DNA from: Sialis fuliginosa
Taxonomy: Eukaryota > Arthropoda > Insecta > Megaloptera > Sialidae
Assembly (NCBI GenBank): GCA_961205875.1
Contig: OY540818.1
Span: 1,534,001-1,598,000, forward strand
Direction: 5' to 3'
Length of the DNA stretch: 64,000 nt
The position numbers and the translations under genes were made by a program. Under the pieces are notes generated by a model that saw nothing but the letters and a program-made list of their open reading frames with translations, had not been told where the DNA came from and searched no databases. Of this stretch, positions 1-64,000 are shown piece after piece (position 1 is the stretch's first letter; every line of letters begins with the position of its first letter).

Positions 1-52
1 TATATTTTTAATTTTTTGACAATTTCTATCTAAATCTAAATTTATGCAAATG

Positions 53-118
53 TCAAAATGACGTCAAAGTGACATTTAAAACGCCAAAGTGACATTTAAA
101 ACGTCAAAATGACACTTA
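53..118. repeat. Short 21-bp tandem repeat
   Basis: About three units of a 21-bp motif built on 'aaagtgacatttaaaacg' follow one another, with single-base differences. The rest of positions 1-260 is AT-rich and shows no gene or other feature I can name. Confidence 0.6.
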
Positions 119-270
119 ATATATCCAATCAAAATTAAATATCAATTTAGAAAAACAAAACACGAATTTTTAAAATTAATTTAGATAAATCTTTGTAAGG
201 GAATATTTTACAACAAACGTAGTAGACCCATATTATAGGAAATTTAATTCTCTACAAAAAATATTCTATA

Positions 271-600
271 AAATTTTCTCGTAACATGTGTCGTTCTTGA
301 GATATCTTGAAAAAATAAATATTTTGGGGTGTCACCCCTCCCCCTTACACACGATTTTGATGATTTTGAAATGGGACCGTCCTCAAACCAAACCCAACCA
401 TCCGACCAAGTTTCAATAATATCGGTTCAGTGGTTCATGAGTTATGCGTGTGACAAGGATTCAGGGGACAGACGGACGGACGGACGGACACACGGACAGA
501 CAGACAGACACGGAACGAAAAGTGTTTGTCTTGACGTGAAACGGATAAATAAATTTAAAATTTTGAAATTGGAGAACTTTTTTTTTGTCTCAATCTGAAA
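271..600 (+). repeat. Dispersed transposon fragment with GGAC/GACA microsatellite
   Basis: The stretch reads like the common insect repeat tail in which a 'gttcagtggttcatgagtta' phrase runs into a GGAC/GACA microsatellite (about 470-511). An 89-codon frame lies across it, but it is created by the microsatellite and has no domain. I see no ends and cannot assign a superfamily. Positions 600-770 are AT-rich with nothing recognisable. Confidence 0.4.
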
Positions 601-775
601 CGATCACATAGCTTCTCGTATCTTCGATATTGCGAGGAAGCAATATTAATAAACTCATTATGTTTATCAACATAATATAACTGATTATTATTTTTAGTAT
701 ATTTTTTACTATTTACATATATATTTTCATTCATTCATTATGTGTATCATGTTGTTACTTATTATACATATATAC

Positions 776-2293
776 AGGGTGGAGCAATAGTGTGTGGAAG
801 TTCGATAGCTCGTAGATTATAACAGATAAGAAAAAAATTCTAATGCAGATGGAAACTGTGGGTAAATGCGCATACATAGAAATTATTTTCAAATGTACAG
901 GGTGCTACAAAAAAGTGTGGAACGCTTAAGGTAATTTTTTTTAAATGGAATGCCCTGATTATTTTTGCATATTTAAAACTTCTCTTGGGATGTTTATTCA
1001 TATCAAAAATATTAGCCCCATCTGATGCCCGGTTTAGACTTAAATATATATTTTTCAAAAAAATTGACTTTTACATTACTCCACTTAAAAATTCACCACT
1101 TCCGCGGCCGCAGCTTTGAAGACGAAATTAAATATGGACCTTATTGTAGGAGGTTGGTGTGTACTTTTGCTTCAATATCTTTGAGCCACCATGTACAGGG
1201 TGTTCAAAATTAATTTCCAAATTTTGAGAACTTCAAAGTTATTTTTCTCAACTATTTCAAATGGAACACCCTATATATTTTTTAATGATGTTATGTAGAA
1301 TTACATAACGAACATTTTTTGTTTATTCATCCTTATGGTTATTTGTAACCATTTTAGAATTATTGAGCAAAAAGTACATAATTCAACAATATTTACTAAA
1401 AAAAAGTTAAATTTTTTTCAAATAAAATAAAACACCATGTACAGGATCTTCATGTTACCCATAAAAACAGCTTGAATTTTTTTCAGCTAGCAAACAGACG
1501 CTTTATTGTTTTATTGAACACAAACAACCAAAATAATTTACAATCATATAAATTCATTAATGAGCAGTGTGAAATTGAGACAGAAACATAAAATGCTGTT
1601 TTTATGGGCAACATTAAGATCCTGTACATGGTGTTTTATTTTATTTGAAAAAAATTTAACTTTTTTTTAGTAAATATTGTTGAATTATGTACTTTTTGCT
1701 CAATAATTCTAAAATGGTTACAAATAACCATAAGGATGAATAAACAAAAAATGTTCGTTATGTAATTCTACATAACATCATTAAAAAATATATAGGGTGT
1801 TCCATTTGAAATAGTTGAGAAAAATAACTTTGAAGTTCTCAAAATTTGAAAATTAATTTTGAACACCCTGTACATGGTGGCTCAAAGATATTGAAACAAA
1901 AGTACACACCAACCTCCTACAATAAGGTCCATATTTAATTTCGTCTTCAAAGCTGCGGCCGCGGAAGTGGTGAATTTTTAAGTGGAGTAATGTAAAAGTC
2001 AATTTTTTTGAAAAATATATTATTACGTCTAAACTGGACATCAGATGGGGCTAATATTTTTGATATGAATAAACATCCCAAGAGAAGTTTTAAATATGCA
2101 AAAATAATCAGGGCATTCCATTTAAAAAAAATTACCTTAAGCGTTCCACACTTTTTTGTAGCACCCTGTACATTTGAAAATAATTTCTATGTATGCGCAT
2201 TTACCCACAGTTTCCATCTGCAATAGAATTTTTTTTTATCTGTTATGGTCTACGAGCTATCGAACTTCCACACACTATTGCCCCACCCTGTAT
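776..2293. mobile_element. Large foldback element (foldback A)
   Basis: The sequence from 'cagggtggagcaatagtg' at the left is repeated in reverse complement up to 'ccccaccctg' at the right. The arms are about 690 bp (776-1470 and 1590-2293) and the spacer about 120 bp. They are nearly identical over their whole length, including two matching 60-70-codon shadow frames, one per arm. Motifs such as 'acagggtg' and 'aacaccctatata' recur inside each arm. TA lies on both sides, compatible with a TA target duplication. No transposase is present. It could be a snap-back MITE or two inverted copies of one element. Confidence 0.8.
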
Positions 2294-2295
2294 AT

Positions 2296-3582
2296 TAGGG
2301 TGGTCGTTATTTCCCAAATTGCTCGGATCCTCGCTCCTACCCCCCAAAAAGTTAGTTTAGGACTATAAAAGAAGAAACCCGTCGCTAAAACTCCCAACAG
2401 TAGTCGCTAAACCCTGCCCGTTTTCAAAAAACCGTTTTTTCGCATTATTACGATGTTATATTCGATAATGCGTGATAAGGACGTAATAAAATTTTCCTAA
2501 AATTTTGTGGACAATTATATTTGTAGTATATTGAAGAAACTTTGTTCCTCTATCGTTTAAGATGCTTAAAAATTTTTTTAATATAAATATAACGTTCCAA
2601 ATCCGGAAAAAGCGAAAAATTAACCTTTTTTGAGTTTTTTTGGAATTTTGAGAAATTGTCGAATTGTATTGGCCTAAACAAATGTTACTACATTAAAGTA
2701 GACTTTAAGACCTTTAATTTTTTTTTTAAAGATGTCTCTAAGTGATTTAGGTGCCGAGATATAAATATTTCAACAACAGGTAATAATAACGCATATCACT
2801 AGTAGTCTGTATCACAGAATTAAGATACTCCAGAAGCGACACTCAACGTTAAAAAACTGGCAATCGTTTTTACATACACTCTATGGATATTATGACGTCA
2901 TCTGACGTTTCCAGTTGCTCCTTCTGATTGGTCAAACTAAGTAACATTTCAACCAATCATTTTACAGTATCATTCCTCTGATTGGTTGAATATTACATCA
3001 TAATATTACAAAACATCAGATTGGGATTTATTAAAACCTTAAAATTAAATTATATAATTTCGTTGTTAAAAGATTACGTTTTTAAATTTTTTTTCATATT
3101 TAAACAATTATATCTCAGCACCTAAATCACTTAGAGACATCTTTAAAAAAAGAAATTAAAGGTCTTAAAGTCTACTTTAATGTAGTAACATTTGTTTAGG
3201 CCAATACAATTCGACAATTTCTCAAAATTCCAAAAAAGCTCAAAAAAAGGTTAATTTTTCGCTTTTTTCCGGATTTGGAACGTTATATTTACGTTAAAAA
3301 ATGTTTTAAGCATCTTAAACGATAGAGGAACAAAGTTTCTTCAATATACTACAAATATAATTGTCCACAAAATTTTAGGAAAATTTTATAAAGTCCTTAT
3401 CAGGCATTATAGAATATAACATCGTAATAATGCGAAAAAACGGTTTTTTGAAAACGGGCAGGGTTTAGCGACTACTGTTGGGAGTTTTAGCGACGGGTTT
3501 CTTCTTTTACAGTCCTAAACTAACTTTTTGGGGGGTAGGAGCGAGGATCCGAGCAGTTTGGGAAATAACGACCACCCTAATA
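2296..3582. mobile_element. Large foldback element (foldback B)
   Basis: Inverted arms of about 470 bp run 2297-2766 and 3109-3582, from 'tagggtggtcgttatttccc' to its reverse complement. A spacer of about 340 bp separates them. The arms differ by scattered substitutions and small indels, so this is not a simple sequencing fold-back. The element abuts foldback A within a few bases at a TA-rich joint. No coding capacity is visible. Confidence 0.8.
2885..2990. promoter_or_regulatory. CRE-like palindrome and three CCAAT-type motifs in the foldback B spacer
   Basis: The unpaired spacer holds TGACGTCA (about 2892-2899) and, within 100 bp, three ATTGG/CCAAT motifs: 'ctgattggtc', 'caaccaatca' and 'ctgattggttg'. 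These match consensus sites for CREB/ATF and NF-Y. That is motif matching only; no transcript or initiator is evident. Confidence 0.25.
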
Positions 3583-4585
3583 TGTATAGTATATTTTATA
3601 TATTTTTTTTATAAATACGCGATTTTCACCAATGTAATGTGTAATAACTGATTTGATTCGTTTTTGGTCCCTAGTGGGACCGTCCTGTGATTCAAACTCA
3701 GTCATGAAATTGGAGAAAATTAATTAATTAATTATTGTGTCATTTTGGATCTTTGATGTAGATCTCCCCTTTATGTATATGTTCTCGCAATATAATCGAC
3801 GTCACGAGTCTTTTGTGTAGATCTTCCTTTTAATCGTGGGTTTCTGGTTTGTATGTGTTCGCAATGTCTTCGAGAAAACGTACAAATATATCGCCCGCGG
3901 TTTTTATTTCACATCTATACATGAACTCCGCTAAAAGTCTCAATATTTATTGTACTAGGATAATAGGGATTACTAAAGTTTATGATAGTCCTACATTAAT
4001 TTGCATAGCGATAGCCACTGGATGACCGGTAAGAGTCAAAACAATATGTACGTGCAATCCAAGAAATTTTTAATGCTGGTATCCGGCTTAGCTACTTGAT
4101 GATCGGTTTAAGTCAAAACAAATTGTTTTGAAATTTTGTATTATACCTTTTCCAATCTTTTACCGGCAATTCCTTTGTGTATGTTGAATCATATTTTGCT
4201 AATTTTAAATCGATTAATTAAAAAATGTAGGTATAACGTGACGTCAATTATATTATATACCTACATACATATATAAAAGAGACAAATAAAGGAAAAATCT
4301 ACACCAAACCCAAAATTTCACGGAACCTACCAGAATTTCTTATTACACATTACGATGGTTAATTATACATATATATGAAAAATAAAATACACACACATAT
4401 TTTAGAAGTGTCATATGTGAACATAAAACTACGGTCTCGATAATTATAAATACCAGTACATATAACAATAAAATATAATATAATATAATAATCATATATT
4501 GATAAACATAATAGGTAAGTTTATTAATATAATACAATATTATATTACAATTAGGGTTTGCAATCCCGCAATGCGGGATCCCGCA
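3583..4585. other. Gene-free AT-rich DNA
   Basis: No coding frame of interest was found. Two diverged direct copies of a phrase ending 'gtcaaaacaa' lie near 4014-4050 and 4088-4122. A perfect 12-bp palindrome GCGGGATCCCGC sits at about 4573-4584, at the border of the next repeat. Nothing else is recognised. Confidence 0.5.
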
Positions 4586-5590
4586 AAATTTGTCATCCGT
4601 TGACATCTACGAGGTCAGGTTCAAGGTCATTTCAGGGTCAAAGTAGGAAAAACCGCTCGAAAATTCTGACAAAACAGTACATATAGATTTTTGTGGTTGC
4701 TGAATTAAAATTTAAGGTCCGTAGACTTTTACAATCTCAGTTTCAAGGTTATTTCAAGGTCCAATTTTTATTTTTACAAATTGCTAAATGATTCTGGTAA
4801 AAGGTGTATATAGGTTTCTCTGGTCGCTGATTCTGAATTTAACGTCCGTTGACCTCTACGAGGTCAGGTTCAAGGTCATTTGAAGGTCAAAGTGGGAAAT
4901 ATCACTCGAAAGTTCTGACAAAACAGTACATTTAGGTTTTTGGGGTCGCTGTATTAAAATTTGAAGTCCGTAGACCCCTACAATGTCAGTTTCAAGGTTA
5001 TTTCAAAGTCAAATTTTTAAAAATCGCTAAATGAATCTAGTAAAAGGTGATATATAGGTTTCCCTGGTCGCTGATTCTGAATTTGATGTCTGTTGACCTC
5101 TACAAGGTCAGATTCAAACCTATATGTACAGTTTCGAGCGAGTTTTCCCACTTTTTCTTGAAATGACCTTGAACCTGACCTCGTAGAGGTCAACAGACAT
5201 CAAATTTAGAATCAGCAACCAGAGAACCCTATATATCACCATTTACCTGATTCATTTAGCGATTTAAAAAAATAAAATTTTGATCTTAAAATAACCTTGA
5301 AAATGACATTGTAGGGTCTATGGACCTCAAATTTTAATTAAGCGACCCCAAAAACCTATATGTACTGTTTTGTCAGAATTTTCGAGCAATTTTTCCCACT
5401 TTGACCTTGAAATGACCTTAAACCTGACCTCAAAGAGGTCAACGGATGTCAAATTCAGAATCAGCGAACAGAAAAACCTATATATCACCTTTTACCAGAA
5501 TCATTTAGCGATTTTTAAAAATTGACACTAAAATGACCTTGAAATTGAGCTAACCAAGGTCAACGGACCTCAGATTCGGATTCAGGACGT
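4586..5590. repeat. Inverted array of ~245-bp units rich in AGGTCA hexamers
   Basis: Two direct units with a period of about 246 bp (matching points near 4615 and 4861) run rightward to about 5110. Diverged copies then follow in the opposite orientation to about 5590. Each unit contains several AGGTCA/TGACCT hexamers, some as TCAAGGTCA, inside phrases like 'gaggtcaggttcaaggtcat'. The unit also carries a phrase reading 'cctatatgtactgttttgtc' in one orientation. No protein is encoded. Confidence 0.75.
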
Positions 5591-7618
5591 CAAAATACAT
5601 AAGAATACAATGGTCTCGTCAAATATTCATAAACTTTTGTTTTTTTGTAAACCTGTGTAATCATTGTTTTTCAATTCCTTTGTAGCGGTTAAGTTAATAG
5701 TATCAAAATACATATTGTTAATGAAAAATAATAAAATTATATCATCTGAAGTCATATTAGTCAGTTGTTTGTGCCTCCTGCAAAATTAGAAAAATGGCGC
5801 TTACGATACTGTGCCTTGTAGGGGACGATATATAGGATATATAATGACAAATGTGTAGATAACAAAATTCTATATATTTTAAAATATCTTGTCAATTCAA
5901 AAGCTGTATGTTTGTTAATTCAGTAACAAATTCAGTGGGGGGGGGGGGGGGGGTTGATAAAAAAAAACGTTTTAAAAAATCCAGCCCAAGTTTTATTTTA
6001 TTTTATTTTTTCAATAAATACAAAAAAAGTTGTAATAAAATTGTATTGATGTAATTGCGTCTAAAAAAAAAAAGCTGTCCTCAGTGTTTTCATTATATAA
6101 AAATATACAATTCGGTCAAGACATACACGGGTGTATAATGTGTATACCATAATGCCCGTTTGCACCGTGTTAGTTAAGTCTGACTTAAATTTAAGTCAAA
6201 CTTAAGACAACGATTTTCGTTGCGCCATTCTGTGTCATTCGAATATATTAAAAAAACATTTTTAATCAATTTTAATCACATTTAGTAGAACTACAAACAT
6301 AGCTATTTATGAAAAATTACCATTCTTGTTCAATTTTGTGTTCAAAATCTACACCTAAGCTTTTCCAAAGTTATTTAATGGTTCTACTAAAATAAGCTTT
6401 GAATATATTGAGTATAGAAAAAAGAGAAAAAATGTGTTAAATTGACCTGCATTTAACAATAGGTACGTCATAAATTAAAAAATCGAAAAAAAAATTATCT
6501 ACTATATATAACTGATAATCATTTTTTTGACCATTTCCACTCATCGGAGAACCGTGAAATTTGGTATATACATTCCTTGCGGGTAAAAAATAACAACTAG
6601 TGAGCCTTTTTTGAAAAAGTTTATAAATAAGATAACAAGTGCCCCCAATTTTTCAAAAAAAAAGTTACAATTTTTTTATTATTTTTCTTATATTCCTTGG
6701 GCGATATAATGTAAGGTTCAAATTTCATATTTAAAAAAAATGAAAAAAAAAGTTTTGTTGTAAAAAAGTATCAAAACGAAAACCGATATTAGATTTTTAA
6801 AATTTTTTTTTAAATACTTTGGTTAATTGACAACCATGAACCTGTGTCTGATTTTTGAAAAAGATATATTAACGGTGTGAAAATATTGCCCCAAAGTTAC
6901 ATCTAATCTATTTTAACTCATCTACTAAATTAATTTCAAATGTCATTGCTATGGAAACAATTTTTTATGGACTATTGACAAAAATTTGACAGGTCGCCAT
7001 TTTTAATTTTATGATTTAAATACATTAGAAATACAAGATAAAGTATCTATAAAAATATTGTAAAGCAATTGTAACTGTTATTATACTCAAGAACTCAAGA
7101 TTATAGACAAGGTTGGTAAAATTTAAACTGTCAAAATAGTTTCAGATTATAATTAACGTTTGTGATATTTTCTATTATTTTTAAATATTATGTAGCTAAT
7201 ATTCAATACAAATGCCGTAAATACCAAAGCATATAAACGATTGAATTAATAATGTTAATTGTTAATATACATCAATGCATCTAGAAAACATACAATAGGT
7301 TTGTTAATGTAATTTCCTATTAAAAATTAAAAATATGTAATTTAGGTATTTGTTCATTTTGTAGAAAATAATTATGTAGAAACACAAAATAAAATAGACA
7401 TTCAAGACAAATACCAAAACAAGTCAATGATAGATAATACAAATTTGAAAAAATATAGGTAATGTATTTGTTGCATTTTAAAAACACGTTCTGTAATTTG
7501 TCGATCTATACATATATTTTATAAGAAAGGCAAAAAATGCTTTTAATATATGTATATAACGATATGTTCAAAATCTTGATTAAACTCCAGAACAACAGTA
7601 CAAATATAAGGTTTTTGG
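5591..7618. other. Gene-free region with a 17-base poly-G tract
   Basis: This is AT-rich DNA with no convincing coding frame. A run of 17 G residues lies at 5937-5953. A short inverted motif (AAGTCTGACTTAAATTTAAG and its neighbours) lies near 6175-6205. The stretch 6480-7000 looks like diffuse old transposon sequence without definable ends. Confidence 0.5.
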
Positions 7619-7619
7619 C

Positions 7620-7978
7620 TAATACGGAGAGTCTGGGGGCACTCTGTCAGATTTGTGAAAAATCACGTATATAGTTATTCAGAATAGGGTAGACGCGCAT
7701 GCGTGACTAGATTAGGGTTACCAACTTTTATAAATCACGCATTTTATTAAATAATTGACCACGTTTAGCTGTGTTATATTTAATTATTTAGTTTAAGTTA
7801 GAGTAGTCCAGATAGATTGGTTCGTTTTCAGGTAGGGTTAGGTTAGGTTTATGAATTTCTGTCTATGCACTAAATAATATATTAACATAGATACAACATA
7901 CTCTACTCTATTCTAACACATCAACATGTGATTTTCAGAGTTTTTGACAGAGGGCCCCCAGACTCTCCGTATTTACTA
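7620..7978. mobile_element. Small MITE, about 360 bp
   Basis: Terminal inverted repeats read 'aatacggagagtctgggggc' on the left and the near-perfect reverse complement at 7949-7975. No ORF of note lies inside. The flanks do not show a clear target duplication, so the superfamily stays open. Confidence 0.7.
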
Positions 7979-8061
7979 GGTTTTTAATTAAATTAAGAAG
8001 AAATGGAAATAATAAATAATAATTTTAAAAGTTATAGGTACGTTATATATATATATATATA

Positions 8062-9052
8062 TTAGACTGGTTCAAAAAAAGTGACTATTTTTTTTTTTTT
8101 CGAAACAATTCCATTTATACCTTCGAGGAGGTGTAGAAAGATGCCTGTTAAAAGGAGAGCTCTTAATATTAATATTTAGAGGTCGCTCATCACAGATTTC
8201 TATTTCCCATTGAAATAACATTGGAAAAAATTTTTTTGAACTTTGGAATTTTATATTTCGGTCTAGAAGCAAAGTGCCGGATGAGCGATACATATTTTTA
8301 TAGAAAATAAGTTGCTCTACAAAAAAGGTTTCTTATCATTTTTCATAAATCTAGGGAAAAGTAGGGCCATTTAAAAATTCTAGATTTGTGAAGTTAATCG
8401 TTTCACGTTCTAGATTTCCTTCAAAAAATAGATGAATAAATACAAAGATGTCGATAAAAAAATGCCAATCTTAAAAGAAATACTGCTTAAAATCCATCAA
8501 TATATAAAAATTTATTTCTACATAAATATTTCGTTTAACATTACTTTATAAAACAATATTTTCTCCAATTGAAAGCGTGTAAATTTTTATCAAAAAGTAC
8601 GGATGATTATTTCAAAGTTTTCCCTAGATAATCATTCATAAAATTTTCATGAATGATTTTATGATTTTAAGTGATAAGTTTTAACATTTTGTCAGAAATC
8701 AAGAAAAAAAACTTAAATTTACTCTAAATTAAACTTTAACCTTGAATAACTTTTGAAGGAGTGAATTTGTCGAAAAATGATAAGAAACCTTTTTTGTAGA
8801 GCAACTAATTTTCTATAAAAATATGTATCGCTCATCCGGCACTTTGCTTCTAGACCGAAATATAAAATTCCAAAGTTCAAAAAAAAATTTTCCAATGTTA
8901 TTTCAATGGGAAATAGAAATCTGTGATGAGCGACCTCTAAATATTAATATTAAGAGCTCTCCTTTTAACAGGCATCTTTCTACACCTCCTCGAAGGTATA
9001 AATGGAATTGTTTCGAAAAAAAAAAATAGTCACTTTTTTTGAACCAGTCTAA
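8062..9052. mobile_element. Foldback element inserted in a TA tract (foldback C)
   Basis: Inverted arms of about 280 bp (8062-8341 and 8774-9052) begin 'ttagactggttcaaaaaaag' and differ by only a few bases. They flank about 430 bp of unpaired AT-rich DNA, which holds a small palindrome near 8632-8660. A (TA)n tract lies on both sides, fitting insertion into TA. A 68-73-codon frame occurs once in each arm and is a repeat shadow. Confidence 0.8.
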
Positions 9053-9078
9053 TATATATTTAATATATATATATTATA

Positions 9079-10396
9079 ATAAACCTAATACAGAATTAAG
9101 TCAGTCGTGTATTAAGTAAGATTTAGAGCTCTTGTTCTTAAAATAACATAATCTCATAAACAAAATTAAATATTCTATATATTATGGAACCATTTAAATA
9201 AATTATTAAGTCAGGCACGTATTAAGGAAATTTGGGCCCGTTTTGTAAATATTTTAAATTTTAGGGAAAAAAAACATGAGATAGTAAGTTGTATGAAACA
9301 TTAAATATATCAAATTAAAGTCAGTGACGTATACTATGGTAACTTATTTTATGTGAAACAAAAACTACAACCGAATTAAGTCAGATGTGTATTAAGTAAG
9401 ATTTGGAGCCCTTCTTCTTAAAATAATGTTATCTCAAAAACAAAATCAAATATGCTATATAATATGTAATCATTTATATAAATTATTAAGTCTGACACGT
9501 ACGAAGGAAAATTTGGGCCCCGTTTTGTGAAAAATTTAACTTTTCAGACAAATAAATAAATAACATGAGATAGTAAGTTGTATGAAACATTGACTGTATA
9601 AAATTTAAGTCAGTCACGTATTAAGGTAAATTTAATGCCCTTTTTAATAAAATATTGTAATATCCGAAATAAAATGAAAAAAATACTATGGTATTATTGA
9701 TTATGTTCTGTGAAACAAAAATTATAACAAAATTTAGTCAGATGTGTATTAAGTAAGATTTAATACCACTTTTCTTAATGTAACGTAATCTCAGAAACAA
9801 ATGCATACGTACTATATAATATGTAATCATTTATATAAATGATTAAGTCAGACACGTATTAAGGAAAATTTGGGCCCCGTTTTCTAAATATTTTAAATTT
9901 TAGATAAATAAAAAAATAACATGAGATAGTAAATTGAAATATTTTTTAATATTTTTTTCTGCTTTCTTACGTATTAAAACGAGCATGTATAAATGATAAT
10001 TTTTGCCCGTTTTGTAATAGTGATGACGACGTATCAAAAATACAATTATATTATGAAAAAGAAAATAATTATTTCAAAATTTTAGTAATAAAATTCAAAT
10101 ATAATAAAAATTAAATGAGTTCTGGATACTATTAAATAAGTATAATAAATGCAGTTTACAGTTCTGTTATGAATTTAGGAAATTACTCAAATAACATTTC
10201 TTGATAATTAAACATAATTTTGATGTTAATTTTATTTAAAAGTAATTTTCTTTTCATAAATACTGGATATCTAACGCTTCGCAGGTGATAAATTTTTTAT
10301 TTTGTTCTTTTTTAGCATTAAAAATATTATTTACAATATTTTGGGTTTCAATTAACTACAGCAAATATCGTATACCTAAATACCTATAATCTATTA
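9079..10396. repeat. Left arm of giant inverted repeat, with higher-order satellite
   Basis: Positions 9079-10020 are tandem ~120-bp monomers centred on 'aagtcagacacgtattaagg'. Three monomer types alternate: one ending in 'gggccc(c)gtttt', one in 'aatgccctttt', one in 'gcccttcttctta'. Marks of the third type fall near 9101, 9378 and 9740, so the higher-order period is about 280-365 bp. The non-tandem end (10020-10396) matches 14298-14700 in reverse complement. No gene lies here. Confidence 0.75.
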
Positions 10397-11641
10397 TACC
10401 TATGTTATATGTAATGTTTTTATATAGGTACTGTTTATATTTTTACTGTCGATTGTCTGTTTTTAACTTTGCAGATGTTTTAAGTAATAAAGAAATTTCT
10501 TTCTTTCTAGACTTTGGATTTACTGTTGGTTAAAATGAGAGCGATATATGTCAAAACATTGCTGTTCGTATAACATATGTATGGTGTATAGGTACAGAAA
10601 CAAATAAATATTATATAACAATATAAAAGATGTGTACATCTCTTTTACACTTGTACAATATTATGAATAATGACAAATATGTTCAACTTGCAGCCTGGTA
10701 AAATTTCAATTAAAACGTACATCTAATTAATATACATATATTCAAGATAATTTGCTTTGATTGAAAAGGACAAAGTGAGATTAATAGGGTTTCTTCGGAA
10801 CCTTAAAAAAGATTTGAAAATCTAATATCTACAATTAATAAAAATTTACAAAAAACATTAATAAATGAACTATCAACTCAAAATGAACATACATATAAAA
10901 CTCTAAAAATAAAAATATAATTTTTATTATTGTCACAAACACATCTTGCATTTTTAAATTTAGTTTATAGATGTTTAGTTTTAGAGGATTTAACCGTATG
11001 GTCTACTGTACTTGGATTATTGAATAGAATGAAAACGACATATATTTTTCTCCTTGTTACATACATAACCTACAAAGACCTTGTATTCATAAACAAGGAT
11101 AATTTTATTATTTAACTATACAAGTTATGAATACATCTCTATTTCACAAAATACTAAATATTATCCACTAAATTGTATAGTGTAACAAATGCATTCGTAG
11201 CTTGCAAATTACAGAGCTATTGCAATAATTGTAAGTTATAAATTTTTTAAAGGTTTAATCAATTGTTGAAATTTTACCAGGCTGCAAGTTGAACATATTT
11301 GTCATTATTCATAATATTGTACAAGTGTAAAAGAGATGTACACATCTTTTATATTGTTATATAATATAACTCTCTTTGTTTCTGTACCTATACACCATAG
11401 GTGTATACATAATGATATTATGTTATACATATGTATAACATATGTATAACATAATGATATTATGTTATACGAACAGCAATGTTTTGACATATATCGCTCT
11501 CATTTTAACCAACAGTAAATCCAAAGTCTAGAAAGAAAGAAATTTCTTTATTACTTAAAACATCTGCAAAGTTAAAAACAGACAATCGACAGTAAAAATA
11601 TAAACATTACCTATATAAAAACATTACATATAACATAGGTA
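10397..11641. mobile_element. Foldback element nested at the centre (foldback D)
   Basis: Arms 10397-10717 and 11265-11641 are reverse complements, sharing for example the stretch that ends 'gacaatcgacagt'. The right arm has an extra palindromic block at about 11401-11472 made of 'cataatgatattatg' and its reverse complement around 'catatgtataacatatg'. The spacer includes 10735-10806, a copy (reverse strand) of the repeat also found at 41365-41480. No gene is present. Confidence 0.75.
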
Positions 11642-11643
11642 TA

Positions 11644-14295
11644 AGGTAACGGCACCGGTCTTGGCAAGCACCCCAGTAATGGCAAATGTTTAACTAAATG
11701 TCCTGAATTTGAAATATGTGATGATATTTGATTATAATCATTTCTGAATATTAATCTATATATATTTAACTGTCTTACAGCGTGATTTGATGACAATCGG
11801 CCAATAGGTGTCAAAATAGTGGACATTTAAACATCGCGGATCAGTCGAAATTCACGAAATGTGTATTTTTTTATGTAAATGGTAAGTGGCGCGAGTTCGA
11901 TTATTCGTGATTTTTATGCTGCTTAAATTTTTTTTTAAGTGAAATTAATATGTTTTAATCTTGAACATATCTTAAAGACAGGGTCACCACCAAATTTAAT
12001 TTTATTGTTCTAGGAGGGGTTTTGTGTTCAATAACCATTACTGGGTATTCATTTTTCACTAATACCCAGTAGTGGCAGCGATGTTTTCAAATGTAGTTTT
12101 CATTACTAGGTGTAAAAAATGTTAAGCAAGCGGGTTGAAATTATTAATATATAGTGAATTATAATTATAAAGATAAATTTGCAATTAACATATTCAAATT
12201 AGGTCAGGTAAGTATTAAGGAAAATTTACGATTGATATTATTTTATGCAAAAATATATAAAAACATAAAGTCAAATTTAAGGTAATTGTTATGTTTGTTT
12301 GAATTGTTAAATGTACAAAAAAATATTAAATAATTAAGGCAGATCCGTATTAAGGAAGTAATTTAAATAATATTTTCTAAAAAACTATGTATATTCTATA
12401 GTTATAAGGTAAAAAAATGGAAGATAGTTGTTATATTGACAATATTTGAACAAATTATAATATTAAAAATTTAGAGCAGGCCCGTATTAACGAAAATTTA
12501 TAATATTTTATATTTAAAATATACAAAAATTTAAAGAAAAACTTACGACAGTTATGTTGATATAATTTAAATAAAATATAGAATTGTGCAGTTTAGGCAG
12601 GCCTGTATTAACGAAAATTTACAAATGATTTTTATCGTAAAAAATACAAAAAAAGAAAAATTAATGATAGTTATGTTGGACGTACCCGCTTCGCTCGCGT
12701 TGTATAATTTTTTATACTTATTAACAGTAGAAATAATATTATTTTAAGATAGATATTGAAATATAATTTTTTTATATTTTTTGCTTTTTATTCTTTATAA
12801 AGTACTGGCATAACATATGTGATGAGAATTCATCATCAGACGAAAGTGTGATTAACATAAAGACGACTGTTAATTAGCATGCTTACTATAAATTTAATTT
12901 GATAATTGATTTAATTAATTGTTAGTTAAATACTTGCTTATTATTTGTGATTTATAATTTGTTAATTTAATTGTGTAACTATCACACATGTGTTTTACTA
13001 AAACATCTGCACAAATTATATTAGATAATATTAATTGTATATTTTTCTTAATACGCCCCTGACTCAAAAATCACAATATAACAACTGCGGATGGTAAACA
13101 TGTTCATGTTTATATAATTATTATGAAAAAAATATTCATTATAAATTTTTCTTAATACGTGGCTGACTAAAATATTAATATATAAATTTTTGGTTTAACT
13201 ACATCAATGCCATAACTTTCATTGCTTAATGGTTTCATTTTTATACAATTTTTATTAGAAAATATTAATTATAAATTCTTTTTAATACGTGCCTGGCTTA
13301 AATATACAATATGCATTATTGGTTTAGTTACATCAAAGTCATAACTACCATTACTTAATATTTTCATTTTTATAGAATTTTTATCAGAAAATTTTCTAAT
13401 TATAAATTCTTCTTAATACATAGCTGACTAAAATATGCATATATACGTTTTCAGTTTAACTACATCAATGTCATAACTGTCATTGCTTAATTGTTTCATT
13501 TTTATATAGTTTTTATTGGAAAATATTAATTATGAATATTTCTTAATACGTACCTGACTTAAATATTCATATATACATTTTCGTATTAACTACATTAATT
13601 CCATAACTTATTGCTAAATGGTTTCGTTTTATACAGTTTTTATTGGAAAAATTAATTATAAATTCTATTTAATACGTGCCTGGCTTAAGTATTCAATATA
13701 CATTATAAGTTTAATTACATAGATATAACAACTTCCATTGGTTAACATTTTCATGTTTAAACAAATTTTATGAGAAAATACTAATTGTAAATTCTTCTTA
13801 ATACGTGCCTGGCTTAAATATTCAATAACATTATCGGTTTAATTACATCGATATCAAAAGTTGCATTGCTTAGTATTTAATTACTTATGATTTATTATTA
13901 AATATTAACTATAAATTTTACTTAATACGACCCTGCTCTAATTAAAAATGTAATCTATTTACTTATTTATTTATTGTATGACATTTCATGATATTTACAT
14001 TTAGTTTAAAAAAACATTTTTTATAACAAAGTACTAGAAATATCATTTTGCCATCACTGGGTTGCCATAACTGGTTTTACCTCTGCCACTACTGGAGAAA
14101 AAACATGATCAAAATAAAAGGCTATAATTTAAAGAAAAAAACTATATTTGCGGATTTTAGTAATGAAATTGATTAAATAAAGAGTTACTTGTTTTATTAG
14201 TAACATGATTTCATAAAAATTACAAAAAACAAGCTCATTAATCCAAAAAAACTGAAAACTTGTTCTTATAGTGGCCACCACTGGTGCCTTTACCT
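11644..14295. mobile_element. TIR element, family AGGTA-1, copy 1
   Basis: The left end 'aggtaacggcaccggt' and the right end (reverse complement 'aggtaaaggcaccagt') form imperfect terminal inverted repeats, flanked on both sides by TA. Subterminal motifs such as 'acccagtagtggc' recur near 12055-12080 and 14055-14098. The interior carries the same tandem motif as the flanking satellite, forward at 12190-12620 and reversed at 13020-13945 ('cttaatacgtgcctgactta'). Both outer ends align with the outer ends of the copy at 25765-29687. No transposase was seen. 'AGGTA-1' is a label for this window, not a known name. Confidence 0.7.
12676..12702 (-). repeat. GC-rich Helitron-3'-end-like motif
   Basis: Read on the minus strand, 'gcgagcgaagcgggta' resembles the hairpin-bearing 3' end of insect Helitrons, as at 47671-47698. 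It stands out in very AT-rich surroundings. No CTRR end follows, so it may be a fragment or chance. Confidence 0.3.
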
Positions 14296-14297
14296 TA

Positions 14298-16095
14298 ATA
14301 GATTATAGGTATTTAGGTATACGATATTTGCTGTAGTTAATTGAAACCCAAAATATTGTAAATAATATTTTTAATGCTAAAAAAGAACAAAATAAAAAAT
14401 TTATCTCCTGCGAAGCGTTAGATATTTATGAAAAGAAAATTACTTTTAAATAAAATTAACATCAAAATTATGTTTCATTATCTTAAGAAATGTTTTTTGA
14501 GTAATTTCCTAAATTCATAACAGAACTGTAAACTGGATTTATTATATTGTTATTTAATAGTATCCGCCAAATTTATATAAATATTTGATTTATGTTATAT
14601 TTGATTTTTATTATATTTGAATTTTATTACTAAAATTTTAAAATAATTATTTTCTTTTTCATAATTGTATTTTTGATACGTCGTCATCACTATTACAAAA
14701 AGGGCAAAAAATTTCATTTATACATGCTCGCTTTAATATGTAAGAAAGTAGAAAAAAATATATAAAAAATATTTCAATTTACTATCTCATGTTATTTTTT
14801 TGATTTGTAAATATATATAATATATTTGTTTTTGTTTGAGATTACGTTATTTTAAGAAGAAGGGGTCAAAATCTTACTTAATACACGACCGACTTAATTC
14901 CGTATTAGGTTTTGTTTCGTAGAACATAATTAATAATACCATCTTATTTTTTTTAATTTACGGAGCCCAAATTCTCCTTAATACGTGTCAGACTTAATAA
15001 TTTACATATATAAATGATTACATATTATATAGTACGTATGCATTTGTTTCTGAGATTATGAAAAGTGGTATTGAATCTTACTTAATACACATCTGACTAA
15101 ATTTCGTTATAATTTTTGTTTTACAGAACATAATTAATAATACCATAGTTATTTCGGATATTACAATATTTTATTAAAAAGGGCATTAAATTTACCTTAA
15201 TACGTGACTGACTTAAATTTTATACAGTCAATGTTTCATACAACTTACTATCTCATGTTATTTATTTATTTGTCTGAAAAGTTAAATTTTTCACAAAACG
15301 GGGCCAAAATTTTCCTTCGTACGTGTCAGACATAGCATATTTGATTTTGTTTTTGAGATAACATTATTTTAAGAAGAAGGGCTCCAAATCTTACTTAATA
15401 CACATCTGACTTAATTCGGTTGTAGTTTTTGTTTCACATAAAATAAGTTACCATAGTATTTTATCATTTTATTTCAATATTATTAAATTTTAGTAAAAAG
15501 GGCTTTAAATTTACCTCAATACGTCACTGACTTTAATTTGATATATTTAATGTTTCATACAACTTACTATCTCATGTTTTTTTTTTCCTAAAATTTAAAA
15601 TATTTACAAAACGGGCCCAAATTTCCTTAATACGTGCCTGACTTAATAATTTATATAAATGGTTCCATAATATATAGAATATTTAATTTTGTTTATGAGA
15701 TTATGTTATTTTAAGAACAAGAGCTCTAAATCTTACTTAATACACGACTGACTTAATTCTGTATTAGGTTTTGTTTCACAGAACGTAATTAATAGTATCA
15801 TCTTAATTTTTTTAATTTTATTTCCGACATTACAATTTTTTTACTAAAAAGGACATTAAATTTACCTTAATACGTGACTGACTTTAAATTTATTTAGTTA
15901 ATGTTTAATACAACTGACTATCTCATTTTTTTTTCCAAAATTTTTAAATATTTAGAAAATGGGGTCCAAATTTTCTTTAATACGTGTCTGACTTAATTAA
16001 TTTTATAAATGATTACATAGTATATAATATATTTGATTTTATTTCTGAGAATACGGTATTCTAAGAAAAAGGGCTCTAAATCTACCTTAATACGT
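14298..16095. repeat. Right arm of giant inverted repeat, with higher-order satellite
   Basis: This is the reverse complement of 9079-10396, with matching sequence up to about 15775. It then extends about 320 bp further than the left arm. Reversed monomers ('cttaatacgtgcctgactta' type) recur near 14885, 14985, 15080, 15195, 15310, 15390, 15515, 15625, 15735, 15860, 15975 and 16075. The three monomer types mostly cycle in a fixed order, giving a higher-order period near 345-365 bp. No gene was found. Confidence 0.75.
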
Positions 16096-16339
16096 ATTTG
16101 TTGTAAATTGTTTTTGATGACAATTATCACATATCAAATTATTCCAATAAAATATTTGTTACAAAAATTCATAAAATGTATGTTATTTATCTATAAATTA
16201 CAAACCGCGGAAGCCTTAACAATAGTTTAAATAAATTAATAATACTCGATTTGCATTTTATAGTAATTACATACACATTAAACTATTTGACTTCATGTAC
16301 CTACAATCAATCTAATATAAAATTTGGGAACGTATAGAC

Positions 16340-17187
16340 CAGGGGTGGAGAACCTTTTTATCATAGAAGGCCACATTTAAATTTAAAAATAATAAGCAGG
16401 CCGCATATTTACCGTTTTTCTTCGTCGTGAAATATATACCTACTAGGAAGTTCACATCAAATAACTTCAGAATATACCGGATATGCGCAATAGCCAATTT
16501 TACTTTACGTCTGTACACTGTGACGTCATTATTTTCAATTCTGGGGATGTTTCAAATTAGATCCATTTCGAAGTTATTTGATATGAGCTCTAGGACTAAT
16601 TAGGTCAGTAAATGATAAAATAGCGTAAATTCAAAAATAAATTTATCATTATTTAAGGAACACTAGAAATAATATAATAAATATAATCCACGAACAAGTT
16701 CTGACGGTTTTATCATAAATAAATGATCCTCATATCCAATTTAATGAGATTTTTGTGTTTGTTTTTTATTAGAAAGAAATTGGAAATTGGGTTCCAACTT
16801 TGTAACTCGTGATTTCAGTTGGTCTTCTAATTGTGTATCAGTTCTCTGAGTCCTTAATTGGGTCTTAATTTGAGTTAAATATGAAAAAGTATGTAGTTCC
16901 AAAGCAAGACAGCAGTCTACGAGCATGTTGACGTAACTTAGGATATTCAAGTGCATTTATGTATTAATTACAATATACATAATTAGTGCGATTTGAAATA
17001 TAAGTCCAGTTTTAAATTATTGTAGATTATTTGTTCAAACATTTTAATTTCGTCTCTTGGCAGAATAAAATTAAAAATTAATTGAGAAGAAAAATTATAT
17101 ATTATAAATAATTGAAATATTTACCGGCCGCACTGATGTATTGAAAAGGCCGCATGCGGCCTTAAGGCCGCAGGTTCCCCATCCCTG
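16340..17187. mobile_element. hAT transposon derivative with 8-bp TSD
   Basis: Terminal inverted repeats CAGGGGTGGAGAACCT and, reversed, CAGGGATGGGGAACCT bound 848 bp. A perfect 8-bp duplication GTATAGAC lies at 16332-16339 and 17188-17195. The terminal sequence, the 8-bp TSD and GC-rich 'ggccgcatgcggcc' subterminal palindromes are typical of hAT elements. Inside is a transposase remnant on the minus strand. The element cannot make a full transposase and is non-autonomous. Confidence 0.92.
16741..16890 (-). pseudogene. hAT transposase C-terminal remnant
   Basis: The minus-strand frame ends with a stretch containing FSYLTQIKTQLRTQ, then TDTQLEDQLKSRVTKLEPN, then a lysine-rich tail and a stop. 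This is the pattern of the C-terminal dimerisation (hATC) region of hAT transposases: an FS..L..K...R..LTD..L.. helix near the end of the protein. Upstream residues lose resemblance, so only about 50 residues survive. The frame continues to an apparent start at 16956, but that part is not convincingly family-like. The DDE catalytic core and BED finger are absent. The remnant sits inside the 848-bp hAT element and supports its classification. Confidence 0.75.
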
Positions 17188-17199
17188 GTATAGACTTTA

Positions 17200-17620
17200 A
17201 TCGTGCCGGATACACTAAAGAACTTATAAAATCTATCTGCTCCACTGATAATGTCTCCTGGAGTCAAATAGATTTTAAAAGTTCCGACGATTTTAAATCA
17301 GAGAACGAATAGATTTTATAAGTTCCGACACGAATGCCGTGCGGAATTAATAGATTGTATTAGTTCTGGAGTTTATAAGCCAGGGAACTAATAGATTTTA
17401 TAAATTCCGGAATTAATGCCCTCTGGAGCAAATAGAATCTATTCGTTCCGGAGTTTATAAGCCAGGGCACGAATAGATTTTAAAAGTTCCGGCACGAATT
17501 CTCTTCGGAGTTAATAGAATCTATTCGTTCCGGAGTTTTTAACGTAGGGAACGGATAGATTTTAAAAGTTCCGGAACTTTATCGGAGCGGGAGTCAAATA
17601 GGCATTAATTCCGGACCCCT
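17200..17620. repeat. ~83-bp tandem repeat
   Basis: About five units share 'ccggagtttataagccaggg' or variants. Unit marks fall near 17283, 17365, 17448 and 17530 (period 82-83 bp). Each unit contains 'aatagattttaaaagttccg', so the array also has local dyad symmetry. It begins right after the hAT target duplication. Confidence 0.75.
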
Positions 17621-17639
17621 GATATAATAATATATATGC

Positions 17640-18160
17640 ACCTAATTTGTAATATTTAAAATGAAACAGTTTTTGAAAAAAATTCATTCAATTTCAGAAT
17701 TATTAATGTGAAGTACTTATTTAAAAATTATGATAAATGTTAATTGAAAATATCAATATATTTATGAGGCATTGATAGATGACAAGCAAAAAAACCAAAT
17801 TATTTTTAATATCCATAAAATGTTATTTCCAAACATGTAAGTACATAATGTTATACAATATGAACAGTTTTGTTTGAACCATTGAAAATAACAAGAAAAT
17901 CTATACAAATTGCTGGTGATGATAATTTACAAATAATTTGGTACCAGCAAACAGGCACAAGTGTCACATTTTTTAAACACTATGTTCTCAAACAGGACTT
18001 TAGCCAATAGTGGAATCTTTACAACCAAATATAATATAAATAGGCAAGTACTTTATTATAAAAGATAACTAATTGATAAAAATTTAATCTGTTACTTAAA
18101 CATTTGCGGTTCTGTATCGAGACCGCCCCCACTGACAATCTGCAATACGAGATGTATGTT
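17640..18160. repeat. Dispersed repeat, copy 1
   Basis: Segments match 20040-20260: 'atatccataaaatgttattt' occurs at about 17810 and 20226, and 'tttgcggttctgt' at about 18102 and 20091. The order of the shared blocks differs between the two places, so rearrangement has occurred. No gene was seen. Confidence 0.5.
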
Positions 18161-18245
18161 TATATGTTTTATCCACGACTTATATATAATACATGTATTA
18201 CATACGTAGTTTTTACTATATAATGCTATATATTAATCCCAGAGG

Positions 18246-18306
18246 GAATAATGACGAGGGTATAATGATCATTATACCCTAGAGGGTATAATGGTCATTA
18301 TACCCT
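18246..18306. repeat. Pair of perfect short palindromes
   Basis: 'agggtataatgatcattataccct' type palindromes lie back to back: 24 bases around TGATCA, then a second copy with one central change (TGGTCA). Each could form a hairpin with a tiny loop. Function unknown. Confidence 0.6.
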
Positions 18307-18333
18307 CTTGTGCACCAATCATAATTTCTCAAA

Positions 18334-18890
18334 TCCATACTAATATTGTAAATGCGAAAGTGTGTCTGTCTGTCTCTCTGTCTGTTTGTTACCTTTTCAC
18401 GGCCAAACCGCTAAACCGATCTTGATGAAATTTGGCAGTGAGATAGCTTGAACCCCGAGGACGGACATAGGCTACTTCGTATCTCGAAAATTCAACCCCT
18501 AAGTAATTTCAAGGGGGTGGAATTTTTTTTTTTTTTAGTAATTAATATTTTACCCCCGTTACATATGAAGGGTTGTAGTTAGTTTTATTCGATTCGGCGG
18601 GAAAAATACTACGGGGGCGAGGGTTTCTGGGGGAAAAACAACCCTCTATCTCGCACAGGAGCCGAGATATTTACGATTTTGTATAATGAAAGAAAACTCA
18701 AAATAAGAAAAAATTTATATTTTACCCCCTGTCACATATGAAGGGTTGTAATTGGTTACATTCGATCTGGCGGGAAAAATACTACGACATAGGGGTTATT
18801 AGGGGTCAAAACAACCTTTTATCTTACATAAGAGATATAAATATAATAAATGAAAACCAAAATATAGAAAAAAATTATTTTATATTATTT
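18334..18890 (+). mobile_element. Helitron-like 5' end, 3'-truncated
   Basis: The sequence starts with TC after an A ('A/TCCATACTAATATTG') and continues with the same 'aaatgcgaaagtgtgt' and 'gatgaaatttggcagt' phrases as the longer copy at 45870. Similarity continues through the 'cacatatgaagggttgtaat' block and then fades. No CTRR end with hairpin was found here, so this copy is broken. It carries no Rep/helicase gene. Confidence 0.65.
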
Positions 18891-18949
18891 TGAGGTTATG
18901 TATGTATTCAGTTGTGTTTTATGAAAGTAATTCAAATAGTCGTGGATAA

Positions 18950-19085
18950 AGTACAGTATACTACTCGTAATAATGGCTATTATTACGTCGGAATTTCTTC
19001 TCCCTCGCCGCTACGCGGCTCGGTTCGAAAATTATCCTCGGTAATAATAGCTATCATTATTGACTCGTGGTATAATATACTATTA
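18950..19085. repeat. Inverted repeat with GC-rich loop
   Basis: The left part 'gtaataatggctattattac' pairs with 'gtaataatagctatcattat' at 19040-19060, and the outer 'agtatac' pairs with 'gtatact'-like ends. The loop contains 'ccgctacgcggc', itself a hairpin. A coding-looking frame across it is an artefact of the repeat. Confidence 0.5.
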
Positions 19086-20530
19086 AATCTCTATATAAGT
19101 GTGTGACAATACTATTAATTGGATTTTTGTACTATATATATAAATAACATACACATTTGAAATTATTCATTAGTTTTGAAAATAAAAAAATATCATTACT
19201 TAATATTTTTGTAATTAAGTTATTATTAATCATGTATATATTTTAGGGAATCCGCAACTGTTTGTTATGTATACAAAATGTGATTCGTTTCACATCAAGG
19301 CAAAGGTCAAAAGGAAAAATATGTACATATTGTACGCGTTTTTTTTATGAAACTCGACATACGAGTTATTCTACTTACGACCGATGTCAAGGAACCTATC
19401 GTGGTCATAAGTCGAGGAATACCTGTACTACAATATAATACGTATAAGTATGCCTTATCAGTTTAAGCGCAAAAAATATCCAAATTAATATTCAATGGTT
19501 TTAAATGTTGCGACAAGATAAAATTTCAGGATTTGCGAAGTGTTCTGTCGTAGGAAAATTTTGGGAAACATATTTAGTTTGTGTCATAAAAGATATAACA
19601 GGTATGATTTTTCTAAAATATCTTAGTGTCTCTATGATACTTTGCCTTGTTATATTATTTCAATATTTTATTTTATTAATGACTATGTTCATGTCTCTTA
19701 TATTTTGTTGAACAATTTGATGATTTTTGACACATGTTAACAATTAAATATTTTGAAATACCTATATTAATTGAAAATGGAAATATAAAGAAACATTTCA
19801 CTTTCAAAAAAGGTAAAATATCGAAATTAATTATTACGATTGTTGCTAACATATTTATTTATTTCCTGGGAGTTTGAAAATATAATTTTACACGATTTTT
19901 TTAATCAAGTGTTAGTAAACATATATTTAAAAGTTATAAAAGTAATTTTCTTCTGTAGAATTTCATGGCTGTTGTTCATATATGAACTTGGTTTCCGAAC
20001 TGTCGTCCATGTGTCGTATTTCTAATTTGACGTCTCAACTATCATGTTAATAAATACAAATACTGTAAGAAATAACTGTTACTTAAATCTTTGCGGTTCT
20101 GTGTCGAGGCCGCTCCACCATCGAAATGTGCAATTTGTGGTTCTATGTCGGGTCAGCACCGCTAATAATTTCGCAAGTACTTTGATACTTGATGAATGAT
20201 GATCAGAAAAATCAAATTATTTCTAATATCCATAAAATGTTATTTCAAATCATGTAGGTAAGTACTTAAAATTATTCATTAGTTTTGAAAATAAAAAGAA
20301 ACCATAAATGGTTAGTCACGATCAAAAAAGTAAATGTGAACCTATAGACAAAAGCAAATGAGGGCCTCTGTTTGCATTTTGCTATTGATATACCAATCAA
20401 AGGAAATATTGCGAAGAAGCGTACATAGTGTGGCGATCGTTCGCTACTGCTTGGTGAATATTGACACAACTCTGGATTCTAGCGTTATGAAGTTGGTGGA
20501 ACGTTTTGACAATGGAAATGCAAGTAGTTA
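19086..20530. other. No gene seen; short inverted motif and repeat copy 2
   Basis: This AT-rich stretch has several 60-70-codon hydrophobic frames whose composition follows the base bias, and I do not accept them. A short dyad (GACCGAT...ATCGTGGTC) lies near 19378-19413. Positions 20040-20260 are the second copy of the repeat at 17640. Positions 20340-20530 are less AT-rich than the surroundings, but I could not read any known protein there. Confidence 0.5.
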
Positions 20531-20910
20531 CAGTAGAATCTCTATAAGTTCAAGAGAAACGTTAAAATATTTTAGGTAAATAGGTTCGAAATTATATAGA
20601 GGCTACGTTAATTTCATTCGATACACAGATGTCATCTAAATAACATATTGATCACTTTGAGTTATAGAAGTGGCAAAACGATAACTTAGAGTTATAGATG
20701 ATAAAAATATATTGAAAAAACTAGAGAAACCATATTTATACTCTGTTTAATTTTAGTTTGCAGTAGTTGCCAGGGTTTTGACGATATGAATCTTCGAATC
20801 GTGCAAACTTAAATGAAACAGAGTATAGTTTGTGTAAGACAGATTTTAGGACCGGAATGGAAGTGAATGGATTTTGATTTATTAAGGTCCGACTTATAAA
20901 GGTTCTACTG
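20531..20910. mobile_element. pogo/Tigger-type MITE
   Basis: Termini read CAGTAGAATCTCTATAAGTT on the left and, reversed, CAGTAGAACCTTTATAAGTC on the right, with TA on each side (20529-20530 and 20911-20912). CAGTAGAAYCTC ends and a TA target duplication are the signature of pogo/Tigger elements. At 380 bp it has no transposase. Confidence 0.85.
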
Positions 20911-21050
20911 TAATGTTTGTGTATTATTTATTTTAAATAAAATTTTGAAAATAGTTAACTTGGAAATTACTTATTCCAATATAGAAATAATTTAACTGAA
21001 ATAAATATTACAGAATATCTACTTTACAGATTAAATGTGTATACCCAGGT

Positions 21051-21350
21051 AACACCGGGTCCAGCGCGAATTAAGTTTCTTGAACAGAGAACTTAATAAA
21101 AAAATATTTATTTTCTCAAAAACAGTTACAATAGTTCCAACAATAGTATTACAAAGATTGACCACTGACTTATGCCGAGAGGGTGCTTATATACGGCTTA
21201 TCTGGCATCAGTCATTACAAATAGAAATGTACAGAATATTCTAGCATTTGTTAATTATTTATTTTGGGACAAAGTCCTTATTTTGCAGTTTGGAATATTT
21301 GTACATTGAAATATTCAAAATATGTTAATGAACACCGGGTCCAGCGCGCT
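21051..21350. repeat. Direct repeats bearing 'accgggtccagcgcg'
   Basis: The phrase 'aacaccgggtccagcgcg' occurs at about 21051 and 21331. The second copy continues 'ctagtat', which would suit a Helitron CTAG/T end, though no matching 5' end was identified. A separate pair of ~25-bp direct repeats built on 'ggtacacrggtacc' lies at about 21486 and 21675. Confidence 0.35.
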
Positions 21351-21849
21351 AGTATATTATAATGAAGGCAGTTAGATTAACAATAATTAAAAAAAAAATG
21401 TTTTTTCAAGTACCTACACGTCATAAAAAAAGACAAATAAAGAATGAATTCCAAAAACATCTTATGTACATAAATGAGAGAATTAAGGTACACAGGTACC
21501 TTATCCATTAACCAATGTTCGTTTAAATCTAGACCCAAAAATCTGTTACTTCCAAATACTTTTTTATCTTTTTTTTTAAGAAATAGCATAACAATAAATG
21601 GATTTTGACATTCCTGAATGCCCATAAAATAAATAAAATAATTATATACTAAACTCGTCGAATGAAATCGACAAAGGTACACGGGTACCTATCCATTAAC
21701 ACAAGGGTTAACCAAATATGCATCCCTAATAGATACTGAGATCCAAAAGCTTATCTGAGACACCCGGTATATAATTGATAAGATTGGCGTGTATTTTATG
21801 ATTGAGCCATATCTCACATTGCTAACCCGGGAAAAAATGATAATATATA

Positions 21850-22800
21850 ACGATATATTATAAGATATGTTCGCATATCGTTATATATGGTAATATATTA
21901 ATTTTTGAGCCAAAAATATATTACTATATGTCGATATGTCTGATAATGTATAGTAATATCTTAATATAAAGAGCTTAAAATATATTGTTATATATACTTA
22001 TACAAAGAAATGTCTGATAATATATGGTTATGTCTTAATATACATTTATTTTAAATATATATTAATATATTAATATATCTCATAATATATATAAATGTCT
22101 TAATATATATCAGTGTACAGATGCAAGAATACATTGTAATATATATTTATATATTAATATATCTGATAATATATAGCGATGTCTTAATAAATATATAAAC
22201 CCTCAGAGCTCAAAATATATCGTAATATATAATAATATATTGACATATCTGATAATATATAGCGATGTCTTAATATATATATCAACCCTCAGAGCTGAAA
22301 ATATATCGTAATATATATTAATATATTGACATATCTGATAATATATAGCAATGTCTTAATATATATATCAATCCTCAGAGCTCAAAATATATCGTTATAT
22401 ATATTAATATATTGACATATCTGATAATATATAGCGATGTCTTAATATATATCAACCCTCAGAGCTCAAAATATATCGTTATATATATTAATATATAGAC
22501 ATATCTGATAATATATAGCGATGTCTTAATATATATATCAACCCTCAGAGCTCAAAATATATCGTTATATATATTTATATATTGACATATCTGATAATAT
22601 ATAGCGATGTCTTAATATATATATCAACCCTCAGAGCTCAAATTATATCGGTATATATATTAATATATAGACATATCTGATAATATACTATCATACATTA
22701 ACATATATCATCCCTCAGCTCCGAAAATATATTGTTATATGTATTTGCACATAGATATATATGATAATAGATAATCATATATTATAATATAATAATAATA
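21850..22800. repeat. 86-bp TA-rich satellite
   Basis: The mark 'ctcagagct' recurs at 22202, 22288, 22374, 22458, 22544 and 22630, with a variant at 22714: a steady 84-86-bp period. Each unit holds 'gacatatctgataatatata' and a 'gatgtcttaatatat' block. Units become degenerate toward both ends. Part of a further unit lies beyond the MITE that follows, near 23750-23800. Confidence 0.85.
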
Positions 22801-22814
22801 TACATAATATATAT

Positions 22815-23748
22815 GTTACCAGCAATGTATGTAATTCAGGCATTCTATAGAATTCCTAGGAACTCTATAGAATGCCTGACGAGTTCAGGCAAAGTATGAA
22901 ATATTTTTTTAATAGAAATTTATTATATACTTTGCGTAGGTATTCTATAGAATCCCTAGGAATTCTATAGAATGCCAAGATAATATTAGGAAATGTATGA
23001 AATAAAAGACAAAATGATATTAATAAAGCAGATAGATATTATTTAATTAATTTTTAAAAGTCCAAATTCATATTATGTAAGATTTCATTGTTAAAATAAC
23101 AAAACCACATAAATAATAGTATAACATTTGATATTTATTATAATAAATAAAATAAAATATTAGTTTATACGCATATTAAGTATGATATAAAATTATTAAA
23201 ATAAAAAATAAAAACCTTAGATATTATTTAAACATTCAATAACATATCAGTCCAGACGTGTATTAAGCAAGATTTAAGGTCCTTACTGTTAAAATAACAA
23301 ATTCACAGAAACAATATTGGAACCTTAAATACTATATAATCATTTCAGTCAAATATTTGTCCGCGTTAATACGTAACGATCTATTATAACGCGTAAATAT
23401 AAAATGTTTATTTTGATAAATAATTCAGTATTGTACCGACAATACTGAATTGTAATCTAGAAACCTACCTACAGCTATCGAGAATGAACCAAGATTTTTT
23501 TATTGTATATTTGCATCAGTATTTTATAACATAAAGTAAGGCAACATCTGTACCTGGACCAAAATTGATCGATTCACCCTATTTATGTTTATATTTCATA
23601 CATTGCCGGCTATCAATTAGGTATTCTATAGAATGCCTAGGAAATGTATATAATTAAATTCATTTCATACATTGCCTGGTGATTTTAGGCATTCTATAGA
23701 ATACCTAGGAATTCCATAGAATGCCGTATTTCATACATTGCCGATAAC
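22815..23748. mobile_element. MITE with repeated 'ggcattctatagaat' ends, inserted in the satellite
   Basis: The left end 'gttaccagcaatgtatg' and right end 'catacattgccgataac' are near reverse complements. Next to each lies the dyad 'ggcattctatagaattccta'. Satellite-like sequence flanks it on both sides, so it inserted after the array formed. The interior (23250-23400) contains one or two units of the 'gtattaagcaagatttaagg' motif of the 9-16 kb satellite. Confidence 0.65.
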
Positions 23749-24109
23749 ATATATACCAGCCATGAGTTCTGAAAATATATTATTCATATTTACCTTTTCA
23801 ATTTTTGTTGTTAGTGTCCTTCTAAGTAAAAATGTAAAATATTTTCATTGAATAAAAATATTGGCAAAAAACCTATTGGCCATTGAAGCTTACTTTATAG
23901 CATCTGTAAAAAAAATTACATTTCAATCTCGTTCTCCGCAAATATTTTTTTAACATTTAAATAGCTGATTTTAGGGTTTCCATTTTGAAAAAAATCATTT
24001 GTTTATCCGCTATACTGATAAAATGACTGAATCACACTTTTTAAGCTTCAATAACTAATAGTTTAATGTTTTTTTAAATTTGATACCCCTGGAAAATAAA
24101 CATTTTGTA

Positions 24110-24330
24110 GTATAGAACATCCCTCAGAACAAACAAATAATACAGGGGTGTGGGGGGCAAAACAACCCTCTATCTCGTACAGAAGTCGACATATTTACGA
24201 TTTAATATTTACAATAAAATTGATTGTAAATATTAAATTTATCTCTGTTTCGCTACTTATCCATTACAGAAAATCGTAAATATCTCGACTCCTGCGCTAG
24301 ATAGAGGGTTGTTTTGCCCCCCACGCAACT
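24110..24330. repeat. Inverted pair of Helitron-family fragments
   Basis: 'gcaaaacaaccctctatctcg' type sequence at about 24155 reappears in reverse complement near 24285-24325, with a short AT-rich loop between. The sequence belongs to the same family as 18640 and 46180. No gene. Confidence 0.5.
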
Positions 24331-24825
24331 ACAATCCCGAAGTATTTTTTCTGCCGGATCGAGTGAGAACAATTGCAACCCTTCATCTGTGATATGGGGC
24401 GAGTTGTGAATTTATTAATTAATTTAATATATGGGCCTTAAATATTACTCAATACGCTTCTGTACATTTATTTTAATTGATTAAATTATAAAAAAGGTTT
24501 CTATATATTATATATGTGAATTTGTTATTTTAACAATACGGGCCTCAAATATCACTTAATACGTGTCTGAACTTTAAAAAAAATTAATTCAATAACCTCC
24601 CACCATGCATTATAATATGTAGTTATATTATATTACTACGTTAAAGTACAGGTAGACAAATTTTAATTGTAAATTTTTTATTTTAATTAAATCTGAAATT
24701 AAGCAATTGCAAATAACTATTATTAATCGTTAGTTGCAAATAAGAAATGCAATTTAATTGTTAATCGTCAATTTTTCAATCAAATAAAAAAATTAAATGC
24801 CCAACTCTCTAAATTGATAGTTTTA

Positions 24826-25015
24826 CATCAATAAGGAAATAAACTTTTTAGGGATATTAATAGATCAAAATTTAACATGGAAGGGGCAATAAACTGCATT
24901 ACAGCCAAATTCTCAAAATTTGTGTGCGCACTGTAAATAAGTTACAGAAAGACTGAAAGACCACTGTTATATTTGTTTAAAACTTCTGTTGTACATATAA
25001 AATTAGTTCGACGCA
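24826..25015 (+). pseudogene. Non-LTR (LINE) reverse transcriptase remnant
   Basis: The plus strand reads NFLGILIDQNLTWKG from about 24847, which is the 'FLG..ID..L.W' motif following the RT palm in Jockey/CR1/R1-type LINE proteins. The expected downstream helix then appears after a frameshift as ITAKFSKFVCAL, followed by further L/Y-rich residues. Several stops and at least one frameshift break it, and the catalytic YxDD part is not present. No LINE ends were recognised. It is an old fragment; the clade cannot be given. Confidence 0.55.
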
Positions 25016-25762
25016 TGTGCGGTAGTTGACAAAGGGAAGCCATTTTCAAGATAATCAGAATGCTGTCATTAAGTTAAGACGTAATGTTAAAAAGAAGTAT
25101 AAATAATAGTTTTAAAAAGTGTATAAATGTTAAAACAGAGTAAAGAAATTAAAATTAAATGAAGAAGAGTATTTTAAAAGTGAATATAATAAAAAGTAGT
25201 TTTATTAAAACGTGAAAAGTGGTTATGTTTAAAATAATAGAATATCTTTAAATAATAGAAAAAAGTCAGTCATAGAATACTTATAGAAGTAAATATTATT
25301 ATATGTGTATTGAATTAAATATAAGTGAAATCATTAAAAAAGTATAATAAAGATTAAAGAATAAATAAATATGAGTAGAAATAATCATATTTGAAGTTAA
25401 GAATACGATGCGTTAGAAAGAGATGGTGCATTAAATACTTGTGAATAAAAGAGAGCGAATTCATATTAATAATAAGTGGAAATAAATGTTATTTAATGTA
25501 TAAAATATATGTAATTAATAAAGACAAATGATGTTGAAAGGACAAATTAAAAGAATTAGAAAATAACATTAATATAAAGAAATAATCAAGTATACAGTGG
25601 AAAATTATAAACAATTAACATTGCAAGAATATGTAACTGTATATGGGAACATAGTTTTATTTTAATACAAGAGGATAGCAAGATAGTGTCGTTTAAGATA
25701 AGTCAATATTTATAACAGTTAATATTTTTTTTATTTATAAGAACAGATTATAAATTTAAATA
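25016..25762. other. Purine-rich gene-free stretch
   Basis: From about 25080 to 25620 the plus strand is unusually rich in A and G ('aaagaagtataaataatag' style) with very few C residues. No ORF or repeat unit is evident. It could be the untranslated part of an old element. Confidence 0.4.
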
Positions 25763-26084
25763 TACAGGCACCAGTCTGGGACACTTTAAGAGCAAGTTTT
25801 ACTGTTTTTTGGGATTAATGGGCTTCTTTTTTGTAATTCTCATGAACTCACGTTACTAATAAAACAACTACCCCTTTATTAAATCAATTTAATTACCAAA
25901 GTCCGCAAATATATTCTGTTTTTGTTTTTTCAAATTATAGCCTATTATTTCGTTTATGTTTTTCTCCAATAGTGAACAACATAAAACCAGTAATGGGCAT
26001 CCAGTGGTGAACACTTGCTAAAAATTACAAAAATTACTACAACACAAAAGTTACATTTTTTTTGCTTTGTATTCATTATACAAA

Positions 26085-26225
26085 ATAGTATATATCTCAG
26101 TTCCTATGCGAGATAGGGGTTGTTTTTCCCCCTAAACCCCCCTCCCTTGTAGTATTTTTTCCGCCCGATCGAATGAAACTAATTACAACCCTTTATAGGT
26201 GACAGGCGTGATCGAGTTTTAATTT
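26085..26225 (-). repeat. Helitron-family fragment
   Basis: The minus strand matches the 'cctgtcacatatgaagggtt' - 'gggaaaaatactacg' block seen at 18550-18800 and 46080-46330. Only this interior block is present. Confidence 0.55.
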
Positions 26226-27421
26226 TTTCTTATTTTACTCTCAATTCAATATACAAAATGATAAATAGGTACCTATAACTAATTTTTCTTTTCTTTGTAT
26301 ATTTTTGATATAAAAAAAGTTAATACGGGACTGTCCAAATTACTAAATATTATAATTTGGTTTAATTTTATCAACTAAACAACTTTCCTTAATTTTTTTA
26401 CATCTTTGTGTATAAATTTGTAATATACATAAATATCAGAAATTCTTAATTTCATTATAACAGAGAATATTAGTTACATAAAAATGTTTTAAATATAAGG
26501 TAAAGTACCCAGTTATGGAACGATTTTTCCACACCTTTTTTTTGCGCTCATATAAAAAATCTATAAGTTATTAAATGGAACATTGTAATACATTATTTGA
26601 TGGGCCTATGTTTCCTCTATAACGTCATACTTACAAAACTCAAATAAATATAATATTTTTCATGATATAAAAAAAAAAGTGAATGAACTAATGTCCACTA
26701 TTATGAAACAAGATTTTTGCATTGGCACCTATGTTCCATAATTCAGTAACCTAATATGGAACAGTAGTTTTTCTTCTATAAGTTATTTTTCCATTGATTT
26801 TTATAATTTTATTGATTTTAAATAATTAAATCAACCGCTTTCATTGATTTTTTTTATAAAATTACACTTGAATTCAATCTTCTATTCTACTATTGAAGAC
26901 GGTTTAGTATTTAAGGGTTGATTCTTACCCTTATAATTTATTTTAAATTTTTAATATACAGTACCCTTGTATACAGGGTTTACTACCCAGTTTGTAAATT
27001 TCACAGTTTTATCTTTACCTGTGTCCTTCGAATTAATTGTAATAAATTGGGGTTGGAGTGATTAACGTACAAAGTTGTTATTTCTTGGACTTTGAGACAA
27101 CACCACATTAATGATTTTTCTGAAATTTCATATTAATATGACAATTTTTAACAAAACTGTTCCATTCAAAAAGTCTCCCACTAATTGTGACAAGCAGTGT
27201 ATCAGTAATATTAATTGGATTTAAAATATTAGATTTTTATTTTTATTGGAAATGCACCTAAAATAATATTAATGATGAAAGGAAATAAGAAAAATAATTT
27301 GAAAACATCATTAACATACATTAATCTTAAGCAGAACTTTATTAAATTTTTTAAATGTTATAAATCATAATAAAATATAAATATCAATAATATAAAGTTA
27401 TAAAATTTAAATATACAAATT

Positions 27422-27665
27422 TAATACACCCAATTCTGTTTTCTCACGATACGTTCAGCCTATTAATTTAAAATTTAACAAGAAAAAGAACTTCATTGTA
27501 TGAAAATAATAAATTGTATAAATTTTACAGTGATTTAGAATAAATGGATCATGTAAAATCAAATCAGTACGCATAAATAAAAGTTTTTTATTGTTATCGA
27601 CCGTGCTTCTTCAAAATCGTGTAAAAAAAATTTGTTTGAAAACAGAATTGGCTGTACCTATATGA
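27422..27665. mobile_element. Small MITE with 'ccaattctgttttc' ends
   Basis: 'cacccaattctgttttctc' at about 27427 is matched in reverse complement by 'gaaaacagaattggctg' at about 27637. The interior is AT-rich and non-coding. Confidence 0.5.
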
Positions 27666-27724
27666 AAAATATAAAATATTAAAAATAAGGTAACAAAGTT
27701 TATGAAAAATTAAGTTTCTTGCTT

Positions 27725-28235
27725 AATTTTTAGGGTTTCGTAGAAAACTACGAAACCTTATAGTTTCGCTCTGTCAATCTGTCTGTCTATATAAATTTTA
27801 TACCGATTAAAATGAAATTTGGTATACGGACGAAGACTGATAACCCAAAAACAGAAATGATAAGATTATTGAAAAAAAAAAATTATTTGGACCCCCTTCT
27901 CATAGACTGAAAAGTATATTTAAAAAAAATTTCACTTAATCCGTTAGGTGAGGTGTCTTTAGATAGGTCTCCTAAAATGCAATAAAGTATGTTATATTTT
28001 AATTTTAACCCTCCAGTCATGAATTATTTTCTTTTAAATGTCGTTGTCAGAGCTAACTAAACTATCAATTCAAAAAATCTGAAAAAAATCCAGAATGTAG
28101 CTTTTAATTATAACAAACACTGTAGCAAAAATAGTTTATGAAAAATTTTGAAATAACTTTTTTACAAATCATAATGACTACGGAACCCATCATGTGCGTA
28201 CCGAACATGCACTTGGCCGTTTTATTTTTTTAATT
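27725..28235. repeat. Insect dispersed repeat with 'gggtttcgtag' end
   Basis: It starts with 'agggtttcgtagaaaactac' and continues 'tctgtcaatctgtctgtct'. It ends near 'gactacggaacccatcatg', an arrangement common in insect genomes. It lies immediately downstream of the broken gene at 28210-28800 and may have truncated that element's 3' part. Confidence 0.5.
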
Positions 28236-28800
28236 GTTTCATTTGTTCTTCAAATTCTTTATTTTTTTCAGCTAATCATTCGTTTCTCTTCTTGCAATTG
28301 TTACGATGGTAATTTCATTATGTTGTAAATCAATTATATCTAGAATTATAAATAATATAGATAAATATTCAACATTAATTAATTAATTAATTCAAACAAT
28401 CAGTACCTACCATCGAATACAATTAAGGGATCATTAAGTGTCTTTGTAACACCTTCTTCATAATAATATATTGATTCTTTGGTAACCACTGTGATAATTT
28501 GATCAAATGCGTTTTCATTATTTTGCATTGTAAAGTTTCTGTATCTTTCATCGTACATACCTCGGAGAGGTTAAGATGGTAATTTTAATCTATCTAGTCC
28601 AGTTTATACTAGAACATTTGTTATTTCAATCAATTCTTTCGCCTTTGAAGAATTCAAAACATTTCCTTTCTTAATAATGTGACAGCTGACACTGAATCGT
28701 TTTAGATGTACTATTTTTCCTTCTAATTTTATTTTTTTATTTATTTATTTTGATTAATACTCTTTATTTTTCTAGTTTTCATTGCTAAAACAAATATAAG
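28210..28800 (-). pseudogene. Decayed, apparently spliced gene of unrecognised family
   Basis: Minus-strand frames read, in order: KLEGKIVHLKRFSVSC and on to ITNVLV (28725-28610); TGLDRLKLPS (after an in-frame TAA); then, after another TAA, MYDERYRNFTMQNNENAFDQ and on to DPLIVFD (28558-28411). A GT donor ('gtaggtac') follows at 28410. A TTATAATTCTAG acceptor ends at 28340, defining a 71-bp intron in phase. The next exon continues DIIDLQHNEITIVTIARRET. After a single-base shift it ends in a charged, coiled-coil-like tail LAEKNKEFEEQMKQLKK and a stop. Two stops and at least two frameshifts break it. I do not recognise the family. It lies on the minus strand of the nested TIR element, so it is probably an element-encoded protein rather than a host gene. 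Confidence 0.5.
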
Positions 28801-29731
28801 TATAGGATTAAATTATAAATATTATTGACAGGTAATATTTTGAGGTTAGGTTTTTACTTTATTTCACTCACCTATTTCTTATATTCTTAAATAAAATGCA
28901 TGAATATTGATTGATCACACCACTTTGATGATAAAATAATAATTCAAATACAGAAATAATACGATAATGACACAAATTAGTTGCAAACAATACGTTCCAA
29001 CAGATGATTGAAAAAGTCCCACTCCAGGCACAAGCATTTCGGTTGTTTCATATATTGGTTAATAATGACATTCAACGTTCCTATAAAGAAACATGTATTT
29101 ATCAATAATGACTTTACTTAAATCTATGAAATAATTATATCATATCATTTATTAAAGACTTACCTACAATTTGAACTATTATTTATATCGTAAAATACTT
29201 AAAATATTAAGAATTACATCAAAACAGTGAACTGTACAAATCACTACATTTGTGATAAACATGTCAGTGAATACCAACTTTTATGTAGGCTATAATAAAA
29301 TAATTTTTTTCGACTATTTATATTTAAATAATACTTTGATTTTTAGTACTATAGTTAAATTAAAAGGTTTAATGACACTAGGTAAATTTTTTTAGTACGC
29401 AAAACGAAGTATGAATATTATTAAAATTGATTAATATACGTGTGTTCCACAATAGCCGCTGTTTTTCGCGTTGTGCCATAACTGGGTACTTTACCTTACT
29501 CACTTCACTAATCATTTACATTTTACATAAAAAATACACTTTTTTTGATAGTATGACATTTATAAATGTATATAGATTAATATCCAGTAAGGGCAGTAAT
29601 CAAACATCAACGGATATTTCTATTTCAGCACATTTAATTTTAAAATGTTCACCACTGCGGTGTTGTCCCAGACTGGTGCTAGTACCTTATATGTTTAAAA
29701 AATTTAGTTATTAAGAATTTTTCTTATGTTC

Positions 29732-29956
29732 GGTATTATAAAGGAGCTCATTAATTTGCAAGCTTGCAAACACTTTCAATAGGAAGTAAAAACAAAGGTA
29801 TGTAAATTATATTTACTAAAGTCTATTTACTGATCTTGAGTAAAAACGGTAAAAATCAACTTACTGCGCATGAAACTATATAACTTATATAAGTTTGATA
29901 CCTCGTTTGAAAGTGTTTGCAAGCTTGCAAATTTTGCGAGCTCCTTTATAATACTG
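29732..29956. mobile_element. MITE, about 225 bp
   Basis: The left 'gtattataaaggagctc' with inner 'gcaagcttgcaaacacttt' is matched in reverse complement at 29907-29956. Differences are few. There is no ORF. Confidence 0.75.
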
Positions 29957-30379
29957 GACGTTAGAGTGTGTATTTATAATATTTTACTATTATTGAACTA
30001 TTAATATAAATGAGATATATTTTTTAAATACTTATTATTATTCAGTATTTGCTTTAATATATGGAATTCCATTAAATTTATTTTATAGATATAATTCAAG
30101 TTAAAATAATATTTTATATTTATTAGTTTTTAAGATTATAACTTTTTTATGTCTAACTTTATGAATGTAGATTTGTATGGTATTATTTATGAATATTTTC
30201 ACAGTATAATAAATTCAGTTAAGGTAATTTCTATTTTTATTTAAAAAAACCCATTTTTTTCTATTTTCATTATTTATAGGTCCAGTACGAGTTCCAGGGT
30301 TCGTGTGTGTGGACGATTTCCGTTGGGGGTGTCCAGGATATACAATAATTAGTTAGATCCCCCATCATATAATACAAAA

Positions 30380-30870
30380 CATAAAAATACATTTTAATAA
30401 ATTGTTATATATGTCAAGGTATAAGTATATATTATAATATATACTAATATATGCTCGGAGTCTGATTTTGGCACGATCCGAGAATATATTAGTATATATT
30501 ACAATATATATTTATATCTTAATATATATAACAAGGTATAAATATATATGATAATATAACTTATACATGTTAATATATTGTGATATATGTCAAGGTATAA
30601 GTATATATTATAATATATACTAATATATGCTCGGAGCCTGATTTTGGCACGATCCAAGAATATATTTGTATATATTATGATATATATTTATGTCTTAACA
30701 TATATAACAAGGTATAAGTATATATTATAATATATTGTCATATATATATTAACATATTAATATATTACAATATATAAAAATATAATATAATATATACCAA
30801 TATATTCTTGGATCGTGCCAAAATGAAGCCCTCAGCATATCTTACCGGTTGGCTCTTATAATATATGCTA
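30380..30870. repeat. TA-rich tandem array with 'ttttggcacgatcc' marks
   Basis: The block 'gattttggcacgatcc' with its 'atatatgctcgga' lead occurs near 30462 and 30638, about 176 bp apart. A reversed variant ('ggatcgtgccaaaatga') lies near 30810. It resembles the 86-bp array at the other end of the 9-kb segment only in base composition. Positions 29957-30380 hold no feature I can support. Confidence 0.6.
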
Positions 30871-30924
30871 ATATATTATCATTTTTTCCCGGGAAGTAAT
30901 CTTTACTACCTGTCAGTAGACCTA

Positions 30925-31060
30925 CAATTAGTCCTTTAAACTTATTAAATATATACACCTTAACTATAAGAATACGTGTTTCGACTACACAAAAAGTCTT
31001 CATCAGGAGTCTAATAGTTTCAGACTTTAATTAGTTCTCATAAATATAGTGCATTTATAA
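30925..31060 (-). mobile_element. Penelope-like element 3' end (pLTR) remnant
   Basis: On the minus strand the sequence reads 'ctcctgatgaagacttttt', a hairpin, then 'gaaacacgtattc'. This phrase is typical of the repeated ends of Penelope-like elements. It contains the hammerhead core annotated separately. No RT or GIY-YIG coding sequence is attached, so this is a solo end. Confidence 0.65.
30965..31012 (-). ncRNA. Hammerhead ribozyme, Penelope type
   Basis: The minus strand has the core CTGATGA (31001-31007), then a stem II with GACT/AGTC pairing around a 'ttttgtgt' loop, then GAAA (30980-30983). After it comes 'cacgta', which allows a two-base-pair stem III (AC/GU) and cleavage after GUA. 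Very short stem III is a known feature of the hammerheads in Penelope-like elements. All conserved core positions I can check are intact. Confidence 0.7.
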
Positions 31061-31159
31061 ACATTGTTAGTGTTTAGTGAGTGTGTTAATGTTAGGTAAG
31101 TCAATAATCACCTATTTATTACTTACTTCTACAACAAACGATTATTTCTACATATTATT

Positions 31160-31400
31160 ATGTATGTACACCTGGCACGGTGTTCAAATGACGACTTTAA
31201 ATAAAACATTTTTGCAGCCGAAATTTTTTTCATTGGGATTATTCTTGGATGTGTTCCGAATTTTTTTCTATAAAAATTTAAAAAATCCATTGGGCAGTTT
31301 TAAAAAAAAAATTAAAAACATTTTTTTTAGAAAATTTTTCAACATAAATACATATTGTATGAATAACTGAATATATTATTGTTGATGTTTCCGCAGAAAA
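31160..31400 (+). repeat. Repeat copy paired with 39440-40262 in inverse orientation
   Basis: 'ggcacggtgttcaaatgacg' at about 31167 is matched in reverse complement at about 40240-40258. The adjoining 'aaatttttttcattgggatt' matches 39610-39635. This copy lacks the TTAA element present in the other and so preserves the empty site. A 97-codon frame crosses it and has no recognisable domain. Confidence 0.65.
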
Positions 31401-31439
31401 AATTTTTTTTGTTTCTTTTCGATTTTCAATGTAAAAATA

Positions 31440-32240
31440 TTAATACTAATTTTTATGAATTATTTACTTTTTTTTATTAGTAGGAATACTAGGTACATTT
31501 AAAACTAAGTTATGATAGTTATTGATAATTTTATTGACAGAAAATTAAAAATCAATGAATAGAAAAAAAAATACTATTTCAATTACATACCAAATGATGA
31601 AGACTATACAATATACATAGTGTTGGTATGTAATTGAAAAAGTATTTTTTTTCTATTCATTGATTTTTAATTTTCTGCCAATAAAATTATCAATAACTAT
31701 CATAACATCAATAATTTACTTTTAAATGTACCTACTAATAAAAAAGTTAATACTTCATCGAAAATGAAACAAAAAATTTTTTTTTTCCAATATTTTTCGA
31801 TGGTTGAATTGATTAAAAATGATAAATTTACAGAAAAAAATGATATTAAAAAGATTATGAATAGAAAATATTAATTAAGAAGTGAATTTTTTAACAACAC
31901 TATATAGTCTTCATCATTTGGTATGTAATTGAAATAGTATCATTTTTCTATTCATTGATTTTTAATTTTCTGTCAATAAAATTATCAATAACTATCATAA
32001 CTTAGTTTTAAATGTACCTACTATTCCTACTAATAAAAAAAAGAAAATAATTCATAAAAATTAGTATTAATATTTTTACATTGAAAATCGAAAATGAAAC
32101 AAAACATTTTTTTTTCTAATATTCTGCGATGGTTGAATTGATTAAAAATGATAAGTTTACAGAAAAAAATGATATTAAAAAGATTACGAATAGAAAATAA
32201 TAATTAAGAAGTGAATTTTTTAACAAAACAAAATGGTTTT
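31440..32240. repeat. Three copies of an AT-rich repeat in alternating orientation
   Basis: The block containing 'tgatagttattgataatttt' is present forward (31440-31610), reversed (31622-31770) and reversed again (31905-32110). The first pair forms a palindrome centred near 31612. A second internal repeat, 'atggttgaattgattaaaaa', occurs at about 31800 and 32130. No gene. Positions 32240-32627 are non-coding and unassigned. Confidence 0.65.
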
Positions 32241-32635
32241 CATTTTTTTTTAACTTTGATCTAACCCTTCGAAAAATCTGAATAAATTATATGTTATCTA
32301 GAGGAACATGAGCTTTGAAATAAAAATTTATTTCATAATTGTGTTCGAAAAGCATCATAGTTAAAAAAAATAAAAAACATAAAATAATTTTTGTCCAGGG
32401 TTAATACGAATAAATATTGTTTAAACTTTTTTTTGAGAAGCTTCTATAGGCCTCTGGAACATAAATTTTTATCAAAATCGGTTTATCCAATCCGAAGAAA
32501 AAAATATTTTTTTTGATGTTCACGTTTGTTTTTATTTTCCGAAAACCAGTTGAGGTTCGGAGCTGAAATTTTCAGGATCTTAGTATTTTAATAGTATCAA
32601 TATATCCTGAAAATTTTAATCTAATATCTTTCGGG

Positions 32636-33346
32636 TAGACTTGTGTAGTTCACGAACGAACTAGTTCAAAACAGCGCTCCCACACGAGAACTAGACGAAC
32701 TAGTTCGTATACGCTCCGCTCTTTTAGTTCAATAGTTCCCGATACACTTCAAATACACTGTTCTAAAAATGAGATTGTATGATTTTTATGTTTAATAATT
32801 TACGTTTTCAATACTTTATTACTAATTTTGAATTTATATTACTAAAGATATATTATATTGAATTTTTTTGTTCAAAAGAATGCAATATGTCTGTCAAAAG
32901 CACGTGATTTTTATATTATTTTATGACAATCAACAAAAAGGAATATCACAGATTTTAGTGAAATTGAAATGTATTGCTTAAATTACAATACAATAAATAA
33001 TGTATCATTGAAAATATTTCAAAATTTCCATATATCGAGGGTTCGATTTAAAAAAAAAAGAAGATTATTGCAAATATATACTTTTAAAAATATCGATCTT
33101 GTCTATAAATTAATAACGAATTTAAAATTGCAGCAGTTTACATTTATATTGTTTGATGAAAAAAAATAGTAATACAAAATTACTAATTAAATTCCAACAA
33201 TCCAATATATCTAAATCAATAAATTGTAATCGTATCGTCCGGAAAAAATTTTATGAACTAAAAGAACTAGAAGAACGAACTAGTTCATTAAAGATCACTG
33301 AACTATAGGAAGCGCACTCTGTCATGAACTAAAATGCCCAACTCTA
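32636..33346. mobile_element. hAT MITE with 8-bp TSD
   Basis: Ends TAGACTTGTGTAG and, reversed, TAGAGTTGGGCATT bound 711 bp. CTTTCGGG is duplicated at 32628-32635 and 33347-33354. Subterminal copies of 'gaactagttcgt' in both orientations would serve as transposase-binding repeats. The interior is AT-rich; a 66-codon frame there is not convincing. Confidence 0.85.
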
Positions 33347-33865
33347 CTTTCGGGGGAAATTTTCATATGCTTATCCCCCTATGCCCTTTATAACGGGAAA
33401 ACTGTAAGACCCAGGTCTAAACTTGGTATAGTGAATTTGTAGGTAACATTATCACACACCAAAATAATAATAAAAAATACCACATATTATGGGTACTTTT
33501 GGAGAAAAATGTCATTTTCAAAAAAATTTTCAAAAAAATAAATAAATTTTTTGACTTTGATGAACCATAATTCTGAACTGGAAACACGGCTAGCAATAAC
33601 TCTAATACTGAATAATACGTTAGTTAATTACCTACTCATTTTGGTTGCTCTAGTTACGTTACTTTGGAAGTTATGAGATAATCTTTGTTTGTAAATACTA
33701 CTCTGAAGGAAGTTTTTTAAACAGCCTGTAGCTCAGAGGAAGTTGAAGTTAGACCCCCACCTTCCCGTACAATTTTTTACTCATAATGAACCGAGGAATC
33801 AGCTCTTAAAATATCTGTATCCCAAACCGGACCACCCTGTATATCTTTTTGTACATAAATACATA

Positions 33866-34365
33866 TACAGTGCGTTCACGATGAAAGGAACAAATTCGTT
33901 TAAGATTCAGGTAATTATTTTGTGCAAAAACGTTCGGACCCGTCGATTAGTATTTTTAGTTGTGGATTTTTTGACATAAGAAAATTGCATACAGTGTGTC
34001 TCAGGAAAAACATATGTAGTCATCATTGATTTTTTTAAATGGAACACCCTATATATTATACCATTTTTGAATTGTGCGATAAATTCTGAACACTTTTTGT
34101 ACAACATATCATATCTCTAAAATCAGTGGTTTTTGGAATAATGACGTTTGAAAATTGACAATTTGAAATACACACAAGTCAAATAAAATGTTTAAATTGA
34201 AAAAATAAACTTTGAACATTTTTTAAAAGCCAACAAAAACATCCTGGTATTGCAAAAAAAAGAAAAAAAGAAGAAAAAACATTGAACTTTTTTTTTCCTT
34301 TTTTTTCTTCTTTTTTTCTTTTTTTGCAATACCAGGATGTTTTTGTTGGCTTTTAAAAAAATGTA
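33866..34365. mobile_element. Foldback E, partial copy
   Basis: From 'cagtgcgttcacgatgaaag' the sequence matches the arms of the element at 44470-45300: 'aacaaattcgttta', 'ggacccgtcgattag', 'ggaacaccctatata', 'gcaataccaggatg'. The left arm is complete to a hairpin of poly-purine/poly-pyrimidine (34250-34330). The right arm stops after about 35 bp near 34365. Coding-looking frames here are shadows. Confidence 0.7.
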
Positions 34366-34960
34366 TATGTTGAGAAAGGACAGATAAACATGATAGAATA
34401 ATAACAAAATTAATTTTTTTAAATATATACACATAAATCAATAATATTACTATATTGAACATTTTTATACAAAATACAAGTGTATCATATAAATATAACG
34501 AACATAAGTAATTATTCACAATATCAACTAAAAATAAAATAATAAACTTCTTACGATATATACATAATATATTACTCGTACATTAAACTTTTGCTATATA
34601 CGATGGCTATTATAATCGCAAACTGCCCATAATAATTTTTCTCCGTAATTTGGATGACTATTTTTCACTTTATATTTTTTCCACGTTTCATTGAAATCAT
34701 GATTCCACAGCTTTTTCGCTGAAGAAACCTAACCCTTTACCAATTTTTTCGCAAAATTTTGGAACGTGAAAAAATATAGCGTGTATTTTAGATGTGATGG
34801 AAATATTTAACAATAAGCTAAAAATTTGTTAATACTTGTTTTATAACTTAATCTAAGAGTATTGCCGAAACAATCTTCAATAACATTATTTAAATCCTGA
34901 AGAACTTGTACATATTTTATGCAACCTAAACACAAGTTGATCGTATATAATATATCAATA
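34366..34960. other. Gene-free AT-rich DNA
   Basis: No repeat ends or coding motifs were recognised. Overlapping 80-98-codon minus-strand frames consist of low-complexity F/K runs from the neighbouring poly-T/A tract. Confidence 0.5.
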
Positions 34961-36784
34961 TATGGGACGTTCTTTGTCAAACGGAACAAGGCTCTGCCCA
35001 AAATTCATGTGGATGGATTTGAGTGATCTTGGGCTTAAAATTTTCGTTATTGGTCCCTCTTAATGGGGTAGCGTGGCCTTTTGGAAAATTTCAAAATGGC
35101 GGCTCAGTAATACGGTCAGAAGTCAGAGAAAATTCGAGATGTTGGAATAAAATGTTAGCGAAAAAAAAACTTACGGCCGATTAGATTGGTTGTGGGTGCA
35201 AATTGTTTGTAATTGACAGCCCTAAAAAGTTGGATAGGTAGGTTGGCGAAATCCAACATGGCGGATCCAAGATGGCAGCTGAAACCTAAAAATCGTCGAA
35301 AAATTAAGTTTTTGACACTAAACCTGAATATATTGGTCTCAAATGTTGAGATTCAATCACTCATTACATATACAGGTTATTATAAATCCAAAATCTAAAA
35401 TGGCGGCTTCGATTAATCTCAAAATGTAATAAAATCGGTAAAAAACGTGAAATTTAGGTGGAAACAGTCCCGAACGAGTATATTGATGGTTCATAGATCG
35501 TCAAATGATTGCGTTTTTATATCGTGAAATCAAACTTCATAAATCAAATATGGCGGAGTCAAAATGGCGTCGAACAATGCCATATATAAGGAAACACTCA
35601 TTGTTAAATGAACTCGCACAACCCATTTTGTTGAAATTCTTAAGCGAAACATGTTATCTCGTTGTTTTGAGCATTCTGAATACTAATCTGTACTCAGAAT
35701 TGGCCAGAATCAGATTTAAAAAATAATTATTTCTTAGTTTTTTGAATTTTTTTTCTTTTATTTTTTTCCTAATTATTTTTTTATATTTTGTTGTTATTGT
35801 TTAGACTATAATAGAACATCTAGAAAACTGGCAAAAAGATTTGCCACAGTACCAGCGGTATCAAAAATTTCTAAGGCTCATGCCTTCAAAGTCTCGTCCG
35901 ATAAAACCCTAACTGCATTTAGATAGTCTAGTGCATCCAAAATATTATCAACAACAAAATATAAAAAAATAATTAGGAAAAAAATAAAAGAAAAAAAATT
36001 CAAAAAACTAAGAAATAATTATTTTTTAAATCTGATTCTGGCCAATTCTGAGTACAGATTAGTATTCAGAATGCTCAAAACAACGAGATAACATGTTTCG
36101 CTTAAGAATTTCAACAAAATGGGTTGTGCGAGTTCATTTAACAATGAGTGTTTCCTTATATATGGCATTGTTCGACGCCATTTTGACTCCGCCATATTTG
36201 ATTTATGAAGTTTGATTTCACGATATAAAAACGCAATCATTTGACGATCTATGAACCATCAATATACTCGTTCGGGACTGTTTCCACCTAAATTTCACGT
36301 TTTTTACCGATTTTATTACATTTTGAGATTAATCGAAGCCGCCATTTTAGATTTTGGATTTATAATAACCTGTATATGTAATGAGTGATTGAATCTCAAC
36401 ATTTGAGACCAATATATTCAGGTTTAGTGTCAAAAACTTAATTTTTCGACGATTTTTAGGTTTCAGCTGCCATCTTGGATCCGCCATGTTGGATTTCGCC
36501 AACCTACCTATCCAACTTTTTAGGGCTGTCAATTACAAACAATTTGCACCCACAACCAATCTAATCGGCCGTAAGTTTTTTTTTCGCTAACATTTTATTC
36601 CAACATCTCGAATTTTCTCTGACTTCTGACCGTATTACTGAGCCGCCATTTTGAAATTTTCCAAAAGGCCACGCTACCCCATTAAGAGGGACCAATAACG
36701 AAAATTTTAAGCCCAAGATCACTCAAATCCATCCACATGAATTTTGGGCAGAGCCTTGTTCCGTTTGACAAAGAACGTCCCATA
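34961..36784. mobile_element. Near-perfect 1.8-kb palindromic element (foldback F)
   Basis: Arms of about 835 bp (34961-35795 and 35948-36784) begin 'tatgggacgttctttgtcaa' and appear almost identical, with the same two short frames encoded in each. A spacer of about 150 bp separates them. TA-rich DNA flanks both ends. Each arm carries repeated ATGGCGG motifs in AANATGGCGGM context, at 35092, 35255, 35269 (GGCAGC), 35397, 35547 and 35560 in the left arm, mirrored in the right. No transposase. Confidence 0.85.
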
Positions 36785-36884
36785 TATATATATCTTAAAA
36801 TAATTTTACAAGAATTTCCAGTAAAAGAACTCCCGAATCGGGTAACTTCTCTTTCAACATGACATTTTTTTATCCATTTAGTTG

Positions 36885-37200
36885 TATCCATGGGCGTCGG
36901 CAGAATTTCTTTCAGGGGGGTGTATCTAGATATATAAAATTAAATTACAGGCGGCCCGCGAGGATAATTCAAAAAATAAAAATAATAATAATAATTTTGT
37001 AATAATAAACCTGCATTGAAATTAGCATGACTGAAAAAAAATCTTCAGTTTTTATTTTTCCTAATCTAACTTTATTTTAATTTATTAGGAATTGAAATTG
37101 GCGCGACCAAAAAAAAAAAAGGTCCTCAGTTTTATATTCTGACCTGCGACCCAGAAAGTTCAAAAGGTTGGACACCTATAACTTAAACTGTTATTCAGAG
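36885..37200. mobile_element. hAT-like end fragments
   Basis: The right part reads, on the minus strand, 'ataggtgtccaaccttttga' then 'gggtcgcaggtcag', resembling the CAGGGGTGTCCAACC ends of some hAT elements. 'gcggcccgcgagg' at 36951 could be subterminal sequence from the other side. No 8-bp duplication was found, so ends are approximate. 'atgggcgtcggcagaattt' at 36891 looks like the end of a further element. Confidence 0.4.
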
Positions 37201-37767
37201 TGAATTTTAAAATAAAAATTATATTTCTTAATTTTTTCATGTGCTTTTTCTTTTTTGCTGGTTGTATCGTTATGGTATTCTACAAGCATATGATTTATTA
37301 TTTTATTTACTGCTCCTAGCATCAGGTGTAGCTCAGGAGGTGGTAATATAAATAAAATTTCAGTTTCGGACGAGATCTTAATCTTTAAATTTTATTATAT
37401 ATATTTTTAAACCTGGATGTAAAATTTCTTTGATATTATTTTGATCTGATAGTGACTGTATGGACAGGAAATTTTTAAAAATCCTCCTCCGTCAATTCCA
37501 TACTTGAGATTCACTTCTTGTACATTTCGTTTGTTCATAACTTCACTAATTAAATTATGAACGTTTGTACAGTACACGATAATTCTCTTAGCTTCTTTTT
37601 CTACATTTGCTTTTTCATAAGAAAAATTGAAAGTTTCAAAATTAAAAAAAATATCTAAGATATGATTTGTTCCTAGAATTTTTTTTTCGAGCATCGGCTC
37701 AAAAAAATTTTATTTTTTGTAGCTGAACGTAATAATTAAGCAACCCCCTTAACAACATTAAAACTTA

Positions 37768-38574
37768 AGCTACGGTCACACACAGCTACTTTTACTGCGA
37801 GACAAATTAAAAAACTGCGCTACTTAAGTTGCACGACGTGTGAACCCAACTGCAACCTACAAAGTAGCGCCCGCAGTACAGCTGCATGCAACATTCTTAA
37901 TGCTGCGTGCAGTTTAAAAGTAGCTTAGTGTGAATGACATCTTTACAGAGTAGAGGTCGCAGTAAAAAATATTCATTTGGGTGAAACTTTTGCAGCGGTT
38001 GCACCTGCAGTTTTAGTGTATCCCTTCGTTTTATTAAAGGCGATACTTTCCAAAACTAGTTGAAATCAGTTGCTGACATTCGCAAAAAGTCTTTGCAGAA
38101 TGTTTCATCTCCTAGACGTAACTCTTTGTCAACAACTCCAGAGTATTCTCGATTTCTAATCCATTTTCTAACCCAATTTTTTTTTTTAAAGATCGTTGTC
38201 TCCTTTTTTTTCTTGACAGCAATACAATTGCTAGAGAAGCTGCAACTTCTACCACTAAATCAGTATCCATCATCGAGTAGACACGGAAATCGACGCACAA
38301 ATCAAAGTTTTGTTATTATACTACATGACCTCAATTATACTACACGCACCAAAAGTTGCAGCGCGTAATGCAAGGAATCGGCTGCAGTAAAAGCAGCACA
38401 ATAGGTGTGAACAGCTCTGCAACTTTTCTGTAGTCCTGCAACTTTTTTAAGCAACCGCAGTACAGAAACTGCGCGCTACAAGCTACTTTCGGTCCGTGTG
38501 TGAACCCGACATGCAACTTTTGCAGCCGCAGTAAAAAAACTGCGCAACAAAGGAAGCTGTGTGTGACCGTACCT
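37768..38574. mobile_element. PIF/Harbinger non-autonomous element
   Basis: Terminal inverted repeats AGCTACGGTCACACACAGCT and, reversed, AGGTACGGTCACACACAGCT bound 807 bp. TTA is duplicated at 37765-37767 and 38575-38577. A 3-bp TTA/TAA duplication is the PIF/Harbinger hallmark. Subterminal copies of 'actgcgc' and 'tgtgtgaac' recur near both ends. A transposase N-terminal remnant lies inside. The element interrupts the decayed gene at 37225-39240, so it is younger than that gene's arrival. Confidence 0.9.
38005..38276 (-). pseudogene. PIF/Harbinger transposase N-terminal remnant
   Basis: The minus strand reads MMDTDLVVEVAASLAIVLL then a basic run SRKKRRQR. After a one-base shift in an A9 run it continues WVRKWIRNREYSG, KELRLGDETFCKDFLRMSA, and after a TAG, FWKVSPLIKRRDT. 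This is the usual start of HARBI1-like transposases: a basic region, W.R.W, then ELR..D...F..FLRM....F and a short P.I...DT motif before the nuclease core. The HTH-to-DDE part is deleted. Two disabling changes (frameshift, TAG) and the internal deletion make it inactive. A 102-codon plus-strand frame over the same bases is spurious. Confidence 0.8.
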
Positions 38575-39656
38575 TTAGATTACATTTATTTTGAATAAGA
38601 GCTACGCTATCTACTGAAACAGTCTCTTTTTGAGGGACATATTTTGGTTGGACAATAACATGTAGAGATTTACCGTTGTATTGGACAGAGATATATTTTA
38701 TATTGATTTTGTCTCGCAATCTTTTTCGTTTTTTATCGTAGTCTTAGTTAACATTGATACCAATTGTTCGTTGGTTTTGCTGCATTTCACTTAATACGTG
38801 GTTTTTAATGTTTTTGGGGTGATGTGTTATGCTGCAGACATGTTTTTTTCCTCTTTGTGGTTCATTAAACATTTATTACATACTTTTTTTAAATTTTGTT
38901 TCTTTAATTTTTTTTGTTTTTTCATCGAGGTCGGAACTTCTTTTCGTGCCAATTTACAAAAATAACAATAACATTTTTTTTTATTTGAACGTGTTTCATT
39001 TTAATTGCTTCAAATTTTGAATAATCGGGTAAAACGAATATTTTTTTAGATTATTTTTCGGTTTCATGTTGATAAAGTTTCCTTTCACAAGCTGGACATA
39101 AAACAGTCGGAAACTTTTCGTCTCCAAATATAGAAAACCCTAATAATCTTTCGACTTTTATTTTTAATGCATTTTTTATATTAATAAATAATTTAATTTT
39201 ACATAGACATAAACATATTCTTTGAATATTTTCTTCGTCTATCGCGGCGCGGCGCGGTCAATTTTTTGTTTAATATATCGCATTATAGACTTATTTTATT
39301 AGGTACGAGTATACATATGTTGTTAAGTCAATAGTCGATATAGAACTGGTTGTTGAGAAAAAATGTTTATTTTGTCAAATTGAGCAATTTTGTTTATCTA
39401 ATAAAGTTTTGAAATGTTGAAGCGTTTTTAAAAACATACATTTTCTTGTTCGAATACGCTTAAAACTTGAATTCAAACATTTTTGATGAATTATGTTTAT
39501 TTTATTTATGTTGAAAAATTTTCTTAAAAAAATGTTTTTAAATTTTTATTCAAAACTGCCCAATGGATTTTAAAAATTCTTATAGAAAAACACTCAGATC
39601 ACATCCAAGAATAACCCCAATGAAAAAAATTTCGACTGCAAAAACATTTTATTTAA

Positions 39657-40232
39657 CCTTCAAGCAGGCGCGTAGTCAATAAGAACGGGAGCAGTCGCGC
39701 GTAACCTAAATATCTATTGAAGATATTAGGGAATTAAAACACCAAATAGTTAATTAATCACATATTTTTAATAATTAAAACAATTATCTTTCAGTCAGGA
39801 AACTATTTAGTTATTAAAAATATGTTCTAATCGAAGTAACTGCAATTAAAATGATAATTAAAAAAGAACACATATTTTCTTTGGATTGGATCAAAAGTTC
39901 AATAAAATTAAATAAAATCAAATTATAAAAAAACACACTGGCAAAACAATTTGGCAAGATAAATCCTTATAATTAGAAATCAAAAATTAAAAAAAAAATT
40001 ATAAAATCCAAAATCTCAGTTTTCTTCCTCATCAGAATCTTCGCCGCGACTAAAACAAAAGCTATTTGGACAACGCGGGACGCGCGGGGAAAGGGGTAAT
40101 TAGTTGTTTTTGTTTGTAGTGAACTTAGAAGAGGGTACTTGAAATGAGAAATGTTTATGACGAAAATATTCAAAATTATAAACAATAATATATCAAGTGC
40201 GGTCGATTCTACGCCGCGCGACTGCTTGAAGA
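39657..40232. mobile_element. TTAA-duplicating MITE (piggyBac-type)
   Basis: Ends read CCTTCAAGCAGGCGCG on the left and, reversed, TCTTCAAGCAGTCGCGCGGC on the right. TTAA is present at 39653-39656 and 40233-40236. The paired repeat at 31160-31400 has a single TTAA at the homologous place, directly showing the empty site. TTAA duplication fits piggyBac, although the first base differs from the usual CCY at one end. A 90-codon minus-strand frame inside shows no piggyBac motif. Confidence 0.75.
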
Positions 40233-40262
40233 TTAAAGTCGTCATTTGAACACCGTGCTGGG

Positions 40263-41026
40263 CATTATTTGCACAAATAGATTACCTACATCATTACTTG
40301 TAGTAAAGTTACAATAATCAGAGTTAGAACACTTAACTTGGAAGAAATTTACTTTCCCGATTTAATTTTTAAATATTTTTTTAGAATAACATAGGTAATT
40401 ATAATTATTACTTTTATCACTGATAATATTTTTTTTTTTATGAGTCAGATAAGAAAATGACAATAAACAAATTGAATTTAATCAATACATTTTTTATTGA
40501 TTTTAATGTGAATATTGAATATATCCAGTTATTGGTACATAAACATAACCAAAATCAAACATGAATAACTGAGAAACTAGAAATGCCCTGGAGTGATTAG
40601 AACCAGAGACAGTAACGAGTCCCAATCACTCTTCTATTATTTTATAATTTCGTTTTATACGTTTCTTAATTTTTTATTTATCCTACATAAAATAATTCTA
40701 ACATTTTATTTTTACCTGCTATAAAACTATGTAGATAAAGCCCAAGAAAGGCCCCTCATTAATCTTTGATATTTCAAGTATCTATAGAAATAAGATAATG
40801 CTGATAATAATCAATAATTTTGCACAAAATGCACGTAATCAATATTTAATAAATTGATTTTCGAAAAATAAAACACTTGTAAGTAAAATTACATCAAACA
40901 ATACAAATGATTAGATATTCTTGAGGGGCAGGGGGGGGGGTACAATATCTATAACGGCATTACAACTGAATATAGAAGATAAAGTACGATACAAAATATT
41001 TAATATTTTTGTTGTGAACTGCAGAT
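40263..41026. other. Gene-free AT-rich DNA
   Basis: No coding or repeat ends were recognised. An 8-bp stem 'gagtgatt/aatcactc' lies at about 40593-40632. Its loop and flanks do not form a tRNA. A G-run occurs at 40932-40940. Confidence 0.45.
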
Positions 41027-41180
41027 CAGTGGCGTAGCAAGGGGCCAGGCAGGGGGGAGTGTCATTCTGAATATGATTCATGTAAGATAAAAAAAATGTA
41101 ATCCGAAATGACAAACATTATTATCAAATGCAGTGGCGGAGTAAGGAAGATTGGTACCCGGGGTGGCATATTAGTTATGC
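41027..41180. repeat. Two transposon-end-like motifs ('cagtggcg')
   Basis: 'cagtggcgtagcaaggggcc' at about 41032 and 'cagtggcggagtaaggaaga' at about 41131 both resemble the CAGTGGCGKAG ends of several insect DNA transposons. They are in the same orientation and no partner ends were found. Confidence 0.4.
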
Positions 41181-41364
41181 ACCCCCTCCCTTCACGAAAA
41201 CTTATAGAATTATCTTTTTTTTCGTTTCCACTTCAATTTTAGCACCTCCAAAAAAGAACTTTTCCGCGCTCCTGTTGAATTTGAAGATCTTTTTCTGCCG
41301 AGCACTATCTTACTGAATCATTAAGGTCTTTACACAAACAATAAAAATATGCAGAACATATAAT

Positions 41365-41480
41365 TAGGGTTCCGAAGAAACCCTATTAATCTCATTTTAT
41401 CGTCCGTCTGTCCTTTTCAGTCAAAGCAAAATATCTCGTAAACTATATAATCTAGAAACTTGAAATTTTTACTAAACATG
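41365..41480 (+). repeat. Dispersed repeat with 'agggttccgaagaaaccct' end
   Basis: This is the opposite-strand relative of 10735-10806: both share the short palindromic start and 'cttttcartcaaagcaaa'. It lies next to a tandem array and has no coding content. Confidence 0.55.
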
Positions 41481-41499
41481 TAAAATGACACCCTCTAAT

Positions 41500-42355
41500 A
41501 AAAAAAATATTTTCAGGGGAGGGGGGCGCTAAGGAGCTAAAGCTAGGTAAAAATAATATTTTTTTTTACCAAGGCATGTGACACGTATAACATTACTAGG
41601 ATCATATCCAAGACTATGGTGCCAGTACCTTAAATACCTGCTTAAAAAACAGGATTATTAGGTACATAATTTGAGATTTCAGAAATAATCGATTTTATAT
41701 TATTCAAATGTATCTAGATATGAATTAACAAACAATATAATTTGCAATCAGCTGTTTCTGTTTGAGAGTACATTTTTAAAAGCAAATAAAAAAAATTATA
41801 CCAAAGCGTGTGGGGTGTCAAAATGTAGATCTCAATCAGTATAATTAAAAGTGGTATAATAAAAAAATTTACGCCTGTAGAGGGCCCCAAGCAGTAATTA
41901 ATTCTATCCCCCTCCTCTTACTCAGTAACTACTGCCTCAAAAAATCTGAAAAATTTTGGTAACGAGGCTTTGGTAAGACTAACAACAACAAATACTTAAC
42001 TCAATAATATTTCAAATTTTGGAGAAATAGGGAGGGGCGACATAGAATTTTGTATTTTTAATTTTTATATCTAGGCATGTGGAGTATCAAAATGTAGATC
42101 TCCATTAGTAAAATATGACCATATTTTTTGGTAACTCAAAAATGGTGCCTGTAGGGGGCTCCAAGCAGTAATTTATTTTGTCCCCCCCTACCTCTAACTC
42201 GGTAACTACTGGCTTTAAAAATCTGAAAAAATTGGTAACGATGTTTTGGTGGGACTAGACAACGACAAATACTAAAGTCAACAGTATCAATTCATATTTT
42301 CGAGAAATAGAGAGGGGCGTTATAGAATTTTTAATTTTTATATCTATAGGGGCCT
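41500..42355. repeat. ~265-bp tandem repeat
   Basis: Diverged units share 'gtgtcaaaatgtagatctc' (about 41815 and 42083), 'tgtagrgggcyccaagcagt' (about 41877 and 42153) and 'ggtaactactg'. The first, partial unit starts near 41515. No gene. Confidence 0.65.
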
Positions 42356-42408
42356 GCAGGCCCATCGATTTTTATCTAGTATTTTTTTGTTCTTTAACTT
42401 TTTCCTGA

Positions 42409-43026
42409 GACTTTAAATTATATTCAAAAAGACATGTTTTTGTTAAACAGGCGAGCATTATTTATTGCCGAATTCCTATTATTAATCTTTATAAATAAAA
42501 TTTATTTAACAATATAATTTACTAATTTTATCATTATTAATTTATTTAAAATTATTTAAATAAATAATTTAATAAAAAATTTAAATTAATAATTTAAAAA
42601 ATAAAATTTTTTTATTAATAAATTAAAACATTTTTTTTAATAATAACTATTTCTAAGCTTATAAATTATACATATATAAATTAAATTTATTTCTTAAATA
42701 ACTAGATACATTTAAAAACGAAAAACATTTCATTACTAATATTTTATTTAAAATATTTATATTACAAAAAATATATTAAAATATTAGATCTTTTAAATTC
42801 GAGAAATTTATTTATAAATAAAAATTTATTAATAAACCCTGATACAAAAGGTACAAAAAATAAATTTTACTTTTAATAAATTAAATTTTCAATATACATA
42901 TTTCAATATTCTTTCTCAATACAAATAAACTATTATTCAAATTATTTTATCTATAAAATATACAAAAATAAAAAATTATTTTTATTAGAATTTTAAATAA
43001 ACAAAAAATAAATAAATTTATTATTT
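42409..43026 (-). rRNA. NUMT: mitochondrial 16S rRNA fragment
   Basis: On the minus strand the segment 'cgcctgtttaacaaaaacat' (42434-42453) matches the universal 16Sar primer region, followed by 'gtctttttgaatataattta' as in insect 16S. Homology stops at about 42409, in the middle of the gene, where nuclear repeat sequence begins. The 5' half of 16S is therefore present and the 3' half missing. Very low GC fits insect mtDNA. It abuts tRNA-Val as in a mitochondrial genome. Not functional in the nucleus. Confidence 0.85.
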
Positions 43027-43096
43027 CAAATTAAATTGATTTGCACAACAACTTTTTAATGTAAATAAAATGCTTTACTAAACAAGCTCTAATTTG
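43027..43096 (-). tRNA. trnV: NUMT: mitochondrial tRNA-Val
   Basis: On the minus strand a 70-nt cloverleaf can be folded: acceptor arm CAAATTA/TAATTTG (7 bp, perfect), D stem GCTT/AAGC, and anticodon stem TTTTA/TAAAA around loop TTTACAT with anticodon TAC (Val). It lies exactly between the 16S and 12S sequences, as in insect mitochondria. The intact fold suggests a fairly recent transfer. Confidence 0.85.
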
Positions 43097-43800
43097 TCAT
43101 TCTAGATACACTTTCCAGTACATCTACTATGTTACGACTTATCTCAAATTTATAATGAGAGCGACGGGCGATATGTACATATTTTAGTGCTAAAATCAAT
43201 TAAATAATATAATTTAATTTACTATTAAATCCACCTTCATTAAATTTTTACAAATTCAAATTCATTTAAATATATTTATTGTAATCCATTTCCTCATAAC
43301 TATAGCTGCACCTTGATCTGAAATAATTTTTAATAAAAATTTTAGAAAATTTTATATTCTTATAAAATATTCTTATAACGACGATATACAAACTAAATAA
43401 AATTATGTAAAATATAACGTGGATTATCGATTACTCTAAAAAGACTAAAATACCGCCAAATTTTTTAAGTTTCAAGACTATAACTATTACTACTTAAGTT
43501 TTTATATTTACATTTTAAATAATAGGGTATCTAATCCTAGTTTATTAATAAAATTTAATAGCTTCAAAAATAAAATTATAAAATTTATATTAATTTAAAA
43601 TTTAACCTAAAAAATTAAATTATTATTTTATAAATATTCAAACTATAAACCAATAAAATGTATTATTATATTTTGTATAACCGCGGATGCTGGCACAAAA
43701 TTAACCTATAATATTATTTATTTCTAATTATAAATTTCTTTAATAATTAATATTAAATACTGAAAATAAAACAAAAAAATATTTATTTAAAATATTTTTA
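43097..43800 (-). rRNA. NUMT: mitochondrial 12S rRNA
   Basis: Universal 12S landmarks occur in order on the minus strand: 'gtgccagcatccgcggtta' (530-loop, 43679-43698 region), 'aaactaggattagataccct' (43518-43540) and 'acatatcgcccgtcgctct' (43155-43177), with the 3' end next to tRNA-Val. The 5' end is lost or unclear near 43800, where AT-rich mitochondrial-style sequence gives way to nuclear repeat DNA. All rRNA landmarks seem unbroken. Confidence 0.88.
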
Positions 43801-44469
43801 ATCCATACAAATAGTCGAGTCAATGAATACATAAAACAGGCAATATTCATAAGTCCTCAAGAACAGCTCAGATTTTGATGATTTTTTTTTTTAGTTTTGT
43901 TTTTTTATATTATTTATAATCAGAAACCTTTTGGATCGGGGACCCCCGGGAAATACACACAAAAAAATAAAAACAAAAAACTTGACAGCCGCTTATGTTT
44001 AAATCATCGATGTAGCGAAAACGATAGGAGCTAGAGCAAAACTGAACAGGACCATTTGATAGAGAATGAAATTTCCTATAAAAAATAATAATGTTCATAT
44101 CTCTAAAGTTAATAGTTTTTGAGTGATGGTCGTCGAAAATCTCATGACTAAAATGTAATTTTTGAAAATGTCGCTTTATGCCCCGATCAATTATAAAAAG
44201 AATATTGCTATTTAACGATTAATAAAAAATTTCAAAAAATTCACTGTTTTACTAGATACTATATAGAAGTTATTTATGGGTTCAAAAATGGTTTCCACTT
44301 TGAATTGTAACTATAGGAGCTACATCAAGAGATATTTTTTTGTAATTTTTTGGTATTACGTATTTTAAAAACTATCCAACGTACAATAAAAATATATAAT
44401 GCATTTTATAGGTGATTTTATTATCTGTAAATTGAATCTCTTGGTATGAAGTTGTAAGTATAACCGTTT
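43801..44469. other. Insertion DNA within the NUMT, unassigned
   Basis: This is nuclear-type sequence between the 12S and the foldback copy. Phrases such as 'ctctaaagttaatagttttt' recall the interior of foldback E. It includes 'ggggacccccggg' at about 43938. No gene; a 62-codon frame is not convincing. Confidence 0.45.
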
Positions 44470-45302
44470 GCCCACAAATTCGTTTAAAATTCAGGTAATT
44501 ATTTTGTGGAAAAACGCTCGGACCCGTCGATTAGTATTTTTAGTTGCGGATTTTTTGACATAAGAAAATTGTATACAGGGTGTCTGAAGAAGAACATATG
44601 CAGTCATCATTGATTTTTTTAAATTGAACACCCTATATATTATACCATTTTTGAATTGTACGGTGTATTCTGAATACTTTTTGTATAACATATTATATCT
44701 CTAAAATCAGCGATTTTCGGAATAATGATGTTTGAAAATTGACATTTTGAAATACACACAAGTCAAATAAAATGTTTAAATTGAAAAAATAAACTTTGAA
44801 TATTTTTTTAAACCTAACAAAAGCATCCTGGTATTGCAAAAAAAAGAAAAAACATTAAACTTTTTTTTTCCTTTTTTTTCTTTTTTTTTTTTCTTTTTTT
44901 CTTCTTTTTTTCTTTTTTTTGCAATACCAGGATGTTTTTGTTGGCTTTAAAAAAATATTCAAAGTTTATTTTTTCATTTTATACATTTTATTTGACTTGT
45001 GTGTATTTCAAAATGTCAATTTTCAAACGTCATTATTCCGAAAACCACTGATTTTAGAGATATGATATGCTGTACAAAAAGTGTTCAAAATTTATCGCAC
45101 AATTCAAAAATGGTATAATATATAGGGTGTTCCATTTAAAAAAATCAATAATGACTGCATATGTTTTTCCTGAGACACCCTGTATACAATTTTCTTATGT
45201 CAAAAAATCCGCAACTAAAAATACTAATCGACGGGTCCGAGCGTTTTTCCATAAAATAATTACCTAAATTTTAAACGAATTTGTTCCTTTCATCGTGAAT
45301 AT
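44470..45302. mobile_element. Foldback E, full copy, inserted in NUMT
   Basis: Arms of about 400 bp meet at a long hairpin built from poly-purine and poly-pyrimidine runs ('gcaataccaggatg' on each side). The outer sequence 'aacaaattcgttta...ggacccgtcgatt' is present on both arms, and the right end reaches 'cctttcatcgtgaa', equal to the left end of the copy at 33866. The arms encode mirror-image 66-codon frames that differ by several residues; these are shadows. Mitochondrial-like sequence on both sides indicates insertion after the NUMT arrived. Confidence 0.75.
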
Positions 45303-45835
45303 AAATAAATAAACTTTACAATATATTAATAAATAAAATATATTTATTTAAATAAATAAATATAGTAACTTACTCCCTAAAATTTTACTAACTTTATATA
45401 TTATTTATAAATATATAAAATACAAAAATATTACCTTCCCCTCAGGTTTTATATTTATTTAAAATAATTAATATAATTTATTATATATTAATTTTATTAT
45501 TTATTTTATTTAAATTAAATAAATAAAGTATAAAATATTTAAAAAATTAATAAAATTTATATTTTTATAAATATTTTAATTTAATAATTATCTAATAATT
45601 ATTTATTAATATATAAATAAATTATTATTTAGAACCTAAATAATATTTATAAATTAATAAATATTTAATATAATAATTATTTATAAAAATATATTAATAC
45701 TTTTTTTTACTTTAAATAGTTCTGTATTTTATAGTATAATTTATATATTTATATTTTATATAATATTTATTAATATATAAATCATCTATTCAATTTACAA
45801 CTATATTTGATTTAAAAAAGATTCATCAATTTTAA
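45303..45835. other. Possible NUMT continuation: mitochondrial control-region-like DNA
   Basis: This extremely AT-rich sequence has only a few C runs ('ccttcccctcagg' at about 45434). It is unlike the adjacent repeat families and lies on the side of 12S where the insect control region would be. Control regions have little conserved sequence, so this is by position and composition only. Confidence 0.4.
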
Positions 45836-45869
45836 TACAAAATGTAGGTATATATGTAATATTAATAAA

Positions 45870-47698
45870 TCCATACTAATATTATAAATGCGAAAGTGTG
45901 TTTGTCTGTCTCTCTGTCTGTCTGTTACTTTTTCACGGCTAAACCGCTGAACCGATCTTGATGAAATTTGGCAGTAAGATAGCTTGCATCCCGAGTACGG
46001 ACATAAGCTACTTCGTATCTCGAAAATGCAACCCCTAAGAAATTGCAAGGGGGTGGAATTTTTTTGATTTTTTTAGTAATTAATATTTTACCCCCCGTTA
46101 CATATGAAGGGTTGTAATTAGTTTTATTCGATCCGGCGGGAAAAATACTACGGGGATGAAGGTTTCAGGGGGAAAACAACCCTCAATCTTGCATAGGAAC
46201 CAAGATATTTACGATTTTGTATAATGGAAGAAAACTAAAAATAAGAAAAATTTTATATTTCACCCCCTGTCACATATGAAGGGTTGTAATTGGTTACATT
46301 CGATCTGGCGAGAAAAATATTACGGCAGAGGGGTTATTAGGGGGACAATGTTTGTATAAATTTTTTTGCTTAGAATATTTTTCTCAATTTACTGTTCAAG
46401 TTTGGCACGACAGTGCTGTATCAGCCTGTATATACATATAAAAACATGTCTTGACTGACTGACTGACTGATTCATCATCGCCCAGCCGAAACCCCTGGTC
46501 CTAGAAACGTGAAATTTTAAGGGTGTCTTCCTTTTATGACGTAACCACCCACTAACAAAGGATTTTTTGATAATCAACTCCTAAGAGGGTGTAAAAGTTT
46601 GTATGGGAAAACATATTTTTTGGTCGAATTTACTTGAAACTTAAAATAAACGCTCTTCAATTCAAACAATGAAACACGTATTTCAGCATTTTCCAAAATT
46701 AAACCCTTAAAGGGGTGCAAGGATTGGATAAGTTTGTATAGGAAATATTTTTTTTTATCGGATTTACTTGAAACTTAAAATAAATACTCTTCAATATAAA
46801 CAATGAAACAAGTATTTCAGTATTTCCCAAAATTTAACCCTTAAGGGGATGCAAGGAGGGTGGAGAAATTTGTGTAGGAAAAATATTTTTTGATCGGATT
46901 TACTTGAAACTTAAACTAAATACCCTACAATACAAACAATGAAACACGTATTTCAGCATTTCCCTAAATTCATCCCCTAAAAGTTTGCAAGAGGGTTGAA
47001 AAATTTGTATGAGAATTTTTTTTGTATTCACGCGAATGAAACTTTGCACAAATAATCTATAAGACAAATAACATTTTCAAAAATTAAACCCCTAAGGGAT
47101 GGGGGGGGGAGGTTTAAACTTTTTTAAATTTTGATATATTTATCTATTTATCTACGTAACTGTTTATGATATTAAGGTAAATTTGGACAAGATAATATTC
47201 AATTAAAATTAAAATTTCGACATTCAACCCCTAATAGTGTAAGAAGGGGACGAGGGTGGGTTTTTGGTATGTTTATCTGCATAGTTGCTTAAGTTATAAA
47301 GGTGAATTCGAACAAAATAGTCTTCAATAAAAATAAGAATTTCGGCATTCAACCCCTAATGACGGGGGTTGACATGGAGTTGGGTTTCTGTAATTTTTAA
47401 CTATGTTTCGAGATATTTACGATTTTGTGTAGGTAATGAATAAAAATAAATAATTATTTAATATTTCATCCCCTGTCACGTATGGAGGGTTGTAATTAGT
47501 TTAATTCAATCCGGCTGGAAATATACTACGGGGGAGGGGGTTTTAAGGGGAAAAACAACCCCCTATCTTGCATAGGAGCCGAGATATAGTCAATAAAAAA
47601 CAAATAAAGGAAAAATTAAATATTTCACCCCATGTCACGTATGCAAGTTTGTAATTAGTTTCAAAATCCACGCGAGCGAAGCCGCGGGTATCAGCTGG
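45870..47698 (+). mobile_element. Non-autonomous Helitron
   Basis: It begins A/TCCATACTAATATTATAAAT and ends GCGGGTATCAGCTGG/T, that is 5'-TC, 3'-CTRR, between A and T, with no target duplication. A GC hairpin (CGCG...CGCG around 'agcgaagc', about 47671-47687) lies 8-10 bases before CTGG, as required for Helitron termination. The interior has tandem repeats of about 136 bp ('ggatttacttgaaacttaaa' at about 46625, 46761, 46897) and 'gactgactgactgact'. No Rep or helicase is encoded. Confidence 0.8.
46560..46995. repeat. ~136-bp tandem repeat inside the Helitron
   Basis: Three units share 'tttacttgaaacttaaa' and 'acaatgaaacacgtatttca'. Two further degenerate units extend to about 47400. Confidence 0.7.
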
Positions 47699-47702
47699 TA
47701 TT

Positions 47703-47892
47703 TAATAAATAATAACAAATTAATTGTCTAAACGTCAAAAAATTTATTGAAGAAAAAGTATCACAAGCTTTCGATTCACAGAATCATCGTTAGGCCTATT
47801 AAGAAACAACAAAATGTGAGAACGATGTCGTTATCTCAACAATATTCAATACATTTTTGACGTTCAGACAATTAATTTGTTATTATTTAGTA
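47703..47892 (-). mobile_element. Penelope-type end fragment with inverted flanks
   Basis: Arms of about 50 bp ('aacaaattaattgtctaaac' and its reverse complement at 47870-47889) surround a minus-strand phrase 'cctaacgatgattctgtgaa' followed by 'tcgaaagcttgtgat'. The phrase has hammerhead architecture (annotated below) and the general look of a Penelope-like pLTR, unlike the 48-63 kb family in sequence. Confidence 0.45.
47760..47800 (-). ncRNA. Decayed hammerhead ribozyme
   Basis: The minus strand has CTAACGA (47787-47793), a 5-bp stem GATTC/GAATC with a 3-base loop, then GAAA (47769-47772). Relative to the core CUGANGA, the conserved G is replaced by A, which should abolish cleavage. Confidence 0.5.
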
Positions 47893-47907
47893 TATTAACG
47901 TCACTAT

Positions 47908-48203
47908 CTATATATATATAAATGAATCCCTATTTCCCTTGGTCACGACATCACGCGTGAACGGCTGGACCGATTTCAATATTTTTTTTTGTTGTGTTTG
48001 TTATTGTCAGGAGAAGGTTCTTATGAAAGAAAAAATTAAAAAAATTGCGCGGAAAATTAGAAAAACAGAGAAAACCAATGATACAAACCTATCATAGACA
48101 CAAACCGTATTACAGTTTCGATTTGTATATACCGTTTGTATGTAAGCCGTTCACGCGTGAAGTCGTGACCAAGGGAAATAGGGATTCATTTTTATATATA
48201 TAG
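47908..48203. mobile_element. MITE, 296 bp, with ~57-bp TIRs
   Basis: The left end 'ctatatatatataaatgaat', continuing 'ccctatttcccttggtcacg', is repeated in reverse complement at the right end with one or two changes. No ORF. The TA-rich extremes make the exact target duplication hard to define. Confidence 0.8.
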
Positions 48204-48239
48204 ATGTAAAAATACTTCTAGGTTGGCGTTACAAATTTT

Positions 48240-48354
48240 ACATTTGGTTAGGATAGGTTAGGTTAGGGAGTTATTTCCCCTTAAACCCCCATCCCCCGTG
48301 GTATTTTTCCCGCCAGATCTAATGAAACTAATTACAACCCTCTATACGTGACAG

Positions 48355-48356
<2 letters not shown>
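48240..48356 (-). repeat. TTAGG-like run and Helitron-family fragment
   Basis: 'ggttaggataggttaggtta' at about 48246 contains three TTAGG units, the insect telomere repeat, but is too short and imperfect to count as telomeric. It is followed by a minus-strand 'gaagggttgtaat'-type Helitron-family block up to the (TA)n tract. Confidence 0.45.

Positions 48357-48420
<64 letters not shown>
48357..48420. repeat. (AT)n microsatellite at left edge of PLE array
   Basis: About 32 uninterrupted AT units directly abut the outer 3' end of the first Penelope-like copy. Confidence 0.9.
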
Positions 48421-48423
<3 letters not shown>

Positions 48424-49316
48424 AATATACCTATTTTGTAGGGGTTTTTTTTTCAGGTCAAAATATTAATTAAAGAACTAAACCAATGTTCAAATCATTT
48501 TAATTAATAGCGCTTATTTTAATTTTCAACATTTTTGTCTTCATCAGAAATTAATAATTATCCCTATAAGAAATCATAAACATAAGTAAGTAACATAAGC
48601 AAATGAACAAGATATTCATAGATATAAACATATTTTTACTTACAATTTAAACAGAAATTAGTGTGACCATATGTATGTAGTAAAAGATGCATATTACATC
48701 AAAAATTTTTTTTTTAAATATTAAAAAGTACCCATTTTTGTACAAAAGACTAAAAATATGTAAATGTGATATCCAACAGATAAAACAATATATAAAAACA
48801 TTTTTTTTTTAAAACATTAAAACTTAAAAATTTAGTTTAAAAACGTTAAAAATAAATAAAATTCGTATCACATTGTATCACATGTTGAAAAGTATTTATA
48901 ATAAGATAAAACTTAATTAAACAAGAACAATCAATTGTTTTTACTTAAAACTAGTTACAAATTTATTATACAAACATGAAAAAAGAAATAAAATTACTAG
49001 TGTTTCAATGAAAGAAAAGCACTAGTATTACAAACTTAATTATATTTATTACATCTATGGAAAACAAAAAACTTATCTATGTTAAATGTCAATTTTAAGT
49101 ACAAGGTAACCTAGAAAGAAATTTTTTAAAAATTTTTAAAAAGAGAGAAAAAAAAAAAAAGAGAAAAAAAGGAACAAAAACCATCAAAATCAAACAAAAC
49201 ATATACCTAATCAAACAAAAATGAAAAAAGTTAAAATTAATAGAAAAACCAAAAAATGGCATACAATACAAGCAAAAAGAAACGTGGAAAGAAGAAGAAA
49301 GAGGAAAAAAGAAAAT
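48421..49316 (-). mobile_element. PLE outer 3' region (pLTR) of copy A
   Basis: This matches the inter-ORF regions at 51987, 55562, 58820 and 62396, ending at 'acaaaataggtatatttaa' (minus strand). It includes an A/T-run-rich tail and the hammerhead-like core at 48541-48547. The region stops about 35 bp earlier than the equivalent right-hand edge of the array. It supplies the 3' untranslated part for copy A. Confidence 0.8.
48497..48558 (-). ncRNA. Hammerhead-like ribozyme core, PLE copy A 3' region
   Basis: CTGATGA at 48541-48547 (minus strand), weak stem II, GAA at 48525-48527. Same sequence as the copy described at 59576-59640. Confidence 0.5.
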
Positions 49317-51986
49317 TTATTTAATTAAATTTAGATATGATTCTTTGAGGTGATTAAGATTTTCTCTAGAGTTAAGACATTTAGGTTCTTTTAAGATATG
49401 TAACGATTCACTAAGTAATCTTTTTTTTAAAATAGGCTGAAAATCTAAAATTTCAACATCACCATATTCAACTTCGTGACCAGTCTGTTGTATATGGGTA
49501 CGAAGTGCAGTAACTTCATTTTTAGCATATTTATGACTGTTGATTCTCTTTTGCAAGTATTGTTTAGATTGCCCTAAGTAAGAATAATCACAAGAACATT
49601 TAAGTTTATAAATAACGTTAGAACATTTCATCTTATCAGTTTTATTTTTCAATTTAGAAAAAAAAATTTTAGTAGTATACTTATTTTTGTTTATCATTTT
49701 TATATTATGTCCAGAAACAACTCTTTTCATTTTTTCAGATAAAATAGGTATATACGGGAATGAAAAATATATTTGATCATCATAAGAGTAATTGGAATTA
49801 TCTGCAACAGCCAAACTTTTACTATTTTTATTATGTCCATAAAGTATACTTTTGAGTCTATTATTTATAGTGTTTTTAAGAAAATTAATGGGATAACCAT
49901 TTAATAAGAAAATATTGTAAACTTTGTTGAGTATTTGATTTCTATATTTAAAATTAGTGAATTTAATTGCCCGGTCTAAAATAGCAGTAATAACATTACG
50001 TTTATGTTCAATAGAGGAATTAGAATTGTAGTTCAAATATCTAGCAGACCAGGTAGGTTTAGTATACCATATGGTTTCAACTTTATTATGTTTGTTAACC
50101 AAAATTTTTATATCTAAAAAACTAATTTCTCTATTTTGATTTTCAAGTTCATAAGAAAATTGTAATCTATCATGAAAAGAATTAAAGCTATTGCATAAAG
50201 TTTCAATTTTATCCGAAGGTATTGCTGTAATGATGTCATCAACATATCTTTTAAAAAAAGGAATCTCATAATCTACATTTTTCAAAACAGACTCTTGTAG
50301 TTCGTTCATAATAATATCAGCCAAAACAACAGATAGAGATGAACCCATAGGTGCTCCATAAATTTGTGAATAAAATTGATTTTTAAACTGGAAATATGAC
50401 GTATTGCAACAAAATTTCAAACCATCAATAAAATCGTCCTTCTCAATATTAGTGTATTTTTTTATTTCTTCCCATTTATTAGTGATAATCTCAATAGTAG
50501 TATCGATAGGTATGTTAGTAAACAATGATTTAACATCAAGTGAAATTAATTTATATTTATTAGGTATATGAAAATCTTTAATAAATTCATGGAATTCCCA
50601 AGAGTCTCTCACGGTATTATTATTAGCAGTAATATTTTTTAAAATATCAGAGAAAAATTTTGACAATTTTTGTTGTGGGCTATTATATGAAGCAACTATA
50701 GGTCTGACAGGATTATTTACTTTATGTAATTTTATCAACCCGTAAATTTGTGGAGGAGTACTATTATGCACTTTAAGTTGGTTACTCAAATTTTGATCAA
50801 TATAACCCATTTCATAAAATTTTTGAATAATGTTATTGTTTCTGTTCTGGAAAATATTAGTGGGGTCTTTATGTATTTTAAGATATGTTTCACCATCATT
50901 TAACAGCTCATACATTTTATTATCATAATCTACTTTATCAATCAATACGGTTTTATTAGTTTTATCAGCACGAATCACTTTGATATTTTCATTCTCCTTA
51001 AAAAACTTCCTTGCATCAGAAACATCCTTAATTAGAGAACCATTATATTTATTATTCAAAAAGTTGTTTTTTTTCATGTTATCCTTGTACTGATTAACAT
51101 TATATATAAATTTATTTCTAATTAAGTTTTTTTCATTTTCATCTAGGTTGTCAATACCATATTCAAATGAAATAATCATATCATTGATAGGTAGATTATT
51201 ATTATTATAGGGTAAATTGAAATTTGATCCAAGTTTTAATAAATTGTTAATATTATCTGGTATCTTGTTAGAGGTTAAATTAACAACAAAATTCTCCTCA
51301 TTGTGTTTAAGAGGGTTAAATTCAATATCTATTGGTAGCTTACAATTATATTTGTTATTATATTTAGAAACATGGTTATTATTTATTATTAAATTTCTAT
51401 TTTTATTATTATTATAGTTATCTACTATCTGTTTAGAACTATTGATACAATTATTAATATATTGATTTTCATTAACCATGGCTTCAGACTTCAATTTATT
51501 AAATTTATTAATGACAACATTAAATGATTTATAATAAGTAAATTGATAAATAGAACTTTCAATGAAAAAAACTTGTTGTAAATCAGATATAGTGAGATAT
51601 TGTTTTAGCAAACTATGACATTCATTAATACAATTTTTGTTATTTTTTAAATTACTAAAGGTTTCTGAAATTAACAGATTTAATAGCTTGTACTTAAAAT
51701 TATTTAAAATATTGTTATATCTATGTTTATTGCTATTATTACTTAAAGAAATAAAGTTTTTTTTATTATCAAATTTACTATTCATAAATTTAGGAAAAAG
51801 ATTATTCTTTTTACAACTTATAAGGAAAAATTTTTTTATATCTAGTCTTGCCTTTGTACTATATAATTTTCTTACTTGTTTCATTCTATCTTGGATGTCT
51901 TCATTTTTATATTTGTTGAGTAGAGAGTTCATATTACACTTATCATCCCCAGTGTTTTTTATATTAGTATTCATATATATGACCAT
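49317..51986 (-). CDS. Penelope-like element RT/GIY-YIG protein, copy A
   Basis: A single 889-residue ORF encodes a reverse transcriptase followed by a GIY-YIG endonuclease, the domain order of Penelope-like retroelements (nuclear target-primed retrotransposition). Visible motifs: R-ADK at 339-342; PPQIYGLIKLHK at 411-422; catalytic Asp in SLDVKSLF (D484); GAPMGSSLS from 544; YVDD 581-584 with the catalytic Asp pair; Cys group C788/C797/C799; GIY-YIG core IY (792-793) to YLG (803-805); then R814, H818 and E860. All key residues are present. The first ATG has an A at -3 and G at +4. The first ~300 residues are Asn/Lys-rich with no domain I recognise. It lies in tandem 3,575 bp from copy B, and the protein is the same in copies A, B and E. 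Confidence 0.93.
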   Translation of the reverse strand: MVIYMNTNIKNTGDDKCNMNSLLNKYKNEDIQDRMKQVRKLYSTKARLDIKKFFLISCKKNNLFPKFMNSKFDNKKNFISLSNNSNKHRYNNILNNFKYKLLNLLISETFSNLKNNKNCINECHSLLKQYLTISDLQQVFFIESSIYQFTYYKSFNVVINKFNKLKSEAMVNENQYINNCINSSKQIVDNYNNNKNRNLIINNNHVSKYNNKYNCKLPIDIEFNPLKHNEENFVVNLTSNKIPDNINNLLKLGSNFNLPYNNNNLPINDMIISFEYGIDNLDENEKNLIRNKFIYNVNQYKDNMKKNNFLNNKYNGSLIKDVSDARKFFKENENIKVIRADKTNKTVLIDKVDYDNKMYELLNDGETYLKIHKDPTNIFQNRNNNIIQKFYEMGYIDQNLSNQLKVHNSTPPQIYGLIKLHKVNNPVRPIVASYNSPQQKLSKFFSDILKNITANNNTVRDSWEFHEFIKDFHIPNKYKLISLDVKSLFTNIPIDTTIEIITNKWEEIKKYTNIEKDDFIDGLKFCCNTSYFQFKNQFYSQIYGAPMGSSLSVVLADIIMNELQESVLKNVDYEIPFFKRYVDDIITAIPSDKIETLCNSFNSFHDRLQFSYELENQNREISFLDIKILVNKHNKVETIWYTKPTWSARYLNYNSNSSIEHKRNVITAILDRAIKFTNFKYRNQILNKVYNIFLLNGYPINFLKNTINNRLKSILYGHNKNSKSLAVADNSNYSYDDQIYFSFPYIPILSEKMKRVVSGHNIKMINKNKYTTKIFFSKLKNKTDKMKCSNVIYKLKCSCDYSYLGQSKQYLQKRINSHKYAKNEVTALRTHIQQTGHEVEYGDVEILDFQPILKKRLLSESLHILKEPKCLNSRENLNHLKESYLNLIK

Positions 51987-52891
51987 CTTGATATTATTTA
52001 AATATACCTATTTTGTAGGGGTTTTTTTTTCAGGTCAAAATATTAATTAAAGAACTAAACCAATGTTCAAATCATTTTAATTAATAGCGCTTATTTTAAT
52101 TTTCAACATTTTTGTCTTCATCAGAAATTAATAATTATCCCTATAAGAAATCATAAACATAAGTAAGTAACATAAGCAAATGAACAAGATATTCATAGAT
52201 ATAAACATATTTTTACTTACAATTTAAACAGAAATTAGTGTGACCATATGTATGTAGTAAAAGATGCATATTACATCAAAAATTTTTTTTTAAATATTAA
52301 AAAGTACCCATTTTTGTACAAAAGACTAAAAATATGTAAATGTGATATCCAACAGATAAAACAATATATAAAAACATTTTTTTTTTAAAACATTAAAACT
52401 TAAAAATTTAGTTTAAAAACGTTAAAAATAAATAAAATTCGTATCACATTGTATCACATGTTGAAAAGTATTTATAATAAGATAAAACTTAATTAAACAA
52501 GAACAATCAATTGTTTTTACTTAAAACTAGTTACAAATTTATTATACAAACATGAAAAAAGAAATAAAATTACTAGTGTTTCAATGAAAGAAAAGCACTA
52601 GTATTACAAACTTAATTATATTTATTACATCTATGGAAAACAAAAAACTTATCTATGTTAAATGTCAATTTTAAGTACAAGGTAACCTAGAAAGAAATTT
52701 TTTAAAAATTTTTAAAAAGAGAGAAAAAAAAAAAAGAGAAAAAAAGGAACAAAAACCATCAAAATCAAACAAAACATATACCTAATCAAACAAAAATGAA
52801 AAAAGTTAAAATTAATAGAAAAACCAAAAAATGGCATACAATACAAGCAAAAAGAAACGTGGAAAGAAGAAGAAAGAGGAAAAAAGAAAAT
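51987..52891 (-). mobile_element. PLE pLTR between copies A and B
   Basis: This serves as the 5' leader of copy A and 3' untranslated region of copy B. It is near-identical to the other four inter-ORF regions apart from homopolymer lengths. It reads 'ggggtttttttttcaggtca' on the plus strand near 52018. No promoter motif is certain. Confidence 0.8.
52072..52135 (-). ncRNA. Hammerhead-like ribozyme core, A/B pLTR
   Basis: CTGATGA at about 52118-52124 on the minus strand with the same downstream GAA and stem III sequence as at 59576-59640. Confidence 0.5.
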
Positions 52892-55561
52892 TTATTTAAT
52901 TAAATTTAGATATGATTCTTTGAGGTGATTAAGATTTTCTCTAGAGTTAAGACATTTAGGTTCTTTTAAGATATGTAACGATTCACTAAGTAATCTTTTT
53001 TTTAAAATAGGCTGAAAATCTAAAATTTCAACATCACCATATTCAACTTCGTGACCAGTCTGTTGTATATGGGTACGAAGTGCAGTAACTTCATTTTTAG
53101 CATATTTATGACTGTTGATTCTCTTTTGCAAGTATTGTTTAGATTGCCCTAAGTAAGAATAATCACAAGAACATTTAAGTTTATAAATAACGTTAGAACA
53201 TTTCATCTTATCAGTTTTATTTTTCAATTTAGAAAAAAAAATTTTAGTAGTATACTTATTTTTGTTTATCATTTTTATATTATGTCCAGAAACAACTCTT
53301 TTCATTTTTTCAGATAAAATAGGTATATACGGGAATGAAAAATATATTTGATCATCATAAGAGTAATTGGAATTATCTGCAACAGCCAAACTTTTACTAT
53401 TTTTATTATGTCCATAAAGTATACTTTTGAGTCTATTATTTATAGTGTTTTTAAGAAAATTAATGGGATAACCATTTAATAAGAAAATATTGTAAACTTT
53501 GTTGAGTATTTGATTTCTATATTTAAAATTAGTGAATTTAATTGCCCGGTCTAAAATAGCAGTAATAACATTACGTTTATGTTCAATAGAGGAATTAGAA
53601 TTGTAGTTCAAATATCTAGCAGACCAGGTAGGTTTAGTATACCATATGGTTTCAACTTTATTATGTTTGTTAACCAAAATTTTTATATCTAAAAAACTAA
53701 TTTCTCTATTTTGATTTTCAAGTTCATAAGAAAATTGTAATCTATCATGAAAAGAATTAAAGCTATTGCATAAAGTTTCAATTTTATCCGAAGGTATTGC
53801 TGTAATGATGTCATCAACATATCTTTTAAAAAAAGGAATCTCATAATCTACATTTTTCAAAACAGACTCTTGTAGTTCGTTCATAATAATATCAGCCAAA
53901 ACAACAGATAGAGATGAACCCATAGGTGCTCCATAAATTTGTGAATAAAATTGATTTTTAAACTGGAAATATGACGTATTGCAACAAAATTTCAAACCAT
54001 CAATAAAATCGTCCTTCTCAATATTAGTGTATTTTTTTATTTCTTCCCATTTATTAGTGATAATCTCAATAGTAGTATCGATAGGTATGTTAGTAAACAA
54101 TGATTTAACATCAAGTGAAATTAATTTATATTTATTAGGTATATGAAAATCTTTAATAAATTCATGGAATTCCCAAGAGTCTCTCACGGTATTATTATTA
54201 GCAGTAATATTTTTTAAAATATCAGAGAAAAATTTTGACAATTTTTGTTGTGGGCTATTATATGAAGCAACTATAGGTCTGACAGGATTATTTACTTTAT
54301 GTAATTTTATCAACCCGTAAATTTGTGGAGGAGTACTATTATGCACTTTAAGTTGGTTACTCAAATTTTGATCAATATAACCCATTTCATAAAATTTTTG
54401 AATAATGTTATTGTTTCTGTTCTGGAAAATATTAGTGGGGTCTTTATGTATTTTAAGATATGTTTCACCATCATTTAACAGCTCATACATTTTATTATCA
54501 TAATCTACTTTATCAATCAATACGGTTTTATTAGTTTTATCAGCACGAATCACTTTGATATTTTCATTCTCCTTAAAAAACTTCCTTGCATCAGAAACAT
54601 CCTTAATTAGAGAACCATTATATTTATTATTCAAAAAGTTGTTTTTTTTCATGTTATCCTTGTACTGATTAACATTATATATAAATTTATTTCTAATTAA
54701 GTTTTTTTCATTTTCATCTAGGTTGTCAATACCATATTCAAATGAAATAATCATATCATTGATAGGTAGATTATTATTATTATAGGGTAAATTGAAATTT
54801 GATCCAAGTTTTAATAAATTGTTAATATTATCTGGTATCTTGTTAGAGGTTAAATTAACAACAAAATTCTCCTCATTGTGTTTAAGAGGGTTAAATTCAA
54901 TATCTATTGGTAGCTTACAATTATATTTGTTATTATATTTAGAAACATGGTTATTATTTATTATTAAATTTCTATTTTTATTATTATTATAGTTATCTAC
55001 TATCTGTTTAGAACTATTGATACAATTATTAATATATTGATTTTCATTAACCATGGCTTCAGACTTCAATTTATTAAATTTATTAATGACAACATTAAAT
55101 GATTTATAATAAGTAAATTGATAAATAGAACTTTCAATGAAAAAAACTTGTTGTAAATCAGATATAGTGAGATATTGTTTTAGCAAACTATGACATTCAT
55201 TAATACAATTTTTGTTATTTTTTAAATTACTAAAGGTTTCTGAAATTAACAGATTTAATAGCTTGTACTTAAAATTATTTAAAATATTGTTATATCTATG
55301 TTTATTGCTATTATTACTTAAAGAAATAAAGTTTTTTTTATTATCAAATTTACTATTCATAAATTTAGGAAAAAGATTATTCTTTTTACAACTTATAAGG
55401 AAAAATTTTTTTATATCTAGTCTTGCCTTTGTACTATATAATTTTCTTACTTGTTTCATTCTATCTTGGATGTCTTCATTTTTATATTTGTTGAGTAGAG
55501 AGTTCATATTACACTTATCATCCCCAGTGTTTTTTATATTAGTATTCATATATATGACCAT
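52892..55561 (-). CDS. Penelope-like element RT/GIY-YIG protein, copy B
   Basis: An intact 889-residue ORF with the same amino-acid sequence as copies A and E, hence the same RT (D484, YVDD 581-584) and GIY-YIG (792-860) residues. It lies head-to-tail with copy A at exactly one unit (3,575 bp) distance and with the truncated copy C upstream on the same strand. Complete identity between tandem copies points to very recent duplication, template jumping during insertion, or homogenisation. An assembly duplication is the main alternative. Opposite-strand frames of 66-137 codons over this region are shadows of its Asn/Lys-rich codons. Confidence 0.92.
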   Translation of the reverse strand: MVIYMNTNIKNTGDDKCNMNSLLNKYKNEDIQDRMKQVRKLYSTKARLDIKKFFLISCKKNNLFPKFMNSKFDNKKNFISLSNNSNKHRYNNILNNFKYKLLNLLISETFSNLKNNKNCINECHSLLKQYLTISDLQQVFFIESSIYQFTYYKSFNVVINKFNKLKSEAMVNENQYINNCINSSKQIVDNYNNNKNRNLIINNNHVSKYNNKYNCKLPIDIEFNPLKHNEENFVVNLTSNKIPDNINNLLKLGSNFNLPYNNNNLPINDMIISFEYGIDNLDENEKNLIRNKFIYNVNQYKDNMKKNNFLNNKYNGSLIKDVSDARKFFKENENIKVIRADKTNKTVLIDKVDYDNKMYELLNDGETYLKIHKDPTNIFQNRNNNIIQKFYEMGYIDQNLSNQLKVHNSTPPQIYGLIKLHKVNNPVRPIVASYNSPQQKLSKFFSDILKNITANNNTVRDSWEFHEFIKDFHIPNKYKLISLDVKSLFTNIPIDTTIEIITNKWEEIKKYTNIEKDDFIDGLKFCCNTSYFQFKNQFYSQIYGAPMGSSLSVVLADIIMNELQESVLKNVDYEIPFFKRYVDDIITAIPSDKIETLCNSFNSFHDRLQFSYELENQNREISFLDIKILVNKHNKVETIWYTKPTWSARYLNYNSNSSIEHKRNVITAILDRAIKFTNFKYRNQILNKVYNIFLLNGYPINFLKNTINNRLKSILYGHNKNSKSLAVADNSNYSYDDQIYFSFPYIPILSEKMKRVVSGHNIKMINKNKYTTKIFFSKLKNKTDKMKCSNVIYKLKCSCDYSYLGQSKQYLQKRINSHKYAKNEVTALRTHIQQTGHEVEYGDVEILDFQPILKKRLLSESLHILKEPKCLNSRENLNHLKESYLNLIK

Positions 55562-56466
55562 CTTGATATTATTTAAATATACCTATTTTGTAGGGGTTTT
55601 TTTTTCCAGGTCAAAATATTAATTAAAGAACTAAACCAATGTTCAAATCATTTTAATTAATAGCGCTTATTTTAATTTTCAACATTTTTGTCTTCATCAG
55701 AAATTAATAATTATCCCTATAAGAAATCATAAACATAAGTAAGTAACATAAGCAAATGAACAAGATATTCATAGATATAAACATATTTTTACTTACAATT
55801 TAAACAGAAATTAGTGTGACCATATGTATGTAGTAAAAGATGCATATTACATCAAAAATTTTTTTTTAAATATTAAAAAGTACCCATTTTTGTACAAAAG
55901 ACTAAAAATATGTAAATGTGATATCCAACAGATAAAACAATATATAAAAACATTTTTTTTTTAAAACATTAAAACTTAAAAATTTAGTTTAAAAACGTTA
56001 AAAATAAATAAAATTCGTATCACATTGTATCACATGTTGAAAAGTATTTATAATAAGATAAAACTTAATTAAACAAGAACAATCAATTGTTTTTACTTAA
56101 AACTAGTTACAAATTTATTATACAAACATGAAAAAAGAAATAAAATTACTAGTGTTTCAATGAAAGAAAAGCACTAGTATTACAAACTTAATTATATTTA
56201 TTACATCTATGGAAAACAAAAAACTTATCTATGTTAAATGTCAATTTTAAGTACAAGGTAACCTAGAAAGAAATTTTTTAAAAATTTTTAAAAAGAGAGA
56301 AAAAAAAAAAAGAGAAAAAAAGGAACAAAAACCATCAAAATCAAACAAAACATATACCTAATCAAACAAAAATGAAAAAAGTTACAATTAATAGAAAAAC
56401 CAAAAAATGGCATACAATACAAGCAAAAAGAAACGTGGAAAGAAGAAGAAAGAGGAAAAAAGAAAA
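55562..56466 (-). mobile_element. PLE pLTR between copies B and C
   Basis: Same sequence as the A/B region except small changes, such as 'ttttttccaggtca' with an extra C near 55607. It forms the 5' leader of copy B and the 3' region of truncated copy C. Confidence 0.8.
55650..55712 (-). ncRNA. Hammerhead-like ribozyme core, B/C pLTR
   Basis: CTGATGA at 55694-55700 (minus strand); same sequence as the other array copies. Confidence 0.5.
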
Positions 56467-57556
56467 TTTATTTAATTAAATTTAGATATGATTCTTTGAG
56501 GTGATTAAGATTTTCTCTAGAGTTAAGACATTTAGGTTCTTTTAAGATATGTAACGATTCACTAAGTAATCTTTTTTTTTAAAATAGGCTGAAAATCTAA
56601 AATTTCAACATCACCATATTCAACTTCGTGACCAGTCTGTTGTATATGGGTACGAAGTGCAGTAACTTCATTTTTAGCATATTTATGACTGTTGATTCTC
56701 TTTTGCAAGTATTGTTTAGATTGCCCTAAGTAAGAATAATCACAAGAACATTTAAGTTTATAAATAACGTTAGAACATTTCATCTTATCAGTTTTATTTT
56801 TCAATTTAGAAAAAAAAATTTTAGTAGTATACTTATTTTTGTTTATCATTTTTATATTATGTCCAGAAACAACTCTTTTCATTTTTTCAGATAAAATAGG
56901 TATATACGGGAATGAAAAATATATTTGATCATCATAAGAGTAATTGGAATTATCTGCAACAGCCAAACTTTTACTATTTTTATTATGTCCATAAAGTATA
57001 CTTTTGAGTCTATTATTTATAGTGTTTTTAAGAAAATTAATGGGATAACCATTTAATAAGAAAATATTGTAAACTTTGTTGAGTATTTGATTTCTATATT
57101 TAAAATTAGTGAATTTAATTGCCCGGTCTAAAATAGCAGTAATAACATTACGTTTATGTTCAATAGAGGAATTAGAATTGTAGTTCAAATATCTAGCAGA
57201 CCAGGTAGGTTTAGTATACCATATGGTTTCAACTTTATTATGTTTGTTAACCAAAATTTTTATATCTAAAAAACTAATTTCTCTATTTTGATTTTCAAGT
57301 TCATAAGAAAATTGTAATCTATCATGAAAAGAATTAAAGCTATTGCATAAAGTTTCAATTTTATCCGAAGGTATTGCTGTAATGATGTCATCAACATATC
57401 TTTTAAAAAAAGGAATCTCATAATCTACATTTTTCAAAACAGACTCTTGTAGTTCGTTCATAATAATATCAGCCAAAACAACAGATAGAGATGAACCCAT
57501 AGGTGCTCCATAAATTTGTGAATAAAATTGATTTTTAAACTGGAAATATGACGTAT
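56467..57556 (-). pseudogene. Penelope-like element copy C, 5'-truncated and frameshifted
   Basis: This matches codons ~528-889 of the intact protein. The 5' end is lost at the inverted junction just after the NTSYFQF segment, so the RT fingers and the first catalytic Asp (484) are missing while GAPMGSS, YVDD and the GIY-YIG domain remain. A T8 run has become T9 near 56571-56579, shifting the frame after residue ~854. The last part (with E860) is therefore not translated in frame. An apparent 344-codon frame begins in unrelated junction sequence. Non-functional. Confidence 0.9.
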
Positions 57557-57573
57557 ATAATAAATAATTTATA
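57557..57573. other. 17-bp AT-rich filler at the head-to-head PLE junction
   Basis: The sequence 'ataataaataatttata' joins the 5'-truncated ends of copies C and D. It is made of motifs resembling the adjacent 'taataaatata' of copy D, suggesting templated or microhomology-driven joining. Confidence 0.75.
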
Positions 57574-58819
57574 TAATAAATATAAATTAATTTCACTTGA
57601 TGTTAAATCATTGTTTACTAACATACCTATCGATACTACTATTGAGATTATCACTAATAAATGGGAAGAAATAAAAAAATACACTAATATTGAGAAGGAC
57701 GATTTTATTGATGGTTTGAAATTTTGTTGCAATACGTCATATTTCCAGTTTAAAAATCAATTTTATTCACAAATTTATGGAGCACCTATGGGTTCATCTC
57801 TATCTGTTGTTTTGGCTGATATTATTATGAACGAACTACAAGAGTCTGTTTTGAAAAATGTAGATTATGAGATTCCTTTTTTTAAAAGATATGTTGATGA
57901 CATCATTACAGCAATACCTTCGGATAAAATTGAAACTTTATGCAATAGCTTTAATTCTTTTCATGATAGATTACAATTTTCTTATGAACTTGAAAATCAA
58001 AATAGAGAAATTAGTTTTTTAGATATAAAAATTTTGGTTAACAAACATAATAAAGTTGAAACCATATGGTATACTAAACCTACCTGGTCTGCTAGATATT
58101 TGAACTACAATTCTAATTCCTCTATTGAACATAAACGTAATGTTATTACTGCTATTTTAGACCGGGCAATTAAATTCACTAATTTTAAATATAGAAATCA
58201 AATACTCAACAAAGTTTACAATATTTTCTTATTAAATGGTTATCCCATTAATTTTCTTAAAAACACTATAAATAATAGACTCAAAAGTATACTTTATGGA
58301 CATAATAAAAATAGTAAAAGTTTGGCTGTTGCAGATAATTCCAATTACTCTTATGATGATCAAATATATTTTTCATTCCCGTATATACCTATTTTATCTG
58401 AAAAAATGAAAAGAGTTGTTTCTGGACATAATATAAAAATGATAAACAAAAATAAGTATACTACTAAAATTTTTTTTTCTAAATTGAAAAATAAAACTGA
58501 TAAGATGAAATGTTCTAACGTTATTTATAAACTTAAATGTTCTTGTGATTATTCTTACTTAGGGCAATCTAAACAATACTTGCAAAAGAGAATCAACAGT
58601 CATAAATATGCTAAAAATGAAGTTACTGCACTTCGTACCCATATACAACAGACTGGTCACGAAGTTGAATATGGTGATGTTGAAATTTTAGATTTTCAGC
58701 CTATTTTAAAAAAAAGATTACTTAGTGAATCGTTACATATCTTAAAAGAACCTAAATGTCTTAACTCTAGAGAAAATCTTAATCACCTCAAAGAATCATA
58801 TCTAAATTTAATTAAATAA
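57574..58819 (+). pseudogene. Penelope-like element copy D, 5'-truncated
   Basis: The open frame matches residues ~476-889 of the intact protein, from NKYKLISLDVKSLF to the normal C-terminus. It keeps catalytic D484, YVDD and the complete GIY-YIG nuclease but lacks the N-terminal half including R-ADK and PPQIYGLIKLHK. A Met codon (57548) within the junction gives an apparent 423-codon ORF. It is opposite in orientation to copies A-C and lies one unit upstream of copy E. A truncated RT is unlikely to be active; the nuclease part is unbroken. Confidence 0.9.
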
Positions 58820-59725
58820 ATTTTCTTTTTTCCTCTTTCTTCTTCTTTCCACGTTTCTTTTTGCTTGTATTGTATGCCATTTTTTGGTTTTTCTATTAAT
58901 TTTAACTTTTTTCATTTTTGTTTGATTAGGTATATGTTTTGTTTGATTTTGATGGTTTTTGTTCCTTTTTTTCTCTTTTTTTTTTTTCTCTCTTTTTAAA
59001 AATTTTTAAAAAATTTCTTTCTAGGTTACCTTGTACTTAAAATTGACATTTAACATAGATAAGTTTTTTGTTTTCCATAGATGTAATAAATATAATTAAG
59101 TTTGTAATACTAGTGCTTTTCTTTCATTGAAACACTAGTAATTTTATTTCTTTTTTCATGTTTGTATAATAAATTTGTAACTAGTTTTAAGTAAAAACAA
59201 TTGATTGTTCTTGTTTAATTAAGTTTTATCTTATTATAAATACTTTTCAACATGTGATACAATGTGATACGAATTTTATTTATTTTTAACGTTTTTAAAC
59301 TAAATTTTTAAGTTTTAATGTTTTAAAAAAAAAATGTTTTTATATATTGTTTTATCTGTTGGATATCACATTTACATATTTTTAGTCTTTTGTACAAAAA
59401 TGGGTACTTTTTAATATTTAAAAAAAAAATTTTTGATGTAATATGCATCTTTTACTACATACATATGGTCACACTAATTTCTGTTTAAATTGTAAGTAAA
59501 AATATGTTTATATCTATGAATATCTTGTTCATTTGCTTATGTTACTTACTTATGTTTATGATTTCTTATAGGGATAATTATTAATTTCTGATGAAGACAA
59601 AAATGTTGAAAATTAAAATAAGCGCTATTAATTAAAATGATTTGAACATTGGTTTAGTTCTTTAATTAATATTTTGACCTGAAAAAAAAACCCCTACAAA
59701 ATAGGTATATTTAAATAATATCAAG
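58820..59725 (+). mobile_element. PLE pLTR between copies D and E
   Basis: Plus-strand counterpart of the other inter-ORF regions: a T-rich 3' region of copy D, the hammerhead-like core, then 'ggtatatttaaataatatca' leading to the start codon of copy E. Confidence 0.8.
59576..59640 (+). ncRNA. Hammerhead-like ribozyme core, D/E pLTR
   Basis: The core CTGATGA (59588-59594) is followed by a weak stem II (GAC..GUU around 'aaaaat'), GAA (59608-59610), then AATTAA pairing with TTAATT (59611-59616 with 59628-59633) as stem III. A UUA cleavage triplet ends at 59634. ATTT (59584-59587) and AAAT (59635-59638) can form the start of stem I. The phrase aligns with the canonical core at 30980-31007 (shared CTGATGAAGAC). 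Stem II is poor, so activity is uncertain. Penelope-like elements are known to carry hammerheads here. Confidence 0.55.
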
Positions 59726-62395
59726 ATGGTCATATATATGAATACTAATATAAAAAACACTGGGGATGATAAGTGTAATATGAACTCTCTACTCAACAAA
59801 TATAAAAATGAAGACATCCAAGATAGAATGAAACAAGTAAGAAAATTATATAGTACAAAGGCAAGACTAGATATAAAAAAATTTTTCCTTATAAGTTGTA
59901 AAAAGAATAATCTTTTTCCTAAATTTATGAATAGTAAATTTGATAATAAAAAAAACTTTATTTCTTTAAGTAATAATAGCAATAAACATAGATATAACAA
60001 TATTTTAAATAATTTTAAGTACAAGCTATTAAATCTGTTAATTTCAGAAACCTTTAGTAATTTAAAAAATAACAAAAATTGTATTAATGAATGTCATAGT
60101 TTGCTAAAACAATATCTCACTATATCTGATTTACAACAAGTTTTTTTCATTGAAAGTTCTATTTATCAATTTACTTATTATAAATCATTTAATGTTGTCA
60201 TTAATAAATTTAATAAATTGAAGTCTGAAGCCATGGTTAATGAAAATCAATATATTAATAATTGTATCAATAGTTCTAAACAGATAGTAGATAACTATAA
60301 TAATAATAAAAATAGAAATTTAATAATAAATAATAACCATGTTTCTAAATATAATAACAAATATAATTGTAAGCTACCAATAGATATTGAATTTAACCCT
60401 CTTAAACACAATGAGGAGAATTTTGTTGTTAATTTAACCTCTAACAAGATACCAGATAATATTAACAATTTATTAAAACTTGGATCAAATTTCAATTTAC
60501 CCTATAATAATAATAATCTACCTATCAATGATATGATTATTTCATTTGAATATGGTATTGACAACCTAGATGAAAATGAAAAAAACTTAATTAGAAATAA
60601 ATTTATATATAATGTTAATCAGTACAAGGATAACATGAAAAAAAACAACTTTTTGAATAATAAATATAATGGTTCTCTAATTAAGGATGTTTCTGATGCA
60701 AGGAAGTTTTTTAAGGAGAATGAAAATATCAAAGTGATTCGTGCTGATAAAACTAATAAAACCGTATTGATTGATAAAGTAGATTATGATAATAAAATGT
60801 ATGAGCTGTTAAATGATGGTGAAACATATCTTAAAATACATAAAGACCCCACTAATATTTTCCAGAACAGAAACAATAACATTATTCAAAAATTTTATGA
60901 AATGGGTTATATTGATCAAAATTTGAGTAACCAACTTAAAGTGCATAATAGTACTCCTCCACAAATTTACGGGTTGATAAAATTACATAAAGTAAATAAT
61001 CCTGTCAGACCTATAGTTGCTTCATATAATAGCCCACAACAAAAATTGTCAAAATTTTTCTCTGATATTTTAAAAAATATTACTGCTAATAATAATACCG
61101 TGAGAGACTCTTGGGAATTCCATGAATTTATTAAAGATTTTCATATACCTAATAAATATAAATTAATTTCACTTGATGTTAAATCATTGTTTACTAACAT
61201 ACCTATCGATACTACTATTGAGATTATCACTAATAAATGGGAAGAAATAAAAAAATACACTAATATTGAGAAGGACGATTTTATTGATGGTTTGAAATTT
61301 TGTTGCAATACGTCATATTTCCAGTTTAAAAATCAATTTTATTCACAAATTTATGGAGCACCTATGGGTTCATCTCTATCTGTTGTTTTGGCTGATATTA
61401 TTATGAACGAACTACAAGAGTCTGTTTTGAAAAATGTAGATTATGAGATTCCTTTTTTTAAAAGATATGTTGATGACATCATTACAGCAATACCTTCGGA
61501 TAAAATTGAAACTTTATGCAATAGCTTTAATTCTTTTCATGATAGATTACAATTTTCTTATGAACTTGAAAATCAAAATAGAGAAATTAGTTTTTTAGAT
61601 ATAAAAATTTTGGTTAACAAACATAATAAAGTTGAAACCATATGGTATACTAAACCTACCTGGTCTGCTAGATATTTGAACTACAATTCTAATTCCTCTA
61701 TTGAACATAAACGTAATGTTATTACTGCTATTTTAGACCGGGCAATTAAATTCACTAATTTTAAATATAGAAATCAAATACTCAACAAAGTTTACAATAT
61801 TTTCTTATTAAATGGTTATCCCATTAATTTTCTTAAAAACACTATAAATAATAGACTCAAAAGTATACTTTATGGACATAATAAAAATAGTAAAAGTTTG
61901 GCTGTTGCAGATAATTCCAATTACTCTTATGATGATCAAATATATTTTTCATTCCCGTATATACCTATTTTATCTGAAAAAATGAAAAGAGTTGTTTCTG
62001 GACATAATATAAAAATGATAAACAAAAATAAGTATACTACTAAAATTTTTTTTTCTAAATTGAAAAATAAAACTGATAAGATGAAATGTTCTAACGTTAT
62101 TTATAAACTTAAATGTTCTTGTGATTATTCTTACTTAGGGCAATCTAAACAATACTTGCAAAAGAGAATCAACAGTCATAAATATGCTAAAAATGAAGTT
62201 ACTGCACTTCGTACCCATATACAACAGACTGGTCACGAAGTTGAATATGGTGATGTTGAAATTTTAGATTTTCAGCCTATTTTAAAAAAAAGATTACTTA
62301 GTGAATCGTTACATATCTTAAAAGAACCTAAATGTCTTAACTCTAGAGAAAATCTTAATCACCTCAAAGAATCATATCTAAATTTAATTAAATAA
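59726..62395 (+). CDS. Penelope-like element RT/GIY-YIG protein, copy E
   Basis: Intact 889-residue plus-strand ORF with the same protein sequence as copies A and B. The RT spans roughly residues 330-700 (R-ADK 339, PPQIYGLIKLHK 411, D484, GAPMGSS 544, YVDD 581). The linker has a Cys group (788-799), and the GIY-YIG nuclease covers about 790-870 with Y793, Y803, R814, H818 and probable catalytic E860. Within the GIY-YIG part, ALRTHIQQTGH (827-837) matches the conserved AL..H....GH of Penelope nucleases. The protein would nick target DNA and copy its own RNA at the nick. It is flanked by direct pLTRs on both sides, so this copy could be autonomous. Confidence 0.93.
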   Translation: MVIYMNTNIKNTGDDKCNMNSLLNKYKNEDIQDRMKQVRKLYSTKARLDIKKFFLISCKKNNLFPKFMNSKFDNKKNFISLSNNSNKHRYNNILNNFKYKLLNLLISETFSNLKNNKNCINECHSLLKQYLTISDLQQVFFIESSIYQFTYYKSFNVVINKFNKLKSEAMVNENQYINNCINSSKQIVDNYNNNKNRNLIINNNHVSKYNNKYNCKLPIDIEFNPLKHNEENFVVNLTSNKIPDNINNLLKLGSNFNLPYNNNNLPINDMIISFEYGIDNLDENEKNLIRNKFIYNVNQYKDNMKKNNFLNNKYNGSLIKDVSDARKFFKENENIKVIRADKTNKTVLIDKVDYDNKMYELLNDGETYLKIHKDPTNIFQNRNNNIIQKFYEMGYIDQNLSNQLKVHNSTPPQIYGLIKLHKVNNPVRPIVASYNSPQQKLSKFFSDILKNITANNNTVRDSWEFHEFIKDFHIPNKYKLISLDVKSLFTNIPIDTTIEIITNKWEEIKKYTNIEKDDFIDGLKFCCNTSYFQFKNQFYSQIYGAPMGSSLSVVLADIIMNELQESVLKNVDYEIPFFKRYVDDIITAIPSDKIETLCNSFNSFHDRLQFSYELENQNREISFLDIKILVNKHNKVETIWYTKPTWSARYLNYNSNSSIEHKRNVITAILDRAIKFTNFKYRNQILNKVYNIFLLNGYPINFLKNTINNRLKSILYGHNKNSKSLAVADNSNYSYDDQIYFSFPYIPILSEKMKRVVSGHNIKMINKNKYTTKIFFSKLKNKTDKMKCSNVIYKLKCSCDYSYLGQSKQYLQKRINSHKYAKNEVTALRTHIQQTGHEVEYGDVEILDFQPILKKRLLSESLHILKEPKCLNSRENLNHLKESYLNLIK

Positions 62396-63324
62396 ATTTT
62401 CTTTTTTCCTCTTTCTTCTTCTTTCCACGTTTCTTTTTGCTTGTATTGTATGCCATTTTTTGGTTTTTCTATTAATTTTAACTTTTTTCATTTTTGTTTG
62501 ATTAGGTATATGTTTTGTTTGATTTTGATGGTTTTTGTTCCTTTTTTTCTCTTTTTTTTTTTTCTCTCTTTTTAAAAATTTTTAAAAAATTTCTTTCTAG
62601 GTTACCTTGTACTTAAAATTGACATTTAACATAGATAAGTTTTTTGTTTTCCATAGATGTAATAAATATAATTAAGTTTGTAATACTAGTGCTTTTCTTT
62701 CATTGAAACACTAGTAATTTTATTTCTTTTTTCATGTTTGTATAATAAATTTGTAACTAGTTTTAAGTAAAAACAATTGATTGTTCTTGTTTAATTAAGT
62801 TTTATCTTATTATAAATACTTTTCAACATGTGATACAATGTGATACGAATTTTATTTATTTTTAACGTTTTTAAACTAAATTTTTAAGTTTTAATGTTTT
62901 AAAAAAAAAATGTTTTTATATATTGTTTTATCTGTTGGATATCACATTTACATATTTTTAGTCTTTTGTACAAAAATGGGTACTTTTTAATATTTAAAAA
63001 AAAATTTTTGATGTAATATGCATCTTTTACTACATACATATGGTCACACTAATTTCTGTTTAAATTGTAAGTAAAAATATGTTTATATCTATGAATATCT
63101 TGTTCATTTGCTTATGTTACTTACTTATGTTTATGATTTCTTATAGGGATAATTATTAATTTCTGATGAAGACAAAAATGTTGAAAATTAAAATAAGCGC
63201 TATTAATTAAAATGATTTGAACATTGGTTTAGTTCTTTAATTAATATTTTGACCTGGGAAAAAAAAAAAACCCCTACAAAATAGGTATATTTAAATAATA
63301 TCAAGATGGTCATATATATGAATA

Positions 63325-63326
<2 letters not shown>
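62396..63326 (+). mobile_element. PLE outer 3' region (pLTR) of copy E, with start of a further unit
   Basis: After the 3' region the sequence continues through 'tcaagatggtcatatatatg' and a few more codons of the next unit (MVIYMNTNI level), then breaks into (TA)n. It is slightly longer at its A run ('gggaaaaaaaaaaaacccc') than the others. The partial downstream unit is the usual overlap structure of Penelope tandem copies. Confidence 0.8.
63152..63216 (+). ncRNA. Hammerhead-like ribozyme core, outer pLTR of copy E
   Basis: CTGATGA at 63163-63169 with the same downstream GAA and stem III sequence as at 59576-59640. Confidence 0.5.

Positions 63327-63382
<56 letters not shown>
63327..63382. 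repeat. (TA)n microsatellite at right edge of PLE array
   Basis: About 28 TA units directly follow the partial unit, mirroring the (AT)n at the left edge. Confidence 0.9.
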
Positions 63383-63387
<5 letters not shown>

Positions 63388-63389
63388 GT

Positions 63390-63640
63390 TTATGTATATG
63401 ACCATATTGACGAATAATTTATTATTGTTTCAAATTGGGATTTTTTTCCAAGGTCAAAATAAAGAAAATTTAAAAAAATTCTTATTTAATTACACATACG
63501 TGCATTTATTTCATAAAATAGCTATTTTTTCGAATGTTATAAACATTCTTCTTCAGTGCATAAATTTCTTTTTTATATATATATCTACAAAATAATATCA
63601 CACAATTAGGAAAAATCCTTTTACAAAATTCAGATAGAAA
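63390..63640 (-). mobile_element. Diverged Penelope-like element end
   Basis: On the plus strand 'tatatgaccatattgacg' and 'ggatttttttccaaggtcaa' parallel 'tatatgaccatcttgata' and 'ggtttttttttcaggtcaaa' of the main array, with intervening sequence diverged. A hammerhead core lies at the expected distance. The remainder toward 63850 is unrecognised AT-rich DNA. This is a related but older or different PLE family, minus orientation. Confidence 0.65.
63515..63565 (-). ncRNA. Hammerhead ribozyme with complete core
   Basis: The minus strand has CTGAAGA (63550-63556), one unpaired base, a 7-bp stem II GAATGTT/AACATTC with a 3-base loop (63532-63548), then GAAA (63528-63531). Next comes AAAATAG/CTATTTT as stem III ending in a UUA cleavage triplet. 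All core positions (CUGANGA, GAAA, NUH) fit. Stem I pairing is less clear. Confidence 0.7.
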
Positions 63641-63853
63641 CAGAAAAACAATATTTATTCTACTTACGCTATGACATTGATCAATCAATTCAGAAAAGAA
63701 GGAAAAATATTAAAAATAAACAAAATTAAACTTCAAAAGCATTCTTGCAATTAACGAAAAATATAATTCTACTTAAAACTAAAAATATATATTCTATTTT
63801 AACCACATAATATTTTTCTCCTTCTCTTCCATTCCATCAGTTCCTTACACATT

Positions 63854-64000
63854 ATATTATATTAACAATTAATATTTTAAAACCACAAAAATTTTTTTTA
63901 AATAATATACGACCATGTGTCTAATTCTTTAAAACACATGGTCGTATATTATTTAAAAAAAATTTTTGTGGTTTTAAAATATTAATTGTTAATATAATAT
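63854..64000. repeat. Perfect 67-bp inverted repeat running off the window end
   Basis: Arms 63854-63920 and 63934-64000 are exact reverse complements (for example 'atacgaccatgtgt' and 'acacatggtcgtat') around a 13-base loop. The palindrome reaches the last base, so its true extent is unknown. Probably a short foldback MITE. Confidence 0.85.

Follow-up and report, generated by a model that had tools for sequence, protein, structure and literature searches.

How do copies of one retrotransposon come to stand as two mirror-image runs within a single (TA)n tract, with their 5' ends joined in the middle and both 3' ends facing outward? The question is raised by the 64,000-nt stretch of the Sialis fuliginosa genome analysed here (the window), for which a preliminary description, made from the sequence, had proposed opposite priming on the two strands of one TA target by a Penelope-like element, with template jumping as the source of the tandem units. 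For such elements, the head-to-head arrangement, the tails and priming from two strands in vitro have already been published (PMC3846280, PMC11167929).

Layout of the array

The array in the window is real: three identical ORFs of 889 residues, plus two copies truncated at their 5' ends, are arranged in two head-to-head arms. The minus arm (48418..57556, minus strand, ~9.1 kb) comprises units A and B and the truncated copy C (55562..57556, minus), and the plus arm (57574..63332, plus strand, 5.76 kb) the truncated copy D and unit E. ORF coordinates and translations bear out the earlier reading that A (49317..51986, minus), B (52892..55561, minus) and E (59726..62395, plus) encode one 889-residue protein; the A-B repeat length of 3575 bp was obtained again on recomputation (the element unit is in general ~3.56 kb), and C and D are indeed cut at their 5' ends, at unit position 1583 (window 57556) and unit position 1425 (window 57574), respectively. 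Between them, the head-to-head joint (57557..57573) holds 17 bp of AT-only sequence that is probably filler; TATAATAAAT, in the joint region, is found again 16 bp off, at the start of D. The per-copy comparison that had been suggested revealed a single substitution (copy C, unit position 2753) besides differences in homopolymer or G/A-tract length.

Both outer 3' ends lie in (TA)n, as had been described, but the two edges are not equivalent. The left target tract (48357..48417) was delimited by TRF together with end-pattern matches, and the right tract occupies 63333..63383; TRF called 48357-48429 and 63312-63383, its left call taking in AT-rich element bases. At the left edge the minus arm is tailless (match C10:1582411-1582444, minus; last element base ~48418) and halts 8 nt short of the ATG, whereas at the right edge the plus arm (match C10:1597311-1597342, plus) extends to +27 of the next ORF and bears a 35-nt 'tail' (63298..63332, plus), present at this end only. 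Likewise, (TA)n bounds the array on both sides, but the flank on the right is more than plain host DNA: what looks like the tailed 3' end of a diverged relative (63384..63580, minus) runs onto this tract from the opposite direction, recognised from 63384 to ~63580 by eye and through a weak blastn alignment (76 nt at 72%). A host duplication reaching beyond the (TA)n tracts, which the preliminary description had set against dual priming, was rejected in the form of an inverted duplication at the window: at an E threshold of 1e-3, the 600-bp flanks outside the two tracts did not match one another.

The element and its hammerhead-like motif

Assignment to the Penelope-like retrotransposons is supported beyond this one locus, with 51 intact ORF copies listed in the genome and with tandem or partial-tandem copies sharing common pLTRs. 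Residues 440-700 of the protein matched Pfam RVT_1 (E 6.7e-9, above its cut-off; unlisted with the full-length query), and the motifs DVKSLFTNIP and YVDDI presumably mark a Penelope-type RT rather than another RT. Residues 770-889 gave no match to a GIY-YIG endonuclease in Pfam or PDB; by eye we recognised VIY...YLG...R...E...N, which we take to follow the order of the GIY-YIG endonuclease motif. No protein relatives were found in viral contigs or prokaryote genomes, the two collections searched, and a tRNA scan found no tRNA.

Endonuclease-containing Penelope-like elements have a minimal type I hammerhead ribozyme in their pLTR. A motif resembling a hammerhead occurs in all five window units: A (48501..48547, minus; unit ~3438-3484), B (52078..52124, minus), C (55654..55700, minus), D (59588..59634, plus) and E (63163..63209, plus), and in none of 20 single-strand Markov controls. 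Two diverged relatives also have it, with stems II and III changed on both sides, and in the relative at the window's right edge it starts at 63556. The motif departs from the hammerhead in one extra A before stem II and in a stem I that is weak in the relatives. A hammerhead was not among the Rfam hits, which were microRNA-like or other weak ones on the window-end palindrome and the TA tract; like the two departures in structure, this counts against the mechanism proposed below. Single-strand folding gave z-scores of -0.86 and 0.52 for stretches of which the first lacked most of the stem I 5' strand and the second the relative's motif.

Pairing of two 3' end types

The 3' ends fall at two sites 35 nt apart, being either tailed (+27) or tailless (ending 8 nt upstream of the ATG). 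Like the (TA)n target, the two start sites are rich in TA. We counted 162 ends that directly abut (TA)n, against none in reversed-pattern controls; any short target-site duplication is hidden because TA lies on both sides. Neighbouring ends less than 60 kb apart (n = 94) were arranged as 76 -+, 14 +-, 2 ++ and 2 --. Genome-wide, 74 of the 76 '-..+' pairs of the main family combined one tailed and one tailless end, counting exact tailed ends and tailless ends with up to 3 mismatches (65 of 67 with exact patterns only), compared with at most 56 mixed pairs in 100,000 label shuffles. All ten pairs of a diverged second family were mixed as well, one of them with 27 bp between pattern starts and a tailless match with 2 mismatches. 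Unpaired ends (38/190 in the main family, 17/37 in the second) count against the mechanism proposed below. The exceptions to mixed pairing lie at C14:4.13-4.15M and C3:33.66-33.68M. Nor is the tailless-tailless exception explained away as two separate events, its arms being of one ORF genotype. In the same-type pair at C3:33.66-33.68M, unit spacing differs between the arms (3576-3577 against 3561), yet the arms have one ORF genotype, unlike all other sources compared; this pair is ambiguous with regard to two independent insertions.

The preliminary description had noticed neither the two 3' end sites nor the single genotype per insertion set out below, and we found neither the near-obligate tailed/tailless pairing nor the genotype common to both arms in print.

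Units within and between insertions

In the assembled sequence, near-identical units are common to the two arms and differ between insertions. Over a 921-nt segment, 54 of 84 opposite-arm pairs (mean 0.21 mismatches) and 44 of 63 same-arm pairs (mean 0.17 mismatches) were identical, that is, 98 of 147 within-locus pairs, against 0 of 1231 between-locus pairs (mean 5.71 mismatches). At C10:983-1021k, seven interior full units from both arms are identical over 3563 bp, while arrays whose full units were compared lie 4-20 substitutions per unit apart; with every insertion, new changes thus seem to be filtered through a bottleneck of one unit. In 6 of the 7 testable loci the two arms agreed in unit spacing to within 3 bp, unusual values (3651, and 4936 with an insertion) being left out at two points. 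Template jumping between RNAs, to which the tandem units had been ascribed, is not supported by these comparisons, because an array built by jumping among RNAs of different loci should contain mixed genotypes; repeated copying of a single-unit template fits better.

A circle would be unnecessary if dual priming took place on a linear RNA transcribed across several units of a tandem array already in the genome, which we consider unlikely. The anole authors propose a multi-copy mRNA, and their ribozyme mutants still insert (PMC11167929). Moreover, at C7 the two outermost plus units have a common substitution (unit position 3026) that is missing from the other units compared there, with a second substitution in one of the two; the shared change in adjacent units fits a heterogeneous multi-unit template and counts against a circular one, because one circle copied once would not give it. 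Against a linear transcript stands the contrast between arrays 4-20 substitutions per unit apart and units that are identical or nearly so within an array, in both arms.

Joints, 5' stops and arm lengths

The clean five-copy mirror of the earlier description is present, though as the ordinary form in this genome, with spans from 96 bp to 37 kb. Joints were read at 22 loci and at one rearranged locus; outside the latter, the suggested search for other head-to-head joints found them in 22 of 22 cases, with a few shared nt or unmatched bases at their centres. As judged from the assembly alone, an artefact was rejected, the same form recurring in seven insertions of 96-453 bp span and in 86 pairs from two families. 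Flanks matching in inverted orientation (1535 bp) were present at one locus only, C10:63-91k, which has the look of a large palindrome that arose later and was left out.

The 30 5' ends of 15 longer loci are scattered evenly over the unit (KS p 0.90); evenly spread stops do not tell a circle from a linear template. Run-off at the hammerhead cut was discarded: of 44 arm ends, 2 came within 15 nt of it, and L051 accounts for both. Arms contain up to about six units, and their lengths (adjusted by hand, by at most 40 nt, where TA made an end ambiguous, and with 1367 bp of inserted sequence subtracted at C3:21.7M) showed no significant correlation (Spearman 0.32, p 0.37, n = 10), which counts against the proposed mechanism. 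Synchronous arm growth, entertained from six loci, was dropped in view of this and of L038, L039 and L045. A constant lead of the tailless arm was rejected too: among the 10 loci measured, that arm is the longer in 6 (at most 20.4 kb, versus 2.3 kb).

Unlike the long loci, six of seven short insertions have arms that stop at near-equal unit positions (0-10 nt apart), which looks like fold-back or a shared stop and counts against the mechanism proposed below. Fold-back self-priming, whereby the 3' end of one cDNA folds and copies itself into a second arm, would suit these six, whose near-perfect palindromic form is accompanied by small loops and by microhomology suited to folding back, and self-priming has been proposed for rotifer Penelope palindromes, though on an antisense template (PMC3846280). 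A copied arm must, however, end like the first, yet 74 of 76 pairs end differently, and it can neither exceed its template nor gain a tail, yet the tailless arm is the longer in six of ten loci. Fold-back is thus already contradicted for long loci where the tailless arm is longer, and is improbable as the explanation of these arrays.

Amplification of a small insertion and its homogenisation at the DNA level, through unequal exchange or inter-arm conversion, would explain the array-specific genotypes and the C7 unit pair with its common change, and C10:63-91k provides an apparent large later palindrome. Arms of ~500-1000 bp are nevertheless already identical with the opposite arm (C10 small, L039, L045) and identity holds with very unequal arms too (L039, L038); we regard this route as very improbable. 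Two independent opposite-orientation insertions in one TA tract are hardly credible, for although plus and minus ends start 33-81 bp apart at 11 places and the window has a neighbour at its right edge, the independent neighbours observed are tail-to-tail, the reverse arrangement, and about half same-type pairs and unrelated genotypes would be predicted, against 2 of 76 and near identity.

Proposed insertion mechanism

We judge it probable that such an array arises by a single insertion at a (TA)n break, with dual-strand priming, several laps on a single-unit template and joining of the cDNA ends. Target-primed reverse transcription would proceed from both strands of the break, with one strand's 3' end priming at the tailless site and its counterpart at the tailed one (+27), the template being either one RNA or sibling RNAs of a common source. 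The two RTs would share a single-unit template and each continue along it beyond a first lap, giving tandem identical units in each arm, and would stop anywhere; the cDNA 3' ends would then be joined by microhomology or short filler to form the head-to-head centre. Dual priming itself is well supported, and the 74 of 76 tailed/tailless pairs and the genotype common to both arms uphold the earlier proposal that the two strands of one TA target were primed oppositely. We infer that the two 3' ends of the target act as primers and that one RNA may serve both enzymes. An RNA circle closed through the hammerhead-like motif, which would permit laps without a template jump, is our favoured but unproved template. 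More tentatively, and with some doubt, every insertion might be the work of an RT pair of one RNP, starting 35 nt apart on one hammerhead-closed RNA circle, each extending one strand of the TA break for up to ~six laps until the cDNA ends capture each other.

Relation to known systems

In LINE-1 twin priming, both target strands prime on one RNA, producing an internal, occasional inversion and one shared 3' end, whereas in the present element the inverted form, with its two outward-facing 3' ends, is the rule. Poseidon of Anolis carolinensis (PAc; Penelope/Poseidon clade) resembles the present element in its single RT-plus-endonuclease ORF (the endonuclease here being putative), tandem units with pLTRs, pLTR hammerhead (here hammerhead-like) and AT-rich target; in vitro, its purified protein cleaves the two target strands and extends each of them, beginning at two neighbouring internal positions of the RNA between which an optional 'tail' lies (PMC11167929). 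In PAc (PMC11167929), the start site does not differ between top and bottom strands and is not homologous to the cut DNA, whereas here the arms nearly always use different sites, TA-rich like the (TA)n target. PAc ribozyme mutants left insertion in vitro unchanged and no RNA ends were seen at the cleavage site, which counts against the mechanism proposed here; later integration steps were left to be validated (PMC11167929). Endonuclease-containing Penelope families of Adineta vaga likewise have head-to-head inverted pLTRs, joint palindromes, partial tandems and AT-rich targets, with a 31-bp tail optionally at one inverted pLTR (35 nt here), but are of low copy number, in contrast to the 76 paired insertions and countable pairing rule found here (PMC3846280). 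Metazoan non-LTR retrozymes share the tandem repeats and a type I hammerhead (here a hammerhead-like motif); unit-length circles are their presumed intermediates and mobilisation by Penelope-like enzymes is suspected (PMC7229834, PMC7761336). They are, however, non-coding and ~170-400 nt long (PMC7229834, PMC7761336), whereas our ~3.56-kb unit encodes its own enzyme in an 889-aa ORF and does not fit that description.

The activity and role of these ribozymes have been described as 'still a mystery' (PMC7761336). Dozens of insertions in one genome now provide countable rules, namely a single start site for each arm, a single genotype for each insertion and, in longer insertions, stops anywhere, and these speak against fold-back copying as the general route. 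The circle hypothesis becomes directly testable with RNA and the published enzyme system; if the reading of an RT pair on one circle is true, the tail would be a mark of which enzyme started where, not an optional ornament, and the hammerhead would be the device that makes tandem arrays. Two mirror-image runs from two fixed RNA points, apparently one per DNA strand, suggest a copying mode for a poorly understood class of retrotransposons.

Window array

At 48418–63332 the five-copy array of Penelope-like elements is present as the preliminary description had it, with three ORF copies (A and B on the minus strand, E on the plus) and two cut ones (C, minus; D, plus), and TRF found (TA)n at both of its edges. 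ORFs A, B and E encode one 889-residue protein, the same in all three; B lies one unit (3575 bp) from A, the truncation of C falls at unit position 1583 and that of D at 1425, and the C–D joint, where the minus arm (A, B, C) and plus arm (D, E) meet head-to-head, is 17 bp of AT only. The copies, described as identical, are nearly so, comparison of all of them giving a single substitution, besides some differences in homopolymer or tract length. The protein has an RVT_1 reverse transcriptase domain (residues 440–700, E 6.7e-9) and is 15% asparagine; a C-terminal GIY-YIG endonuclease is a candidate picked out by eye rather than by database match.

Both outer 3′ ends indeed meet TA, but the two are unlike: the left stops 8 nt before the ATG (tailless), whereas the right enters the next ORF by 27 nt before meeting TA (tailed). 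These 35 nt correspond to what the Penelope literature calls the 'tail', 30–40 bp long according to the available text of PMC11167929 and PMC3846280. Beyond the right TA tract, the sequence of the minus strand at 63384–63580 suggests a diverged relative whose 3′ end is of the tailed type, with the end structure of the main element and its own hammerhead-like motif, and two elements appear to converge at this tract. Further right, 63860–64000 is a near-perfect palindrome (arms ~65 bp) around ACACATGGTCGTATATTATTTAAA, which has the look of a small repeat of foldback or MITE type and accounts for sub-threshold microRNA-like Rfam matches. TRF also reported tandem-repeat blocks with units of 82–256 bp at 4596–5501, 13103–13929, 17299–17574, 22054–22773 and 46585–47010.

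Made up of a CUGANGA core, stem II, GAA and a stem III that carries the cleavage A, the motif is found in all five units of the window and in the right-flank relative, at no other place in the window, and was absent from 20 Markov-shuffled windows scanned on a single strand. Stems II and III remain paired in three diverged families with both sides changed, the relatives have a weak stem I, and an extra A precedes stem II in all three families. Rfam reported no hammerhead for the motif, which we regard as hammerhead-like and a candidate ribozyme.

Copies and joints across the genome

The 392-Mb assembly (20 contigs) contains at least 51 full-length ORF copies without internal stops, a lower bound with 51 of 1140 first-look candidates scored, and 48 genomic stretches were taken for locus reading. 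Joints were head-to-head at 22/22 loci read (14 reached via protein matches, one small neighbouring insertion, and seven short ones from the end-pair list, whose selection by end pairing already implies this orientation), the rearranged C10:63–91k and L048 (contig C11) not being counted. At C10:63–91k two joints are head-to-head, one is same-direction and one plus-then-minus (71562–71564); the flanks of 63112–90988 have 1535 bp in common, inverted, at 99.8%, the flanking DNA is tandem-repeat-like, and 54001–60000 is N. We take this locus for a later rearrangement and kept it out of the arm statistics. Long arrays lie less than 100 kb from a contig end at C3:36750805 to beyond 36773800, C7:60734–91204 and C10:63–93k.

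Tailed and tailless ends pair within insertions

For Penelope, the available text of PMC3846280, PMC11167929, PMC6155905, PMC7229834 and PMC7761336 already documents inverted copies joined head-to-head, partial tandems, tails, hammerheads in the pLTR and AT-rich targets; that of PMC12910113, on D. virilis, holds nothing further on these features. Exact patterns of the two ends joined to TA gave 90 tailed and 72 tailless matches in the genome, and reversed-pattern controls gave none. When a minus-strand end was paired with the next end if this was plus-strand and ≤60 kb away, 65/67 pairs comprised one tailed and one tailless end. Adding tailless ends with ≤3 mismatches gave 190 ends and 76 pairs: 42 tailless–tailed, 32 tailed–tailless, one tailless–tailless and one tailed–tailed. 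Mixed pairs, 74/76 here, never exceeded 56 in 100,000 label shuffles. Ends without a partner numbered 38 of the 190; one, C6:5179335, does have a tailed partner at 5189293, missed by the exact pattern because its TA tract is interrupted. In the tailless–tailless exception (C3:33659636–33679208), unit spacing differs by 15 bp between the arms (3576–3577 bp versus 3561), but a comparable 1191-nt ORF stretch is the same in both, with 2–7 substitutions versus the six other sources compared.

A second family, that of the relative at C10:982322–983519, gave 37 ends and 10 pairs, 10/10 mixed, with 17 ends unpaired; a narrower tailless pattern recovered 4 of its 15 tailless ends. This relative is 72–82% identical to the main element, has the same end structure, and is itself head-to-head, directly adjoining the C10:983–1021k array. 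At 11 places, versus ~0.01 expected with randomly placed ends, a plus end and a minus end begin 33–81 bp apart, tail-to-tail, and in 4/11 (one at the left edge of that array) the neighbours are of different families; the window's right edge is an additional case, with yet another relative. Insertion edges keep TA and get hit again.

One genotype per insertion

Over a 921-nt segment (53 copies, 13 sources), 54/84 opposite-arm pairs of one locus and 44/63 same-arm pairs were identical, compared with 0/1231 between loci (mean 5.71 mismatches and 4.65 indels); the pairs are mutually non-independent, and 12 between-locus pairs without mismatch were separated by indels alone. At C10:983–1021k, seven interior full units from both arms are identical over 3563 bp, with one difference in the innermost cut minus copy, and the arrays compared by full units differ from one another by 4–20 substitutions. 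Short arms at insertion loci L039, L045, L056 and the small C10 insertion show no differences arm versus arm, their minus arms being 3–10 substitutions from the window's unit. Arms differ by two substitutions and two indels at L033, two indels at L041 and on C6, and one substitution at L050 and L054. At C7:84084–91204 the two outermost plus units carry a common substitution at unit position 3026, absent from the other units compared, which counts against a single template.

Mechanism of insertion

Two-site dual priming on a single-unit template is most likely how insertion works. A break in (TA)n would yield two 3′ ends that prime reverse transcription at two separate template sites, one each, and so give the two kinds of outward 3′ end; the two enzymes would make several laps of one single-unit template, and the cDNA ends would meet and be joined. 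The 30 arms of the 15 longer loci begin at positions scattered evenly along the unit (KS p 0.90), and within a locus the two stops lie at a distance compatible with independence (KS p 0.48 versus uniform); arm lengths showed no significant correlation (n=10). A circular template would account at once for the laps, the identity of units, the internal starts and the lack of any favoured 5′ end, but a linear RNA of several homogeneous units may serve in its place. Fold-back as source of the second arm fails for at least 6/10 measured loci, because that arm could neither gain a tail nor exceed the first in length.

Unlike the long loci, 6/7 short insertions have both arms stopping ≤10 nt apart, and L050–L054 and L056, whose end patterns are separated by 96–453 bp, form near-perfect palindromes. 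Possible causes are run-off of the two enzymes from a single broken RNA, or annealing of the two like cDNA ends at locally palindromic sequence. Against the window's unit, 11 of 21 joints have 1–6 nt in common and 10 have 1–69 nt lacking an exact match, these unmatched bases being partly locus-specific variation, not filler.

Dual priming agrees with the anole enzyme, for which the available text of PMC11167929 describes both strands as cut and extended, with two internal start sites. In rotifer Penelope the tail is optional at one of the inverted pLTRs (PMC3846280, available text). Among the Penelope papers listed, mainly non-subscription, no title or abstract opening gave the pairing as a rule or a one-genotype-per-insertion test. 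In the anole element, as far as the available text of PMC11167929 goes, start sites do not differ between strands, whereas here they are split almost without exception between the two arms, and this near-obligate split within each insertion is the new point.
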